Made by a program: the position numbers and the translations under genes | The notes under the pieces: model-generated | What the model saw: only the letters and a program-made list of their open reading frames with translations | Database searches by the model: none | Told to the model about the DNA's origin: nothing | Shown: positions 1 to 64,000 of the stretch, one piece after another | Numbering within the stretch: the first letter of the stretch is position 1 | Layout of the letters: each line of letters begins with the position of its first letter | Assembly (NCBI GenBank): GCA_016873315.1 | Contig: VGXL01000002.1 | Span: 1-64,000, forward strand | Direction of reading: 5' to 3' | Length of the DNA stretch: 64,000 bases | Origin: Phycisphaerae bacterium | Lineage (GTDB): Bacteria > Planctomycetota > Phycisphaerae > Phycisphaerales > SM1A02

Positions 1-1
1 G

Positions 2-3000
2 AATGGGGGTGCCGTCTATGCATCCAACACCGTCAACATGCGCCTCCATGGGTGTGACTTCACATCAAACCTGGCGCAGTCTCAGGGGGACAACACCGAT
101 CGTGTGGCGATGGGCGGTGCGCTCTTCGCACTGGACTGCACTCGAACCGGGGCCAATCCGCCAATGACCTTGGTGGACTGCGTCTTCACCTCGAACACTG
201 CACGAACGACCGGAAATGGCGGCGGTACCCGGCGATCCGACGGCGGCGCCGTGGTCGACTGGAACTCAGACCTCATCGCCGAGGACTGTTCATTCATTCA
301 GAATCGCTGCGAGTCGACGAGCACTGCGGGTCGGGTGACACGCGGAGCCGCGTGGTTTGGCCTAGCTTCGAACGCAGCCATTAGGCGATGCACATTCACC
401 GACGGGACTGCGTCAACCTCTGGCAGCGGCGATGCCTTCGGGGGTGCGGTCTATCTTGAACAAGCGAGTAACGGAGTGATCGAGTGGAGCCTGTTCGATG
501 GCGGCCTCGCGCAGCGGGGTGGTGCGCTCTATCTCGCCGGCAATTCACAGCCGAACATCCAGTTCAACGACTTCGTTGACAACGCTTCAACCGTGACGGG
601 CGGGGCGATTCATGCGAATGCCTCCCCTGCCCTGATCTTCGATTGCGATCTCCGTCGAAACACGTCGCCGAGTGGGTCGGCCATCTACGCCGAAGGGGCG
701 ACTGGACCGAGCGTCTTCGGATGCGTTCTGTGCGGGAACCCCGGTGTTGATGTGGTCGGTCCCTGGACGAACAGTCAGAACACGATCAGCGAGCTGTGCG
801 CGGACTGCAACGCCAACGGCGTGGAAGACGCAGCGGACATTGCAGCTGGCGCTCCAGACTGCGACGCAGATGGTCGTCCCGATACCTGTCAGGTGGATAC
901 AGACGGTGATGGTGCGATTGATGTCTGCGACGGTTGCCCGACGGATCCACTCAAGACCGATCCGGGGTCTTGCGGATGCGGAACAGCCGACGGCGACCTG
1001 GACGGCGATGGCGTCGCCAACTGTGACGATGGTTGCCCGAACGATCCCGCCAAAACACAACCTGGCGCTTGCGGCTGTGGCGTGCCCGATACGGACAGTG
1101 ATCATGACGGCACTGCCGACTGCCTCGACGGTTGCCCGAATGATGCAGCGAAGACGTCTCCTGGTGCCTGCGGTTGCGGAGTGCCGGACGCCGACAGCGA
1201 TGGCGATGGGGCTCCGGACTGCGTCGATGGCTGCCCCACCGACCCTGCGAAGACGGCGGCCGGGGCCTGTGGATGCGGTGTTCCGGACACGGACAGCGAC
1301 GGTGATGGCGTTGCCAACTGCGCTGATGGTTGCCCGAATGACCCGTTGAAGTCCGAGGCCGGTGCCTGCGGATGCGGCAATCCCGAGACTGATGCAGACC
1401 ACGACGGCGTGCCGGATTGCGTGGACAACTGCGCGCACACTGCGAATCCAGATCAAGCCGACTGCGACGATGATGGCATTGGCGATGCCTGTACGCCGCC
1501 AGTCGATTGCAACGGTAACGGCATCAATGATCGTTGCGACATCGCTGGCGGTGCAGCGGATGTGGACGGCGATGGCGTGCTCGATTCCTGCGAGGCTGAC
1601 TGCAACGCCAACTCCCTCCCCGACGACTACGAACTTGCCAACGGACTGGCGGAGGACTGCAACCTCGATGGCCAGATCGATGCCTGCGAGATTGCAGGAG
1701 GCTCGGGCTCCGACATCGACGGGGACGGTGTGCTCGATGAGTGCGAAGTCGATTGCAACAACAACGGCATCATCGACATTGTCGAGATCTTGGGAGGCGC
1801 AGCTGACTGCGACGGGGACGAGGTCCTCGACGCGTGCCAGGATGGGTCCACGCTGCGCAGCTCGCTCACCGCTCCGTGGGGCGGCGGCGCGCCCGCGCAG
1901 TTGTCCGTGAGTGGTGTGCCGGCCCCTGTTGGGCAAGTTCGAGTGCGATTCGAGGTGATCGGCGACCTCGATGCTCCCAATGAGTTCGCAACCCTCAAGG
2001 TCAACGGTACGAGCATCGCGGTGCTGTTCGGGACGACCGGTCAGGCGTGTCCATCAGCGCCTCAGGTCCACCAGCTCGCGTACACGGCGAGCCAGTGGAA
2101 CCAACTCATGGCCAACGGTAGCGTGGTGATTCGCCTTGAAGCGCCGTCAACCGTCAGCGCCACCGAGTGCGGGTCATCCCGCGTAGCGATCTTGGTGTCG
2201 TACCAGAACGCCGCGTCGGACTGCGACGCGGATGGCATCAGTGACCACTGCGAGTTGTTCGCAGGTTCCCAGCCGGATTGCGATGGCGATGATGAGCCGG
2301 ACTCATGCGCCATTGCGGCGGGAACGGTTCCCGACTGCAACGGCAACGGCATTCCGGACTCGTGTGACTTGGTCGCCGGCACACTCATCGATTGTGACGC
2401 CGATGGACTCCCGGATTCGTGCGCGATCAGCGATGGCCACGTGGTCGATTGCAACGGCAACGGAGTACCTGACTCATGCGATCTCGCTGGCGGTGCCCCG
2501 GACTGCAACGGCAACGAGATCATGGACGGCTGTGACATCGCAGCCGGGACGAGCGCCGACGTGGACTCGAATGGCGTCCCAGACGAGTGCAAGGCCGACT
2601 GCAATGACAACGAATTGCCGGATGCATGGGAAGTCCTGACCGGACTGGTTCCGGATTGCAACGGGAACGGCCAGCCTGACTCCTGCGACATTGCTGGAGG
2701 AACAAGCGATTGCAACGGCAACGGAGTTCCGGACTCATGCGACGTCGCCACAGGGGCGAGCCGCGACATCAACGGGGATGGTCAGCCCGACGAATGTGAG
2801 GCCGATTGCAATGGCAACGGAGTCCCCGACCGCTACGAAGTGGCGCAGGGGCTCGTTCCTGACTGCAACGCGAACGGTCTTCCTGACAGCTGTGATCTCG
2901 CCAGTGGCGTGCCCGATTGCAATGCAAACGGCATCATCGACTCGTGTGACGTAGCTGCCGGCGAGCCAGATGACAATGCCAATCAGGTTCCGGATGCGTG

Positions 3001-3175
3001 CGAGTTCGCCAGTGGTGACTTCGATCTTGACGGCCGCGTCAGCGGATCTGACCTCGCCATCTTGCTCAGCCTCTGGGGACTTTCAGATCCCCCGATCGGC
3101 GACTTCAATGGCGACGGCGTCGTTGGAGGTGGCGATCTCGCCTTCCTGATCGGTAGGTGGAGTGCGGAACCGTGA
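2..3175 (+). CDS. Secreted beta-helix / TSP3-repeat / dockerin-like protein (5' end outside window)
   Basis: The frame is open from base 2, so the N-terminus and any signal peptide lie left of the window; the first in-frame ATG (38) is not a convincing start because beta-helix repeat residues (NGGAVYA) precede it. Roughly the first 240 residues are a right-handed beta-helix with GGA(V/L/I)Y turns. Then come five repeats of about 32 residues with the core DGCPxDPxKTxPGACGCG, which resemble thrombospondin type 3 calcium repeats. More than a dozen short DCNGNGVPDSCDIA-like repeats follow, interrupted by a repeat-free stretch of about 120 residues (near 615-740) that looks like a beta-sandwich. 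The C-terminus is a dockerin-like pair of EF-hand-type loops (DFDLDGRVSGSDL, DFNGDGVVGGGDL). Inferred to be a large calcium-binding exported or surface protein. Its ligand cannot be read from the sequence. Confidence 0.85.
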   Translation, partial: NGGAVYASNTVNMRLHGCDFTSNLAQSQGDNTDRVAMGGALFALDCTRTGANPPMTLVDCVFTSNTARTTGNGGGTRRSDGGAVVDWNSDLIAEDCSFIQNRCESTSTAGRVTRGAAWFGLASNAAIRRCTFTDGTASTSGSGDAFGGAVYLEQASNGVIEWSLFDGGLAQRGGALYLAGNSQPNIQFNDFVDNASTVTGGAIHANASPALIFDCDLRRNTSPSGSAIYAEGATGPSVFGCVLCGNPGVDVVGPWTNSQNTISELCADCNANGVEDAADIAAGAPDCDADGRPDTCQVDTDGDGAIDVCDGCPTDPLKTDPGSCGCGTADGDLDGDGVANCDDGCPNDPAKTQPGACGCGVPDTDSDHDGTADCLDGCPNDAAKTSPGACGCGVPDADSDGDGAPDCVDGCPTDPAKTAAGACGCGVPDTDSDGDGVANCADGCPNDPLKSEAGACGCGNPETDADHDGVPDCVDNCAHTANPDQADCDDDGIGDACTPPVDCNGNGINDRCDIAGGAADVDGDGVLDSCEADCNANSLPDDYELANGLAEDCNLDGQIDACEIAGGSGSDIDGDGVLDECEVDCNNNGIIDIVEILGGAADCDGDEVLDACQDGSTLRSSLTAPWGGGAPAQLSVSGVPAPVGQVRVRFEVIGDLDAPNEFATLKVNGTSIAVLFGTTGQACPSAPQVHQLAYTASQWNQLMANGSVVIRLEAPSTVSATECGSSRVAILVSYQNAASDCDADGISDHCELFAGSQPDCDGDDEPDSCAIAAGTVPDCNGNGIPDSCDLVAGTLIDCDADGLPDSCAISDGHVVDCNGNGVPDSCDLAGGAPDCNGNEIMDGCDIAAGTSADVDSNGVPDECKADCNDNELPDAWEVLTGLVPDCNGNGQPDSCDIAGGTSDCNGNGVPDSCDVATGASRDINGDGQPDECEADCNGNGVPDRYEVAQGLVPDCNANGLPDSCDLASGVPDCNANGIIDSCDVAAGEPDDNANQVPDACEFASGDFDLDGRVSGSDLAILLSLWGLSDPPIGDFNGDGVVGGGDLAFLIGRWSAEP

Positions 3176-3251
3176 GCGCGCTCATGAATGGGATGTTTGG
3201 AGTCGCGCATCTCGAGACAGAGCGACGCCCTCTCCGAGGAGTGAATTCAGC

Positions 3252-3869
3252 ATGACTTCATCTGCACCCTACCCGCTGGAGTTTTCGCGCGAACCCACTG
3301 CTCACGTCATCATGGCACTCTCAGTCGTTGCGTTGTATCTCGTGTTGAGGTGGTTTACCCGAACCAGATCGTTCTACGCTGTTGACGCTCGACGCGGTGT
3401 CGGCAATGAGTCAGATGCGAAGTTGGTCGTTCCACTGTGTGTCTTCCCCTGGGCCCGCGGATTCACGTGGATTGCGCTCGCTCTTGGATGTGTTGCCTGC
3501 GCTGAAGGCGCCATCATGCACTATCGCTATGCGCCCCAAGTTGGAGCTGGTGGCGCAGCAGCGGTCCGCACTGATGCCGACGGCGGGGCACTGATCAGCG
3601 GCTACCAGGCCGAACTTGAGTCAAGTCGCGCCCTCGCTGAGACGCCGTCCACGAACCCACTCAGGGGAGCGTCGCGCGTTGACACCCCTCCAATGAGCAA
3701 GCGGGGCGCGGGGATCGCCGCCCTCATCGTTCTGTATCTCCAAGCCTGTCCAATCGCGCTCGTTCTGACCGGCTCGGCGCTGACAGGAACTTGTGGAGTG
3801 GCGCTGTTCGGACCCAAGCGGCTCGTCCAGCGCCCCTCTTCTCCAGCGGTCGCGACACCTGCACCGTGA
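3252..3869 (+). CDS. Small membrane protein of unknown function
   Basis: 205 residues from the ATG at 3252, which has a GAGGA about 11 bases upstream; the frame extends further upstream but would overlap the preceding gene. Three hydrophobic segments are visible: near residues 17-35 (IMALSVVALYLVL), near 75-95 (FTWIALALGCVACAEGAIM) and near 155-185 (IAALIVLYLQACPIALVLTG). A polar loop of about 60 residues separates the second and third. The one-TM, loop, further-TM pattern recalls ExbB/TolQ/MotA proteins, but I see none of the conserved residues of that family and do not assign it. The gene follows the repeat protein after 76 bases on the same strand and may be co-transcribed. I do not recognise it. 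Confidence 0.6.
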   Translation: MTSSAPYPLEFSREPTAHVIMALSVVALYLVLRWFTRTRSFYAVDARRGVGNESDAKLVVPLCVFPWARGFTWIALALGCVACAEGAIMHYRYAPQVGAGGAAAVRTDADGGALISGYQAELESSRALAETPSTNPLRGASRVDTPPMSKRGAGIAALIVLYLQACPIALVLTGSALTGTCGVALFGPKRLVQRPSSPAVATPAP

Positions 3870-3946
3870 TGTCGGCAATCACGGACCGTCAGATTCGAAG
3901 ACGCCCCTTCACCCTTCGCGTGCACTTCGCCCTGACCTAAGGGGCC

Positions 3947-6340
3947 TCACCCCCCGCAATCGATGTTGGCGTACCAGTCCTCGAGAAGCAGGCCCAGATC
4001 CGCGCCGTTGACGACGCTGTCGCCGTTGAGGTCGGCGTTCTGCTGCGGGTCCGTGCCAGGAATCTGGCCATTCGTTCCCCACGCCGAGAGCAGGATGCCG
4101 AGATCGCGGCCGTTCGTGCATCCGTCGCTGTCGATGTCATTGGGCAAAGGCAGCGCCGTGTTGACGAACACCAGCGTACGGTTGTCGCCCGCTGCAACCG
4201 CCGGCGTTTGGGCCAGCGTTGCGGGACCAGACACCTGATTGACGACATCGCTGCCCCAACCGGCCACGCGGTCGCTGGTCGTCACCGCCACGCTGTGCAA
4301 CCCGCCCGCCGAAATCATGCGACAGTTGCCGACACTGCTCGGTGTGGGCAATTGTCCGCTGCCTGGGATGCCCCACGACACGACCGTGCCATCGCGCCGC
4401 AAGCACATGGAATGCAGGCCACCGCCCGAGACTTCGACCGGCTCGGAATCGCTGCCGAGGAGTTGGTTTTCCAGCGACGCCCCGATCGAAACGGGCTGCT
4501 GCTGCTGACCGGTACCGCCCCAGATGCCCCAACCGCGCACCGAGGCCCTGCCCTGCGGATCATGCACGATGGCCAACGTGTGGTTGCGTCCGCACGAGAC
4601 TCGGACGGGTCGGCCCCCCAATGCCGGAACAGCGCATTGATTGTTGATTGATCGGCCCCAGCATCGCAGCGTGGCGTCACTCGTGTTGGCAATCGTCGCG
4701 GAGTGCGCCTCGCCGGCGGCGACCATGATGGCCGGTTCGGTTCCTGACGGCAGCGCACACTGCTGCTCCGAGTTGTCACCCCAGACGACCACGCGGCGCG
4801 AGTTGCGCTCGATCGCGACCGCATGCTGTTGGCCCAACGCGACCATGTGCACGCGATCAAGGTCCGTCGGGATGGTGCAGACGCCGTAGGTCCCGGCACC
4901 TTGCGCGGTGCAGAACACTTGGAACCGTCCGACGTCGTTCCATGCGGCGAAAGAGAAGCGACCTGACGTGATGCCGGCAATGCGATCGATGAGGACCTCG
5001 CCATTGCGTTGGAAGTACTCATTGTTGCCGCTGAGGACGAGCGTCCGAGTGACTTCGGTCAGGACGGTCACATGATCTGCACCAGCACGCGCCACGCGGA
5101 CTCCCACGGACGCGAGGAACGCCTGCTGCTGCGCACTGAATCCCGAAGGCGCGGCGCCCCATGTGCTCACGGTCGAGGTCCCGCCGACGGCCAGCGTGTA
5201 GTTGGCGCGTGCGTCGATTTGACGCGCGACCAGTCCAGCCGGCACGGTGCACTGACCTTCGACGGTCCGGCCCCAGCACACAACGGTGCCATCGTCCTTC
5301 ATAGCCACACAATGGTTCGCGCCAGCGGCAATCTGGACCACGCCCGTCAGGCCAGCGGGTTCGCGCGTGATCTGACCGAACTGGTCGCTGCCCCAGACAT
5401 GCACGACGGCATTGTTCGGTTGATCAGCCGACTGAGAAATCAGCGCCATCCCGTGCGACTCGCCGGCCGCGATTGCAATGATGAACCCAGGCGGGAACGC
5501 AGGCGTGCCGTTCGTGCCGGGAACATTGCACTGACCAAAGGTGTTCAGTCCCCAGCAGCGCACCGTGCCCGTGGCGGTCAGCGCCATCGAGAATGTGGAG
5601 CCAGCACTGATCGCGCGGCACGATCCGAGGTTGGTGGGGACAGCACACTTGCCACCGCTCGCATCGCCCCAGCAATGGACGAGTCCCTCCGTACCCAGAC
5701 CATTGCCGTTGGTGAGGGCCATCGAGTGGACCTCGCCGGCACTGACCTGCGCGTAGCCCTCGTTCTGTCCGGGCACGACGCACTGGTTGTATTGCGAGCG
5801 ACCGAATCCGATGACGCGTCCGACATCGGGGTTCGAGCCCCCCGGGTGGTCTGTCACGGCAAGGGTGAAGTGCGTTCCAGCGGCGACGGCCGAGTACTGA
5901 CGCATCAGGTCGCGCGAATTGAAGGTGACATCGCCGAAAAGGCGGAGCGCTTCAGTCTCGGGCGGTCCAGCCACGGTTTGCACGACCGTCAACGTCAGGC
6001 CGCTCACCAGCACTTTGCCCGTTCGCGTCTCGAGCCCCACCGGCAGAGGTTGGACGCGGAAGGAGAGCATTTCACCCGCCGGTCCGGTCGGTTGGTCGAG
6101 GGTGATCCATGCGGCCGAGGATTGCGCTGACCACTCGCAGCCGGGAATGCCCTGCACCTCGATCTCGCTCTGGCCACCCTGTGCCGAAAAGCCCATCGAA
6201 CTGGGGACGACCGAAAGAATGCATGGGTCCCCGGCCGTGGCCGATCGCGAAGCAAGACTGGCCGCCAGAATGGCTGCCAGCGCGAGTGCGCGACAAGCGA
6301 TGTGTCGATGCGTCGGCATGAGTTGTCTCAGTTGAACCAT
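3947..6340 (-). CDS. Secreted BACON/RCC1-repeat protein with dockerin-like C-terminus
   Basis: About 797 residues. Possible starts are a GTG at 6346, ATG 6340 and ATG 6319; all lead into a signal peptide (IACRALALAAILAASLASRS) and no clear ribosome binding site decides between them. After cleavage comes a BACON-like beta domain of about 90 residues (GCEWSAQSSAAWITL is typical). Then about ten RCC1/BLIP-II-type blades follow, recognised by recurring VxCWGxNxxGQCxVP and VAAGxxHxxAL motifs. The C-terminus is a dockerin-like pair (DIDSDGCTNGRDLGILLSAW, DLNGDSVVNGADLGLLLEDW). Known family facts: RCC1 repeats build beta-propellers used for protein or carbohydrate contacts. An extracellular binding protein is inferred. 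It stands alone, convergent with the membrane-protein gene. Confidence 0.85.
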   Translation of the reverse strand: MVQLRQLMPTHRHIACRALALAAILAASLASRSATAGDPCILSVVPSSMGFSAQGGQSEIEVQGIPGCEWSAQSSAAWITLDQPTGPAGEMLSFRVQPLPVGLETRTGKVLVSGLTLTVVQTVAGPPETEALRLFGDVTFNSRDLMRQYSAVAAGTHFTLAVTDHPGGSNPDVGRVIGFGRSQYNQCVVPGQNEGYAQVSAGEVHSMALTNGNGLGTEGLVHCWGDASGGKCAVPTNLGSCRAISAGSTFSMALTATGTVRCWGLNTFGQCNVPGTNGTPAFPPGFIIAIAAGESHGMALISQSADQPNNAVVHVWGSDQFGQITREPAGLTGVVQIAAGANHCVAMKDDGTVVCWGRTVEGQCTVPAGLVARQIDARANYTLAVGGTSTVSTWGAAPSGFSAQQQAFLASVGVRVARAGADHVTVLTEVTRTLVLSGNNEYFQRNGEVLIDRIAGITSGRFSFAAWNDVGRFQVFCTAQGAGTYGVCTIPTDLDRVHMVALGQQHAVAIERNSRRVVVWGDNSEQQCALPSGTEPAIMVAAGEAHSATIANTSDATLRCWGRSINNQCAVPALGGRPVRVSCGRNHTLAIVHDPQGRASVRGWGIWGGTGQQQQPVSIGASLENQLLGSDSEPVEVSGGGLHSMCLRRDGTVVSWGIPGSGQLPTPSSVGNCRMISAGGLHSVAVTTSDRVAGWGSDVVNQVSGPATLAQTPAVAAGDNRTLVFVNTALPLPNDIDSDGCTNGRDLGILLSAWGTNGQIPGTDPQQNADLNGDSVVNGADLGLLLEDWYANIDCGG

Positions 6341-6567
6341 GAACACTGCAGAACCTCACAACACGGCCCCGCGCCCCCGGACCGACGGTCCAGTTCCTGC
6401 GCGATACTTGAATGATAACTCCCCAGCGTGAAACTAGGGCAGGTAACCATGCCACAAGGACGCGGTGCGCGGGCAGGAAGTTGGATGGAATGCGAAAGAA
6501 ACGAACCCCGGATCGACCGTCGCTTGAGCGTGTCGGAGCCGGTCGCGCGAGCATCCCACCCACCAAC

Positions 6568-6595
6568 GAAAAGCCCCCTGGGTGTTCAGGGGGCT
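6568..6595 (-). terminator. Intrinsic terminator after tRNA-Val(GAC)
   Basis: An eight-base-pair stem (AGCCCCCT/AGGGGGCT, loop of eight) lies 12 bases beyond the tRNA 3' end. Read on the minus strand it is followed by TTTT, as expected for a rho-independent terminator. Confidence 0.75.
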
Positions 6596-6607
6596 GAGCG
6601 GGGTGAA

Positions 6608-6681
6608 TGGACCATACAGGACTTGAACCTGTGACCTTCTCCGTGTCATGGAGACGCGCTAGCCAACTGCGCCAATGGTCC
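6608..6681 (-). tRNA. tRNA-Val (anticodon GAC)
   Basis: A 74-base cloverleaf. The acceptor arms GGACCAT/ATGGTCC pair perfectly, the D arm is GCGC...GCGC, the anticodon stem is TCTCC/GGAGA around the loop ATGACAC (anticodon GAC, reading GUC/GUU), and the T stem is ACAGG/CCTGT around TTCAAGT. The discriminator is A and no CCA is encoded. It has its own promoter and terminator, so it is a single-gene unit. Confidence 0.95.
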
Positions 6682-6702
6682 GTGATCCCTTGCGGGTCAT
6701 GA

Positions 6703-6730
6703 AGTGTAGCGCGGCCATCGCTGACTGCAA
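6703..6730 (-). promoter_or_regulatory. Sigma-70-type promoter of tRNA-Val(GAC)
   Basis: On the minus strand TTGCAG (6730-6725), a 16-base spacer and TACACT (6708-6703). Transcription would begin about 15 bases before the mature tRNA 5' end. The hexamers match those in front of rpmB and nuoJ in this window. Confidence 0.55.
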
Positions 6731-6778
6731 CCGCGCATGCGCACCGGCCGTGCATCGATCGGATAACACTTTGACACG

Positions 6779-8017
6779 ATGCACACTGGCCACCACGCCC
6801 CCACTCGCCCGCCGACTGAGTCTGAACGCCTTGGAACGATCTTGTTTTCACAGGGTCCCGATGCCCTGCTCGCCGAGATCGGCGGGTTCGATCCGGCCGC
6901 CGTGGCGCGTGTGCTCGGAGCGCTCAACAGCGGCGCCGCGATCCGTCTGTACGACCACCTGGACGACGCCCAGCAGTCTGAGGTGCTCGAGGCCCTGGAT
7001 CCGCGCGTGGTCTTTCGGCTCGCCAACGCTCAGATCTTCCCTGAGCGCAGCGTGGGCCGCGTCATGTACTCACCTCGCATCAGCGCTCGCCCGGATGATT
7101 CCGTGGGCGACACGATCGAGAAGGTCGGCGCGATGGATGCGAGTTCCAATGTCTTCGTGGTCTGGGTCGTTGAACAAGGTGGCAAGCTCGTCGGCTGGGT
7201 CCGCATGCAAGACCTGGTCACGCACCCGCACGCGTCCACCATGGCAAGCGTGATGCGAGACAGCGTGCACCTGATCAACGCCACCGACGCGCTCTTTGAT
7301 GTCTACCGTCGCGCGCTCTCCGAACGCGTGCTCGAGTACGCCGTCATCGATGCTCGTTCGCGATTCGTCGGCACGCTTCGCTCCGATGTCCTGTTCCGCG
7401 AAGCGAGCTTGGAGCTTGGTGAGCGCGGTGGTGAGAGCGTCGGCGTCGATCGCGATGAACGCTTGAGCACACCCGTCAGGGAGTCGCTGTTCAAGCGGCT
7501 GCCGTGGCTCGTCCTGAATCTGGCGACCTGTTTCCTGCCCGCTGCGATCGTCGTGATGTTTGAGGGCACGCTGAAGGAGTTCGTGCTGCTCGCGTCGTTC
7601 CTGACGGTGCTCGTTGGCCAGACGATCAACGCGGGCGAACAGGCGTTGGCTGTCATGGTCCGCGCGATGACCTTCGCCGATCTCAAGACCATCAAGCTTC
7701 AGTCCGCGCTGGCGAAGGAATTCATGGTCGGCTTGCTGCAGGGCTTGGTCTGCGGACCGATCGCAGGCATCGGCATGTATGTGGCCGTGACCCTGAAGGA
7801 CCAGCCCGAACCACTGGCCTTGGCCGTGGCCACCACCATCGCCACGATCCTTGCAAGCGTCATCGCGGGGCTGTGCGGTACGGCGACGCCGTGGATCCTG
7901 AAGAAGTTCGGATTCGACCCGGCACTCACGAGCCACATCGCGCTCACGACCGTGACCGACATCGCGAGTATCGCGCTGCTCCTGGGCCTGGCGCAGGTGC
8001 TCGTTCCGCTCTTCTGA
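6779..8017 (+). CDS. mgtE: MgtE-family magnesium transporter
   Basis: 412 residues, near the usual MgtE length. The N-terminal third is helical (MgtE N domain), followed by two CBS-type segments with recognisable GWVRMQDLV and YAVIDARSRFVGTL strands, then the membrane domain from about residue 240. That domain starts with the family-typical PWLVLNLATCFLPAAIVVMF and includes VGQTINAGEQALAVMVRAM in place of the usual GGNAGSQ segment and FGFDPALTSHIALTTVTDI near the end. Known role: a Mg2+ channel in the inner membrane whose cytoplasmic domains sense Mg2+ and gate the pore. The pore segment is divergent, so ion selectivity is less certain. A second Mg2+ transporter (corA) lies 2.5 kb downstream. 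Confidence 0.85.
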   Translation: MHTGHHAPTRPPTESERLGTILFSQGPDALLAEIGGFDPAAVARVLGALNSGAAIRLYDHLDDAQQSEVLEALDPRVVFRLANAQIFPERSVGRVMYSPRISARPDDSVGDTIEKVGAMDASSNVFVVWVVEQGGKLVGWVRMQDLVTHPHASTMASVMRDSVHLINATDALFDVYRRALSERVLEYAVIDARSRFVGTLRSDVLFREASLELGERGGESVGVDRDERLSTPVRESLFKRLPWLVLNLATCFLPAAIVVMFEGTLKEFVLLASFLTVLVGQTINAGEQALAVMVRAMTFADLKTIKLQSALAKEFMVGLLQGLVCGPIAGIGMYVAVTLKDQPEPLALAVATTIATILASVIAGLCGTATPWILKKFGFDPALTSHIALTTVTDIASIALLLGLAQVLVPLF

Positions 8018-8081
8018 GTCCGCCGAGTTTGCGCGATCGCAGTCGCCAGGCACCGCGGCGATGGTCTGGAGCGTGCGATGT

Positions 8082-8192
8082 CGCCGGCGCCGCCGCGAAC
8101 GCCTGAAACGCGCGCTTACGCCGGCGCCGCCGCGAACGCCTGAAACGCGCGCTTACGCCGGGGTGGCGGCGAACGCCTCGAGCGCGCGTTCG
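8082..8192 (-). repeat. 37-bp tandem duplication of the gltX 3' end
   Basis: Two perfect 37-base copies (8082-8118, 8119-8155) and a third, diverged copy at 8156-8192 inside gltX. Read on the minus strand, each extra copy re-encodes the gltX C-terminus (RAFQAFAAAPA-stop, against RALEAFAATPA-stop in the gene). The second copy supplies the real stop codon. Confidence 0.9.
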
Positions 8193-9805
8193 ATGCGACG
8201 CAGCGTGCTGATCTTGCCCAGAATTGCCAGCGTGTCGAAGATCGGCGGGCTGACCGTGCCGCCGCTGACGGCAATGCGCAGCGGCTGCGCGGCCTTGCCC
8301 AACTGGCCTGCGGCGTGCGCATCGGCGTAGGGCTTGACCGCTGACTCAATCCCCGCAGAGGTCCACTCCGTCACGCCGCCGAGCACAGGCAACAGCGCAC
8401 GCAGATGGTCGCAGCCGTTGGGCGATTCGCCCAGCATGGCCTTCTCGGTGTTCTTCGAGCGCTCCCACGACAGCGCGTCGTCGGCCGTCACGAAGAAGCG
8501 ATTGCCACGGAACATGTCATCGAGGGTCTTGCTGCGCTCTTGACTCGCCTTCGCCAGCATGGCGATCCCCTGCTCGCCGAGTCGGTCCATGAATGCCGCG
8601 TGGTACATCCGACCGTGCGCGCTCGCGCGACGCAGGAACTCATCGTGCGGCATGCCGGTGATCGCGTCGCAGTTGAAACTGAGCAGTTTGACGCGGTCGA
8701 ACTTCGCAGGCGTCTTGACGACGCGACGCGGGTCAAACGCTGTGCGCAGGAACTCAAGATCGAACTTCTCGATGTCGTTGCCAGGGCTCCAGCCATTGAG
8801 CGCCAGGAAATTGATGAGCACTTCGGGCAGGTAGCCCGAGCGCTTGAAGTCATCGACATTGATCTCGGGCAGTGTGATGCCGAGCGCTTCGGCCAGTCGC
8901 TGACCGGTCTCCAGATCGAGCTGAATGTTCTTGTCGCCCAGCCAGGTCGTCCACGCTGCGGAATCCACGATCCCCGCCGGCGATTCGGTGAGTTTTCGCT
9001 CGGCCACGGCCTTGCGCAGCGCCTTGTCCTTGTCGCGCTTACTCATCTTGCTGCCGTCGGGATTGCAGATGATCGGCAGGTGCGCGTACGCCGGACGGCG
9101 GAACCCGAGCGCATCCTGAATCAGCATGTGCTTCGCTGTGTTCGTGAAGTGCTCTTGCGCGCGAAGGACATGCGAAACCTGCATGAGTTCGTCGTCGACC
9201 ACGACCGCGAAGTGATAGGTCGGGAATCCGTCGGCCTTACGGATCACGAAGTCATCGATCTCGCTCGCGGGGATCGTGGCCTCGCCGAGCACCTCGTCCT
9301 TGATCGTCACATCGTGGCCGGGGCACTTGAGACGGATGACCGCTGGCGTTCCCGCCGCGAGCTTTGACTTCACCTCGTCGGCTGAGAGCGCGAGTGCCGC
9401 GCGGTCATAGCGGTACGGTTTTCCCGCGGCGGCCGCGGCCTTGCGCTTGGCATCGAGTTCTTCGCCAGTTTCAAAGGCGTAGTACGCGTGCCCAGCATCG
9501 AGCAATCGCTGCAGATGATGGTTGTAGATCGCCAGGCGCTCGCTCTGGAAGTACGGACCGTGAGGACCGCCGCCGACCCCCTGCCACTGCGGACCCTCGT
9601 CCCACAGGATGCCGAGCCAGTGCAGATCCTTGGCGAATCCGATGCTCGCTGCATCGCTCGAACGCTTCTGGTCCGTGTCCTCGATGCGCAGGATGAAGGT
9701 GCCGTCGCGTCCCTTCGCGAACGCCCAGCAGAAGAGCGCAGTGCGTGCGCCACCCACATGAAGGTGGCCGGACGGGCTTGGAGCGAAGCGGGTAGCGATG
9801 CGCAT
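8153..9805 (-). CDS. gltX: Glutamyl-tRNA synthetase
   Basis: 550 residues, start ATG at 9805 (MRIATRFAPSPSGHLHVGGA). The class I HIGH motif appears as HLHVGG at residues 14-19 and the KMSKS loop as KMSKRD near residue 250, with the GluRS-typical LRIEDTD and DDFVIRKADGFPTYHFAVVV between them. The C-terminal helical anticodon-binding domain is complete. It charges tRNA-Glu with glutamate in the cytoplasm. The gene is divergent from the phosphoesterase and convergent with mgtE. The 3' end overlaps the 37-bp tandem repeat, which hints at past slippage or duplication at the stop codon. On the minus strand TAGCCT lies nine bases before the start. Confidence 0.97.
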   Translation of the reverse strand: MRIATRFAPSPSGHLHVGGARTALFCWAFAKGRDGTFILRIEDTDQKRSSDAASIGFAKDLHWLGILWDEGPQWQGVGGGPHGPYFQSERLAIYNHHLQRLLDAGHAYYAFETGEELDAKRKAAAAAGKPYRYDRAALALSADEVKSKLAAGTPAVIRLKCPGHDVTIKDEVLGEATIPASEIDDFVIRKADGFPTYHFAVVVDDELMQVSHVLRAQEHFTNTAKHMLIQDALGFRRPAYAHLPIICNPDGSKMSKRDKDKALRKAVAERKLTESPAGIVDSAAWTTWLGDKNIQLDLETGQRLAEALGITLPEINVDDFKRSGYLPEVLINFLALNGWSPGNDIEKFDLEFLRTAFDPRRVVKTPAKFDRVKLLSFNCDAITGMPHDEFLRRASAHGRMYHAAFMDRLGEQGIAMLAKASQERSKTLDDMFRGNRFFVTADDALSWERSKNTEKAMLGESPNGCDHLRALLPVLGGVTEWTSAGIESAVKPYADAHAAGQLGKAAQPLRIAVSGGTVSPPIFDTLAILGKISTLRRIERALEAFAATPA

Positions 9806-9897
9806 GGGACAGAGAGGCTACCGCGACAGCGTGTGTCGTTGCAGTGCATGGAGCGAAGGCCGTCACACCCGCTTGGCTGGCGCGTCATACTGGCAGC

Positions 9898-10389
9898 ATG
9901 ACGATGACTCCACAGATTCTGGGTGTTCTGTCCGATGTGCACCGCAGGATCGGTGCTGCTGCGGGCGCGATCGAGCTTTTGAAGCGGCGCGGGGCCACGC
10001 GGTTCGTCTACCTCGGCGACGCCGAAGATGAGCGCGTCATCGATCTCTTTGCCGGTGAATCCTGCTCGCTCTGCTTGGGGAACTGCGATGACGATGCGCT
10101 GGGCGAGTACGCGCGGTTTTTGGGGCTCGACATGCACCCGGATGGTTCAGTGATCGCCGTCGATGGCGTGGATGTCGCCTTCACGCACGGGCACCTGCAG
10201 TCGGTCGTGGATCGACTCATGCGCGGTCAGCCGGCGTTCTTGCTCCACGGACATACGCATGTGCGCTCTGACGAGCGATCGGGCGCGACCCGCATCGTGA
10301 ACCCCGGCGCCTTCGTCCGGGTCGACCAAGCGACCGTGGCGCTGATCACGCCGGCGCTCGATCGGGTCGAGTTCCTCGATGTGCCGTGA
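9898..10389 (+). CDS. YfcE/MJ0936-type metallophosphoesterase
   Basis: 163 residues from the ATG at 9898. All elements of a binuclear-metal phosphodiesterase of the YfcE/Vps29-like group are in order: SDVH, YLGDAED, GNCDDD, FTHGH, and LLHGHTHV. The IVNPG motif that follows is typical of this subfamily. A small cytoplasmic phosphodiesterase is expected; the physiological substrate is unknown for most members. There is no Shine-Dalgarno sequence; CATACT stands six bases before the start, a weak example of the leaderless-type arrangement seen elsewhere in the window. Divergent from gltX. Confidence 0.88.
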   Translation: MTMTPQILGVLSDVHRRIGAAAGAIELLKRRGATRFVYLGDAEDERVIDLFAGESCSLCLGNCDDDALGEYARFLGLDMHPDGSVIAVDGVDVAFTHGHLQSVVDRLMRGQPAFLLHGHTHVRSDERSGATRIVNPGAFVRVDQATVALITPALDRVEFLDVP

Positions 10390-10487
10390 GGTCGCCGTTC
10401 GCGCCCCCCCCAACAAATGTCCACTGTGACGGGCGCTTGGCCCACGCCGGGAACGCCACCACGCCCGCGTCGCGGACCCGCGCTCGG

Positions 10488-10493
10488 TAGCCT
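10488..10493 (+). promoter_or_regulatory. TANNNT -10 element six bases before corA start
   Basis: TAGCCT, then six bases, then the ATG of corA. There is no -35 match and no Shine-Dalgarno sequence. Transcription would begin at or beside the start codon (leaderless mRNA), by analogy with Deinococcus and actinobacteria. Confidence 0.45.
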
Positions 10494-10499
10494 GCGCCA

Positions 10500-11663
10500 A
10501 TGCTGCTTCCCAAGCCCAAGCGGCTGATGCCGCGCGCGCACCTTCCGCCCGGAACGCTGACGACTGATCCGTCGATGCGCAAGACGATCGTGCAGCTGAT
10601 CACCTTTGGTCAAGGCACGAGCGACGAGCGCGTTCTGGACACGCCCGAGTCCATCCGTTCGCTCGAACTCCCTGAACATCAGGTGGCGTGGATCAATGTT
10701 GATGGGCTCGGTGACTTGGCCATGTTGGAGGCCGTGGCGCAGAGATTTGGCATCCATCCGCTGGCGATGGAAGATGCCGTCGATACCGCGCAACGCGCGA
10801 AGATCGACCTGTACGGCGATCACTCCTGCATCATTCTGCCCATGCCGTTCTTGGCCGACCGGCACTTTCGCACGGAACAGCTCGCGCTCATGCTGGGCAA
10901 GACTTGGATCGTCACGGTCCAGGAAGGCGCCGACGGGGATTGCTTGGATCCACTGCGCCGACGCATCCGCGATCACAAGGGACGCATCGCCAGTGGCTCG
11001 GCGTCCTACGCGGCCTACGCGATCGTGGACACGGTGATCGATGCGTACTTCCCGCTCATCGAGCGCCTCGAGCAGCGCATCGAGCATCTGGAGGACGAAG
11101 TGATCTTCCGGACGACCGGTGACGACATCGTGCGGATCCGCCACCTCAAGCGCGACATCGCGCTGCTTCGGCGTGCCGTGTGGCCACTGCGCGATGCGGT
11201 CAGCGCGATGCTCTCGGCGGATCATGTCTTCTCGCACGATGAGCGGCTCTACCTGCGCGATGCGTACGACCATGTCGCGCGCGTCCTCGACATGCTCGAC
11301 AACGCCCGCTCGATCGCCGCGGACCTGACGGACATCTACATGGCCGTGACGAGCAACCGGATGGGTGAAGTGACCAAGGTGCTCACGATCATCGCCACCA
11401 TCTTCATGCCGCTGTCCTTCATTGCTGGGCTCTACGGCATGAATTTCAACATGCCTGAACTTGGCTGGAAGTACGGCTATCCGTTCTCGCTCGGCCTGAT
11501 GGTGGCCACCGTCGTGGGGTTGCTGATCTTCTTCCGGCGTCGCGGCTGGATTGGGACCACCTTCCTGCGCGTTCAGGCGCGTCGGACGACCAAAGGGCGG
11601 GAAAGCCGCGCCCGGGCGGCGGAAGGCGGCGGGCCCCCGGATCGAGCGGCAAAAAGCCCTTGA
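10500..11663 (+). CDS. corA: CorA-family magnesium/cobalt transporter
   Basis: 387 residues. The long N-terminal cytoplasmic alpha/beta domain and stalk helix lead to two C-terminal membrane helices. The first ends in the diagnostic YGMNF motif, followed by the loop MPELGWKYGYPF and the second helix (FSLGLMVATVVGLLIFF). These are the hallmarks of the CorA/MIT family, pentameric inner-membrane channels for Mg2+ and sometimes Co2+ or Ni2+. The start at 10500 has no ribosome binding site but has TAGCCT six bases upstream. The last 30 residues are a basic cytoplasmic tail. Seventy-two bases separate it from the glutamine synthetase gene. Confidence 0.93.
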   Translation: MLLPKPKRLMPRAHLPPGTLTTDPSMRKTIVQLITFGQGTSDERVLDTPESIRSLELPEHQVAWINVDGLGDLAMLEAVAQRFGIHPLAMEDAVDTAQRAKIDLYGDHSCIILPMPFLADRHFRTEQLALMLGKTWIVTVQEGADGDCLDPLRRRIRDHKGRIASGSASYAAYAIVDTVIDAYFPLIERLEQRIEHLEDEVIFRTTGDDIVRIRHLKRDIALLRRAVWPLRDAVSAMLSADHVFSHDERLYLRDAYDHVARVLDMLDNARSIAADLTDIYMAVTSNRMGEVTKVLTIIATIFMPLSFIAGLYGMNFNMPELGWKYGYPFSLGLMVATVVGLLIFFRRRGWIGTTFLRVQARRTTKGRESRARAAEGGGPPDRAAKSP

Positions 11664-11735
11664 TAACTCGTCCTTACTTCTCATAGCCTTGTCCGATCCG
11701 CGACCGCGCGGCTCGAGCCAATCGCAGGGACCACC

Positions 11736-13901
11736 ATGAACCACCGCACCACTCCACACACCATGACCACCACCTCACTCACTGAACGGTCGAGCGACGT
11801 CTACGGCACCCTGACTTTCGGGGGCGACGACATGCTCAAGCGCCTGCCACCCGAGATCAGCATGAAGCTGCAGGCGACGATGAAGCTTGGCAACCCGCTC
11901 GATCCGGGCATCGCCAACACCGTCGCCGCCGCGATGAAGGACTGGGCCCTTGAGCACGGTGCCACGCACTACACGCACTGGTTCCAGCCGCTCACCGGCA
12001 CAACCGCCGAAAAGCACGATGCCTTCTTGCACCCGATGGGCGATGGCACCGCGATTGAGAAGTTCAGCGGCTCGGCGCTCATCCAGGGCGAGCCCGATGC
12101 GAGCAGCTTCCCGCACGGTGGCATTCGTGACACCTACGAAGCCCGCGGCTACACCGCCTGGGATGCCACGAGCCCCGCGTTCATTCTTCGCACGAGCGAA
12201 GGTCACGCCACGCTGTGCATCCCGACCGTCTTCGTCAGCTGGACTGGCGAGGCGCTCGACAAGAAGACGCCGCTGCTTCGCTCGATCGAGGCGGTGAGCG
12301 CGCAGGCGATGCGCATCCTCGCGCTCTTTGGCACGGACAAGGGCGTGAGCCAGGTCATCACCTCGCTTGGCTGCGAGCAGGAGTACTTCCTCGTCGACGA
12401 TACGCTTGGTTCCGAGCGGCTCGACCTGGTCGTCTGCGGCCGCACGCTGCTGGGCGCAGCACCGCCAAAGGGTCAGCAGCTCGAGGACCACTACTTCGGC
12501 TCGATCCCTGCGGATGTGCTGGATTTCATGGCCTGCGCCGAACGCAAGCTCTTTGAACTGGGCATCCCGATCAAGACGCGTCACAACGAAGTGGCGCCCG
12601 GCCAATACGAAATCGCCCCGATCTACGAGAACGCAAACATCGCCGTCGACCACCAGATGCTCGTCATGCATGTGCTGCGCTCGACCGCGAAGGAACACGG
12701 CTTCATGTGCCTGATGCACGAAAAGCCCTTCGCTCGGGTGAACGGTTCCGGCAAGCACAACAACTGGAGCCTGTCAACGGATACCGGCGTCAACCTGCTG
12801 GATCCGCGTGATGACACGCACACGAACATCCAGTTCCTGACGTACCTCTGCGCGGTCATCCGCGCTGTGGACCTGCATGCTGATTTGCTGCGCGCCTCGA
12901 TCGCGAGCGCGCACAACGACCACCGTCTGGGCGCCAACGAAGCCCCGCCGGCGATCATGAGCATCTATCTGGGCGAAATGCTCACGGACATCCTCGACCA
13001 ACTTGAGAAGGGCACGCCGAAGAAGACGATGAAGGGCGGCGCGATCGACTTGGGTGCCCGCACGCTCATGTCCCTGCCACGCCACTCGAGTGATCGCAAC
13101 CGCACGAGCCCATTCGCGTTCACCGGCAACAAGTTCGAGTTCCGCGCGGTCGGCTCGAGCGCCAGCGTTGCGTGGCCCAACACCGTCCTCAACACGATCG
13201 TGGCCGACAGCCTTGATTTCGTCGCAACCGCGATCGAGAAGAAGGCGGGTCGGAACCCGAACGCCGCCAAGCTCGAGGCAGCGGTGCGCGAGGTGCTCAA
13301 GGGCATCATGAAGGAGCACCGCCGCGTGTGCTTTGACGGCGACGGCTACAGCGCCGAGTGGCACGCCGAGGCCGCGCGCCGCGGGCTGCCCAACATGGCC
13401 AGCACGGCCGATTGCTTGGGCGCACTCGACACGAAGAAGGCGAAGGCCCTCTTCGCGCAGTACGGCGTTCTGACCAACCGCGAGTTGCATGCGCGCTACG
13501 AAGTGCAGCTTGAGCAGTACACGAAGCTCATCACCATCGAAAGCCGCACACTGGTGCAGATGGTGAACACGCAGGTCCTGCCGGCCTGCCTGCGCGCGCA
13601 GGCTGAACTGGCCGACACCGTGGGCGCCACGCAGTCGGCCGGCGTCGAGTGCACAGACAGCGAAGAAGCGCTGAAGGATCTGGTCCGTCGCGTGGCCGAG
13701 TTGCGTGCCGCGGTCAAGGCGCTCGAGACCTCGACCGATACCCAGAAGGGTGACGCCGCGAAGAAGGTGCGTTACCTGCGCGACACGGTCGTGCCGGCGA
13801 TGCAGCGCGTGCGCGATGCGTCCGACGGTTTGGAGCGCCTGGTCCCGGCCGATCTCTGGCCGATCCCGACCTACGCCGACCTCCTGTTGCTGGGCCGCTG
13901 A
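11736..13901 (+). CDS. glnN: Glutamine synthetase type III
   Basis: 721 residues, the length of GSIII rather than the 440-470 of GSI. The N-terminal GSIII domain ([15 protein letters not shown], then [11 protein letters not shown]) is followed by the catalytic core with [27 protein letters not shown] and [11 protein letters not shown]. It forms glutamine from glutamate, ammonia and ATP in the cytoplasm and is the main ammonia-assimilation enzyme where GSI is absent. Type III enzymes are known in Bacteroidetes, cyanobacteria and planctomycetes. ATG 11736 is preceded by AGGGA; a second ATG at 11763 is possible. A strong terminator follows, so the gene is probably monocistronic or ends a unit with corA. 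Confidence 0.95.
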
Positions 13902-13953
13902 TCGCAGGGATCCGATAGCCCCAACGCAGGGTTGACTCCCTGGACCGAACGCC

Positions 13954-13983
13954 AAAGGCCCCCGTGACCCGGGGGCCTTTTTC
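13954..13983 (+). terminator. Intrinsic terminator after glnN
   Basis: AGGCCCCC / GGGGGCCT stem of eight base pairs with a seven-base loop, followed by TTTTT. It lies 55 bases after the glnN stop. Confidence 0.9.
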
Positions 13984-14014
13984 ATCGGCGCATGGTGGAG
14001 TTCCCGCAAGCCCC

Positions 14015-14020
14015 TATACT
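14015..14020 (+). promoter_or_regulatory. TATACT -10 element upstream of tig
   Basis: TATACT directly after the glnN terminator and 27 bases before the tig start. No good -35 hexamer is visible. An AAGGAC ribosome binding site (14035-14040) lies between it and the ATG. Confidence 0.45.
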
Positions 14021-14047
14021 CGTCCCTCCATTTCAAGGACCACATTC

Positions 14048-15448
14048 ATGAGCACGCAGACCGCAGAACCCAAGATCGTCGTCTCCGACGCAGGCCCCGC
14101 CCTCAAGCGCATCGAAGTGACCATCCCGGCCGACGCCGTGGACAGCCACATCGCGGGCGCGTTCGCGAACCTGCAGACGGGCGCGGCGTTGCCGGGCTAC
14201 CGACCGGGCAAGGCGCCCATGGCGATCCTTGAGAAGCGCTTCGGCAAGCAGTTGCTTGAAGAAGCGCGCGGCCAGCTCGTCGGCCAGGCGTTCAACAAGG
14301 CAGTCACCGATCACAAGCTTCGCCCGATCGGCAACCCCGAAATGAGCCCCGGCAGCGAGCTCAACGAACTCGCCCGCGGTGCTTCGTTCAGTTTCAGCGT
14401 CGACATTGAAGTCATTCCCGACTTCACGCTTCCGGCTTGGGAAGGCATGGCGCTCCGCAAGCCAGTCATCGACGTCATCGACAAGCACATTGACGACGAG
14501 ATCCTGCGCAACCAGTATCGCTTCGGCACGCCGAGCCTGATCGACGGTCCGTTCGAGCACCTTGACCGCATGATCGGCACCGTCGCGGTGACCGTGAAGG
14601 GCGAGTCGGAGCCGTTCTACAAGGCCGACAACGCGCTCGCCGTCGTGCCGGCGAAGGAAGACGAAGGCAAGGGCCCCTTCCTGGGCATCATGATCGATGA
14701 CCTGCAGAAGCACCTGCTCGGCCGCAAGGTCGGCGACTCGGTGAGCTTTACCGCCAAGGGTCCCGAAGGCCACGAACACGAGAAGGTGCGCGGCAACGAC
14801 CTGTCGTTCTCGCTCTCGATCACGCAGGCCGAGCGCATCACGCCAGCGCCGGTGAGCGAGCTTGCCTCCAAGCTTGGTCTGGCCGACGAAGCCATGCTCC
14901 GCGAGCAAGTCAAGATGGTGCTCGAGCAGCGCCGCGACGGCGAGCAGCAGGTCGCCATGCGCGAGCAGGTCATGGAACACCTGGCGAACGCGGTCAACTT
15001 CGACCTGCCCGCCAAGCTGAGCGCCGGCCAGATCACGCGCGACCTTGAGCGCCAACGCTACGAATTGCTCTCGCGCGGCACCGCGCCCGAGCAGGTCGAA
15101 GTCAAGCTCGCCGAGGCTCGCGCTGACACGACCGATTCGGCGCAGCGCCGCCTGAAGCTCTTCTTCATTCTGCAGCGCTTGGCCGAAGAGATGCGCGTCG
15201 AAGTGACCGACGGCGAACTCAACGGTCGCGTCGCCATGATCGCGCGCCAGCAGAACATGCGCCCCGCCGAGCTTCGCAAGGACCTCGAACAGAGCGGTCG
15301 CATCCAGGAAGTCGCGCTGGGCATCCGCGAAGCGAAGGTCGCTGACCGCGTCATCGCGCGCGCCACGGTGACCGATGTCCCGGCCGAAACCTGGAACAAG
15401 GAAGTCGAGGCCAAGGCCTCGGCCCGCAAGGCCGGCGCCAAGAAGTGA
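14048..15448 (+). CDS. tig: Trigger factor (ribosome-associated chaperone and prolyl isomerase)
   Basis: 466 residues from ATG 14048 (AAGGAC eight bases upstream). The N-terminal ribosome-binding domain carries GYRPGKAPM, equivalent to the GFRxGKxP signature that docks on ribosomal protein L23. The middle part (about 160-250) matches the FKBP-like isomerase fold but is divergent. The C-terminal helical arms are long and charged. It binds nascent chains at the ribosome exit. The gene overlaps the next by four bases and is followed by clpX, the common tig-clpX order, but clpP, which usually sits between them, is missing here and replaced by a small membrane-protein gene. Confidence 0.93.
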   Translation: MSTQTAEPKIVVSDAGPALKRIEVTIPADAVDSHIAGAFANLQTGAALPGYRPGKAPMAILEKRFGKQLLEEARGQLVGQAFNKAVTDHKLRPIGNPEMSPGSELNELARGASFSFSVDIEVIPDFTLPAWEGMALRKPVIDVIDKHIDDEILRNQYRFGTPSLIDGPFEHLDRMIGTVAVTVKGESEPFYKADNALAVVPAKEDEGKGPFLGIMIDDLQKHLLGRKVGDSVSFTAKGPEGHEHEKVRGNDLSFSLSITQAERITPAPVSELASKLGLADEAMLREQVKMVLEQRRDGEQQVAMREQVMEHLANAVNFDLPAKLSAGQITRDLERQRYELLSRGTAPEQVEVKLAEARADTTDSAQRRLKLFFILQRLAEEMRVEVTDGELNGRVAMIARQQNMRPAELRKDLEQSGRIQEVALGIREAKVADRVIARATVTDVPAETWNKEVEAKASARKAGAKK

Positions 15449-15759
15449 TCGTGCTCGCGCAGGGCACATCGGGCGCGTTCTGGATCTCGATCGTCGCCCT
15501 GTTCGTGCTCACGATCATCGGCTTCGTCATCGCCATGCGACTGCGCGCGCGCGCTTTCGACCGCTCGGTAGCGGACGCTGAAGCGTTCGGGTTCTCGGAA
15601 CTCCGTGCCCTGCGCGACAGCGGTCGGATCTCTGACGAGGAGTTCGAGATCGCCGAGCGGCGACTTCGTGAGAAGGCGCGCGAAACGGTCGAACGGCTGC
15701 GCCAGGAGCGTGCAGCGACCAAGCCGCCCCGCGCGCGTGGTTCTCAGCGCCCCTCCTGA
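15445..15759 (+). CDS. Small membrane protein with SHOCT-like C-terminus
   Basis: 104 residues, starting with a GTG that overlaps the tig stop (a GTG at 15451 is an alternative). One hydrophobic helix (FWISIVALFVLTIIGFVIAM) is followed by a basic stretch and a short helical motif (LRALRDSGRISDEEFEIAER) that matches the pattern of SHOCT domains (ELxxSGxITxEEFExxK). The tail is basic. Such proteins are membrane-anchored with a cytoplasmic SHOCT domain of unclear role. Translational coupling with trigger factor suggests joint expression. A function in protein quality control would be guesswork. Confidence 0.7.
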   Translation: MIVLAQGTSGAFWISIVALFVLTIIGFVIAMRLRARAFDRSVADAEAFGFSELRALRDSGRISDEEFEIAERRLREKARETVERLRQERAATKPPRARGSQRPS

Positions 15760-15849
15760 GCCCGCCCGAACACGGGATCACACGCCGAATGCGGTCGGTC
15801 GCTGAAGGGAACGGCTCCGTGAACCGATAGACTCGAAACCGGACACACC

Positions 15850-17169
15850 ATGAGTAACGGAAACGACCGCAAGGGCCCCGGCAACGATGGCAAGCGCACC
15901 GACGATGGTGGCTTCCGCGGTCGGCGCGTCACCACCTGTTCGTTCTGCGGCAAGACCAGCCGGGAAGTCGGGCCCATGGTCGAGGGTCCCAACGATGTCT
16001 ACATCTGCACGAACTGCACCGACCTGTGCGGCAACATCTTCAAGCAGGAGAAGCGCCGCGTCTCAACCGGCAGCCAGCTCTTCTCGAGCATCCCCTCGCC
16101 GCGCTCGCTGAAGGAGTACCTCGATCAGTACGTGATCGGGCAGGACCAGGCGAAGAAGACGCTCTCGGTCGCCGTGCACAACCACTACAAGCGACTCACG
16201 CAGGTCGGCAACGCCGATGCGCCGGTGGAACTCGACAAGAGCAATGTCCTGCTGATCGGTTCGACCGGCACCGGCAAGACACTGCTTGCGCGCACGCTGG
16301 CTCGCATGCTGAATGTGCCGTTCGCGATTGGCGATGCGACCACGCTCACGGAAGCTGGCTATGTCGGCGAAGACGTCGAGAACCTGTTGCTCAAGTTGCT
16401 GCAAGCCGCGGACTTCGACCTTGAGGCCGCGCAGCGTGGCATCATCTACATCGACGAGATCGACAAGATCGGCAAGACCAGCCAGAACGTGTCGATCACT
16501 CGCGACGTGAGCGGCGAGGGCGTGCAGCAGGCCCTGCTCAAGCTCCTCGAAGGCACCGTCGCGAATGTGCCCCCGCAGGGTGGCCGCAAGCATCCTGAAC
16601 AGCAGTACATCCAACTCGACACCACGAACATCCTCTTCATCTGCGGCGGTTCGTTCGACGGGATCGAGGAGATCATCTCCAAGCGCCTTGGTCGCCGGCG
16701 GATCGGCTTCAACACCGATCCGATCGCGCGTGGTTCCCAGGAAGAACGCCAGAGCGTGCTCGGTCAGGTCATCGTGGAAGATGTGCTGGAATTCGGCATG
16801 ATTCCTGAGCTCATGGGGCGCTTGCCGCTGATCACGCCGCTGATGCCGCTTGACCGCGCTGCGCTCGTGCGCATCCTGCTTGAGCCAAAGAACGCGCTGG
16901 TGCGCCAGTACCAGCACCTCTTCAGTCTCGAGGGTGCGCAGCTTGAGTTCACCCCCGCTGCGCTCGATCTGATTGCGCAGAAGGCACTCGACCGCAACAC
17001 CGGTGCTCGCGCGCTGCGCGCGGTCGTCGATGAGCTCATGCTCGACCTGATGTATGCGCTTCCCGAACTCGACAATTCGGGCGTGACATACTGCGTCAAT
17101 GATGATGCGGTCCGCGCCGGTCGCGCGACCGTCGACAATGTCCGCCGACGCGTGCGCGAAAGCGCCTGA
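15850..17169 (+). CDS. clpX: ClpX, ATP-dependent unfoldase of the Clp protease
   Basis: 439 residues. The N-terminal zinc-binding domain has cysteines C30, C33, C53 and C56. The AAA+ core shows Walker A GSTGTGKT (137-144), pore loop GYVGED, Walker [11 protein letters not shown] and the C-terminal sensor region TGARALRAV. It unfolds substrates and feeds ClpP. TAGACT lies 16 bases before the start and could serve as its -10 element. No clpP is in this window. Confidence 0.97.
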
Positions 17170-17198
17170 CCGCGCCTTGGTCCCACAAGGTGAGCGCC

Positions 17199-17699
17199 AT
17201 GTCGATCGAGTTCGCGCCCTCTGATCTGGCTCGCCTCGCTCGTTGTGCCACCCAGAGCTCGATCGAAGCTCGTTGCCAGGCTTTCGTCGAAGCACTCTGG
17301 CCCACGCTCTCCTGTGCCGGCGCGAGTTGGGCGGGTTTCTACCTCGATCAACCCGATGCACCCGCCGACGCGCGCTTGGTCCTGGGTCCACGCGAACCCA
17401 AGCCTGCCTGCAGCCCCATCGGCGTGCACGGGGCATGCGGTCGTTCGCTGCTCTCACGATCCATTCTGGTTGTGCGGGATGTCGCATCGCTCGGGGCGGG
17501 GTATGTCGCGTGTGACCCGCGCGACCGCAGCGAACTGGTGCTGCCCTGCCTTCGCGAAGACGGTTCGGCCTGGGGGGTGTTTGATCTGGACAGCCACGAT
17601 GTGGCTTGCTTCAGCGAGTCCGACGGGCGCGTGCTCTGGTCGGCACTCGACATGGCTGGACTCACGACGAGCGAGCCGGTCCGGATCCTGGTGGTCTAG
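17199..17699 (+). CDS. msrC: Free methionine-(R)-sulfoxide reductase (GAF domain)
   Basis: 166 residues from ATG 17199; AAGGTG six bases upstream favours it over the in-frame GTG at 17190. It is a single GAF domain with the fRMsr signature order: WAGFYL, LGPREPKPAC, GACG, YVACDPRDRSELVLP and GVFDLDS. The three cysteines (about C71, C80, C105) have spacing close to the catalytic and resolving cysteines of the E. coli enzyme. The enzyme reduces free Met-R-sulfoxide with thioredoxin. The family assignment is firm; activity is inferred from the retained cysteines. It lies directly downstream of clpX, probably in the same transcript. Confidence 0.85.
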   Translation: MSIEFAPSDLARLARCATQSSIEARCQAFVEALWPTLSCAGASWAGFYLDQPDAPADARLVLGPREPKPACSPIGVHGACGRSLLSRSILVVRDVASLGAGYVACDPRDRSELVLPCLREDGSAWGVFDLDSHDVACFSESDGRVLWSALDMAGLTTSEPVRILVV

Positions 17700-17734
17700 C
17701 ACTGTTATGGGGCGGTTTGGCCTCCGATTGCCGC

Positions 17735-17763
17735 TTGCGGATGACCAAGATTCCCCCTACACT
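17735..17763 (+). promoter_or_regulatory. Sigma-70-type promoter of rpmB
   Basis: TTGCGG, a 17-base spacer and TACACT, ending 27 bases before the rpmB start. Same -35 hexamer and spacing as the nuoJ promoter. Confidence 0.55.
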
Positions 17764-17790
17764 ACGCGACTCGACTCGGAGAGCTACACC

Positions 17791-18066
17791 ATGCCGCGCA
17801 CCTGCCACTTCCTCGGTACCAAGACTCGCTCAGGCAACAAGCACACCATCCGTGGTAAGGCCAAGTACCTCGGCGGCATCGGTCTCAAGACGACCAGCAT
17901 CACCAAGCGCACCTTCAAGCCGAACTTGCAGGATGTGCGCGCGATCATTGACGGCAAGCCCGTCCGCATCAAGGCCAGCGTCAAGGCGATCCGCATGGGG
18001 CTCGTCACCAAGCCGGTGAACCGCAGCCGCACCTGGACCGCCAAGCAGAAGGCCTCGAAGGCCTGA
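17791..18066 (+). CDS. rpmB: 50S ribosomal protein L28
   Basis: 91 residues, very basic. The start (MPRTCHFLGTKTRSGNKHT) and SITKRTFKPNLQDVRAIIDG match the L28 pattern in which KRxxxPNLQ is the best conserved segment. It belongs to the large ribosomal subunit. The frame is open far upstream, but that part is a shadow of the fRMsr gene; the ATG at 17791 lies just behind a good promoter. A seven-base-pair hairpin covers the stop codon. Confidence 0.95.
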   Translation: MPRTCHFLGTKTRSGNKHTIRGKAKYLGGIGLKTTSITKRTFKPNLQDVRAIIDGKPVRIKASVKAIRMGLVTKPVNRSRTWTAKQKASKA

Positions 18067-18076
18067 TCGGGCCTTC
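18057..18076 (+). terminator. Hairpin over the rpmB stop codon, possible terminator
   Basis: GAAGGCC/GGCCTTC, seven base pairs with a six-base loop containing the TGA. No T-run follows, so an intrinsic terminator is only a guess; it may also protect the mRNA end. Confidence 0.35.
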
Positions 18077-18575
18077 GGTCCAAGCCCCCATCTCGGGTCA
18101 TGCTGAGAACCTCCTGTCAAGGGGTAGACGCCGCATTTCGTGGAAAAAAGTGCGCGATTGCGTTGACCGTGCCCGCGGTTGGTCTATCGTCCTTTGCCTG
18201 CCCGGAACCATGGCTCCCTGTGCCCAATCGCCTCGTCATGGCTGACGAGCGGGCCGGAGCAACACTTCCTCCGGGTCAGGCGGGACAATCCAGGCTCGCG
18301 ATCGGCGCTCCGCGAAGGAGTTGTGGGGATTCGGTCACGAGATCTTGGTGTGTGCGTCGTGTGACCTGCAGGCCATTGGCGTGCAGGTGGTGGGCCTTGT
18401 CCGCGTGATGCGCTTGTCCTGGTTGTGAGCAGTCGTGTCGGGGTTGTGCCGGCGCCGTCGATGGCGCCGTCCAGTTGTTCGGCGTTCCGCCGCGTTCGCG
18501 GAGTGTCCAGGGTGTTCGGTTGGGTGTTCGGTTGGGTGCGCGCTGCACGGATGCGCGCGTGAACAGGAGTCAGCG
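18067..18575. other. Hairpin-rich stretch without a gene between rpmB and dnaG
   Basis: 509 bases with no credible reading frame. Four perfect inverted repeats stand out: CTCGTCA/TGACGAG (18232-18249), CCGGAG/CTCCGG (18254-18274), ACCTGCA/TGCAGGT (18364-18388) and CGGCGCC/GGCGCCG (18450-18469). A 12-base direct repeat (GGTGTTCGGTTG twice) is at 18511-18534, and a promoter candidate lies at 18163-18190. It could encode a structured RNA or be the long 5' leader of dnaG. It does not match the core motifs of SRP RNA, RNase P RNA or tmRNA as far as I can read. Confidence 0.6.
18163..18190 (+). promoter_or_regulatory. Candidate promoter ahead of the hairpin region and dnaG
   Basis: TTGACC, a 16-base spacer and TATCGT. 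If used, the transcript would have a leader of nearly 380 bases before the dnaG start. Confidence 0.4.
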
Positions 18576-20483
18576 TTGTCCGAGGCATTCGGCCATTCCA
18601 ACGATCGCGACCGCGTGCTCGACGCCACGGATTTGGTGGCGTTGATCGGCGAGTCTGTGCCCTTGAAGGTCAAGGGCCGCGAGCATGTCGGGCTCTGTCC
18701 GTTCCACGATGACCGTTCACCGAGCATGGCGGTGGTCACGCACAAGGGCAACGCCTTCTACAAGTGTTTCGCGTGTGGGGCCAGCGGAAACGCGATCGAC
18801 TTCATGATCAACTACCACCGCATGGACTTCCCCGATGCGCTGCGCTACTTGGCGCAGCGTGCGGGCATCGAGCTCCAGCCGCGCGGTGGTGGCGAGTCCA
18901 CTCGAGATGAGTCGGCCGACCTGCGCAAGGCAATGCAGGTGGCGCTCCGCTTCTATCGTCGCGCGCTTGCCGATGCGGACCTCGGCGCGCCGTCGCGCGC
19001 GGTTCTTGATGCGCGCGGCATTTCAGCTGGCATGCGGGATGCGTTCCAACTCGGCGCGGCGCCCGCGTCGTGGGACCGTTTCGTCGAGCACCTGGGCCGA
19101 CTGGCCGAGCACGCCCGAACGAAGGATGAACTGCCCGAGCAAGGTGTGTTTGAGCGCTCGGGTCTGGTGCGTCAGGGTCAGCGTGGCCCGATCGACGGCT
19201 TCCGCAATCGCGTCATCTTCCCGATCCTCGATGAACTGGCTCGCCCCATCGGGTTCGGTGCACGCAAGATCGATCCCGAGGATGAGCCCAAGTACTTGAA
19301 CAGCCCGGAGAGTCCGATCTTCCGCAAGGGTCGCACGCTCTACGGCATTCATGCCGCCAAGAAGCCGATCATCGACTCGAAGGTCGCGATCATCACCGAG
19401 GGCTACACCGATGTGATCGCGTGCCACGCTGCGGGCTTCACGAACGCTGTGGCCACGCTGGGCACCGCGCTCACGCGCGAGCACGCCCGCGTGCTGCAAC
19501 GACTGTGCGAAACCGTGATCCTGCTCTTCGACGGCGACGAGGCCGGCCAGCGCGCTGCCGATCGCGCCCTCGAGACTTTCTTCGCTGTGCCGGTCGATGT
19601 TCGGATCTGCACGCTGCCCGACCAACTCGATCCCGATGATCTGCTCCGCCAGCCGGATGGTGCCGTGCGATTCAAGGCGGCGCTCGATGCGTCGGTGGAT
19701 GCGCTTGTGCATCTGGTCTCGGGCTTCCGCGATCGCTTGGCCGAGCGGCCGGGCGCTGCAGGCCGACAGCGCGTCATCGAAGAGATGTGCCAGCGACTGG
19801 GCGCGATGGGCATCAGCGATGTCCCCGCCCTTCGCCGACGCACGGTGTTGCAGGAACTCTCCCGCGTGTGCGATGTCCCGGTCCACGAACTCGAAGCCGC
19901 CCTACCGCGTCCGCGCGCTGCGGCCGCCGACGCGGCGAGTGCCGAAGGTCCTGGCCCAGTTGCTCAGGCGCCCCTGGCACCGGCTGAGCCGGTGCTCTTG
20001 AGTGGTCCGCAGTTCCGTGCGCGAAGCATGGCCGAGCGCGACCTTCTGGCGGTGCTGCTGGCTGCGCCTGAAGTCGCGGCCGATCGCATCGCGACCCCCG
20101 ATGGCGATTCGCTGCCTGTGCACGAGTTGTATGCGCCAGGCGTCTTCCTCGATCCGGTTGCGCGCACGCTCTGGACCGCGCTGCACGCACGGCTTGAGGC
20201 GGGCCTGAAGACGACCGTCCAGGATGTCATGGCAGATGTGGGCGACCCCAGTGCCAAGAACTTGGCGGCACAGCTTTTCAGCAAGGGTGTGACCCGATGC
20301 GAAGCGCCCGGCGGCGCGCTCGCTCGGCTGACCGAAGCCGTCGCCGACATGGAGCGCGTCATTGCGCGCGTGTCGGCGCCCACCCCGCAGGCCGTTGAGG
20401 ACTTGCGACGCAGGATCGACGAACTCAAGGCGATCGGGCGTCGTCCCACGGCAATCATGCGTTTGGCGAGGGAGGACCGATGA
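18576..20483 (+). CDS. dnaG: DNA primase
   Basis: 635 residues. The start is a TTG at 18576, chosen because AGGAG lies six bases upstream and because the upstream in-frame residues are low-complexity and unlike DnaG. The zinc ribbon is C41-x2-H44...C64-x2-C67 (CPFHDDRSP, KCFACGASGN). The TOPRIM core has ITEGYTDVIACH and ILLFDGDEAGQRAA. The C-terminal part (helicase-binding domain) is divergent. It makes RNA primers at the replication fork. It is followed by rpoD, an order known from the rpsU-dnaG-rpoD macromolecular synthesis operon; rpsU is replaced here by the hairpin region and rpmB. Confidence 0.95.
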   Translation: MSEAFGHSNDRDRVLDATDLVALIGESVPLKVKGREHVGLCPFHDDRSPSMAVVTHKGNAFYKCFACGASGNAIDFMINYHRMDFPDALRYLAQRAGIELQPRGGGESTRDESADLRKAMQVALRFYRRALADADLGAPSRAVLDARGISAGMRDAFQLGAAPASWDRFVEHLGRLAEHARTKDELPEQGVFERSGLVRQGQRGPIDGFRNRVIFPILDELARPIGFGARKIDPEDEPKYLNSPESPIFRKGRTLYGIHAAKKPIIDSKVAIITEGYTDVIACHAAGFTNAVATLGTALTREHARVLQRLCETVILLFDGDEAGQRAADRALETFFAVPVDVRICTLPDQLDPDDLLRQPDGAVRFKAALDASVDALVHLVSGFRDRLAERPGAAGRQRVIEEMCQRLGAMGISDVPALRRRTVLQELSRVCDVPVHELEAALPRPRAAAADAASAEGPGPVAQAPLAPAEPVLLSGPQFRARSMAERDLLAVLLAAPEVAADRIATPDGDSLPVHELYAPGVFLDPVARTLWTALHARLEAGLKTTVQDVMADVGDPSAKNLAAQLFSKGVTRCEAPGGALARLTEAVADMERVIARVSAPTPQAVEDLRRRIDELKAIGRRPTAIMRLAREDR

Positions 20484-20599
20484 AGGACCTTCCCCTGCGC
20501 CGCGCGCGAACGAGCACCCCCAGTGGCCCCCAAGTCCGGGCCCATCAGAACCACCACTCCGCCGATCCCCGGCGGCACCAGTCGATTGGAGCATGAACC

Positions 20600-22432
20600 G
20601 TGAGCACGATTGAACAGGAATTCCCCCCCGTCCTCGCCCAGCTGGTTGCGCATGGCGCCACGCGCCGTTGGATCTCCTGCGAAGAGATCAACACCTGCGT
20701 CCCCGACGAGTTCGTCGATCCCGACAAGCTCGACGAACTGCTGCACCATGTGCGCGCGCTCGGCATCACGCTGATCGACGAACCTGAGCGTCTACGCCAC
20801 GGCTGGCAGACCATGCCGGCGCCGCTGCAGACGCACCTGAAGTTCCAGCGCGACGACGAGCGCAAGGTCAAGCCCAAGGAGCCCGGCGCCGAAGCTCCCA
20901 AGCCCAAGCCCAAGAAGCAGGTCGCGTTCAGCTCGGACGAACCGAACTTGGACGACTTGGAAGAGGATCTGCTCGACGAGGCCGAAGCTCAGGCTGCGGT
21001 CGAGCAGGCGCTCGCCGAACAGGGATCAAAGCGGATCGATGACCCGATCCGCATGTACCTGACGCAGATGGGCACGATCCCGCTGCTCACGCGCGAGCAG
21101 GAAATCCGCCTCGCCAAGAAGATCGAAACCACGCGCATGATGTTCCGGCGCATGACGCTCGAAAGCGATTACTGCGCGCGCCAAGCGATTGACACGCTGC
21201 GCCAGGTGGCGGCGGGCGAACTGCCGTTCGATCGCACCATGCGCATCTCGACCGCAGAGAGCAACGCCAAGGAAAAGGTCGACCAGCGCATTCGTTACAA
21301 CCCCCAGACCATCGAGAAGCTCTTGGAGCTGAACGACGAGGACTGGAAGTTGCTTGAACCGGGCAAGTTGCCGGCCGAGAAGGCCGATGCGCTTCGCGCC
21401 CGCATGCAACAGCGCCGTCGCAAGGTGGCCACGCTCCTCGAGGAGTGTTGTCTGCGCACCGGCCGCATTCAGCCGCTCATGCGAAAGCTGCAGAACGTGA
21501 ATCGCAAGATGATCGATCTGCAGCGCATGCTGGAGAAGGCTGACCGCAATCCCGAGCGCTACGACCCCGAGGATGTGCAGGTGCAGCGCGATGAACTCAC
21601 CGGGCTTCGTGACCTGGTCATGGAAGACCCGGCGAACCTGCTGGACCGATGCCGCACAATCGCTCGCGTGTTCGGCGAGTACGAGCAGGCCAAGCGCGAC
21701 TTGTCGGGCGGGAACCTTCGACTGGTGGTCTCGATCGCCAAGAAGTATCGCAATCGCGGTCTCCCCTTCCTTGACATCATTCAGGAAGGCAACACCGGCC
21801 TGATGCGTGCGGTCGACAAGTACGAGTACAAGCGTGGCTACAAGTTCAGCACCTACGCCACCTGGTGGATTCGCCAGGCGATCACGCGCGCCATCGCCGA
21901 CCATGCCCGCACGATTCGCGTGCCGGTCCACATGATCGAGACGATGTCCAAGCTCCGGAACATCCAGAAGCACATGCTTCAGGACCTGGGCCGCGAGCCG
22001 ACCGTCGAGGAGATTGCAGCCAAGGCGAAGATGCCCGTCGAGGAAGTGCGCCGCGTGATGAAGATCAGCCGTCATCCGATCTCGCTGGACCGCCCGGTCG
22101 GCGAGAGCGAGGACAGCCACTTCGGCGACTTCATCGAGGACGAAAAGCAGGAAGCCCCCGCCGAAAGCGCGAGCACGGAAATGCTGCGTCAGCGCATCAA
22201 CGATGTGCTGCGCACGCTCACCTACCGCGAGCGCGAGATCCTCAAGCTCCGCTACGGCATCGGCGACGGGTACACCTACACGCTCGAGGAAGTCGGCCGC
22301 ATCTTCAAGGTCACGCGTGAGCGCGTTCGTCAGGTCGAGAGCAAGGCCATCCGCAAGCTGCAGCACCCCGTGCGGCGGCAGCGTCTGGCCAGCTTCATGA
22401 CGGCCGACGGCGAAGATGGCGCCGGCGAGTGA
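20600..22432 (+). CDS. rpoD: Primary RNA polymerase sigma factor (RpoD/SigA)
   Basis: 610 residues, start GTG 20600 with GGAG eight bases upstream. An N-terminal region 1.1-like part and an acidic linker precede region 1.2 ([20 protein letters not shown]). Then comes a non-conserved region of about 200 residues, and region 2 ([20 protein letters not shown], then [17 protein letters not shown]) for the -10 element. Regions 3 and 4 end in an HTH ([19 protein letters not shown]) that reads the -35 element. This is the housekeeping sigma factor. The gene lies 116 bases after dnaG, likely in one unit, and is followed by the WXG100 operon on the same strand. Confidence 0.95.
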
Positions 22433-22497
22433 GCCGACATCGGTCTAGGCCATCGCCCGGACTGCGGATTGAGCGGCGAAATCGGCGCGCGCGCCGA

Positions 22498-22503
22498 TAG
22501 GAT
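22498..22503 (+). promoter_or_regulatory. TANNNT -10 element six bases before the WXG100 gene
   Basis: TAGGAT, six bases, then ATG 22510. No Shine-Dalgarno sequence and no clear -35 element. Suggests a leaderless start for the export operon, separate from rpoD. Confidence 0.45.
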
Positions 22504-22509
22504 GGCCGC

Positions 22510-22782
22510 ATGGCCAAGGCTGTCGTCGATCCGCAGGAACTCCGCCGTTTCGCCCACGACCTCAAGAAGTTCAACGGTGAGCTGCAGGCCGGCATGGCCA
22601 CGCTCGGCGCGCGCATGGGCACGCTGCAGCAGACCTGGCGCGATCAGGAGCAGCAGAAGTTCCAAGAGGAGTTTGAGCAGACCGTGAAGGTGCTGCAGAA
22701 GTTCCTGAAGGCGAGCGAGATCCATGTGCCGTTCCTGATGCGCAAAGCTGACCGCATCGACGAGTACCTGCAACAGCGCTGA
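22510..22782 (+). CDS. WXG100-family protein (type VII-like substrate or partner)
   Basis: 90 residues, all helical, with the size and hairpin layout of ESAT-6/EsxA proteins. The turn carries W43-R44-D45 in place of the usual W-x-G, followed eight residues after W by F51. The C-terminus (RKADRIDEYLQQR) has a tyrosine but not the full YxxxD/E export signal. Known role of the family: small dimers exported by, and activating, EccC-type ATPases. The gene starts a tight four-gene unit ending in an EccC-like ATPase, which supports the assignment strongly. Export itself is inferred. TAGGAT lies six bases before the start. Confidence 0.8.
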   Translation: MAKAVVDPQELRRFAHDLKKFNGELQAGMATLGARMGTLQQTWRDQEQQKFQEEFEQTVKVLQKFLKASEIHVPFLMRKADRIDEYLQQR

Positions 22783-22788
22783 TCAGGC

Positions 22789-23481
22789 ATGGACGGCGCC
22801 AACGTCAAGTCCATCGATGCGATCACGCGCTTCAAGGCGACGATCGCGACAGCGCGCGATGACTTGGCACGAGCGTTGGCCGAGGCCGACAGCGACATCG
22901 ACCGTGCCCAACTTTGGATCGAGCGCGAGGCGCCGGCGTACTGGAAACGCCAATTGACCGTTCGCGCCGAAGAGGTCACGGTCTGCAAGAGCGCGCTCTA
23001 CCGCAAGCAGGTCACCGTGAGCGCGAAGGACTCCAAGCCCAGCGTCGTCGATGAGAAGAAGGCGCTCCAACGAGCGCAGGCTCGTCTTGCCGAGGCGGAA
23101 GTCAAGGCGAAAGCCTGCAAGCGATGGGCGACCACATTCCAGCGCGAAGTGATCCTGTTCAAGGGCACCATGTCGGCGATGCAGACGGTCGTCGAGCGCG
23201 ACCTGCCGATGGCCGTGGCGCTGATGAACCGCATGGCCGAGGCACTTGCGCGCTATGCGGCACCAGAACCGATCGAGGTCCAGGCCATGCTCAAGGCCCT
23301 GCGCGAGTCAGCCCAGAGCACACGGCGGTCTGGATCGGCGGACTCGGTCACGGACTCGGCGCCGGACGCGACGGATCCGACCATCGAGTCTGACGCCGGC
23401 GCGTCCGACGCGAGCGATGCAGTCAGTGACGCACCGAGCGACGCACCGAGCGATCCGCCGGGTGACGGAGGCGATCCATGA
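22789..23481 (+). CDS. Coiled-coil protein of the WXG100/EccC-like locus
   Basis: 230 residues, six bases after the WXG100 stop. Residues 1-165 are almost entirely helical and highly charged, with a conserved-looking stretch around LWIEREAPAYWKRQL and VDEKKALQRAQARLAEAE. The last 60 residues are a disordered Ser/Asp/Ala/Pro tail (repeated SDAPSDAP). No signal peptide or membrane helix is seen, so it is probably cytoplasmic. From memory, similar helical proteins stand next to WXG100 and FtsK-type genes in other planctomycetes; I could not check this. A chaperone or structural adaptor of the export machine is a reasonable guess. Its stop overlaps the next start by four bases. Confidence 0.7.
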   Translation: MDGANVKSIDAITRFKATIATARDDLARALAEADSDIDRAQLWIEREAPAYWKRQLTVRAEEVTVCKSALYRKQVTVSAKDSKPSVVDEKKALQRAQARLAEAEVKAKACKRWATTFQREVILFKGTMSAMQTVVERDLPMAVALMNRMAEALARYAAPEPIEVQAMLKALRESAQSTRRSGSADSVTDSAPDATDPTIESDAGASDASDAVSDAPSDAPSDPPGDGGDP

Positions 23482-23693
23482 GCGTGCAAGGGAGCAAAGC
23501 CACGATCCAACTTGCGGTGAAGGAAGTTCGCACCAAGTGGATGCGCACGCGAGAGGAGTGGAACGACTCGGTGAGCCGTTCGCTCGAGGCCAATGTCGTG
23601 GACTCGCTTGAAGACCGAGCACGGTCGGCGATCCTGACGCTGGAGAAGATGCAGGAAACCCTCCATCGCATGCGCCGTGAGTGCGGCGAGTAG
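23478..23693 (+). CDS. Small helical protein with central WND, probable second WXG100-like partner
   Basis: 71 residues, ATG overlapping the previous stop (ATGA). Two amphipathic helices flank W28-N29-D30, and a leucine follows eight residues after the tryptophan, the same spacing as W43/F51 in the WXG100 protein of this operon. The C-terminus (LHRMRRECGE) has no YxxxD/E. It is shorter than a canonical WXG100 protein, so homology is uncertain. The shared W-x-D turn, the helical-hairpin size and the operon suggest that the two form a heterodimer like EsxA/EsxB. No other domain is recognisable. Confidence 0.65.
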   Translation: MSVQGSKATIQLAVKEVRTKWMRTREEWNDSVSRSLEANVVDSLEDRARSAILTLEKMQETLHRMRRECGE

Positions 23694-23697
23694 CCCG

Positions 23698-23703
23698 TAC
23701 ACT
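23698..23703 (+). promoter_or_regulatory. TANNNT -10 element before the EccC-like gene
   Basis: TACACT, seven bases, then GTG 23711. It overlaps the 3' side of the preceding gene's stop region. It may allow separate leaderless expression of the ATPase. Confidence 0.4.
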
Positions 23704-23710
23704 CGCGCGC

Positions 23711-26700
23711 GTGCCGCCCGACTTCATCCAGAGCCGATCGCCCTCGATGACCGAGTCGGTCGGCGCGGCATGGGATCTTCTCTCGGCGGCCGCACCCAAG
23801 CGTGAAGCGTCCATCGCGCAGGCCACAGCGACGCGCGATGGGGTCCGCCTGACCGTTGGCCGTCGACGCCAAGATGAGCTCGCCAAGGCCCGAGCGGCGC
23901 ACGAACTTGATGTGGCCACGGCAGGATCTGATGAGGCGGCCGCCATGACGAGCGCGAAGGCGCGCGCCGAGGAGCTCACGCGTGAACTTGAAGTGTGGGA
24001 CGAGACGAGCCGGCGTCGACTCGACGATGCCGTGGATTCCCGGCGGCGCAAGATCAAGCACAACTTCGACCACGCGATCTGGCAGGCCGAAGCGATTCAC
24101 GAAGAAGCGATCCGCATCCCTGGTCGCGATCTTGAGGCGTATCGCCAGCATCTTCAGGCGCGCGTGTCGGAGTTGGAAGATTTGATGGGGCAAGCCAAGG
24201 CGTTCGTGGGGCGGTGCCGCATGCGCATGCCCCCTGAGCCTGGGCTCGATCCCGCGGCCGCCGCCCAGGCCGGCGCGCAGCCTGAACAGGCCATCCTGCA
24301 GCAAACCGAGGTCGTGCGCGGCCTCAATGCAGAGCTCGGTCAACTTTGGTTGCCGGGAATCTTCCGTGGTCCGATCCTGCTCGCCCCCTGGTTCCTCTTT
24401 GCGGCCATCGGCGCGGGTGGTGCGGCGCTTCTTCCAAGCGGTGATGGCGGACTGGCTGGCAAGCTTGAACTTGCGGTCTACGGACTTGCGGCGGGCACCG
24501 CGCTCATGGTGGTGGTGGCGTGCGTGGCGTACATCGTGGGACGCCAGAAGCTCCATGCGGCGCTTGCGCCATCGCTCCAGGCGAGCGCAATCGCGCACGC
24601 GGCGATGACCTCGGCACTGGCGAACGCAGAAGGCGCCCGGCGTTCGAAGGAAGCCGTCGTGACCAGCCAGCGCGATGAGTCGCTCGCCGAGGCACATGCC
24701 AAGTACGGGCCCATGCTCGACGAGCTCGAAGCGCGTCGCAACGAGAAGCTCGCCATCATCGAACAGACCGTTCCGGCCAAGCGCGCGGAAATCGCCGCGC
24801 GTCTTGCCCTGCAACTCAACGATGCTCGTGTGACTCGCGAGGTCCGCGTGGCTCGCGCAGCGCGCACACTCGAAGCGAGCCAGGCATCGATCGACGGCCG
24901 GACCCGCACCGAGGTGTTCGCGGCCGAAGCAACTTGGAATCAATCGTGCACCGAAGAACGGGCTGCCTGGTGTTCGGCGCGTGACGAAGCAGCTGGACTG
25001 CTCAGTTCGCTCCGCGCGGCCGATGGTGCGCTCTTCCCGGAATGGGATTCGGTCGACGCCTTGTCATGGGTTCCCGCTCGCCAACCCGGACCTGCCGCCC
25101 GTCTAGGCCACTGCACGCTTGATCTCGCCACGATTCCTGGTGCATTGCCGAACGACCCTGCCTTGGCATGGCCCGCGGGACTGCCGACCTCGCTGCGAGT
25201 TCCGGTGGCGCTTGGCTTCCCGACGCATGCATCGCTCCTGCTTGAGTGCGGCCATGAGGGTCGCACGCAGGGCGTCGCCATGCTGCAGCAAGCGATGCTG
25301 CGCGTGCTGACCGCGATGCCTCCTGGCAAGGTTCGATTCACGATCGTCGATCCGGTCGGCCTAGGCGAGGGCTTCGCGAGCTTCATGCACCTTGCCGACG
25401 AGCACGAGCAGCTCATCGGCGAGCGCATTTGGACGGACCATCGTCACATCGAACAGAAACTGACCGACCTGTCGGAGCACATGGAGACGGTCATCCAGAA
25501 GTACTTGCGCAATGAGTTCGAGAGCATCGAGGAGTACAACCGACAGGCCGGCGAAATCGCCGAGCCGCTGCGCGTGCTGGTCTTCTGCGACTTCCCTGCA
25601 AACCTGACTGAGGCGGCGGCGAAGCGGATCGCGGGCATCGTGAATTCCGGTGCGCGATGCGGCGTGCACACCATGATCCTGCGCGACGAGCGACTCGAGT
25701 GGGTGCCGGGCATCGATCAAGCCGAGTTGCGCGCACGAAGCCTGTGCCTGCAGCATCGCGATGGCCGCTGGGGCGTCGCGAACCTTGGCATGCAGGGGCT
25801 TCCATTCGAACCAGAGATGCCCCCCGCTGCTGACCGACTGATCCCGCTCCTGCGCCGCATCGGCAAGGCAGCCAAGGAAGGCAGCAAGGTCGAGGTGCCG
25901 TTCGAGATGATTGCCCCCAAGCCCGATGCGCTCTGGTCGGGTTCGACCGCGACGAGTGTGCAGGTTCCGCTGGGCCGGACCGGCGCGACGCGACTGCAGA
26001 CGATGACGCTCGGCGTGGGCACGAGCCAGCACGCGCTCATCGCCGGCAAGACGGGCTCAGGCAAGAGCACGCTCTTGCACGCGCTCATCACGAATCTGGC
26101 GCTCTGGTACAGCCCCGACGAGGTCGAGTTCTACCTCGTCGACTTTAAAAAGGGCGTCGAGTTCAAGACCTACGCCACGCACCGATTGCCGCACGCGCGC
26201 GTCGTGGCCGTCGAGAGCGATCGCGAGTTTGGCCTGTCCGTGTTGCAAGGGCTTGATGGCGAACTCAAGCGGCGCGGGGATCTGTACCGGCAGCTCGGTG
26301 TGCAGGACTTGGCCGCGTATCGCCGCACTGGGCACGCCGTGGTGCTCCCGCGCGTCTTGCTGATCATCGATGAGTTCCAGGAGCTCTTCATCGAGGATGA
26401 CCGCATCGCGCAAGATGCCAATCTCCTGCTCGATCGACTGGTGCGACAAGGTCGCGCGTTTGGCATGCATGTCGTGCTCGGGTCGCAGACCCTGAGTGGC
26501 GCGTTCAGTCTTGCACGCACGACGATGGGCCAGATGGGCGTGCGCATCGCGCTGCAGTGCTCCGAAGCCGACAGCCAGGTGATCCTGTCCGACGAAAATC
26601 TGGCGGCGCGCCTGCTCAGCCGACCCGGCGAGGCGATCTACAACGATGCGGGCGGTCTGCTCGAGGGCAACAGCCCGTTCCAGGTCGTGTGGTTGCCCGA

Positions 26701-27625
26701 TCAGGTGCGCGAGCAATGGCTCAACCTTGCGCAACTCAAGGCGCAGGCCGAACCGCCCAAGCGGCCGCTGGAGACGATTGTCTTTGAAGGCAACGCTCCG
26801 GCGTCGTTGGACGCGAATGATGTGCTCTCTGGTCGCGCGCCCGCTGGGACGAGTCCACTCGCGCCGAGCCTGTGGCTTGGCGAAGCGATCGCCATCAAGG
26901 ATCCCACAGCGATCCGTCTGCGCCGCATCTCGGGTGCGAACACGATCGTGGTCGGGCAACGCGACGATGCAGCGCAAGCGATCTGTGCGAGCGCGCTGCT
27001 CTCGCTGGCTGCGCAAGCGCCTGGCGCGCGTGTGGTGTTGCTCGATGGAACAACTGCCGACGACCCCTCATTCGGCGGCCTGGCGGCGCTCGGTCGATCG
27101 ATCGGACTCGATGTCGTGACGGCGACGCCCAAGGAGCTCCCCGATCGCCTGCAGGAGCTGGCTGCTGAAGTGGCAAGTCGCCAAGAGTCCGGCACGGCCG
27201 ACGGCGCGACGACGCTGCTCCTGGCGCATGGATTGCACCGCATGCGTGCCTTGCGCCGGAACGAGGACGACTACGGCTTCGGCGGCGGTGATGGACCGCC
27301 GACGCCGGACAAGATCTTCATCGCGCTCGCGCGTGAGGGCCCCGCCGTCGGCGTGCATGTGCTGGCGACCGTCGACACCGCGACCAACATGGGACGCGTC
27401 CTCGATCGCAACGGCTTGCGTGAGTTCGACAACCGCGTGCTCTTCCAGATGAGCGCGACGGACTCGAGCACGATGGTCGACTCGCCGGCCGCCGCGCGAC
27501 TTGGGCCCGAACGCGCGATGCTCTACAACGAAGAACTCGGGATCGCTGAGAAGTTCCGCTTCTATGCCTGGCCGGAGCGATCGTGGATTGAAGCCACCGC
27601 GGCGCGGCTCCGTTCGGGCGCGTGA
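23711..27625 (+). CDS. EccC/EssC-like FtsK/SpoIIIE ATPase of a type VII-like system
   Basis: 1304 residues from GTG 23711 (GTG 23681 and ATG 23747 are alternatives; none has a ribosome binding site). Layout: long coiled coil (about 20-190), two membrane helices (about 219-242 and 254-277), a second coiled coil (280-440), then three FtsK-like domains. The first (about 490-670) has lost its P-loop (GHEGRTQG). The second (about 750-1015) is intact, with Walker A GKTGSGKST (779-787) and Walker B VLLIIDEFQEL (D887). The third (about 1050-1297) is degenerate (GQRDDAAQA). Two N-terminal TMs with three tandem ATPase domains is the EccC/EssC architecture; the long coiled coils are unusual. It is the presumed motor for WXG100 export at the inner membrane. 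The 3' end overlaps convergent hrpA by 64 bases. Confidence 0.85.
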   Translation: MPPDFIQSRSPSMTESVGAAWDLLSAAAPKREASIAQATATRDGVRLTVGRRRQDELAKARAAHELDVATAGSDEAAAMTSAKARAEELTRELEVWDETSRRRLDDAVDSRRRKIKHNFDHAIWQAEAIHEEAIRIPGRDLEAYRQHLQARVSELEDLMGQAKAFVGRCRMRMPPEPGLDPAAAAQAGAQPEQAILQQTEVVRGLNAELGQLWLPGIFRGPILLAPWFLFAAIGAGGAALLPSGDGGLAGKLELAVYGLAAGTALMVVVACVAYIVGRQKLHAALAPSLQASAIAHAAMTSALANAEGARRSKEAVVTSQRDESLAEAHAKYGPMLDELEARRNEKLAIIEQTVPAKRAEIAARLALQLNDARVTREVRVARAARTLEASQASIDGRTRTEVFAAEATWNQSCTEERAAWCSARDEAAGLLSSLRAADGALFPEWDSVDALSWVPARQPGPAARLGHCTLDLATIPGALPNDPALAWPAGLPTSLRVPVALGFPTHASLLLECGHEGRTQGVAMLQQAMLRVLTAMPPGKVRFTIVDPVGLGEGFASFMHLADEHEQLIGERIWTDHRHIEQKLTDLSEHMETVIQKYLRNEFESIEEYNRQAGEIAEPLRVLVFCDFPANLTEAAAKRIAGIVNSGARCGVHTMILRDERLEWVPGIDQAELRARSLCLQHRDGRWGVANLGMQGLPFEPEMPPAADRLIPLLRRIGKAAKEGSKVEVPFEMIAPKPDALWSGSTATSVQVPLGRTGATRLQTMTLGVGTSQHALIAGKTGSGKSTLLHALITNLALWYSPDEVEFYLVDFKKGVEFKTYATHRLPHARVVAVESDREFGLSVLQGLDGELKRRGDLYRQLGVQDLAAYRRTGHAVVLPRVLLIIDEFQELFIEDDRIAQDANLLLDRLVRQGRAFGMHVVLGSQTLSGAFSLARTTMGQMGVRIALQCSEADSQVILSDENLAARLLSRPGEAIYNDAGGLLEGNSPFQVVWLPDQVREQWLNLAQLKAQAEPPKRPLETIVFEGNAPASLDANDVLSGRAPAGTSPLAPSLWLGEAIAIKDPTAIRLRRISGANTIVVGQRDDAAQAICASALLSLAAQAPGARVVLLDGTTADDPSFGGLAALGRSIGLDVVTATPKELPDRLQELAAEVASRQESGTADGATTLLLAHGLHRMRALRRNEDDYGFGGGDGPPTPDKIFIALAREGPAVGVHVLATVDTATNMGRVLDRNGLREFDNRVLFQMSATDSSTMVDSPAAARLGPERAMLYNEELGIAEKFRFYAWPERSWIEATAARLRSGA

Positions 27626-30600
27626 GTCTGGACCAGATCGGTCCACAAACGCTCGAGTCGCTGCTCGGAGTGCCCTGGCGCAGCGTGGTCTTGCGCGAAC
27701 ACACTGAGTTCCCACTCCAATTCAGCCTGACGGAAGGTCTCGACCGCCGCTTGACCTGACGGCATGGAGGGCGGCATCGCCGCACGCGATCGCCACGCGA
27801 GGACCCGATCGATGTTCGCCTCGTCACGGGTGGCACCGCGGTCCTCGATGCGTTGCAGTCGAGCTTCCACTGCAGCAAGTCGTCGCGGGAGCGACTCCCA
27901 TGTTTGCCACTCAAGGGTGCGCGTCGCCTCGGCGGGAAGGACGCGCGCGTGCAGGGCGCGGACATCGTCGATCGAACGCTGCCAGGCTGCTGGCACGGGT
28001 GCATCGAGCGCACGCGCGATGCGCTGATCGATTCGCCAGACCGCGATCGCAAGCGGCAGCGACTCGTGAACGAACGCCCAGGCCCGTTCGCCCAGCGCGG
28101 CGACGATGGCGTGGAAGTCGGCTCGACTGCGCGGGAGCAGATCGTGCGGAACGCCCTTGAGCACGGCGAGTCGGCAGACTTCGGCGACGACATGCGGTTC
28201 GAGCAGGCGATGACTCGCTGCTGTGCATGCCTCGCTGAACGAGGGATGATGCCGGACTTGTTCCGCAAGCCGTGGCTCGATCGCATCAAGTGCAAGGTCG
28301 CGCACGGCCGCGACATGGAGTGTCGCCGCCCGACCTGCATCGGTTTCGATCACCAGTGTGGCACCGCCCGGCGTGACCTGAAGCGCAGGATGACCGGTCA
28401 CCGCGTGCCCTCCGAGGTCGAAGTCGACCGACATCGCAAGCGCTGGCCACGGCCAGTCGTGCGAGGACCGCCCCAGCCACGCACTCCACCCCATGGCCTG
28501 CATGGACGATTCGTTCCAGGCTGCGCGCGCAGCGGCGTGGTGCTTTGCGAGCAGGCTCCGCAGGTCTCGCGAACGATCCACGATGCCGGCTGGTCCGCGT
28601 ACCACAAAGCCCATGCGCAAATGTGGATCGAGGGCATCGAGCGCAAGATCATCAGGCAGGACAGACAGCCCCGTGAAGGAGGAGAGCCATGCAGCGAGTC
28701 GCCCCCTGATCGAACCCGTTCGATCCGAAAGTTCAGCGGCGGCATCGCGCGCCACATCGGCGGCTGGGATGCATCGCGTGCGGATTCGCTTGGGCAGCGT
28801 GCGGATCAGCGCCTCGATCAACTCGTCGTGCAAGCCCGGCACCAACCAGTCGTAGGCATTGGGGTCGGCGAGTTCGAGCAACGCGAGCGGCAACTCGGCT
28901 TCGATGCCGTCGGTCGATGTTCCTGGCTCATGGTGATAGTGCAGCGGAATGCGCAGGCCGTGATCGTCGAGCGCGTCGGGGTACGCACTCGGTTCCTGGA
29001 CGCGATCCGGATCGGCGAGCAGGTCACGCTCGGACATGCGAAGCGAAGTGGCATGTCGCTCGTCACGCAGCCATGAACGAAAGCTGGGCCAAGCGTGAAG
29101 ATCAGCAGGAAGGCGAGCGTCGTAGAAGGCGAACTCGCCGTCGCGACCGGCCACGAGATCGTGTCGCCGCTCCCTCTCCTGTCGTGCGAGCAGTCGATCG
29201 CGGAGCGCGAGGTTGTCGGAGATGGGGGCGCAGGCACCCGGCAGTTCGCCATCGATGAGCGCGCTTTGGATGAAGAGTTGTCGCGATCCCGCTGGATCGA
29301 GCGGACCGAACGGCACGCGTCGTCGCGGGATGAGCGTGAGGTGGCCCATGGTGGCACGCTCCCACGCGGCGACATGTCCCGTCTCGACGCGCCAATGCGG
29401 TTCGCTGACGGTGCGCTCGACCATGTGCGGCGCCACGGCCTCGACCCATTCGGGCCGGATGCGGCAGGCGTCGCGCAGCCAACGACGGGCCGTCTCGACG
29501 ACCTCGACCGCGACGATCCAGCGGGCCTGCGACTTGGCGAGCGCGCTCGATGGATGCAGCTCGGCGGACTGGCCACTTGGAAGGCGGTAGGTGCCATCGT
29601 CCTGACGATGTGCGATGTGCGACACGAAGCCGGCCAAGATCGCACAGTGCACGCGCTCCGGATCGCTCTCGTCGGCGAGCGGCGGGATCGTTCCCGTGAG
29701 CCGTTCCGTGGCAAGGCGTTTCAGTTGCGCATGGAGATCATCCCATTCGCGCATGCGCATCGGACTGAGGAATCGCTCAGCGCACCAACGACGACGCGCA
29801 CTGGAGCCGAGTTCAGCGCACGCGCCCTTCCACGCGCGCCAGAGCTTGAGTGCGCTCATGGCATCGCTGCGTTCATCCCGAAGAAGCGCGTGGGCAAGGT
29901 CCGCGTTCGCCGTCGCCCCCGCCGGGCGATCCCGCGGATCTTGGATCGCCATGCGCGCGGCCAGGATGAGCGCCTCGGCGAGACACGCGTTGGCGTGGCC
30001 AGCCACGATCGTGCGCGCGATGCGTGGATCGAGCGGCCACTGCGCAAGGTCCCGGCCGAGCCGCGTCAACCGAAGTTCACCAGTGAATGCCCCGAGTTCA
30101 ATGAGTGTGTCCTGCGCTTCGCGCACGAGCCGAAGCGATGGCGGATCGATCCACGGGAAGTGCTCCGCCGCGCCGAGCCCGATGGCTGACAGTTGCAGCA
30201 CGACGCCACTCAAGTTGGCGCGCTGCACTTCGGGCACGGTGAACTCGGGACGAAGATCATGGTCTGCCTGGCTGAAGAGCCGGACGCACAGGCCGGGGAA
30301 GAGCCGTCCCGCGCGACCGGATCGTTGGCTGGCACTGGCCCTCGAAATCGGCTCGATCGGAAGCCGCTGCAGTCGGCTGCGCGGGCTGTATCGGCTCAGC
30401 CGCACGAGTCCCGAGTCCACGACCCATCCGATTCGCGGCACGGTCAGGCTCGTTTCGGCGATGTTGGTGCAGGCGATGATCCGTCGCGCGGGGCCGGGCG
30501 TGAAGATGCGGTCCTGCTGGTCGCTGGGCAAGCGCGAGTACAGCGGCAGCACCTCGATGCCTTGGAAGCGTCCACGCGCCCCATCGACGAACTCGTGGAT

Positions 30601-31488
30601 TTCGCGCTCGCTCGCGAAGAAAACGAGTCCATCGCCTGGAGCTTCGTCGAGGCAGACGGACGCCGCGTCGAGCGCTGCCTGAACGACATCAGCGTCCTCG
30701 CCGGCAGCCATCGGCGCGTAGCGGATCTCAACTGGATGCGTGCGTCCCTCGACTTCCAGGACTTCGGCGCCGTCAAAGTGCGCGGCGAAGCGAGCTGCAT
30801 CCAGCGTGGCGCTGCTGATGATCACGCGGAACTCGGGGCGTTGGCGCAGAATCTTTCGCAACGCACCGAGCAGGAGATCGATGTTCAGGCTCCGCTCGTG
30901 AGCTTCGTCGACGATGACCGCATCGTGTCGCAGGAGGAGCGGATCCTCGCGAAGCTGTGCGAGCAGGACGCCATCGGTCATCACCACGAGTCTGGAGCGT
31001 GGTGATGCGCTCGTCTCGAATCGAACCTGATAGCCCACGGCCTGTCCTGGTTCCGTGCCGAGCTCGTGCGCGATTCGTGTGGCAACACTTCTGGCGGCCA
31101 CGCGACGGGGCTGCGTGTGGGCGATCGTGCCGTCCATGCCGAGGCCAGCCTCGAGCAGCATCTTCGGCAACTGTGTGGTCTTGCCGGAGCCGGTCGATGC
31201 GCTGACGATCAGGACCTGATGCGTGCCGAGCGCGTGGTGCACGCGATCGCGGCAGGCGCTCATTGGGAGTTCGGGCGGGTAGCTGATCGCGAGGGCGTGG
31301 GACATGCGCCCGATCCGCACATCGCTCGATCGTTGGATTGCCAGTTCGATGGCGCGATGCAGTTGGCTGTGGGGCTTGCCCTCGCGCACGAGCCGCTCGT
31401 AGCTGCGGAGCTGACGCCGCAACGGTGGAAGGTCCGCGCGCAGGCACTCGGCAAGACGCGCCTGAAACATCGCGAGGGCGCTGGTCAC
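27562..31488 (-). CDS. hrpA: ATP-dependent RNA helicase HrpA (DEAH box)
   Basis: 1308 residues, the same length class as E. coli HrpA (about 1300). Start GTG 31488. Walker A is STGSGKTTQ (98-106), the DEAH box is VDEAHER (194-200), motif III is SSAT, and motif VI appears as QRSGRAGR. The helicase-associated and oligonucleotide-binding parts and a long C-terminal DUF3418-type domain follow. It is an RNA helicase; in proteobacteria it has been linked to mRNA processing and ribosome rescue. TACACT stands six bases before the start, with TTGCGG 19 bases further up inside the tRNA-tail repeat, so the repeat may supply part of its promoter. Confidence 0.94.
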   Translation of the reverse strand: MTSALAMFQARLAECLRADLPPLRRQLRSYERLVREGKPHSQLHRAIELAIQRSSDVRIGRMSHALAISYPPELPMSACRDRVHHALGTHQVLIVSASTGSGKTTQLPKMLLEAGLGMDGTIAHTQPRRVAARSVATRIAHELGTEPGQAVGYQVRFETSASPRSRLVVMTDGVLLAQLREDPLLLRHDAVIVDEAHERSLNIDLLLGALRKILRQRPEFRVIISSATLDAARFAAHFDGAEVLEVEGRTHPVEIRYAPMAAGEDADVVQAALDAASVCLDEAPGDGLVFFASEREIHEFVDGARGRFQGIEVLPLYSRLPSDQQDRIFTPGPARRIIACTNIAETSLTVPRIGWVVDSGLVRLSRYSPRSRLQRLPIEPISRASASQRSGRAGRLFPGLCVRLFSQADHDLRPEFTVPEVQRANLSGVVLQLSAIGLGAAEHFPWIDPPSLRLVREAQDTLIELGAFTGELRLTRLGRDLAQWPLDPRIARTIVAGHANACLAEALILAARMAIQDPRDRPAGATANADLAHALLRDERSDAMSALKLWRAWKGACAELGSSARRRWCAERFLSPMRMREWDDLHAQLKRLATERLTGTIPPLADESDPERVHCAILAGFVSHIAHRQDDGTYRLPSGQSAELHPSSALAKSQARWIVAVEVVETARRWLRDACRIRPEWVEAVAPHMVERTVSEPHWRVETGHVAAWERATMGHLTLIPRRRVPFGPLDPAGSRQLFIQSALIDGELPGACAPISDNLALRDRLLARQERERRHDLVAGRDGEFAFYDARLPADLHAWPSFRSWLRDERHATSLRMSERDLLADPDRVQEPSAYPDALDDHGLRIPLHYHHEPGTSTDGIEAELPLALLELADPNAYDWLVPGLHDELIEALIRTLPKRIRTRCIPAADVARDAAAELSDRTGSIRGRLAAWLSSFTGLSVLPDDLALDALDPHLRMGFVVRGPAGIVDRSRDLRSLLAKHHAAARAAWNESSMQAMGWSAWLGRSSHDWPWPALAMSVDFDLGGHAVTGHPALQVTPGGATLVIETDAGRAATLHVAAVRDLALDAIEPRLAEQVRHHPSFSEACTAASHRLLEPHVVAEVCRLAVLKGVPHDLLPRSRADFHAIVAALGERAWAFVHESLPLAIAVWRIDQRIARALDAPVPAAWQRSIDDVRALHARVLPAEATRTLEWQTWESLPRRLAAVEARLQRIEDRGATRDEANIDRVLAWRSRAAMPPSMPSGQAAVETFRQAELEWELSVFAQDHAAPGHSEQRLERLWTDLVQTHAPERSRAAVASIHDRSGQA

Positions 31489-31494
31489 GCAGAA

Positions 31495-31500
31495 AGTGTA
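31495..31500 (-). promoter_or_regulatory. TACACT -10 element six bases before hrpA start
   Basis: Minus-strand TACACT, six bases, then GTG. A TTGCGG lies 19 bases upstream within the 94-bp repeat copy nearest to hrpA, a slightly long but possible -35 spacing. Confidence 0.45.
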
Positions 31501-31503
31501 GGG

Positions 31504-31705
31504 GCTACAGGACTCGACGCCGCAAGGCGCGATGGACTGTGCGCGGCTTTGCCGCGCGGATGCGGCTCTGCCGCATCCAAGAGCTCACGAAGTGAGCGCT
31601 ACAGGACTCGACGCCGCAAGGCGCGATGGACTGTGCGCGGCTTTGCCGCGCGGATGCGGCTCTGCCGCATCCAAGAGCTCACGAAGTGAGCGCTACAGGA
31701 CTCGA
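31504..31705 (-). repeat. 94-bp tandem repeat containing the 3' part of tRNA-Val
   Basis: Two copies of 94 bases (31504-31597, 31598-31691) that look identical, followed by a third partial copy (31692-31705) that is the tRNA itself. On the minus strand each unit opens with TCGAGTCCTGTAGC, half the T arm plus acceptor bases of tRNA-Val(UAC). Then come three hairpins: GCTCAC/GTGAGC, GATGCGGC/GCCGCATC and GCGCGGC/GCCGCGC, all with three-base loops. Confidence 0.92.
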
Positions 31706-31760
31706 ACCTGTGACCCCCGCTGTGTAATAGCGGTGCTCTAACCAACTGAGCTAAGCGCCC
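31687..31760 (-). tRNA. tRNA-Val (anticodon UAC)
   Basis: A 74-base cloverleaf. Acceptor GGGCGCT/AGCGCTC with one G-U pair, D arm GCTC...GAGC, anticodon stem CCGCT/AGCGG around ATTACAC (anticodon TAC), T stem ACAGG/CCTGT around TTCGAGT, discriminator A, no encoded CCA. Together with the GAC isoacceptor at 6.6 kb it can read all four valine codons. Its 3' end is repeated downstream in the 94-bp units. Confidence 0.95.
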
Positions 31761-31786
31761 GACCGAGCGAGTCTATCGCGACGGTC

Positions 31787-32308
31787 TCATTCCCCCTTGC
31801 GCAGGAAGTAGGTGAACTCCTTCGTCGCCATGTTGGCGCACGGTCCACTCGGGTCCGTCGTCCCGCGCTCAGTGTCCACTTGGAACACATGCCACCCTTC
31901 GCCGCCGACCTCGTACCAGATCTCATCCACCTTCTCTTGCCAGAACGCCCCCGCTGCAGCCATCGAGGGAAACTCCTGCTCCCACGAAGTCTTTGGCGAC
32001 GAAGCGGGTCCGATGCTGCCACGGCAGATGAATCGGCCCTGATCGTCGCTGCCGTAGGACGCGCGTCCGCCGGGAGACTCGAACATCCTTCCCTCGCATG
32101 CGTTGCCGGCTCCAGCGAGTGTCCAGACTTCGCGCCCCCGCGCGAAGTGCCAGCGTCCAGGCGCGTCCTGCAGATTGCTCGCCGTGGCTTCGTGAATCGA
32201 GAGCGGCCAGAACACGCCTGCTCCGATCGCTCCCGCTCCAATCGCGAGAAGGACGAGCAGGATGGATCGATGCGTGGCGCGCCCAGCTGCGGGAGTCGTG
32301 GTGGTCAT
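31787..32308 (-). CDS. Membrane-anchored protein of unknown function
   Basis: 173 residues from ATG 32308 (an ATG at 32317 is an alternative). A short N-terminus is followed by one hydrophobic helix (ILLVLLAIGAGAIGAGVFW) and an external domain with three cysteines and many aromatic residues (GRWHFARGREVWTL, WHVFQVD). No lipobox or catalytic motif is seen. The arrangement suggests a protein anchored in the inner membrane with a periplasmic domain of about 130 residues. It lies just upstream of tRNA-Val on the same strand. I do not recognise it. Confidence 0.6.
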   Translation of the reverse strand: MTTTTPAAGRATHRSILLVLLAIGAGAIGAGVFWPLSIHEATASNLQDAPGRWHFARGREVWTLAGAGNACEGRMFESPGGRASYGSDDQGRFICRGSIGPASSPKTSWEQEFPSMAAAGAFWQEKVDEIWYEVGGEGWHVFQVDTERGTTDPSGPCANMATKEFTYFLRKGE

Positions 32309-32398
32309 GCGGTGCATTGTGCCACGGACACGGTTGGGAACGCCCGGATCCACCCTTCGTCGTGCCGCTCCCGGCGGCTATCCTCCACCTTCCCCACG

Positions 32399-34279
32399 AT
32401 GTCTGGCCCCGCGCGCGAACTTCTCTTGATGGCCCGGCGACCGCTCTCGGTCGTCTTGGTCGCCGTGCTCGCCGCGTGCACCGGTTCGTTGGTGGAGAAC
32501 GCCCCCGAGCGACCGAAGCAAACACGAGCCGATCGTCGCGTGATCCCGATGGATGTCGATCCGATCATGCGCGGCACGATCGCCGCCGAGACGATCGTGA
32601 CCGGATTCACGCCCACGGTGGTGCGCGGCTACGGACTCGTCTTCGATCTTCACGGAACGGGCAGTCGCATTGCGCCGACCGAAGTCCGGGCCCAAGTCTT
32701 GAAGGATCTGCAGCGGCTGCGCCTTGGCGCTGACGGCAAGGCACCTGACTCGAGTGAGCTCGATCGTCTCCTTGGCGAGGAAAACACGGCGATCGTCGTC
32801 GTCGAGGGGATCATCCCGCCCGCGGCACCCAAGGGCACGCGCTTTGACCTTCGCGTGTTCGCTGCGCCCGGCACAGGCGCCACCAGCCTTGAAGGCGGTC
32901 GTCTCATCCTGACGGATCTCCGACCTGGTCCCTTGATGCTCGGCAGTAAGCAACCCAAGATCTTGGCGCGCGGCATGGGTGACTTGGTCATCAATCCCTT
33001 TGCCGATCCCGTCGGGGTGAGCACGGACACCGTGAACCGACTCAGTGGGCGTGTCCTCAATGGCGGCGTCGTCACCGATGACTTGGTGCTTCGGCTGCGC
33101 CTGGCGACGCCGAGCCACGCTCGCACCAAGTTGATCGCCAGTGCCATCAACAGTTCATTCCCTCGCGAGCCGGGACAGCACGACGACACCGCGCGTGGGC
33201 GAAGCGACGAAGCCGTCGATGTAGTGATCCCGCCGTCCTACTTCAGTCGGACGAACGACTTTGTCGAGTTGATTCGTCACTCTCCGCTCAACACCGCGTC
33301 GATCGAGGCCACCGCCTTACAGGTGAAGCGCGCGCTGATCGCCAATCCCGGTGCCGCTGCAGCAGCGAGCCTGCGTTGGCAAGCCTTGGGGAAGAAGGCA
33401 ATTCCCACCGTGCAGACCTTGTATGAGTACGCCGAGGAGCAGCCGCGCTTTGCTGGGCTGCAGGCCGGCGCGTATCTGAACGATCCGGTCGTCGTACCGC
33501 ACTTGCTGAAGATGGCCTCGGATGATGGATCGTCGCTGCGGATCGACGCGATCAAGCTCTTGGCCAACATGCAGGGCAATCCCCGGGTGAACATTGGGTT
33601 GCGCCCGCTCGTCGACGACACGGACATCGATGTCCGGCTCGCCGCGTTCGACGCCCTGCTCAAGCGCGGGGACGCCTCGATCGGTGAAGTCGATGTGAAC
33701 GGCAAGTACATGCTGAACACGATCGGGAGCAAGAAGCCCATGATCTATGTCACCCAAAGCGGGCAACCGCGTGTGGTGATCTTCGGCGACGAGGCCGAGG
33801 TCGTGCGCCCGATGACGCTGACCGAGTTCGGTTCCCGGCTGGTCGTTCGCGGCGACTACGACCAACCGCTGCTCGATGTCTTCTGGCAGGCCGCCGACGG
33901 AGGCGTGCTGCGGGAGCAGGTGCGCCCGGAACTCGCGGAGTTCACCAGGTTCCTTGGCCACCGCGCCTCGCCCGAGTATCCATCGCCCGGTCTGAACATG
34001 AGTTACAGCGAGGCGATCGGCACGCTGCATCGCCTTTGGCGAGATGGCTACTTCAAGGGCGACTTCAAGGTCGAGCAGGATCGCATCTTGGCCGAACTGC
34101 TGCGGACCGAAGAACAGGATGCCGAGGCCGACCGTCCGGAGTTTGATGTGCCCGAGGACCAGCGGGATCTTGATACCGAGGCGAAGGAGCGATCGGGTGC
34201 CGGGACCGACCTCGACCGTGCGTCGGTCGGCAGCCCGGTTGATTCGCAGCGGCCTTCGCGCGATACTGTCCCCCGTTGA
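32399..34279 (+). CDS. FlgI (P-ring)-like lipoprotein with HEAT-like C-terminal part
   Basis: 626 residues from ATG 32399; ATG 32429 is an equally good start. Both give a lipoprotein signal ending LAAC. The N-terminal 270 residues follow the FlgI pattern: VRGYGLVFDLHGTGS, VVVEGIIPPAAPKGTRFDLR, SLEGGRLILTDLRPG, then NGGVVTDDLVLRLRLATPSH and LIASAIN. A helical stretch resembling HEAT repeats follows (VPHLLKMASDDGSSLRIDAI), then a domain I do not recognise and an acidic tail. FlgI normally forms the flagellar P ring, but a P-ring protein is not a lipoprotein with such an extension, and no flagellar gene is near. A related envelope ring or scaffold protein is inferred. Confidence 0.65.
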   Translation: MSGPARELLLMARRPLSVVLVAVLAACTGSLVENAPERPKQTRADRRVIPMDVDPIMRGTIAAETIVTGFTPTVVRGYGLVFDLHGTGSRIAPTEVRAQVLKDLQRLRLGADGKAPDSSELDRLLGEENTAIVVVEGIIPPAAPKGTRFDLRVFAAPGTGATSLEGGRLILTDLRPGPLMLGSKQPKILARGMGDLVINPFADPVGVSTDTVNRLSGRVLNGGVVTDDLVLRLRLATPSHARTKLIASAINSSFPREPGQHDDTARGRSDEAVDVVIPPSYFSRTNDFVELIRHSPLNTASIEATALQVKRALIANPGAAAAASLRWQALGKKAIPTVQTLYEYAEEQPRFAGLQAGAYLNDPVVVPHLLKMASDDGSSLRIDAIKLLANMQGNPRVNIGLRPLVDDTDIDVRLAAFDALLKRGDASIGEVDVNGKYMLNTIGSKKPMIYVTQSGQPRVVIFGDEAEVVRPMTLTEFGSRLVVRGDYDQPLLDVFWQAADGGVLREQVRPELAEFTRFLGHRASPEYPSPGLNMSYSEAIGTLHRLWRDGYFKGDFKVEQDRILAELLRTEEQDAEADRPEFDVPEDQRDLDTEAKERSGAGTDLDRASVGSPVDSQRPSRDTVPR

Positions 34280-34352
34280 CGCAAGTGGTTGTCGCGTGCC
34301 GTGTGCGGCCGGTCCCATGGATGGGACTGCGCGATGACAGGAGGTCAGATTG

Positions 34353-37300
34353 ATGCGCCTTGCCAAGCTCACCCTGGGCGGATTCAAGAGTTTCGCCGAC
34401 ACGACGGAGTTCACCTTCGATGCGCCCATCATCGGCATCGTGGGGCCCAACGGCTGCGGCAAGAGCAATGTCGTCGACGCCATCAAGTGGGTGCTCGGTG
34501 AGCGCAGCGCCAAGAGCCTTCGTGGCTCCGCCATGATCGATGTGATCTTCGCCGGTAGCGCCACGCGCAAGCCGCTCGGCTGCGCGAGCGTCACGCTGAC
34601 CTTCGACAATCCCGTGCTCGACCGATCCGTTGAAGTGGCACCGAGCACGCCCGCGATGGAGACGATCGACGATGAACAGGAAGTCGACGACGGCGAGGCC
34701 GAGGGTTCGGCCCAGGTTCGACGCGGTCTGGTCGTCCATCGCGCATTGCCGGTCGACCACGATGTCGTTGAGGTCACTCGTCGCCTTTACTCCGATGGGC
34801 GGAGCGAGTATCTGATCAACGGTAAGAAGGTCCGCCTACGTGACATTCGCGAACTCTTCATGGACACGGGGATCGGCACCGACGCCTACTCGATCATCGA
34901 GCAGGGCAAGGTTGCAGCGCTGCTCGAGGCCAATCCGGCAGAGCGTCGCGCGACCCTTGAGGAGGCCGCAGGCGTGGCCAAGTTCCGCGCACGCAAGGCC
35001 GAAGCGCAGCGCAAGCTCGACAGCGCCGAACGCAACCTGATCCTGATCCGCGAGCAGTTGGCTGGCACCGAGCGCCGCCTGCGCATCGTGCGCGGACAAG
35101 CCGAGAAAGCCAAACGCTTTCAGGAACTCGACTCGCGCCGCCGATCGCTCCGTTCGGCGCTCGCGTTCGATCTGTATCACGAGCACCGCACGCGTCTTGC
35201 CGAGGCGGAAGCGCGCGTCGCTTCGCTCGATGGAACGCGCGACGCGTTGATCGAACGCGTTCGCGTGGCCGAAGAAGCCAAGCGCGACGCTGAGTTGGCG
35301 CGCGACCAGGTCATGCATGAGCAACAGGCCCACGAGCGCGAACGACTCGAAGCGCAGGGTCTGGTCGGTCAGCATCAGGAGCGGGCCGATGCCGCGCGGC
35401 AGGGACTTGCGCGGGCTGAAGCGGATCTTGAGACCGATCGTGTTGCGCTCGCTCACGCTGACGAGCGCATGGGAGAAGTGCAGGCCCAGCTGGAAACGCT
35501 GGAGCAGCAACTCACGGACCATGAGCTTGCCGTGACCGCGGCCGAGGCCGAAGCGACGGCCGCGAGTGAACGGCGCGCCTCGATCGCCCGCATCCTGACC
35601 GATGCGCGGTCGCGTCACGAGCGTCTTCGTGAACAGGTGGTCGGACTGGAACGCGAGCGATCCCGCGCTGCTCAGCGATCGACGGCGGCCGACGAGCGCG
35701 AACGATCGCTGGCTGAGCAGTTGGAGCGCCTCGATGCACGCGAGGCACCCTTTGCAGAAGAACTTGATGCGGGTCGGTTGTCCCGCGTCAAGGCGATGGT
35801 CCGTCGACAAGTTGCGCAGGATGCCCAAGAGCGCCTGCACCGCGAGGCGACCGAGGAACTTCGCGTCGCTGCGCACTTCGATGATCGAAGCGAAGCGATG
35901 CTCGAAGAGCTCGCCGAACTGCGCGACGAACGGACCCGCATCGAGAGCCGCCGCCGCATCCTTGGCGAAATGCAGGATGCACGCGAGGGATTGACCGGCG
36001 CCGTGAAGGCTGTTCTCGGTGCGCCAGATCGCTTCCCCAGCGTTCGCGGCATGCTCGGCGATCTGCTGGAGAGCGATCGTGAGCACGCGACGGCCGTCGA
36101 AGCTGCACTGGGCGAGTCGCTCCAGATGCTGCTGCTTGATGCGCCTGAGTCGGTCCGCCCCACCGTCGTGACGGCAAAGGAGCAGCGCGGGCGGATTTCG
36201 TTTGCCACGGCGTCGATCCAGCGCCACGGTGCGATCGATCGCACCGAGGTCGAGGGTGCCGTGCCGCTGCTCGGATTCGTCCGTGCAGCAGCCGACGCGA
36301 CCAGGGTGGCCGAGTGCCTGCTGGCCGACACCTGGATCGTGAACGATCTTGACGCAGCACTCCTGCTCGCGCAGGGCGGTCTCCGCGGTGCGCGCATCGT
36401 CACGCCCGCGGGTGACCTGATCGATCGAACGGGCGTCGTCACCCTGGGTGCCGCCGATGCGACGGTTGGTGGCATGCTCAGCCGACGCGCCGAGATGGCC
36501 GAGCTCGTTGCCGCCACCCGGGCGCTTGGTCGGCGCATCGATGGGATCGATGGTGAATGCAGCGCGTTGGCCAGCGAGGGCGAGCAAGCCCGCGCGCGTC
36601 ATCGAAGCCTGGATGAGGCCTTGCAAACAGCTCGTCGGGACGCCATCGAAGCGCAGTTCGAAGTCGATCGCGTCGAGCAACTCTTGGCTCGCGTCGAGCG
36701 CGATCGCGCCCGGCTGGTCGACGAGCGGCGTGACCTTGAGTCACGACGCATCACCATCGCTGGTGAGCGACGCGAAGCGGGCGAGCGTTTGGCCGCGCTT
36801 GCTGATGATGCCACGCGCGCGCAAACCGCCGCGGTCGAGGCTGCGGCAGCGCTGCAGCAGGGCCAGACCGACGCCGACCATGCGGCGGAGTCGTTCAACG
36901 CGGCTCGCATCAGCGCCTCGCAGGCCCAGTCGGTGCTCGATGCAACGCGTCGCGAAAGCGGGATCCTGCGTCGATCGATCGATGATCTGCGCGTGCGACG
37001 CACGACGCTGGAAGACCAGCATGCGCGGCGTCATGGCCAACGCGACGAGTTTGCAGCGGCCATTCGTGCGGCCGAGGCCGACCGCGCTGCGGCGCTCGAA
37101 CAAGAGTGCGCCTCGGCCACGGCGCTTGTGACGATCGCATCACGATTCACCCAAGCCACGCTGGCCAACGAGCAGGCTTCGGAAACAGTTCGCGCCGAAC
37201 GAGAAGCAGGCCAAGAGACCGAGCGGCAGTGGAATGCCGCGGAACTCTCGCGCCGTGAGGCGACGATCAAGATCGAGAATCTTTCGGCGTCCACGCTCGA

Positions 37301-38126
37301 GGAGCTCGGTCTGGACCTCGCCCTTGGCTACGCGCTGCACCTGGCGGAACGCGAAGCTGGCACCTTCGCCGCGCCGGACCGCACGGAGGCTGGCGCCGAG
37401 GCTGATGTCCTGCGCGAGGAGATCCGCCGGCTGGGCAATGTCAACCTTGACGCGATCGACGAACTGACGCTGCTCGAAACCAGATTCAATGACTTGGGCA
37501 CGCAATTGGCCGACATCGATCAAGCGAAGTCGCAGCTTGAGTTGCTCGTGGGTGAACTCGACCGCATCAGCCGCGTGCGATTCGAGGAAACCTTCAACGC
37601 GGTTCGCACGAACTTCGGCGGCACGGACGGCATGTTCCGTCGGCTCTTCGGCGGCGGCAGTGCCGACATGTTCCTGGTCCCCGACGACGACGGCAATGTG
37701 GACTGGCTCGCGAGCGGCATCGAGATCCGCGCGAAGCCCCCTGGCAAGGAGCCGCGCGTCATCAGCCAGCTTTCGGGCGGCGAGAAGAGCATGACCACGG
37801 TGGCGCTCCTCCTGGCGATCTTCCAGAGCAAGCCCGCCCCTTTCTGCATCCTCGACGAAGTGGATGCCGCGCTGGACGAATCCAACACCGAGCGATTCGC
37901 GACCAGCCTGCACGGGTTCCTTGATCGCAGCCACTTCATCGTCATCACGCACCACAAGCGGACGATGCAGCACTGCCACAAGCTCTACGGCGTCACCATG
38001 CCGCAGCGCGGTGTCAGCCGTCGTGTTGCAGTGCGCTTCGAGCAAGTCGGGCAGGATGGCCGCTTGAGCAAGGACGCTGTGCACCAGGCCGAACGCGAAG
38101 CGGAAGAAGCCGTCGGCGCGGCGTGA
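34353..38126 (+). CDS. smc: Chromosome segregation protein SMC
   Basis: 1257 residues. ATG 34353 has AGGAGG eight bases upstream. The N-terminal ATPase head has Walker [10 protein letters not shown] (31-39) and a Q-loop segment, then a long coiled coil, a hinge (about 520-680), the returning coil, and the C-terminal head with signature LSGGEKSM (about 1138) and Walker [13 protein letters not shown]. The length fits bacterial SMC (about 1150-1250). It forms the condensin complex with ScpA and ScpB, which organises and segregates the chromosome. It follows the FlgI-like gene after 73 bases. Confidence 0.96.
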
Positions 38127-38144
38127 GCCCGAGCGACATCGGGC
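38127..38144. terminator. Hairpin between convergent smc and the asparaginase-like gene
   Basis: GCCCGA/TCGGGC, six base pairs and a six-base loop, beginning directly after the smc stop. No T-run. A weak terminator candidate usable from either side. Confidence 0.3.
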
Positions 38145-38213
38145 GGCCGAACAACATCCGCTCGCTCGCGGAACCAGCTCAGATGCACACGCTTGAACCC
38201 TCGCTCTTGTGCG

Positions 38214-38726
38214 TCAGGACTTGACGAATGTGCCGCGCGCGTGGTCCTTGGTCACGCCAGGGAACGCGAGCACCTGGTTCTGCATGACCACATAGACGCC
38301 GGGTGCAAGAATCTGCACGGCGAGCAGGGCCTCGGTCAGGTTCTGCTGGGCATCGGTGTCGCGGAGTTCGTAGGGCTTCATGGACCCCGTGAACACCACG
38401 GGCTTGGTCAGGGCGCCCGCGCGAGCAAGACGCTCGAACACAGCCTCACCACTCACAGCCATTCGATCGGTGCCATGCACGACCACAACCCCATCGTGAT
38501 CGCGAAGCGCGTTGTGCACGGTCGCGGCGATCAATGCGTGATCCTCGGGCACCATGTCAAGGCTGTCCTTGTTCATGAGCGCCATCCGCGACACGCTCAC
38601 GCCGCGCAGATCGAGTTGCGCCAGCATCACATCGAGCACGGCAACACGATTCGCGAGCACGCCGGCCAAGGCGCAGTAGGTCTTCTCGATCGTGCCGCCT
38701 GTGCTGATGATCGCGATGCGCTTCAT
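38214..38726 (-). CDS. One-domain asparaginase-like protein
   Basis: 170 residues from ATG 38726. The N-terminal asparaginase domain is clear: STGGTIEKTY with the catalytic-type T12, VVVVHGTDRM with T86 and D87, and FTGSMKP. Canonical L-asparaginases have about 330 residues with a second domain; here the frame ends after the first one (QNQVLAFPGVTKDHARGTF). The lysine that completes the usual catalytic set (K162 in the E. coli enzyme) is not obvious. Short one-domain members occur in other bacteria, so this is probably a genuine small family rather than a broken gene. Activity is uncertain. Confidence 0.8.
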   Translation of the reverse strand: MKRIAIISTGGTIEKTYCALAGVLANRVAVLDVMLAQLDLRGVSVSRMALMNKDSLDMVPEDHALIAATVHNALRDHDGVVVVHGTDRMAVSGEAVFERLARAGALTKPVVFTGSMKPYELRDTDAQQNLTEALLAVQILAPGVYVVMQNQVLAFPGVTKDHARGTFVKS

Positions 38727-38758
38727 GGGGGCGCGGAGCGTAGCCGATCCGTGACCGC

Positions 38759-40684
38759 TCACGCCCATTCGACGGTGCACGCCGTTTCCGTGCAGACGAT
38801 GCGACGCATCGCGCGATCCGTCGTGCGGATCCGCAGTCCGTTGTCGTTCGTTCCCTCGAGCAGCCCCTTCCGCATGGCTCTCGCCAGCGCGGCCACCGCC
38901 CACGACAGGCTGACGGGATTCGTCATGATCGTGCCGGATTCGGCATGGACGGTGCGTGCGAGCGCGTCGAGCGCGTCGCGACCCTCGGCACGATCGCGCG
39001 TGGCAAGCGCCACCCGCACCTGAAGGTCGAGGATGGATGAGAGCCCGCTCGGAACCGTGCCATCATGATGCGAGCGAACGCGCACGGGCAAACCGCCGCT
39101 GCCGGAGTCGGCCCACCAACGCCCGTCGCTTGACCATGCCGCGCGTGCTGCGCGCTCGATGGTCTGTGCTCGAGTGAGCCACAGCTCGTCGCCTGTGGCG
39201 CGCCAGAGTGTTTCGAGTCCAAGGCCAAGGCACGCGACATCCGCGAGGGTCGCCGGCGGACCCATGACTGAACCACATCGCGTTCGGTGCCAGGAGCCAC
39301 TCCGCTGATGCCCCTGCCAGAGCGCCTCGGCGAGTTGCGCGGCGCGGAGGACGAGCCGATCATCGCGCAGGGCCATGGCCGCGGTGGCGAGTCCCTCCAC
39401 AAGCAGTCCGTTCCACTCCAAGATGATCTTGGTGTCGCGTCGCGGTGCGCGCCGCGTCTGGCGAACGGCGAGCAAGGCCTGGCAGGCGCGTTCGATGCCC
39501 GCACTCGTGCGCCACGGCCGGCGCGTGGGAACGACCGACGGTGGCGCGTCGGCGTGATGGGGATCGATGAAATTGGGGCGGTCCAGGCCCAGCGCGAGGA
39601 TCGCATCGTGACGCATGTCCTCGTCGAGCGAGGACAGCGCATCGGCCGCCTCAAGGGGCGTCCACAGGTAGTTCAGCCCCTCGCGCCCATCGACTTCAGC
39701 ATCGAGTGCTGCGATGCACGAACCGTCCTCCGTGGACATCTCGCGATCGATCCAGATGACCGTTCGGCGCAGGGACTCAGCCCAGCGATCATCGGGGTCG
39801 CGCGTGTGTTCGGCGGCCAACAACTCGAGCAGCTGGCCATTGTCGTAGAGCATCTTCTCGAAGTGAGGCACGGTCCACGATGCATCGACGCAGTATCGAT
39901 GGAAGCCGCCCCCGACTTGATCGAACAGTCCGCCGCAGACCATCCCATTGAGCGCGCGACCAACGGTGGGCTGGAGCGTCGGCAGCGCATGGGCGGCCTC
40001 ACGCATCAAGCGGAGGTAGCACGGTTGAGGGAACTTTGGTGCGCCACCGAAGCCGCCGTGAGCCGTGTCCTCGAAACGCAGCAGCGCTTGCGCGACCTGC
40101 GCTGGCAACGATGCAGGAATCCCACACGAAGGAGCGGTGCGCGTGAGCACATCCTCCACGATCGCGCCGATGCGATTGGCCTGATCGTTCACATCGGTTC
40201 GGCGGGTCGTCCACGCGGTCCTCATCGCATCGATCACGCTGCGAAACGACGGTCGACCATGCGCGAGACGGGGCGGGTAGTAGGTTCCGACATGGAAGGC
40301 GCGCATCGAGTGCGGATCGATGAATCCGTTCAGCGGCCATCCCCCGCTTGCCTTGCCATCCGTGAGTTCGGTCATCACCTGGCACGCAGTCATCAACCAC
40401 TCGTCGACGCTTGGGTGTTCCTCGCGATCGACCTTGATGGCGACGAAGCCCTCACGCAGTGCTTGGCCGATCGCAGGGTCCTCGAAGGACTCCCGCTCCA
40501 TGACATGGCACCAGTAGCAGGTGCTGTAGCCGATGCTCACAAACAGCGGTCGGTCCAGACGCCTGGCCAGAGCCAAGGCCTCGTCGCACCACGGCCACCA
40601 ATCGACTGGGTTCGCAGCATGCTGCAGCAGGTACGGGCTCGTGCACGCGGCCAAGCGATTGGTGGTGATCGGATCCTGCGTCAT
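38759..40684 (-). CDS. DUF255 thioredoxin-domain protein (YyaL/SPATA20 family)
   Basis: 641 residues. The N-terminal 150 residues are the DUF255 thioredoxin-like domain ([28 protein letters not shown] with C56-x2-C59, DREEHPSVD). The rest is an (alpha/alpha)6-barrel like N-acylglucosamine 2-epimerases ([12 protein letters not shown], then [14 protein letters not shown]). The family is widespread; its reaction is not established. It is presumably cytoplasmic, as there is no signal peptide. It lies upstream of the asparaginase-like gene on the same strand and divergent from the membrane-protein gene at 40713. Confidence 0.92.
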
Positions 40685-40712
40685 CTGGTCGTGGCTACTC
40701 TATTCCCCACGC

Positions 40713-41606
40713 ATGGACGCGGCCCCCTGTCTCCTGCTTGCTGAACTCGCTCCGCTCGACGGAGTGGGTGCGGGATGGCTTGCGCTCTTGGGCGCACTCG
40801 GTGTCGTGCTGGTCGTCCGTGGCGCGCGCATGCTCCCGTTGCTGGTGCTGGTCGCTGGCGGATTGGCCGGCTGGGCGATCGGCATTCGGATGCACCAGTC
40901 CTTTGCCTTGCGCGTTCCGGAGTGGGCCGCGGCGCTCGCTGCTGCACTCATCGTCGCGACGGTCAGCGTCGTCTTCTTGCGCGTCGGCGTCGCGTGGATG
41001 ATGGCGCTTCTGTCCAGCGCACTCTGCATCCTGCTCTCGTGCGCGATGGTCGATCGCGGCATCCTGAATCCGTCGCCGGTGTCCATCGTTCGAGGGGGAG
41101 CGCCGCTGACCGACGGACGCTCGACGCCAATGCTTGGCGACGCCGCGCCGACGCCTCGTGATCTCGCGCCGACCCTGCTTGAGGCCATGTCGCGAAGTTG
41201 GGCCGATGTTCCCGCAGACGCTGGCTTCATTGCTCGAACCACGGGCGCGTGGCGTCACATGCGCGCACGAACGGATGCCTGGTGGGAACGCATGCCACCG
41301 ACCACGCAAACGCTCGTGTCAGCCTTCGGCTGGGGCGGTTTCGCCGCCGGATTCGTCGCAGCATTCTTCTTCTCGCGCGCGGTGCCGGTCCTGCTGACTT
41401 CGATCGTGGGTTCCGCGTTGGCGGTCGCCACGGTGGCATGCTTCGCCCAGCGGCTCTCGGGCGGCCGCGTGGCGCTTCCACCGCAACCGTGGCCGTGGCT
41501 GAGTTTCATCGGCGCGGGCACCGTGCTCGGACTCCTGCTGCAGTCGGCACGCACGACACCCAAGCCCGAACCCGCACCAGAGCAACCCACCTCCGACCAT
41601 GGATGA
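40713..41606 (+). CDS. Multi-pass membrane protein of unknown function
   Basis: 297 residues from ATG 40713; a longer frame upstream is a shadow of the DUF255 gene. About six or seven hydrophobic helices are visible: four in the first 120 residues, then a polar loop of about 80 residues (near 125-205), then two or three more and a proline-rich tail. No transporter or enzyme motif is recognised. It overlaps lysA by eight bases, so the two are translated together. A role in lysine or cell-wall metabolism cannot be concluded from that alone. Confidence 0.7.
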   Translation: MDAAPCLLLAELAPLDGVGAGWLALLGALGVVLVVRGARMLPLLVLVAGGLAGWAIGIRMHQSFALRVPEWAAALAAALIVATVSVVFLRVGVAWMMALLSSALCILLSCAMVDRGILNPSPVSIVRGGAPLTDGRSTPMLGDAAPTPRDLAPTLLEAMSRSWADVPADAGFIARTTGAWRHMRARTDAWWERMPPTTQTLVSAFGWGGFAAGFVAAFFFSRAVPVLLTSIVGSALAVATVACFAQRLSGGRVALPPQPWPWLSFIGAGTVLGLLLQSARTTPKPEPAPEQPTSDHG

Positions 41607-42885
41607 CTTCGCGTACCGACACGGCGAACTGCACTGCGGCAGCGTCCCGGTCTCCTTGATTGCTGAACGATTCGGCACGCCCACCTACATCTACAGCGCC
41701 TCGACGCTGCTCGACCATCACCGAAAGCTGGCACGCGCCTTCGCGGCCTTGAAGCCGCTGATCTGCTACTCCGTCAAGAGTTCCGGCAACATCAATCTGT
41801 GTCGACTCCTTGCGAGCGAAGGCGCCGGCATGGATGTCGTCTCGGGTGGCGAACTCCACCGAGCGATGGCGGCCGGCTGCCCCGCCGAGCGCTGCGTCTA
41901 TGCCGGCGTGGGCAAGACGGATGCTGAAATCGAGTTCGCCATCCTGCAGGGTGTGGGCGTACTCAATGTCGAGAGCGAGGCAGAGTTCGAGGTGGTCGCC
42001 GCCATTGCCGCGCGACTGCAGCGCAGATGCGTCGCGGCGCTTCGCGTGAACCCCGATGTCGACCCCAAGACGCACCGATACACGAGCACCGGTCGCAAGG
42101 AGACGAAGTTTGGCGTGGACATCGAACGCGCGAGAGCGTTCTTCGCCTTGTATGGCAACGATCCGTGGTGCCGTCTGACGGGGCTACACCTTCATATCGG
42201 AAGTCCGGTCTACACCGTGCAGCCCTATCTCGATGCGATCACGAAAACGCTCACCTTGATCGATGATCTGAAGGCGCTTGGCCACACGGTCGACACGCTC
42301 GACTTGGGCGGCGGCTTTGCTGCGGACTACGAGACCGGGCAGAGTCCTGAGGCGGCGGAGTACGCGCAGGCGATCGTGCCGCTTCTTGAGCCGCGAGTCC
42401 GCGACGGACTGCGCGTGATCTTGGAGCCGGGCCGGACGATCGTTGCCAATGCGGGGATCCTGCTGACACGCGTGCTCTACATGAAGCAGTCCGGCGACAA
42501 GATGTTTGCAATCTGCGACGCGGGCATGAACACGCTCATGCGACCATGCCACTACGACGCGTTTCATTTCATCTGGCCGACTGCGCCCGTCGCGGGATTC
42601 GTTCCTCCGCAACGGGCGCGAACGATGGAGCTCGATGGCCTCGCACTGATGGATGTCGTGGGACCGATCTGCGAGAGCGGCGACTTCCTCGCGATCGACC
42701 GCCCCCTGCCACCGTTGCGCCGCGGCGACTTGGTCGCGGTCTTCACTGCAGGCGCGTACGGCATGAGCATGGCGAGTCGGTACAACAGCGTTCCGCTCCC
42801 CGCTGAAGTGCTCGTCGAAGGCGACCAAGTCCGATCGATTCGCCGGCGCGAATCGTGGGACGACCTGATCGCCCACGAACGCTAG
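41599..42885 (+). CDS. lysA: Diaminopimelate decarboxylase
   Basis: 428 residues. The PLP lysine is in YSVKSSGN (K60). The phosphate-binding and stacking segments are LHLHIGS and DLGGGFAADY. GRTIVANAG and the active-site GPICESGD carry the second-subunit cysteine; GAYGMSMASRYNS closes the family pattern. It removes CO2 from meso-diaminopimelate to give lysine, the last step of lysine synthesis, in the cytoplasm. Translationally coupled to the preceding membrane-protein gene. Confidence 0.95.
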   Translation: MDDFAYRHGELHCGSVPVSLIAERFGTPTYIYSASTLLDHHRKLARAFAALKPLICYSVKSSGNINLCRLLASEGAGMDVVSGGELHRAMAAGCPAERCVYAGVGKTDAEIEFAILQGVGVLNVESEAEFEVVAAIAARLQRRCVAALRVNPDVDPKTHRYTSTGRKETKFGVDIERARAFFALYGNDPWCRLTGLHLHIGSPVYTVQPYLDAITKTLTLIDDLKALGHTVDTLDLGGGFAADYETGQSPEAAEYAQAIVPLLEPRVRDGLRVILEPGRTIVANAGILLTRVLYMKQSGDKMFAICDAGMNTLMRPCHYDAFHFIWPTAPVAGFVPPQRARTMELDGLALMDVVGPICESGDFLAIDRPLPPLRRGDLVAVFTAGAYGMSMASRYNSVPLPAEVLVEGDQVRSIRRRESWDDLIAHER

Positions 42886-42933
42886 GCCTGACTCGCCACG
42901 CAGGTCCGGTCGACCGTGCGCCGCGTCGCGCCA

Positions 42934-43503
42934 CTAGGTCGCGGGGGTTCCGTGGATGGCGCCGGCCACGATCGCCGCGAGCGAAAGCGCTTGCGGCGTG
43001 AAGAGCATGATCACCACGCCCGCGAGCGACCCCGCAGCAAGATCGTCCGCGACCACCCCCAGTCCGCCCTGCCATCGCTGCATCAAGCGGATCGGGCCGG
43101 GCTTCCAGATGTCGAATGCGCGAAAGAGCAGGAACGAGAGTCCGCTCAGGACCACCGCCTCGATCCAGCCTGCGCCGTGGACGAACGCCAGCGGCATGGC
43201 TGCGACAGCGCCACCAGCGACTTCGTCGATCACGATGCTCGAGGCGTCCTTCGCATTGAATCCGCGCTCGCCTTCGTCGCCCCATCGGATGCACGCCCAG
43301 GTCGAGACAAGACACATGGCGACGAGCGCGAGCGTCGTCGCAAGCGTCGGTGCGCCCAAGCCAAGCATCGCGCAGACGAGCGCCGCGGGCGGAAGGCTGC
43401 CCCAGGTGCCGGGCGCGGGTCGAAGCAGTCCGAGTCCACCAGCGGTGAGCCAGAACATGGCTGCGCGATTCAGACCCGTCGGCCGACGAGAACCAGCGCT
43501 CAT
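42934..43503 (-). CDS. pgpA: Phosphatidylglycerophosphatase A
   Basis: 189 residues from ATG 43503; the start overlaps the pgsA stop (ATGA), and the longer upstream frame is a shadow of pgsA. Family segments are GLGLLRPAPGTWGSL near the N-terminus, KDASSIVIDEVAGG, and FRAFDIWKPGPI. Three or four membrane helices follow. It removes phosphate from phosphatidylglycerophosphate to give phosphatidylglycerol. The direct coupling with pgsA, which makes its substrate, puts two consecutive steps of phospholipid synthesis in one operon. Confidence 0.92.
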   Translation of the reverse strand: MSAGSRRPTGLNRAAMFWLTAGGLGLLRPAPGTWGSLPPAALVCAMLGLGAPTLATTLALVAMCLVSTWACIRWGDEGERGFNAKDASSIVIDEVAGGAVAAMPLAFVHGAGWIEAVVLSGLSFLLFRAFDIWKPGPIRLMQRWQGGLGVVADDLAAGSLAGVVIMLFTPQALSLAAIVAGAIHGTPAT

Positions 43504-44108
43504 CGCCACGCCTCGCGGGATCGCAGGATGTACGGCAGCGCGCTGACGATCGTGAGTGCCACCGTGAACAGGATGAACCAGTGGGTCAACGGGACGAACA
43601 TCTCGTTGGAGACGCCCAGATTCGGGAAGGCGCCCGCCGCAGCGACTCCCGCGAACGGAATCGCCAGCGACTGGGCCGTCATCTTCCACTTTCCCCATCG
43701 ATCGGCCGGGCACGGCATCCCACGCGCTTCCATGCTCGCTCGAAGGCTGGTCACGAAGAGCTCGCGGGAGATGATGGCGATGACCATCCACGGCGCCACG
43801 CCGGATCCAGGGCAGAGAGGATCGACCACCACCACGAGCGCACCGAGCACCAGAACCTTGTCCACGAAGGGATCCATGATGCGTCCGAAGGCGCTGACGG
43901 CGTTGAAGCGCCGAGCGAAGTAGCCATCAAGGAAGTCTGTTCCGGCAGCGACGCCGAAGACCCACCCGGCGGCGATGACGCGGCGTGCTCGCTCGGCCGG
44001 ATCCATTCCGGACCAGCCGTGCACCACATCAAGCATCATCCAGAAGTACACGGTCGCCAGCACCAACCGGCTCATCGTGATCAGGTTGGGCAGTTGCCGT
44101 CGGTCCAT
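43500..44108 (-). CDS. pgsA: CDP-diacylglycerol-glycerol-3-phosphate 3-phosphatidyltransferase
   Basis: 202 residues from ATG 44108. The CDP-alcohol phosphatidyltransferase motif D-x2-DG-x2-AR-x8-G-x3-D-x3-D is complete (DFLDGYFARR, then GRIMDPFVDK). Five or six membrane helices. It joins CDP-diacylglycerol and glycerol 3-phosphate to phosphatidylglycerophosphate at the inner membrane. It is first in an operon with pgpA and divergent from nuoJ. TACGAT stands eight bases before the start. Confidence 0.93.
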   Translation of the reverse strand: MDRRQLPNLITMSRLVLATVYFWMMLDVVHGWSGMDPAERARRVIAAGWVFGVAAGTDFLDGYFARRFNAVSAFGRIMDPFVDKVLVLGALVVVVDPLCPGSGVAPWMVIAIISRELFVTSLRASMEARGMPCPADRWGKWKMTAQSLAIPFAGVAAAGAFPNLGVSNEMFVPLTHWFILFTVALTIVSALPYILRSREAWR

Positions 44109-44142
44109 GCCGCGCGATCGTACGGCCGAGCGTCCGCATAAG

Positions 44143-44171
44143 TTGCGGGGTCGGCGGGACGCGTCTATCTT
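44143..44171 (+). promoter_or_regulatory. Sigma-70-type promoter of the nuoJKLMN operon
   Basis: TTGCGG, a 17-base spacer and TATCTT, about 65 bases before the nuoJ ATG, in the divergent pgsA-nuoJ intergenic region. Confidence 0.55.
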
Positions 44172-44235
44172 TGCGCGACCCCGATGGTCCCGCGCGCGCG
44201 GGCCCGACGGTGCTTCGTCACCCAAGTTCACCAGC

Positions 44236-45213
44236 ATGATCCCCCCACTCTTGTTCGCCGCGTCAGCGATCTGCGCCGTCGGACTCTTCCTGCTGCTCCG
44301 CCAGCCCACTGGCAAGGCTCGATTTGGCGCGACCATCCTTGGTCTTGCTGGTCTCGCCTGGCTGTTGGTGCAAGGCGTTCAGGCTTCAGGCGCCCTTGGA
44401 TTCGACCCCCGCGTGGCGATCATGTCGCTGGCGGTCGCGATGGCCACGGCGGCGGCGGTCCGCGTCATCACGACGACGCGACCGGTGTTCGCAGCGCTGT
44501 ATTTCGTGTTGGTCGTTGTCGCAGGCGCCGTCGCGTACCTCATCATGGGCGCTGAATTCATGGCGTTCTCGCTGATCATCGTCTACGCCGGCGCGATCCT
44601 CATCACCTACATGTTCGTGCTCATGTTGGCGCAACAGGCAGCCGACGCAGATGGGCCGAGCGTGGCGTATGACCGCGTCGCGCGCGAACCAGCGGCCGCA
44701 GTGCTGTGCGGATTCGTGCTCTTGGCTGCGTTGTCGATCGTGGTCTCTGATGCACGGACGAACCAATTGCCGACTGCCAAGCTCGAGGCCCGCGCGAATG
44801 CCGCCGCGTGGAACCGCATGCGCGGCATGCCCGAACTGGTGCAGGAACGCATCACCGCCGAACTTGCCGCAACTGGCAAGGACCCCATCGGTTGGTCCCG
44901 CGCTGGTGAACTTGTGATCGCGCAGGATGGCCGAACAGCCATGGTGCCAGTCACGCTCGCCGACGGATCGCGTCACGAGGCGGTGCTCAAGGCCGCGGAC
45001 CTTCCCGTGAACAGCACATCGCTCGGTTGGGAACTCGTGACCTCGTATCCGGGCAGCCTCGAACTTGCCGGGGTCATCCTCCTGATGGCGATGCTCGGTG
45101 CGGTCGTGCTTGCGCGCCGCCAGACCGACATGGCGGAAGATGATCGTCGCGCTGCAGCGGGACTTCCGCGCACGAACATCGAAGACGCAGATCTTGCGGG
45201 AGACCGAGCATGA
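44236..45213 (+). CDS. nuoJ: NADH-quinone oxidoreductase subunit J (enlarged)
   Basis: 325 residues from ATG 44236. The core NuoJ pattern is clear: RPVFAALYFVLVVVAGA, then LIMGAEFMAFSLIIVYAGAI with the conserved glutamate and the kinked helix after it. Usual NuoJ proteins have about 160-220 residues; here a soluble stretch of about 100 residues (near 172-273, rich in charged residues, with VPVTLADGSRHEAVLKAADL) separates the fourth from the last helix. Part of the membrane arm of complex I, linking quinone chemistry to proton pumping. First gene of nuoJKLMN; it overlaps nuoK by four bases. Confidence 0.9.
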   Translation: MIPPLLFAASAICAVGLFLLLRQPTGKARFGATILGLAGLAWLLVQGVQASGALGFDPRVAIMSLAVAMATAAAVRVITTTRPVFAALYFVLVVVAGAVAYLIMGAEFMAFSLIIVYAGAILITYMFVLMLAQQAADADGPSVAYDRVAREPAAAVLCGFVLLAALSIVVSDARTNQLPTAKLEARANAAAWNRMRGMPELVQERITAELAATGKDPIGWSRAGELVIAQDGRTAMVPVTLADGSRHEAVLKAADLPVNSTSLGWELVTSYPGSLELAGVILLMAMLGAVVLARRQTDMAEDDRRAAAGLPRTNIEDADLAGDRA

Positions 45214-45548
45214 ATCCCATCGATCCTCAGCTTCCTCCGGGCGATCCGCTCGTGATGCTTGGCTTGTTGGCGAGCGCCATTCTGTTCGCGGTGGGCATCG
45301 TCGGCTTCCTCAGCCGCCGCAACATGATCACGATGTTCCTGTGCACCGAACTCATGTTCCAAGGTGCCGGGCTCGCCATGATTTCGTACGGACGCCAGCA
45401 CATGGACCTGTCGGGTCAGGTGTTCGTGATCTTCATTCTGACGGTGGCTGCTGCCGAGGCCGCCTTGGCGCTCGGCCTGGTGGTGCTGCTCTACCGACGC
45501 AAGGAAACCCTGAGCGCCGAAGCGTGGAAGGAACTCGCTGAGTCATGA
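45210..45548 (+). CDS. nuoK: NADH-quinone oxidoreductase subunit K
   Basis: 112 residues, three membrane helices. It carries NMITMFLCTELMFQGAGLAM with the conserved proton-path glutamate and VFVIFILTVAAAEAALALGL with the second glutamate, as expected for NuoK (MrpC-like). Part of the complex I membrane arm. It overlaps both neighbours by four bases (ATGA). Confidence 0.95.
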   Translation: MNPIDPQLPPGDPLVMLGLLASAILFAVGIVGFLSRRNMITMFLCTELMFQGAGLAMISYGRQHMDLSGQVFVIFILTVAAAEAALALGLVVLLYRRKETLSAEAWKELAES

Positions 45549-47746
45549 TCGCTGCTCCCGCGATGCTGTCGTCGGTCCTTGCGCTCGCCGAGGGCCCGCT
45601 CGATGCTCACGCCGCACCCGAACTTCGCTGGGCCGGATTGGCCCTGCTGCTGCCCCTGGCCAGCAGCGTGCTGTGCCTGCTGTGCGGTTGGTTGAAGGTG
45701 CGCTCGAAACTCCCCGCGGCGCTCACCATCGCCGCGCTCGGTGGTGCCTTCGCGACGATCCTTCGCCTGCAGGGCACGGTGGGCGAGACACCCGTCGTCG
45801 TCAACCTGTTCGATTGGATCGACTTGACTTGGGGCGACGGCAGCCGCTTCCACGGCTTCACGGCAAATGTTGATCTCTACATCGATCGACTCACCGTCTT
45901 CTGGATGCTCTTCGTCACCGGTCTTGGCACGCTCATCGCGCTGTACGCGAGCGAGTACATGGAGTCGGATGTCGGCAAGGGCTACACGCGCTTCTTCGGC
46001 GCCGTGAGCATCTTCCTCTTCGCGATGGGATGCCTGGTCATGGGCGGCAACCTCGTGATGCTCTACCTCGGTTGGGAAGGTGTGGGTCTGGCGAGCTACC
46101 TGCTCATTGGCTACTACTTCACGAAGCCCGAGGCCGTCGCTGCCGCGAAGAAGGCCTTCATCGTCAACCGCATCGGCGACCTTGGTCTGGCACTCGCGCT
46201 GTTCCTGATCTGGCAGTGCTATGGCACCGTCGAGTACGCAGCGCTCTGGAAGGCGATCGAGGCCGCCCCGGCCAGCAGTGAGTGGACCGCGCAAGCCATT
46301 CCGTGGCTGCTCATGCTTGGTGCGTTCGGCAAGAGCGCCCAATTGCCTCTGTATGTCTGGCTTCCGGATGCGATGGAAGGTCCGACTCCGGTGTCGGCGC
46401 TCATCCATGCCGCGACCATGGTCACGGCTGGCGTCTACCTGATCGCCAGGATGTTCCCGCTCTTCGTCGTCAATCCCGATGCGCTCGCCGCCGTGGCGTG
46501 GGTCGGCGGCCTGACCGCTCTGCTCGCCGCCACGATCGGCATGGCGCAGTACGACATGAAGCGGATCTGGGCGTACTCCACGATCTCCCAGCTGGGGTAC
46601 ATGTTCCTGGGCCTCGGCGTGGGCACGACCTTCGGCGCGTCCTACCACGTCTTCACGCACGCGTTCTTCAAGGCGCTGCTCTTCCTGACCGCCGGAGCCG
46701 TCATGCACGGCTTCGCTGGCCAGCTCGACATTCGCAAGTTGAGCGGACTCCTCAAGGTGCCCGGTTTCCGGCTCGTGAGCGTGCTCGCGGTGCTTGGGTG
46801 CTTCTGGCTCGCTGCGTTCCCGTTCACTGCGGCGTTCTTCAGCAAGGACGAAATCCTGGTTTCGGCGTTCACCGCGAAGGATGATCGTGTGCATCTGCTC
46901 GGATGGATCGGTCTGCTCGTCGCTGCGCTGACCGCGTACTACACCTTCCGCGTTTGCTTCCGGGTCTTCTTCGGACCAGTGAAGTTCGAACCCGGCCATG
47001 AACTCCATGGCCACGACGATCACGACCACGCGCACGATGCGCACGCCCATCACGGCGAGTTCCACCCGCATGGACCTCGCTGGGCGATTCGCGTTCCGCT
47101 CGTCCTCATCGCCATCGGCGCGATCCTCGCTGGCTGGCCGAGCTATCGCACGATGCTCCATCACGACGAGTCGAACTGGGTGAAGACTCAGGTCGCGCAG
47201 TCGAGTGCATTCCAAGGCGTCGCCGCCGAGTCACACGGCTCGCTCGATGGTCACGCAGCCTCCTCGCACGCTTCCGCCCACACTGAAGACGCTCATGCCG
47301 ATCATGGTCACTTGGTCCTTGGCATGGATGCCCACACGGCCGTCGGGCGGCTCGGCTCGCTCGCTTGCATCGTCGGCATCCTGGTGTCGCTCTATGTGCA
47401 CCTGATCAATCGCGGCACCGCCGATGCGTTGCGTCGCACGCTCATGGGCACCGTCGCCACGCGATGGATCGTGGTCGGCGCCGAGCGCAAGTGGATGGTC
47501 GATGAGTTCTACGACTGGGTGATCCGGCTCCCGCTCCGGGTGATCGCGAACATTCTCTCGGCGATCGATGAGTTGCTGCTCGACGCTGGCATCGTGAATG
47601 GCATCGGTGCGCTGCCAGCGGCGGTTGGACGGGTCTTCCGTCCCCTGTACGGCGGTGTGGTGCAGGGCTACGCGGTCACCATGGCCGGCGGCGTGGCACT
47701 GGTCGCAGCATGGGTGATCTGGATCTGGCTGCGGGGAGCGAACTGA
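45545..47746 (+). CDS. nuoL: NADH-quinone oxidoreductase subunit L
   Basis: 733 residues. Antiporter-type core with YLGWEGVGLASYLLIGYYF, MLGAFGKSAQLPLYVWLPDAMEGPTPVSALIH, ATMVTAGVYLIAR and FTHAFFKALLFLTAGAVMH (split here for readability). The C-terminus has the long lateral helix and final anchor typical of NuoL. It pumps protons at the tip of the complex I arm. Two histidine- and aspartate-rich loops (near residues 484-512 and 560-595) are unusual. It overlaps nuoK by four bases and is followed by nuoM after two bases. Confidence 0.95.
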   Translation: MIAAPAMLSSVLALAEGPLDAHAAPELRWAGLALLLPLASSVLCLLCGWLKVRSKLPAALTIAALGGAFATILRLQGTVGETPVVVNLFDWIDLTWGDGSRFHGFTANVDLYIDRLTVFWMLFVTGLGTLIALYASEYMESDVGKGYTRFFGAVSIFLFAMGCLVMGGNLVMLYLGWEGVGLASYLLIGYYFTKPEAVAAAKKAFIVNRIGDLGLALALFLIWQCYGTVEYAALWKAIEAAPASSEWTAQAIPWLLMLGAFGKSAQLPLYVWLPDAMEGPTPVSALIHAATMVTAGVYLIARMFPLFVVNPDALAAVAWVGGLTALLAATIGMAQYDMKRIWAYSTISQLGYMFLGLGVGTTFGASYHVFTHAFFKALLFLTAGAVMHGFAGQLDIRKLSGLLKVPGFRLVSVLAVLGCFWLAAFPFTAAFFSKDEILVSAFTAKDDRVHLLGWIGLLVAALTAYYTFRVCFRVFFGPVKFEPGHELHGHDDHDHAHDAHAHHGEFHPHGPRWAIRVPLVLIAIGAILAGWPSYRTMLHHDESNWVKTQVAQSSAFQGVAAESHGSLDGHAASSHASAHTEDAHADHGHLVLGMDAHTAVGRLGSLACIVGILVSLYVHLINRGTADALRRTLMGTVATRWIVVGAERKWMVDEFYDWVIRLPLRVIANILSAIDELLLDAGIVNGIGALPAAVGRVFRPLYGGVVQGYAVTMAGGVALVAAWVIWIWLRGAN

Positions 47747-47748
47747 AC

Positions 47749-49416
47749 ATGAACCTCATTTGGGCATCGATCCTGATTCCTGTTGCGACCGCTGCGGTGA
47801 TCGCCGTGGCGAACGCCCGGGCTGCGCGAGGCCTGGCTGCGGTTGGCTCGCTCGCCAGCCTCGGCGCTCTCGCCGCGTTTGCGTGGCAGTTCCCGGCGTG
47901 GTCGACCGGGGGCGTCTCGCCCGAGCCCGGCGGTTGCGCGTGGATCGCGTCGATCAACGCCACGCTCGGCATTGGCTTCGATTCAGTCAGCCTTCTGCTC
48001 GCTCTGCTCGAAGCGCTGCTGATCCCGATCTGCGTGATCGGATCTTGGTCCGCCATCACCGATCGCCAGCGTGAGTACTACGGCTGGTTCATGCTGCTCC
48101 ACGCGAGCATTCTGCTGGCCTTCGCGGCGCGCGATGTGCTGCTCTTCTATGTGGGCTACGAGTTCACACTCGTTCCCCTGCTCTTCATCATCGCCATCTG
48201 GGGCGGACCTGAGCGTCGTCAGGCGGCGCACAAGTTGTTCCTCTACACATTCCTTGGATCGCTCTTCTTCCTCGGTTCGATCCTGTTCGTGGGCTGGCAG
48301 CACCATGCCTCGACGGGGCTCTGGAGCTGGGACATGGGCACGCTGTCGAGCTTCGCCAGCACGCGGCTTCCGGCGAACACGCAGTACTGGCTCTTCGCAG
48401 CGCTGCTTGCCGGGTTCGCGGTCAAGGTCCCGCTGTTCCCGGTGCACACCTGGCTGCCTCTGGCCCACAACCAAGCTCCGACGGCCGGTTCGGTCATCCT
48501 CGCGGGCACGCTGCTGAAGCTGGGCACCTACGGCATCTTCCGCCTCGCGCTCCCAATGGCCCCAGAAGGCGGTGCTGCGCTGGCCGTGTTCGCGGCGGTG
48601 CTCTGCACGGTGGCGGTCATCTATGCGGCGCTCATCTGTTGGGTGCAGACCGATGCGAAGAAGTTGGTGGCGTACTCATCCGTGAGCCACCTTGGCATCT
48701 GCATGCTGGGTCTCTTCGCGCTGAACCCGATCGGTGCGCAGGGCAGCGTGCTCTACATGATCAATCACGGTCTCTCGACGGGTGCGCTCTTCCTGCTGAT
48801 TGGCATGGCGTACGAGCGCTACCACGTGAAGGACATGGACCAGATCGGTGGACTGGCCAAGCGCATGCCGGTGTGGGCGTTCTTCATGGTGTTCTTCACG
48901 ATGAGCTCGATCGGTCTGCCCGGGCTCAACGGTTTCGTCGGCGAGTACCTGTGTCTCTTCGGCACATACATCGCCACGGGCGATGCGTCGACCAAGTATC
49001 CCGGGCTGCTCGGTCCAGGCTTCGCACTGGTCGCGGGCACTGGGCTCATCTTGGGCGCGATGTACATGCTGCTGCTCGTCGGTCGGTATGTCTTTGGCCC
49101 GCTGCGCGAACCCAAGGCTGACTCGCACGGCAAGCACGGGCACGATGGATCCCATGGACACGACGCCCATGGCGCTGACCACGGCGATCACGATGGCCAC
49201 GGCGACCTGACTGGTCGCGAGGTCGGGCTGCTGGTGCCCCTGGCACTGGTGTGCCTGTTCATCGGGATCTACCCCAAGCCCATACTGCAGGCGATCGGTC
49301 CTGTGGTGGAGCGCACGCTCGCGCCCTACCCCGCCGCCGTCGAGCGAGCGCTGATGTCCAAGCCGCAGGCGACCGAGGCCGTCCAGGCCCAGGCCAAGGA
49401 GGATGACCGTGGTTGA
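47749..49416 (+). CDS. nuoM: NADH-quinone oxidoreductase subunit M
   Basis: 555 residues from ATG 47749, two bases after the nuoL stop; GGGGAG lies about ten bases upstream. NuoM hallmarks are FYVGYEFTLVPLLFIIAIWG, GFAVKVPLFPVHTWLPLAH, QAPTAGSVILAGTLLKLG and AYSSVSHLGIC. It is an antiporter-like pump subunit of complex I. Near residues 457-486 a His/Gly/Asp-rich loop stands before the last helix, parallel to the one in NuoL. Confidence 0.95.
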   Translation: MNLIWASILIPVATAAVIAVANARAARGLAAVGSLASLGALAAFAWQFPAWSTGGVSPEPGGCAWIASINATLGIGFDSVSLLLALLEALLIPICVIGSWSAITDRQREYYGWFMLLHASILLAFAARDVLLFYVGYEFTLVPLLFIIAIWGGPERRQAAHKLFLYTFLGSLFFLGSILFVGWQHHASTGLWSWDMGTLSSFASTRLPANTQYWLFAALLAGFAVKVPLFPVHTWLPLAHNQAPTAGSVILAGTLLKLGTYGIFRLALPMAPEGGAALAVFAAVLCTVAVIYAALICWVQTDAKKLVAYSSVSHLGICMLGLFALNPIGAQGSVLYMINHGLSTGALFLLIGMAYERYHVKDMDQIGGLAKRMPVWAFFMVFFTMSSIGLPGLNGFVGEYLCLFGTYIATGDASTKYPGLLGPGFALVAGTGLILGAMYMLLLVGRYVFGPLREPKADSHGKHGHDGSHGHDAHGADHGDHDGHGDLTGREVGLLVPLALVCLFIGIYPKPILQAIGPVVERTLAPYPAAVERALMSKPQATEAVQAQAKEDDRG

Positions 49417-50995
49417 CATGAGCCAGACGGTGGCGCTGCTCGCACCGGAGATCGTGCTGTTTGTGGCCTCGATGCTCGTGGCCGTGTTGGGGCTTTCGCG
49501 TTCGACCGGCGTGCGCTCGCTCGTGCCGTGGGTCTGCGTCGTGGCGCTGATCGGATCGATCCTTGCGCTCGATGCGGTGTGGACGCCCGAACGAATCCAG
49601 GGGGCACGCCTGCTCTTCCCGATGCTGGGCAAGTACGGCAAGACCATCGTTGCGCTCATCGGCATCGGCCTCGTGGCCGTGTCGGCTGGCTCGATCGATC
49701 GTCGGTACGAAGAGGCCGTCGCACGCGGTCGCGCGTCCTTCGATGCACTGCGCGTCGTGCGCGGTGAGTACTACGCGTTCCTCCTGCTCAGCCTGACTGG
49801 TGCGATGCTCGTCATGAGCGCGCCGGACCTCATCTGGCTCTTCCTCGGCCTTGAACTGGTCAGCCTGCCGACCTACATCATGGTGGCGGTCGCGCGCACC
49901 GGGCGTCGCAGCATGGAAGCCGCGATGAAGTACTTCTTCCTCGGCGCGCTGGCGACGGGCATCACGCTCTACGGTTTCGCGATGCTGTACGGCGCGACCG
50001 GCACCATGCAGCTCATTCCGATGCGGGATGTGCTCGTGGCACAGGCCGCCGTCGGCGGTCTGAGCACGACGGCCATCGTGGGGACGATCCTGACGGTGCT
50101 TGGACTGTGCTTCAAGCTGGCTGCAGTGCCGATGCACTTCTACGCGCCGGATGTGTACGAAGGGGCGCCACTGCCGGTCACCGCGTTTCTTTCGTTCACG
50201 CCCAAGATCGCTGGCTTCTCCGCGCTCATCACGGTGCTCGGGATCGTGGGCTGGTCGGGCCACGCGATGGTCGATCACGACGGCGTTCGCATCGCGTATG
50301 AAGGGCTGCCGCAACCGATCACGGCGGTGCTCTGGATGGTGGCTGCGCTCACGATGTTCTTGGGCAACATCGGCGGCATCCTGCAGACGAGCCTCAAGCG
50401 AACGCTTGCGTATTCGTCGATCGCCAACAGCGGCTACATGCTCGTTGGCGTGATCATCGGACCCAAGGGCGGGATCGGTGCGATGTACCTGTTCATGCTC
50501 GGCTACGGCGTCATGACCGTGGCAACCTTTGGCGTGCTCGCGGCGCTCGAACGCAAGGGCGAAGAAGTCGACAGTTTCGAGTCGCTCGCAGGACTGCGCG
50601 CGTCGCACCCCTGGCTTGCGTTCCTGCTCACGGTCAGCGCGCTGAGCTTGATCGGCGTTCCGCCGCTCTTCGGTGCGCTGGCCAAGATCGTGTTGGTCTT
50701 CGTCGCCTTCGAGGGTGGCCAAGCCACACTCGCGGGTGTGCTGCTGCTGAACACCGCCATCGGCGCGGTCTACTACCTGCGCTTTGTCGGAGCGGCGGTC
50801 GTCAACCCGATCAACGCCAAGAGCCAAGAGGTCGTCACCGTCTCGCATCGATGGCCCAAGGTTGCAGCGGTCGTGGCTGGCCTTGGCCTCATCGTCCTGC
50901 CGGCATTCCTCAGCCGACTCGTCGATGCCAGCGCGACCACGGTCAACGGTTACATCGACTACGGCGAAACTGTGGCGAGCGAATCCAAGCGCTGA
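49409..50995 (+). CDS. nuoN: NADH-quinone oxidoreductase subunit N
   Basis: 528 residues. Possible starts are ATG 49403, GTG 49409 and ATG 49418. AAGGAGG at 49396-49402 touches the first ATG, is six bases from the GTG and 15 from the second ATG, so the GTG is the best fit. The NuoN pattern is clear: LIWLFLGLELVSLPTYIMVA, AAMKYFFLGALATGITLYGF, AAVPMHFYAPDVYEGAPLPV and LAYSSIANSGYMLVG. It is the third antiporter-like subunit of complex I and the last gene of the operon. Confidence 0.94.
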   Translation: MVDMSQTVALLAPEIVLFVASMLVAVLGLSRSTGVRSLVPWVCVVALIGSILALDAVWTPERIQGARLLFPMLGKYGKTIVALIGIGLVAVSAGSIDRRYEEAVARGRASFDALRVVRGEYYAFLLLSLTGAMLVMSAPDLIWLFLGLELVSLPTYIMVAVARTGRRSMEAAMKYFFLGALATGITLYGFAMLYGATGTMQLIPMRDVLVAQAAVGGLSTTAIVGTILTVLGLCFKLAAVPMHFYAPDVYEGAPLPVTAFLSFTPKIAGFSALITVLGIVGWSGHAMVDHDGVRIAYEGLPQPITAVLWMVAALTMFLGNIGGILQTSLKRTLAYSSIANSGYMLVGVIIGPKGGIGAMYLFMLGYGVMTVATFGVLAALERKGEEVDSFESLAGLRASHPWLAFLLTVSALSLIGVPPLFGALAKIVLVFVAFEGGQATLAGVLLLNTAIGAVYYLRFVGAAVVNPINAKSQEVVTVSHRWPKVAAVVAGLGLIVLPAFLSRLVDASATTVNGYIDYGETVASESKR

Positions 50996-51060
50996 TGGGC
51001 CTGAGCGGCTCGACGAAGGCCGTTGGTTATGGTGGGTCTGCGTGCGCCAAGGCGACTCGC

Positions 51061-51066
51061 TATACT
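51061..51066 (+). promoter_or_regulatory. TATACT -10 element of tRNA-Arg
   Basis: TATACT 12 bases before the mature tRNA 5' end. The -35 region (TCTGCG or nearby) is poor. Confidence 0.5.
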
Positions 51067-51078
51067 CGCCGCCCCGCT

Positions 51079-51152
51079 GCGACTGTAGCTCAATTGGATA
51101 GAGCATCGGTCTACGAAACCGAAGGTTGATGGTTCGAGCCCATCCAGTCGCG
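51079..51152 (+). tRNA. tRNA-Arg (anticodon ACG)
   Basis: A 74-base cloverleaf. Acceptor GCGACTG/CAGTCGC, D arm GCTC...GAGC, anticodon stem TCGGT/ACCGA around CTACGAA (anticodon ACG, normally edited to ICG and reading CGU/CGC/CGA), T stem GATGG/CCATC around TTCGAGC, discriminator G, no encoded CCA. It lies between nuoN and polX. Confidence 0.95.
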
Positions 51153-51197
51153 TTCGACGCCCCCGCCGCCGGGGGCGTTGTCGTGCAAGGAGGTCCC

Positions 51198-52943
51198 ATG
51201 GGCAACGAGGACATCGTGCGACTGTTCGAGGAGTTCGCTGTACTGCTCGAACTCACGGGGGCAAACTCGTTCCGCGTGCTGGCCAATGCCAAGGTTGCTC
51301 GCGCTGCCGAGGCATCGACCATCGATCTCGTCCACCTCGCGCGGAGCGACCCGAAGGCGCTCTCGAACATCGATGGCATCGGTGGCGGAAGCGCCGCCAA
51401 GATCGTCGAATTCGTGACGACTGGCGCCGTCAAGGAACTCATCGAACTTCGGACGCAGGTTCCGGCGGGTCTTCCGGCGCTGCTCGGGCTGCCAGGGGTC
51501 GGTCCCAAGTCAGTCCGGCTGCTGTGGCAGGAGCGCGGGATCGTCGACCTTGCATCGCTTGAGTCGGCACTCGCCGAGGGCCGTCTGCAGGGGCTGGCCG
51601 GTTTCGGGCCCAAGAAGATCCAGAATCTTCACGATGGCATTGCCTTCTTGAAGACGGCCGTCGGCCGTGTGCGCATCGATGACGCCCTCGTGGTGGCCGA
51701 GTCCGCCATCACCCACCTCCGCGACGCTGGAGTTGTGGATCAGATCGAGTTCGCGGGCAGTCTTCGGCGTGGCAAGGAGACGATCGGCGATGTGGACCTG
51801 GTGGCCGTTGCGGCCAACGCCCCGCGAGCGATGGAGTCCTTCTGCTCGATGCCGGGCGTGGCCAAGGTGCTGGTCACTGGGCCAACCAAGTCCAGCGTTC
51901 GCATGGAGGATGGGATTCAGGTCGACCTTCGCATCGTTCCTGAACATGCCTTCGGCGCAGCACTGCTCTACTTCACGGGAAGCAAGGAGCACAATGTCCT
52001 CTTGCGTGGACGCGCGCAGCAGCGTGGGCTCAGATTGAACGAGTACGGACTCTTTGAAGACGATGGGCTCGATGCGCCCCAAGACCGCCGCGCGCCGCTT
52101 GCCTCACGGACGGAGAAGGAACTCTACGAAGCGCTCGGACTCGCCTGGGCCGAGCCCGAACTCCGCGAGGTGCGACCGCTCGACGAGGTCTGTGGCCATG
52201 CACCGCTCGTGACCGTCGCCGACATCCGCGCGGAACTGCATGCGCACACCACCGAGAGCGACGGGTCGATGCCACTGCTCGAACTCGTGCAGCGTGCGAA
52301 GGACCGTGGGTTCCACACCCTCGCCGTCACCGATCACTCGCGATCGAGCGTGCAGGCCAATGGCCTGTCCATCGATCGGCTCCTGCGGCAGATCGACGCC
52401 GTGCGCGAGGCCGAGGCTCGCGTGGGCGGCATTCGCGTTCTGGCTGGCTCCGAGGTGGACATCCTCGTCGACGGCAGCTTGGACTACCCAGACGATGTGC
52501 TTGCGCAACTCGATCTGGTCGTGGCCAGTCCGCACGCAAGTTTGAGGCAGGCACCTGATCTGGCCACGGCTCGGCTCGTGCGCGCCGCGCGCCACCCGCT
52601 TGTGCACATCCTTGGGCATCCGACCGGTCGGCTCGTCAATGGCCGCCCGGGGCTTGAGCTCGACATGCACGCCGTGATTGCGGCGGCGCGCGAGTCGGGC
52701 GTCGCCCTGGAGATCAACGCGCATCCCGCGCGCCTGGATCTTCGCGACCTGCACGCCCGCATGGCGATCGAAGCCGGAGTGCCGCTTGCGATCGATTGCG
52801 ATGTGCACGCGCGTGACGGCTTCGATGTGCTTGGTTACGGCGTGCAGGTTGCCCGTCGCGCGGGTGCCGGCCCGGAACAGGTCATCAATGCCTGGGATGC
52901 AGCACGGCTCCATGCGTGGATCGCCGCCCGCCGCGGCCGTTGA
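51198..52943 (+). CDS. polX: Bacterial DNA polymerase X with PHP domain
   Basis: 581 residues from ATG 51198, with AAGGAGG four bases upstream. The N-terminal helix-hairpin-helix segments (NIDGIGGGSAAKIVEF, LLGLPGVGPKSVRLLW) precede the nucleotidyltransferase core GSLRRGKETIGDVDLV. The C-terminal PHP domain has AELHAHTTESDGSM, AVTDHSRSS and ILGHPTGR. Family X polymerases of this layout fill short gaps in base-excision and end-joining repair, and the PHP part gives 3'-5' exonuclease or AP-endonuclease activity. It lies between tRNA-Arg and ffh, all on the same strand. Confidence 0.93.
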   Translation: MGNEDIVRLFEEFAVLLELTGANSFRVLANAKVARAAEASTIDLVHLARSDPKALSNIDGIGGGSAAKIVEFVTTGAVKELIELRTQVPAGLPALLGLPGVGPKSVRLLWQERGIVDLASLESALAEGRLQGLAGFGPKKIQNLHDGIAFLKTAVGRVRIDDALVVAESAITHLRDAGVVDQIEFAGSLRRGKETIGDVDLVAVAANAPRAMESFCSMPGVAKVLVTGPTKSSVRMEDGIQVDLRIVPEHAFGAALLYFTGSKEHNVLLRGRAQQRGLRLNEYGLFEDDGLDAPQDRRAPLASRTEKELYEALGLAWAEPELREVRPLDEVCGHAPLVTVADIRAELHAHTTESDGSMPLLELVQRAKDRGFHTLAVTDHSRSSVQANGLSIDRLLRQIDAVREAEARVGGIRVLAGSEVDILVDGSLDYPDDVLAQLDLVVASPHASLRQAPDLATARLVRAARHPLVHILGHPTGRLVNGRPGLELDMHAVIAAARESGVALEINAHPARLDLRDLHARMAIEAGVPLAIDCDVHARDGFDVLGYGVQVARRAGAGPEQVINAWDAARLHAWIAARRGR

Positions 52944-52970
52944 GCGAACCCGGGCTACCATCAGCCGACC

Positions 52971-54449
52971 ATGTTTGAAAGCCTCACCGATCGCCTCGGG
53001 TCAGCTCTGCGCAATCTCTCGGGCCGTGGCCGCATCAGCGAGTCCAATGTGCGCGAGGTCATGGGCGAGGTTCGCACGGCGTTGCTCGAGGCCGATGTGC
53101 AACAGAACCTCGTCGATGAGTTTTGTGCGGCGGTCGTGCAGGATGCGCTCGGCGCCGAGGTCACCAAGAGCCTGCAACCCGCGCAGCAGATGGTGGGCAT
53201 CGTGCACAAGCGCCTGGTCTCGCTCATGGGGCCCGGCGAGTCCGGCATCCCGCTCGTCGAGCCTGGTCCGACCGTCATCCTGATGTGCGGGCTGCAGGGC
53301 TCTGGCAAGACGACCACCTGCGGCAAGCTTGCCGCATGGCTGAAGCGTCGAGGCAAGAATGTCATGCTCGCCGCGTGCGATCTGCAGCGCCCAGCGGCCG
53401 TCGAGCAGCTCCGGGTGGTGGCCGAGGGTGTGCAAGCGGCTTCGGGTGGCGCTCGCTGCGCCTACTACGGCGAGCCTGAGCGTTGCGCGGAGTATGGCAA
53501 GGCTCTTGGGGTCGCGGTTCAGGTCGCGCAGCGCGCGCTCAAGGCCGCGCGCGACGGTGGATACGACGTCCTGATCGTCGACACCGCTGGCCGGCTCCAT
53601 GTGAACGATGAGCTCATGCGCGAGCTGGAGTCGGTCGATCGCGCCGTCTGCGCCCACGAGAAGTTGCTCGTCATCGATGCGATGACCGGGCAGGACGCGC
53701 TCGCGAGTGCGAAGGCGTTCCACGCCCGACTCGCGGTTGATGGCCTCATCCTGACGAAGTTCGACTCCGACACGCGCGGCGGCGCCGCGTTGACGGCGCG
53801 CAAAGTCACGGGTGCACCGATCAAGTTCATCGGGACTGGCGAGAAGCTCGATGCGCTTGATGAGTTCGATCCCGAGCGCATCGCAGGCCGCATTCTGGGC
53901 ATGGGCGACGTCGTCTCGCTCGTCGAAAAGGCCCAGCAGGAAGTCAGCGAGGAGGAAGCGCAGCGGCTGAGCGATCGCATGGCCAAGGGCGAGTTCTCGC
54001 TCGATGACTTCCTCTCGCAGCTCAAGACGATTCGCCGCATGGGGCCCTTGAAGCAGATCCTCGGACTGCTGCCTGGCGTGGGCAGCGCGCTCAAGGGGAT
54101 CGACATCGATGACACGCAGCTCAACCGACTCGAGGGCATGGTCAACAGCATGACCCGCCGCGAGCGGAACGATCTCGCGGTCCTCAATCCGAGCCGAACC
54201 CGTCGCATCGCCAAGGGAAGCGGATCGAAGCCCGAAGATGTGTCGCGACTTGCCAAGCAATTCGAAGGCATGCAGAAGATGATGAAGCAGATGGCCGGCA
54301 TGGGCGCTCTGGGGCGGATGCAGGCGATGAAGCAGATGGGTTCGATGCAGCCCGGCATGGGCGGCATGCCCGGGTTCAATCCCCTTGCGCGTGGCTCAAC
54401 GAAGACGGCGAGCCCGAAGGATCGATTCCGCAAGGCGAAGAAACGCTGA
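52971..54449 (+). CDS. ffh: Signal recognition particle protein Ffh
   Basis: 492 residues. The N domain is followed by the GTPase with GLQGSGKTTTCGKLA (about 104-118), LAACDLQRPAAVEQL, DTAGRLHVND and LTKFDSDTRGGAAL. The C-terminal M domain is rich in methionine (MKQMAGMGALGRMQAMKQMG) and binds signal sequences and SRP RNA. It targets membrane proteins co-translationally together with FtsY. TACCAT lies nine bases before the start. Convergent with the AI-2E-family gene. Confidence 0.96.
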   Translation: MFESLTDRLGSALRNLSGRGRISESNVREVMGEVRTALLEADVQQNLVDEFCAAVVQDALGAEVTKSLQPAQQMVGIVHKRLVSLMGPGESGIPLVEPGPTVILMCGLQGSGKTTTCGKLAAWLKRRGKNVMLAACDLQRPAAVEQLRVVAEGVQAASGGARCAYYGEPERCAEYGKALGVAVQVAQRALKAARDGGYDVLIVDTAGRLHVNDELMRELESVDRAVCAHEKLLVIDAMTGQDALASAKAFHARLAVDGLILTKFDSDTRGGAALTARKVTGAPIKFIGTGEKLDALDEFDPERIAGRILGMGDVVSLVEKAQQEVSEEEAQRLSDRMAKGEFSLDDFLSQLKTIRRMGPLKQILGLLPGVGSALKGIDIDDTQLNRLEGMVNSMTRRERNDLAVLNPSRTRRIAKGSGSKPEDVSRLAKQFEGMQKMMKQMAGMGALGRMQAMKQMGSMQPGMGGMPGFNPLARGSTKTASPKDRFRKAKKR

Positions 54450-54471
54450 CCGCACGCGGGGGCGTCGCCCG

Positions 54472-55746
54472 TCAACGATCATCGAGTGGCAGTGGATCTT
54501 TCACGGTGCCGGCGGCCCACGCCCTGATGCGCGGCAGGGCCACCTCCTTGAGCAGGATCTTCGCGCATGCAGCGATCGGAATCGCCAGCAGCATGCCGTA
54601 CACCCCCGCCACGCTTCCGCCCGCCAGGATCGCCACGAATACCGTCACAGGGTCGAGGTTCGTGGCCCGACCCGCGATGATGGGCGTGAGCACATTGCCC
54701 TCGAGCGCCTGCACGGCAGAGAAGACGATCGCCGGGCCGAGCACGACCCAGAGCATGCTCATGCGTTCGGCTTCGGGCAACTGAAGCTGCGTCACCGCCA
54801 ACATCGGCACTGCAAGCAGCAAGACGACGCCGCTGAGGTACGGCACGACCGCGAGCACGCCAGCCGCGACACCAAGGGTCAGGGCGTAGGGCACGCCGCA
54901 GATGGCCCATCCGACGGTGAACAGCACCGCCATGATCGCGGCGATCACGATGCGTCCGCGCACGAACCCAGCGACTGCAGCATCCATTTGGGCCGTCAGA
55001 CGATGCACATCGGTCTTCGCGTCGTCTGGAATCATCGAGTCAAGGAACCCGACGATATCCGGGAAATGCACGCTGAAAAAGTAGAAGTAAAACGGAACGA
55101 GTGCAGCGGCAAAGAGCAGGCTCAGCACACTCAAGATGAATCCTGCGATGTCGCCGCTCCGCGCACCAAGGAACGCCAAACCGACATCCCAGATCGAACG
55201 CGACGCGGCGTGAGGGGCGGCATCAACTGGCGTTGCATCACTCGGTCCTGCGGCGGGATCAGTCAACGGCAGCTTGCCAGCGAGGCGATCGCCATTCAGG
55301 TCGACATCGGTCTTGGACTCCAACCACAAGAGCCACTCCGCGACATCCTTCCGAAACGCCTCGGGGAGCTGCGCCTGAAACTCGCCGATCGAATTCTTGA
55401 GCGCACCTGACTGCACCTTGTTGACGATCGCCTCGCTCTGGCGAATGACGGAGGGAATCAGCACGAAGGTGCCGCCCGCCGCACCAAGCACGATCGCGCC
55501 GGTCACGCCACCGACGACCGCGACGCGCGTCACTCGAAACCGTGTGCTGATCCAGCGCACGAGCGGTTCGACCAAGTACGCGAGCCCGAGCGCAACGATG
55601 AGCGGGATCGTGATGTACCGAAGCGCATAGCCCGCCCACACGACAGCGACGACGATGCCCACCAGCAAGAGATCGCGGACCGGCTGGATGTGCCAGAGGT
55701 GGCGGCGTGTCCAGTCAACTTCACTCGGCAGTGGTTCGTCCGGCAT
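54472..55746 (-). CDS. AI-2E-family transporter (PerM/TqsA type)
   Basis: 424 residues. Two N-terminal membrane helices (VRDLLLVGIVVAVVWAGYAL, then ITIPLIVALGLAYLVEPLVR), a large soluble loop, and a C-terminal bundle of helices with FVRGRIVIAAIMAVLF, PYLSGVVLLLAVPML and the closing AGGSVAGVYGMLLAIPIAA are the family pattern. Known members export autoinducer-2 or exchange Na+ and H+; substrate cannot be predicted. The start (55746) overlaps the 3' end of the Minf_1886-family gene by 26 bases, so the two are probably one operon. Confidence 0.9.
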   Translation of the reverse strand: MPDEPLPSEVDWTRRHLWHIQPVRDLLLVGIVVAVVWAGYALRYITIPLIVALGLAYLVEPLVRWISTRFRVTRVAVVGGVTGAIVLGAAGGTFVLIPSVIRQSEAIVNKVQSGALKNSIGEFQAQLPEAFRKDVAEWLLWLESKTDVDLNGDRLAGKLPLTDPAAGPSDATPVDAAPHAASRSIWDVGLAFLGARSGDIAGFILSVLSLLFAAALVPFYFYFFSVHFPDIVGFLDSMIPDDAKTDVHRLTAQMDAAVAGFVRGRIVIAAIMAVLFTVGWAICGVPYALTLGVAAGVLAVVPYLSGVVLLLAVPMLAVTQLQLPEAERMSMLWVVLGPAIVFSAVQALEGNVLTPIIAGRATNLDPVTVFVAILAGGSVAGVYGMLLAIPIAACAKILLKEVALPRIRAWAAGTVKDPLPLDDR

Positions 55747-56149
55747 TGAGCGTCATCCTCTGTGCGACATGCGCATGGTGGAAGGTCTCGTCGAAGTCGT
55801 ACACCGAGCGGAAGTCGTCGATCGAATCCTGCGGTGTCTTGCTCATCAATCCGCATTCGATCAGGCCGAAGACGATCTTGCCGAAGTCGTCGGTCCGGTG
55901 AATGTTCCAGTGCTCGAGGACCGATTGCGCCATCAACCCGTACTGGTGGATCGCCAGTTCGGCGAGGCCAAGGCACAGTTGCTGCCCCGTCACATGCCCC
56001 CCCACAGAGCCCCCGACTTGGGCGGCGTGGACCTGCGCAGAGGTGTTCGAAAGCCCAAGTTGCACGAAATCGAAGGCCTCCCGGGGGTACGCTCCCGCGG
56101 CGGCCTGGAGTTGCTTCAGGTCAACTTCAACGGGCTTGGGCGGGGGCAT
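55721..56149 (-). CDS. Minf_1886-family protein (Planctomycetes/Verrucomicrobia-specific)
   Basis: 142 residues. The pattern matches the family: YPREAFDFVQLGL, HVTGQQLCLGLAELAIHQYG, ALSVLEHW-type helix, TDDFGKIVFGLIECGLMSKT and DFRSVYDFDETF. No function is known for it. It has no signal peptide or membrane helix. TACTTT lies six bases before the ATG with no ribosome binding site. The gene is a good lineage marker for this window. Confidence 0.85.
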   Translation of the reverse strand: MPPPKPVEVDLKQLQAAAGAYPREAFDFVQLGLSNTSAQVHAAQVGGSVGGHVTGQQLCLGLAELAIHQYGLMAQSVLEHWNIHRTDDFGKIVFGLIECGLMSKTPQDSIDDFRSVYDFDETFHHAHVAQRMTLNAGRTTAE

Positions 56150-56155
56150 GTCCGG

Positions 56156-56161
56156 AAAGTA
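56156..56161 (-). promoter_or_regulatory. TANNNT -10 element six bases before the Minf_1886-family gene
   Basis: Minus-strand TACTTT, six bases, then ATG 56149. No Shine-Dalgarno sequence, so a leaderless start is likely. Confidence 0.45.
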
Positions 56162-56200
56162 GCAAAAACCTTCGGATTACGGCCCACTTCACCGCACCCA

Positions 56201-56240
56201 TGGTTATATTGCCTCGAATAACTCGGGCAGGACGCCCGAG
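56201..56240 (+). promoter_or_regulatory. Promoter -10 and leader hairpin of the OmpA-family lipoprotein gene
   Basis: TGGTTATATT (56201-56210) looks like an extended -10 element. It is followed by a seven-base-pair hairpin CTCGGGC/GCCCGAG (56222-56240) whose 3' arm runs into the GAGGGGAG ribosome binding site. The hairpin may cap the mRNA 5' end or tune translation. Confidence 0.45.
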
Positions 56241-56253
56241 GGGAGATATGTCC

Positions 56254-57177
56254 ATGAACGCACTGGCAGCGCATCGCATCGTATTCGGCGGAAGCTTGGT
56301 CACCTTGGCCCTCGGCTTCGCCGGATGTGTCCCGCAAGAGAAGTATGACGCCGCGGTCACCGCAGCGCGAAGCTACGAGCAACAGCTCGGATCGGCGCGC
56401 GACGACTTGAGCACGTCGCGCGCGAACGAAGATCGCTTGCGTTCGCAGATCTCGCAAGCCCGCGCCGACCTTGAGTCGCTTCAGGGTCTGACGGATGGCA
56501 GCAAGGTCGACCTCGAGAAGCTTCGTGACGCGTACGACGCGCTCAGCAAGCAGGTCGCGGGCATGGATGCTGGTGGTCCGCTTCCGGCGAACATCAACAT
56601 TCTCCTCGCGTCGCTCGCCGAGCAGTATCCAGACATGCTCCAGTTCGATGCGAAGACGGGCATGCTCCGCTTCCTGTCGGACGTGACCTTCGACAGCGGC
56701 TCGGCCCGCGTCAAGGACTCGGCGCGTGAAGTGCTGAGTCGGTTCGCTGCGATTCTCAACAACCCTGAGCTTGCTGCTTTCGAGACCGTCGTCACCGGTC
56801 ACACCGACAATGTTCGCATCGGCAAGCCCGAGACGCTGAAGAACCACCCGACCAACACGCACCTCTCAGCGCACCGCGCGATCTCGGTCCGCGATCTGCT
56901 CGTGGGCGACGGCGTTGCCGCCAACCGCGTTGAGGTGGCTGGTTGGGGCGAGTACCGTCCGATCGTCGAGAACGGTCCGCGCGGCGCCGCGCAGAACCGT
57001 CGCGTCGAGGTGTTCATCCGCCCGATGACCTACGACACCACGACCGGTTCGTGGGGCGGTTCGACTGGTGAGACTCGCCCGACCGTGACGCCGAGTTCCA
57101 CGCCGGAGAAGGACGCGACGGTTCCCGCCGCGGCCCCGACCATCACCCGTCCGGCCCCTGAGAAGGATCCGAACTGA
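56254..57177 (+). CDS. OmpA-family (Pal-like) lipoprotein with coiled coil
   Basis: 307 residues from ATG 56254; ATG 56248 is too close to the GAGGGGAG site. The signal peptide ends LGFAGC, a plausible lipobox. A coiled coil (about 25-110, RSYEQQLGSARDDLSTSRAN) leads to the OmpA peptidoglycan-binding domain with FDSGSARV, VTGHTDNVRIG, LSAHRAISVRDLLVGDGV and GAAQNRRVEVFI. The tail is Pro/Thr/Ser-rich. It is expected to tether the outer membrane to peptidoglycan. Highly expressed by the look of its promoter, leader hairpin and double terminator region. Confidence 0.92.
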   Translation: MNALAAHRIVFGGSLVTLALGFAGCVPQEKYDAAVTAARSYEQQLGSARDDLSTSRANEDRLRSQISQARADLESLQGLTDGSKVDLEKLRDAYDALSKQVAGMDAGGPLPANINILLASLAEQYPDMLQFDAKTGMLRFLSDVTFDSGSARVKDSAREVLSRFAAILNNPELAAFETVVTGHTDNVRIGKPETLKNHPTNTHLSAHRAISVRDLLVGDGVAANRVEVAGWGEYRPIVENGPRGAAQNRRVEVFIRPMTYDTTTGSWGGSTGETRPTVTPSSTPEKDATVPAAAPTITRPAPEKDPN

Positions 57178-57198
57178 CCAACGCCTGGCGAACTCGCT

Positions 57199-57249
57199 GG
57201 CGCCCAAACTGATTCCCAGACTGATTCCCAGACTGATCTCCAGTCTGGG
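57199..57249 (+). repeat. Tandem ACTGATTCCCAG repeat forming a nine-base-pair hairpin
   Basis: Two ACTGATTCCCAG units and a partial third (57208 onward) end in a hairpin CCCAGACTG/CAGTCTGGG (57227-57249, five-base loop). Flanking GGCGCCC and GGGCGCC can extend it by looping out one repeat. Located about 50 bases after the lipoprotein stop. Confidence 0.7.
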
Positions 57250-57280
57250 CGCCCGACCAGCGACAACCAAGTCCGATCGT

Positions 57281-57313
57281 GCGGCCCCCACCCGGGGGCC
57301 GCTTGTCGTTTTT
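57281..57313 (+). terminator. Intrinsic terminator of the OmpA-family gene
   Basis: GCGGCCCCC/GGGGGCCGC, nine base pairs with a four-base loop, followed by TTGTCGTTTTT. The 312-base interval 57178-57489 holds this, the hairpin before it, three GGCCGCTTG-like repeats and the next promoter, but no gene. Confidence 0.75.
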
Positions 57314-57435
57314 GGCGGCCGCTTGGCGTTTCCAGGGCCGCTTGTCGGTCCCGCGGACGCCTGTGGGGAGTCCATTTTTTGGCGTCTGAATCAAGCGAAA
57401 CTCGCGCCGCCGGCGTGATTCCGAACATCGCGATT

Positions 57436-57463
57436 TTGCTCCGCTGCCCAGTTGGGCTAGTGT
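57436..57463 (+). promoter_or_regulatory. Candidate promoter of the dockerin protein gene at 57490
   Basis: TTGCTC, a 16-base spacer and TAGTGT. A GAGGAG ribosome binding site follows about 11 bases before the ATG. Confidence 0.4.
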
Positions 57464-57489
57464 TGGGTTCCAAGAGGAGCCACTGCATT

Positions 57490-59736
57490 ATGAACCACCG
57501 AGCCACCGTTGCCACGCTAGCCCTGTTCCTTGCGCCAACTGCCCTTGCGCAGAGTGTCGCGTTCAGCGAAATCCGCGTCGATGAACCGGGCTTCGACCTG
57601 AGCGAGTATGTCGAGTTGACTGGCGCCGCCGGCACGACGCTGGACGGGCTGTCCGTCGTCGTGGTGGGCGACGGTGATGCTGGTTCGCCCAACGGCGTCG
57701 TCGAGTCGGTGATCGCGCTGAGCGGAACGATCGGCTCGTCCGGCCGCTTCCTCGTTGCCGAAGCAACCTTCTCGCTCACAGCAACTCCAGATCTCTACGC
57801 TGACTTTGAGTTCGAGTCGAGTGACAACACGACCTTCTTCCTGGTGAGCGGTTTCACCGGCGGTCTCGGCACGGATCTCGACACGAACGACGACGGCACG
57901 CTCGACTCCACGCCGTGGACGGGGCTCCTGTCGAGCGTCGCGTTTGTGCGCAATGCGTTGCCGGATGGCGTGACGAATGAGTTCTACTACTCAAACACGA
58001 CCGTCGGGCCCGTCGATGGCGACTCTCCCGCGCACGCCTATCTGTGCTCTGACTCGTCGGCGTGGAAGGCGGGCGCGCTGGATACCGCGGCGGGCTACGA
58101 CACCCCCGGCACCGCAAACCCTGCGTGCGGCAGCACCATCGCCCTGGCCTTCAGCGAGGTCCGTACAAAGCAGTACGGTGCCGATGTCGACGAGTATGTC
58201 GAGTTCATCGGTACACCCGGTGCTTCGCTTGCTGGCCTGGTGTATGTCGTGCTCGGTGACCGCGCCGCGTCTGGCACGACCCCGGCCGACTATGTTGGCC
58301 ATGTCGAGATGGCGCTCCCGCTCGACGGAGCAGTCGTCCCGGTCGATGGCCGGCTCGTGATCGCCGAGCCGACCGTGACCTTCCCACTGAATGTGGACTG
58401 GGTCACTCCGGCGGACGGGCTGAATTTCGAAGACAACAGCACCTCACGCACCCACTTGGTCGTCAGCGGCTGGATCGGTCAAGTCAACACCGATCTCGAC
58501 ACCAACAACGACGGCACCCTCGACACCACGCCTTGGTCCGGCGTGGTCGCCAGTCTTGCCTTCCGCGGCCCCTACACGACCGACCATGTGTACTCCTCCA
58601 ATGTCGTCCCGGTCGACACGACCTCCACGGGCTCATACACCGCCGCACACGGCTACGCCTGCTCGCCGCAGGGCGACTGGCAGGTCGGCGCGTTCATGTA
58701 CTACCTCAGCGGTGGTGACACCCCGGGTACGGCGAACCGCGACTGCGCGGCTGGTCCGGTGCTCGAGTGCGGCGAGTCGATCGCCGGCGCGTGCAACGAG
58801 GCGCATGCGAACCCATTCTGCAGCGATGTGAACTGCTGCTATGCGGTGTGCACGCTCGATCCGTCCTGCTGCAACGAGGCATGGGATGCAGCGTGCGTCA
58901 CCCAGGCCGCGACGAGCTGCGCCGTGGCCACCGCAAGCTGCGAGTTCATCGATGTCCGGATCAACGAGATCCGCATCGACATGACCGGCACAGACACGCT
59001 CGAGTTCGTCGAGCTGGCTGGTACCCCGGGTGCGTCACTGGGTGACCTGACGCTGATCGTCATCGGGGACGCGCCGTCAGGCACGAGCGTCAGCGGCTTC
59101 ATCGAACGCGTCCGCCCGCTTGTCGGCGTGATGATGCCGGTCGATGGCACCCTGCTGATTGGCAACCCCCTCACCAACCCCGACGTCGGCAACGGTGCCG
59201 GCACCGGTGGAGCCAACCTGGCGGACAACTGGCTCGAGAACAGCGACAACCTCACCTTCTTCCTGGTCCGTGGATTCACCGGTGCGATCAACACTGACCT
59301 CGATACCAACGACGACGGCACCTTCGACTCGACACCGTGGGTCGAGGTGATCGACAGCATCGCCCTGATCGAGAGTCCCACGACTCCCCCGATCGGGACC
59401 GAGTTCGCCTACGGCCCCAACCGCATCGGGCCGGACGGCGTGTTCGTGCCCGGCCATGTGTGGCGCTGCCAGGACACCGGCTGCTGGAACATCGGGCTCT
59501 TTGACATCGCGTCCAACCAGACCGCTGGCAACGAGACCCCCGGCCTCTCCAATGTCGTGTGCGATGCGTCGGACTGCCTCGGCGACTTCAACGACGACGG
59601 TGTGCGCGACGGTGCCGACCTGGGCAGCATCCTCGCGGCCTGGGGCACCTCGAGCGGAGACGTGAACGGCGACGGCGTGACCGACGGGGCCGACCTCGGA
59701 GCGTTCCTTGCCGTGTTCGGGATCCCCTGCGAGTGA
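57490..59736 (+). CDS. Secreted three-repeat protein with Cys cluster and dockerin-like C-terminus
   Basis: 748 residues from ATG 57490 (GAGGAG upstream). A signal peptide (LALFLAPTALAQ) is followed by three repeats of about 180 residues, starting near residues 24, 218 and 487. Each opens with a FSEIRVDxxGxDxxEYVEL-like strand and contains DTNDDGTLDSTPWTG; the pattern recalls lamin-tail domains. Between the second and third lies a cysteine-rich stretch (CCYAVCTLDPSCCNEAWDAA) seen in secreted Phycisphaerae proteins. The end is dockerin-like (DFNDDGVRDGADLGSILAAW, DVNGDGVTDGADLGAFLAVF). An extracellular or surface protein, ligand unknown. Confidence 0.88.
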   Translation: MNHRATVATLALFLAPTALAQSVAFSEIRVDEPGFDLSEYVELTGAAGTTLDGLSVVVVGDGDAGSPNGVVESVIALSGTIGSSGRFLVAEATFSLTATPDLYADFEFESSDNTTFFLVSGFTGGLGTDLDTNDDGTLDSTPWTGLLSSVAFVRNALPDGVTNEFYYSNTTVGPVDGDSPAHAYLCSDSSAWKAGALDTAAGYDTPGTANPACGSTIALAFSEVRTKQYGADVDEYVEFIGTPGASLAGLVYVVLGDRAASGTTPADYVGHVEMALPLDGAVVPVDGRLVIAEPTVTFPLNVDWVTPADGLNFEDNSTSRTHLVVSGWIGQVNTDLDTNNDGTLDTTPWSGVVASLAFRGPYTTDHVYSSNVVPVDTTSTGSYTAAHGYACSPQGDWQVGAFMYYLSGGDTPGTANRDCAAGPVLECGESIAGACNEAHANPFCSDVNCCYAVCTLDPSCCNEAWDAACVTQAATSCAVATASCEFIDVRINEIRIDMTGTDTLEFVELAGTPGASLGDLTLIVIGDAPSGTSVSGFIERVRPLVGVMMPVDGTLLIGNPLTNPDVGNGAGTGGANLADNWLENSDNLTFFLVRGFTGAINTDLDTNDDGTFDSTPWVEVIDSIALIESPTTPPIGTEFAYGPNRIGPDGVFVPGHVWRCQDTGCWNIGLFDIASNQTAGNETPGLSNVVCDASDCLGDFNDDGVRDGADLGSILAAWGTSSGDVNGDGVTDGADLGAFLAVFGIPCE

Positions 59737-59762
59737 CGCTCGGTTGAGTCCTGCCTGCCTTC

Positions 59763-59791
59763 GCGGGCGCCCGGTTTCGCCGGGCGCCCGC
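59763..59791. terminator. Strong 12-bp hairpin after the dockerin protein gene
   Basis: GCGGGCGCCCGG/CCGGGCGCCCGC with loop TTTCG, 26 bases after the stop. No T-run follows, so it may act as mRNA-end protection or as a factor-assisted terminator. Confidence 0.6.
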
Positions 59792-59859
59792 TTCCATTGG
59801 CAAGCATTCAATCCGCCGCGAAACCAATCAACCCAGCGCGACGACCGGCCCCGCTGGAG

Positions 59860-59865
59860 TACCCT
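59860..59865 (+). promoter_or_regulatory. TANNNT -10 element six bases before mlaE start
   Basis: TACCCT, six bases, then ATG 59872. No Shine-Dalgarno sequence. Leaderless start suspected. Confidence 0.45.
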
Positions 59866-59871
59866 CCTGCC

Positions 59872-60702
59872 ATGGCCGTCGGGCACGCAGTCTCCAAGGT
59901 CGGTGCGGCCACCTATGACGCCGTTTCAGGCTTTGGCGAGTTCATGCTGTTCTTCATGGCCGCGGTGCAGCGACTGATCGCCCACCCGGCGCGCTGCCTT
60001 CGACCGAGCCTCATCTTCCCGCAGCTCTATTCGGTCGGCGTCCTGTCGATCCCGGTGGTCGGGATCACTGGCGCCTTCATCGGCATGATCCTGGTGCTCG
60101 AGGGCTTCGACCAGTTTCAGGCCATCGGGCAGGAAGACCGCATCGGCGGGGTGATCGTGGTGAGCGTCTGCAAGCAGATCGGGCCGGTGCTCAGCGCGGT
60201 CATGGTCGCCGGGCGTGTGGGCGGCGCGCTCAGTGCGGAACTCGGCACCATGCGCATCACCGAGCAGCTCGATGCCATGCGTGCGATGGATGCAGACCCG
60301 ATCCGGATCCTGGTGGTTCCACGCATCGTGGCGTGCGTCATCATGACCCCGATCCTGACCATCTTCAGCGATGCGCTGGGAACCGCGGGCGCCTGGCTGG
60401 TGTCGGTGCGCATCTTCGGCGTGGCCGACGCGGAATTCTGGCATTACGTCCAGCAAATCGTCTACCTGCTCGATCCGATCAACGGGCTGGTCAAGGCCAC
60501 CGTCTTCGGGCTCTGCATCGGTGCGATCGCCTGCTTCCGAGGCTTCACCTGCCAGCCCGGTGCGGCGGGCGTCGGTCAGGCCGCCACCAGCTCGTTCGTC
60601 ACGAGCTTCATCGCGATCATCGCCGCAAACCTGGTGCTGGCCGAGTTCCTCAACACCGTGTTCATCATCCTGGTGCCTGATGCGCCGAGCGTCTTCGGTT
60701 GA
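59872..60702 (+). CDS. mlaE: MlaE-family ABC transporter permease
   Basis: 276 residues from ATG 59872. The family pattern is clear: VVGITGAFIGMILVLEGFDQ, QIGPVLSAVMVAGRVGGALS, AELGTMRITEQLDAMRAMD with the conserved E-Q-DA-M segment, and PRIVACVIMTPIL. Five or six membrane helices. MlaE permeases with an MlaF ATPase and MCE proteins move phospholipids or other lipids between inner and outer membranes. The partners are not in this window. It is followed after four bases by the transglutaminase-like gene, so the two form an operon. Confidence 0.92.
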   Translation: MAVGHAVSKVGAATYDAVSGFGEFMLFFMAAVQRLIAHPARCLRPSLIFPQLYSVGVLSIPVVGITGAFIGMILVLEGFDQFQAIGQEDRIGGVIVVSVCKQIGPVLSAVMVAGRVGGALSAELGTMRITEQLDAMRAMDADPIRILVVPRIVACVIMTPILTIFSDALGTAGAWLVSVRIFGVADAEFWHYVQQIVYLLDPINGLVKATVFGLCIGAIACFRGFTCQPGAAGVGQAATSSFVTSFIAIIAANLVLAEFLNTVFIILVPDAPSVFG

Positions 60703-60706
60703 AGCC

Positions 60707-62005
60707 ATGGACCGTTCGGTGCGCGAGTCCAAGCAGGCGCTCGGGATCGATCGGCGCGGCTTCCTCGGCACGGCTCTCGTGGCGAGCCTGCCGTGGCCCG
60801 CACGGCTCCAGTCGCCGCCGCCCGCGCCGGGCGTCAGCGATCTTGCCGGCCGACCCCCTGCTCCGCCGGCTTGGCGCGTCGATCCGTGGCTCTACGACAT
60901 GACCTTCCGTGTGCAGGTGCTCGGCATCCCGGCCTTCCAGGAGGGCGGGGTCGCAAGCAACACCGAGACGATGCGCTTGACGACCAATCGCCTGGCGCTC
61001 TCGATGTCCACCCTGGACACCTGGTCGCGCGTGGATCTGTCGAGCCTCCGTGCGACCACCACGCTCACCGGTGGGCCGCGCCGATCGATCCAGGTCTCGA
61101 TGGCCGATTCGCAGGGCGGCACGCGCCTGGTCACGCTCGACACCGGCGCCGTGAGTTGCCAGTCGATTCAGTGGGAGTTGCAGTGGCGCGTGCAGGTCTG
61201 GTCGAGTCTCGTGGACGAGGATCAGGCGCAGCGCGTGACCTGGCCCAGATCATGGCCCGCCGAGGTCGAGCCTTGGCTCAAGCCGTCGGTGGCGATCGAG
61301 AGCGATGACCCGCGCTTTGCGCAGCATGTGCAGTCGGTCTCCGGTGGGAAGCTCAAGGATGTCCCGATCTGGCTCGCGACCAAGGACCTCGTGCGGCACA
61401 CGGTGCTCTGGTTCCGGGGCGTCGACAGCTTCGGCAACATCACCGACACCACGGCCACCCGTGGCTTCCAGCTGCAGGGTGCTGCAGCCGTGATGGAGTC
61501 GCGCAAGGGGTCGGTCTACGACCTGTGCGCGGCCTGTGTGGCCACGCTGCGCGCGGCGGGGATTCCTGCGCGACCGGTGCTCGGCATGATCGAGGCCCCG
61601 CAAGGGACCATCACCGGCGGCATGCCGCAGTTCAGGCTCGGGTGCTGGGCCGAGGCGTACCTACCCGGAACAGGATGGATGCCGTTCGATCCCGACCGGA
61701 TCTTCGTCAACGGTGCAAAGTCGCTGGATGTGCTCCAGCCGTGGGAGTGCTTCGGCAGCTGGCCGTACCTCAACTACCGAGCACCCATCTCGCATGACTT
61801 CCTGCCCTCGATGCAGCCGAAGCCACCGGTGCAGTACCCGGGCATGTGGGGCTGGATCCGCGCTGGTGGCATCGATCCGAACTGCCAGCTCATGGACTAC
61901 CTCACCTGCGTGATGATCGACCGGGGTGCCGGCCAGTGGGATCCAGGCCCGGCACCGGAGATCCCACCCGCGTACCTCCTGCGCGGTCCCAAGCCGCGCC
62001 ACTGA
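60707..62005 (+). CDS. Tat-exported transglutaminase-like protein, probably inactive
   Basis: 432 residues from ATG 60707. The N-terminus has a twin-arginine signal (DRRGFLGTALVASLPWPA). A beta-rich domain is followed by a transglutaminase-like core (about 245-340): KGSVYDLCAACVATLRAAG-IPARPVLG and RLGCWAEAYLPGTGWMPFDP. In that fold the catalytic cysteine normally stands two residues after the glycine (GxC) and the histidine two before the tryptophan (HxW). Here the positions read GSV and GCW, so Cys and His appear replaced by Val and Gly, while the Asp stays. Cysteines nearby might compensate if the alignment slips. A periplasmic binding or scaffold role is inferred. It lies in an operon with mlaE. 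Confidence 0.75.
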   Translation: MDRSVRESKQALGIDRRGFLGTALVASLPWPARLQSPPPAPGVSDLAGRPPAPPAWRVDPWLYDMTFRVQVLGIPAFQEGGVASNTETMRLTTNRLALSMSTLDTWSRVDLSSLRATTTLTGGPRRSIQVSMADSQGGTRLVTLDTGAVSCQSIQWELQWRVQVWSSLVDEDQAQRVTWPRSWPAEVEPWLKPSVAIESDDPRFAQHVQSVSGGKLKDVPIWLATKDLVRHTVLWFRGVDSFGNITDTTATRGFQLQGAAAVMESRKGSVYDLCAACVATLRAAGIPARPVLGMIEAPQGTITGGMPQFRLGCWAEAYLPGTGWMPFDPDRIFVNGAKSLDVLQPWECFGSWPYLNYRAPISHDFLPSMQPKPPVQYPGMWGWIRAGGIDPNCQLMDYLTCVMIDRGAGQWDPGPAPEIPPAYLLRGPKPRH

Positions 62006-62086
62006 GGACCATGACCCGGTGAAGCCCGCTGGCGCTCCACGCATCGCACAGGGGGCGCGCGTCAGGATTCCCGCCTGGGCCTTCGC

Positions 62087-64000
62087 TCAACGGAAGTCGC
62101 GTGAGTGCATCGTGACCGGTCCGTGCTCGGCGCGTGCGTCATCGATCCCCTGCACGCTGCGTGCGAGCAGGTGCGAGACGCCATCACGGCGCTCGATGCG
62201 ACCCTGCACGATGAGGGCCGAACTTGCCCGGATCGCGCGACGGAAGCGCTCGTGGACCTTGGGCCGCACAATCACGTTGGCCGATCCCGATTCATCCTCG
62301 ATCGTCAGGAACATCGTGCCCTTGGCGGTCGATGGCCGCTGGCGCACCAGGACGAGCCCTGCCATGGCTGCACGACTGCGCGTGGGCAGCGCCTGGTCAC
62401 AGCGCACGAGCGCGCATGGCACGCACCCCTGCCGCGCGAGCCAGCCGCGAAGGAACGAGATCGGATGGGCCTTGAGGCTCAAGCCGATCGAGCCGTAATC
62501 GGCCAGCACTGTGGCCGGTGCCGCGACCGGTGGGAGTTCGGCCGGCTCTTCGAGCGTGTCCCAGAGCGTGGCGCTGCGCTTGGACGAGGCGACCCACTGC
62601 TCGTGCAGCGGACCATCGCGCTCCTTGAGGGCGCGCACCTGCCAGAGCGCCTGCTGCCGATCGAGGCCCATGCCCCGGAAGGCATCGGCACGGGCAAGCG
62701 CCCGCAGCGAGGCCAGGCTTGCACGGCTGGTGCGCCAGAGTGACATCATGCCCTGCCGCGGTCCATGCTCGCGCACCGACTGGTGGATCGCCAGCGCATC
62801 GCGCTCGGACAGCCCGCGCACCATGCGCATGCCGAGCCGTAGGGCCCAGCCTTGCTGCGGCGGATCGCCATGATGCCGGCCACGCGATGCTGCCTGCCAT
62901 CGAGCGTCGGGCCCTGCCGGCGCGTGCGTTGCCCTGTGCCGTTCGAGCGTGCAGTCCCAATCGCTGTGCACGGCATCGACCTGTCGGATCTGCACGCCAT
63001 GCTCCTGGGCATCGCGCACGAGCTGCGCGGGCGCATAGAACCCCATGGGTTGGCTGTTGAGGAGCGCCGCCGTGAAGGCGGCCGGATGGTGGCACTTGAG
63101 CCAGGCGCTCACATAGACCAGATGTGCGAAGCTCGCCGCGTGGCTTTCGGGGAAGCCGTACCCAGAGAACCCCTTGATCTGCGTGAAGACCTGCTCGGCG
63201 AAGGCCTGCCCGTAGCCACGGCCGACCATGCCTTCGATGAGCCGGCGTTCGAAGCGCGCGATCTCGTCGCCGCGCCGCTTCCATGCGGCGATCGCACGGC
63301 GCAGGGCATCGGCCTCGCCGGGAGTGAACCCGGCGGCGACCACGGCAAGCGCCATGGCCTGTTCCTGGAAGAGCGGCACACCGAGCGTGCGCTCGAGCAC
63401 GCGCCGCACTCCGTCATCGGGAAACTCGATTGGTTCCTGGCCGCTGCGGCGGCGCAGGTACGGATGCACCATCTTGCCGTGGATCGGACCCGGCCGGACG
63501 ATGGCCACCTGCACCACGAGGTCGTACCACCGGCGCGGCTTCAGGCGCGGCAGCATGCTCATTTGCGCACGGCTCTCGACTTGGAACACCCCCACGCTGT
63601 CGGCGCGGCAGAGCATGTCGTAGGTCACCGCATCCTCGGCCGGCACCTGGTGCATGGCCATCGGGGTGCCGCATCGTGCGACCATGTCGAGTGCCTTGCG
63701 GATGCAGGTGAGCATGCCCAGGGCCAGCACATCGACCTTCAGGATCCCCATGGCCTCGATGTCGTCCTTGTCCCATTCGATGATGCTGCGGCCGGGCATG
63801 GCGGCATCGCGCACGGGCACGAGGGTGCAGAGTGGTTCATCACTGAGCACGAAGCCGCCCACATGCTGCGACAGATGCCGCGGGAATCCGATGAGCGTGG
63901 CGGCAATCGAGGCCAGCTGCGTGATGCCCCGATCACTCGGCCTGAACCCAGCTTCCTCGAGCGCGGCCAGGATCGATGCCTGATCGTCGCGATCGCCGCC
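62087..64000 (-). CDS. dnaE2: Error-prone DNA polymerase DnaE2 (ImuC), 3' part
   Basis: The frame is open to the right edge, so the N-terminal PHP domain and start lie outside; 637 codons are visible. DnaE-type polymerase palm and finger motifs are present: GFPRHLSQHVGGFVLS, KVDVLALGMLTCIRKALD, QVAIVRPGPIHGKMVHPYLR, PLFQEQAMALAVVAAGF and GFPESHAASFAHLVYVSAWL. GFPRHLSxHxGG and the short C-terminus ending in an OB fold (TMFLTIEDESGSANVIV) distinguish DnaE2 from the replicative DnaE. It performs translesion synthesis in SOS mutagenesis, usually with ImuA and ImuB encoded upstream, beyond the window here. Confidence 0.93.
   Translation of the reverse strand, partial: GGDRDDQASILAALEEAGFRPSDRGITQLASIAATLIGFPRHLSQHVGGFVLSDEPLCTLVPVRDAAMPGRSIIEWDKDDIEAMGILKVDVLALGMLTCIRKALDMVARCGTPMAMHQVPAEDAVTYDMLCRADSVGVFQVESRAQMSMLPRLKPRRWYDLVVQVAIVRPGPIHGKMVHPYLRRRSGQEPIEFPDDGVRRVLERTLGVPLFQEQAMALAVVAAGFTPGEADALRRAIAAWKRRGDEIARFERRLIEGMVGRGYGQAFAEQVFTQIKGFSGYGFPESHAASFAHLVYVSAWLKCHHPAAFTAALLNSQPMGFYAPAQLVRDAQEHGVQIRQVDAVHSDWDCTLERHRATHAPAGPDARWQAASRGRHHGDPPQQGWALRLGMRMVRGLSERDALAIHQSVREHGPRQGMMSLWRTSRASLASLRALARADAFRGMGLDRQQALWQVRALKERDGPLHEQWVASSKRSATLWDTLEEPAELPPVAAPATVLADYGSIGLSLKAHPISFLRGWLARQGCVPCALVRCDQALPTRSRAAMAGLVLVRQRPSTAKGTMFLTIEDESGSANVIVRPKVHERFRRAIRASSALIVQGRIERRDGVSHLLARSVQGIDDARAEHGPVTMHSRDFR

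Follow-up and report, generated by a model that had tools for sequence, protein, structure and literature searches.

Type VII secretion has been studied almost only in Gram-positive bacteria and mycobacteria, and how far it needs many accessory subunits is debated. An ATPase (TsxC) and a WXG100 protein (TsxA) are present in all of the classes T7SSc to T7SSj (PMC11217815). According to passages in two articles, pairs of a WXG100 protein and an FtsK/SpoIIIE protein were reported for some Gram-negative bacteria by Sutcliffe in 2011, and WXG100 proteins have been found in Lentisphaerae, Verrucomicrobia, Proteobacteria and Cyanobacteria, their function being unconfirmed (PMC10765036, PMC6471051). 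Since WXG100 proteins together with an FtsK-type ATPase have been noted in some Gram-negatives from 2011 on, the kind of locus analyzed here is not wholly new.

The locus belongs to a member of Planctomycetota, a phylum with a two-membrane cell plan. It lies in the window, by which we mean the whole stretch of 64,000 nucleotides that was analyzed, and codes for a WXG100 protein, a coiled-coil protein (CC), a second small hairpin protein (P3) and an FtsK-type ATPase. An earlier note, made from the letters of the window, had described it as a minimal type VII secretion-like operon. The families, the predicted hairpin folds, the gene order and the negative searches for YukD and YukC agree with this description; the WxG motif and the EccC/EssC equivalog cut-offs do not. 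Our preferred reading, to which we assign a probability of about 0.58, is that the four genes specify one obligate machine that would act as the type VII secretion core does, export included.

Operon layout and genomic setting

The coordinates of the four genes and of other features are compiled in Table 1. As the earlier note had it, the genes are tightly packed, with spacings of 6, -4 and -13 bases from the WXG100 gene to the ATPase gene. Its starting point for the operon, 22498, is 12 bases 5′ of the WXG100 ATG, the operon itself being as described. It had also placed the operon behind the primary sigma factor gene. At the window locus this is correct, the rpoD-like gene directly 5′ of the operon ending at 22432, but it does not hold as a general link: because the flanking genes vary across relatives, we rejected a tie between the operon and the sigma factor. 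Moreover, a comparison of flanks across relatives revealed no phylum-wide recurrent neighbor beyond the four genes.

Table 1. Coordinates of the operon genes, neighboring genes, ATPase regions and extended CC genes of relatives
Feature	Position	Strand	Remarks
WXG100 gene	22510..22782	+	90 aa
CC gene	22789..23481	+	230 aa
P3 gene	23478..23693	+	71 aa
ATPase gene	23681..27625	+	1314 aa at longest reading; probable start GTG 23711 or ATG 23747
hrpA-like helicase	27562-31488	-	
FlgI-like protein gene	about 32.5 kb of window		
SMC gene	about 34.4 kb of window		
ATPase membrane helices	residues about 227-250, 262-288		hydropathy prediction
ATPase D0	residues 470-740		degenerate FtsK-like domain
ATPase D1	residues 750-1005		Walker A 789, Walker B 893
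ATPase D2	residues 1060-1300		degenerate FtsK-like domain
CC + Imm33-like	L055:11711-12730		
CC + Imm33-like	L060:1191-2225		
CC + Imm33-like	L062:5847-6950		

The region 18435-36000 of the window is a housekeeping block with dnaG, rpoD, the operon and genes for an hrpA-like helicase, a FlgI-like protein and SMC. Near relatives have the operon within the same block (dnaG-rpoD-operon-hrpA-FlgI-like-smc), parts of which recur in several genera. One lineage (L058, L061, L076, L083, L090, L162) has the ATPase gene directly 3′ of a topA-like gene, with the other three genes elsewhere in the cases checked.

Conservation and co-occurrence of the four genes

The earlier note had suggested a survey of gene neighborhoods for the same four-gene order. 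The order WXG100-CC-P3-ATPase is complete in 30 of the 35 ATPase loci of near relatives (own genome included); two of the five incomplete loci are at contig ends, and for the remaining three the trio is found elsewhere in the genome. A genome-wide scan returned at least 559 loci, and among the 80 best of these, a set that spans Planctomycetota, Lentisphaerae and Verrucomicrobia and overlaps with the 35 loci, the four genes are all present in 60. Complete loci include one from Lentisphaerae (L136) and one from a Prosthecobacter bin (L141). Conservation of the order at this level in both sets is far beyond chance. One locus recorded as Alphaproteobacteria SP218 (L133) is very similar to the planctomycete loci and probably comes from a misnamed bin.

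Of 156 genomes drawn from across the phylum, 21 carry the WXG100 gene, and exactly these 21 carry the ATPase gene. P3 and CC are encoded in those 21 genomes and in none of 20 genomes negative for WXG100 and ATPase, although shared ancestry inflates all of these counts. The genes do not have to be neighbors. A single contig of one genome (G134) carries them at 0.23, 0.71, 1.94 and 2.66 Mb, a second genome (G077) has the set spread over three loci, and a third (G186) has two pairs, WXG100/CC and P3/ATPase. Because the set has been retained without linkage in several lineages, there is strong evidence that the four proteins form one obligate functional unit.

The WXG100 protein and P3

Assignment of the first protein to the WXG100 family, as proposed in the earlier note, was confirmed by an HMM search: it matches PF06013 with 37.1 bits (cut-off 27.3) and is the only match in the 2.4 Mb genome. 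The invariant alignment columns are present, and the turn reads W43-R-D45-Q-E47, a WxD variant of the motif. WxD is found in all 74 distinct WXG100 proteins of the relatives and WxG in none; the YxxxD/E motif is likewise absent from these 74.

P3 had been described merely as a second small helical protein. Helical it is, yet instead of a generic partner it appears to be a hairpin of the WXG100 type. The AlphaFold2 model of the single chain (pLDDT 94) consists of helices 3-27 and 31-70, joined by a turn that contains W28-N-D30, and WxD is present in all of 84 P3 proteins. PF06013 is matched by 3 of 27 P3 members (best value 7e-4), and P3 and WXG100 profiles cross-match between loci with values down to 5e-6. 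The nearest solved structures according to Foldseek are CFP10-ESAT6 and EsxA/EsxB, with TM up to 0.78 (EsxB) and E of about 1 or more, a value which is not significant for a helical protein as short as P3. Profile-profile comparison of P3 with WXG families by hhalign gave 10% probability and E of 0.003, a result that is weak alone. Considered together, this evidence from motifs, profiles and predicted structure is good but not conclusive that P3 is a second WXG100-like protein. Close to its end, P3 has a nearly invariant cysteine (Cys69; 79 of 84 sequences).

Both small proteins carry a conserved acidic residue near the C-terminus. All 43 WXG100 sequences have an acid at residue 84, four positions after an invariant alanine (A80), giving AxxxD/E; 93% of the P3 sequences have one at residue 68. 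The distance between the acid and the tryptophan is 41 residues in WXG100 and 40 in P3. In streptococcal EsxA, where the export signal consists of WxG plus PhixxxD, the export acid lies 44 residues past the tryptophan. The arrangement in both planctomycete proteins resembles this bipartite signal, and the invariant acid of WXG100 would seem to be near the position that the acid occupies in type VII export signals.

The four proteins evolve at different rates. Mean pairwise identity is 60% for WXG100, 43% for the ATPase, 36% for P3 and 30% for CC, so that WXG100 changes most slowly, as one might sooner expect of a structural component than of a protein that is secreted and exposed. We also considered that WXG100 or P3 paralogs encoded elsewhere might serve as substrates, but rejected this possibility, as a search of 61 genomes revealed no further convincing copy of either.

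The CC protein

AlphaFold2 predicts CC, noted earlier as a coiled-coil protein, to be a long two-helix hairpin (H9-75 and H87-157, core pLDDT about 98), followed by a disordered, acidic and variable C-terminal tail. W52 and Y156 are conserved. No known family was found for CC in Pfam, and Foldseek returned generic coiled coils only, nothing specific. Three relatives have an extra Imm33-like domain (PF24719, best value 1e-14) at the C-terminus of CC (Table 1), and several further CC proteins, 330-390 aa long, resemble those bearing this domain.

The Imm33-like domain raises the question of whether the four proteins serve contact-dependent antagonism or defense, with a toxin encoded elsewhere and the CC tail or Imm33-like domain indicating which part is toxin or immunity. 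Antagonism of this type is known from the type VIIb systems of Bacillota (PMC9600955). However, no toxin neighbor recurs, and in near relatives the set resides in a stable housekeeping block and not in a variable island. PADLOC produced only generic FtsK/HerA matches for the ATPase, and we discarded a defense link on these grounds. Overall, we regard antagonism as improbable.

The ATPase

The ATPase is composed of an N-terminal coiled coil, two membrane helices, a second coiled coil and three FtsK-like domains, D0-D1-D2. The three domains are mutually related, D0-D2 and D2-D1 being linked by hhalign, while the direct comparison of D0 with D1 aligned nothing but the stretch common to both slices. 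Walker A and B motifs are retained in D1 only, and D0 and D2 are degenerate. The P-loop of D1 reads GKTGSGKS, and each of 26 aligned sequences has exactly one P-loop. Reduction to a single ATP site is functionally plausible, because export by EssC needs the Walker motifs of D1 only (PMC13355648) and the DUF preceding D1 in EccC5 is a degenerate ATPase domain (PMC11154593).

In comparison with family models, the ATPase scores 122, 98 and 93 bits against EccCa, EssC and EccCb, respectively, and 38 bits against FtsK; it falls far short of the NCBIfam equivalog cut-offs for EccC/EssC (122 versus 509 bits). The best solved relatives are EccC (1.7e-36), EccC5 and YukB (5e-20), FtsK following at 1e-11, and a profile search likewise gave EccC (1.3e-38) and YukB (2.5e-28), the middle domain matching EccC D1. 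The motifs DFKKG and RQGRAFGIH are nearer to DxKGG and RQGRAYWIH of EccC than to DPKxVE and QKARAVGIH of FtsK. In a tree of D1 domains, deep branches do not separate EccC from FtsK and long branches meet; because the tree does not resolve, we placed the ATPase beside EccC on the strength of profile scores and motifs. With this reservation, the earlier assignment as an EccC/EssC-like three-domain FtsK ATPase stands, with one P-loop only. Apolipoprotein matches of the ATPase profile fall in the coiled coils and were dismissed, as they look like composition artifacts. These coiled coils (residues 60-225 and 290-440) evolve fast, with a mean pairwise identity of 19%, compared to 73% for D1. In one genome (G114), two ATPase matches on different contigs (G114:C126 and G114:C138) accompany a single WXG100 gene.

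The unresolved tree, together with a score of 114 bits against Pfam FtsK_SpoIIIE, would also fit an additional DNA translocase of FtsK type, in which the small proteins serve as DNA or membrane adaptors. Nevertheless, all well-covered relatives that were tested encode a canonical FtsK separately (an 897 aa frame in G000), and the operon ATPase ends in a degenerate ATPase domain instead of the C-terminal gamma domain of canonical FtsK. The protein shares two membrane helices and tandem degenerate domains with EccC, its scores against EccC profiles and structures are much better than those against FtsK, and its partners are WXG100 hairpins. A role in DNA translocation is therefore highly improbable.

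Accessory subunits and effectors

In 21 genomes, neither YukD/EsaB nor YukC/EssB was matched over the cut-off, the B. subtilis control being positive, in agreement with the absence of YukD stated in the earlier note. EccB was not matched in the 21 genomes either, but here the control genomes likewise gave no signal. Upon inspection of the locus, EccD, EccE and MycP are not within the operon. No outer-membrane component was recognized, and flanks of relatives contain no effector gene that travels with the set. The set itself shows no LXG motif and no toxin.

The main rival to our reading is a fixed inner-membrane complex that does not export, for example one organizing or sensing the envelope, in which the hairpins are subunits and not cargo and nothing is secreted. 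It would fit the occurrence of each small part in one copy only in nearly all genomes, the absence of effector genes, the slow evolution of WXG100 and the housekeeping neighborhoods in near relatives. On the other hand, type VIIb EsxA is both a substrate and a required part (PMC13355648), and single copy and slow evolution are therefore compatible with export as well. In addition, WXG100 and P3 seem to have kept the geometry of the bipartite signal. We consider a non-exporting complex unlikely, though the most serious of the alternatives.

Proposed mechanism

Returning to the preferred reading of a type VII-like export machine, we infer the following arrangement. The EccC/EssC-like ATPase would be an inner-membrane protein, probably hexameric, with D1, the only active domain, supplying the force and the degenerate D0 and D2 gating or binding the substrate. 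WXG100 and P3 likely build a helical bundle, either together or as homodimers, and the CC hairpin is probably packed against them in the way that PPE and LXG domains are against PE and Lap proteins. The variable tail of CC, or the Imm33-like domain in some species, might be the adaptable part. The bundle would dock on the ATPase via the WxD turn and the conserved C-terminal acid, and would either be moved through the inner membrane or open a path through it.

If this is true, there is a type VII-like system in two-membrane bacteria. Four proteins that are retained or lost together, also where their genes occupy four places in the genome, would represent a natural minimal machine and make the question of the irreducible core of type VII transport testable.

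Comparison with known systems

Of the known systems, type VIIb of Bacillota (EssC, EsxA, LXG, Lap1/Lap2) shares with the planctomycete set a membrane FtsK-type ATPase with degenerate D0 and catalytic D1, a WXG100 protein, and the combination of a long helical domain with two small WXG100-like hairpins (PMC9600955, PMC13355648). In particular, CC and the two small hairpins recall the LXG-Lap1-Lap2 presecretion complex (PMC9600955). In contrast to type VIIb, no YukD or YukC/EssB was found with the planctomycete set, which lacks the LXG motif, a toxin and the D3 domain, has WxD in place of WxG, and possesses N-terminal and stalk coiled coils. With type VIIa/ESX of Actinomycetota (EccC, EsxA-EsxB, PE/PPE) it has in common EccC as the best-scoring family, paired small hairpins and a degenerate domain before D1, the DUF of EccC corresponding to D0 (PMC11154593). 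Unlike type VIIa, the operon is without EccD, EccE and MycP, WXG100 is without YxxxD/E, and the ATPase has one ATPase-like domain fewer. As WxG and the T7SSb subunits were looked for and not found, we did not assign the set to T7SSa or T7SSb. Descriptions of T7SSc to T7SSj are confined to Bacillota and Actinomycetota, and most of these systems have a YukD-like TsxB (PMC11217815).

We found no description of the four-part set in Planctomycetota in the open-licence literature. Known here from its genes and predicted folds, it may be called a new, reduced, type VII-like variant. Whether it deserves the rank of a distinct class of Planctomycetota and related phyla, in which four proteins (an EccC-like motor, two WxD hairpins and one long hairpin) would export their own hairpins through the inner membrane of a cell that has two membranes and manage without any known accessory subunit, is a more tentative proposition, for which we see somewhat less than even odds. 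As far as the passages citing Sutcliffe go, the Gram-negative pairs have the same two core parts, WXG100 and FtsK/SpoIIIE; what the present analysis adds to them is the four-part composition, the WxD signature, the spread in Planctomycetota and the all-or-nothing co-occurrence (PMC10765036, PMC6471051).
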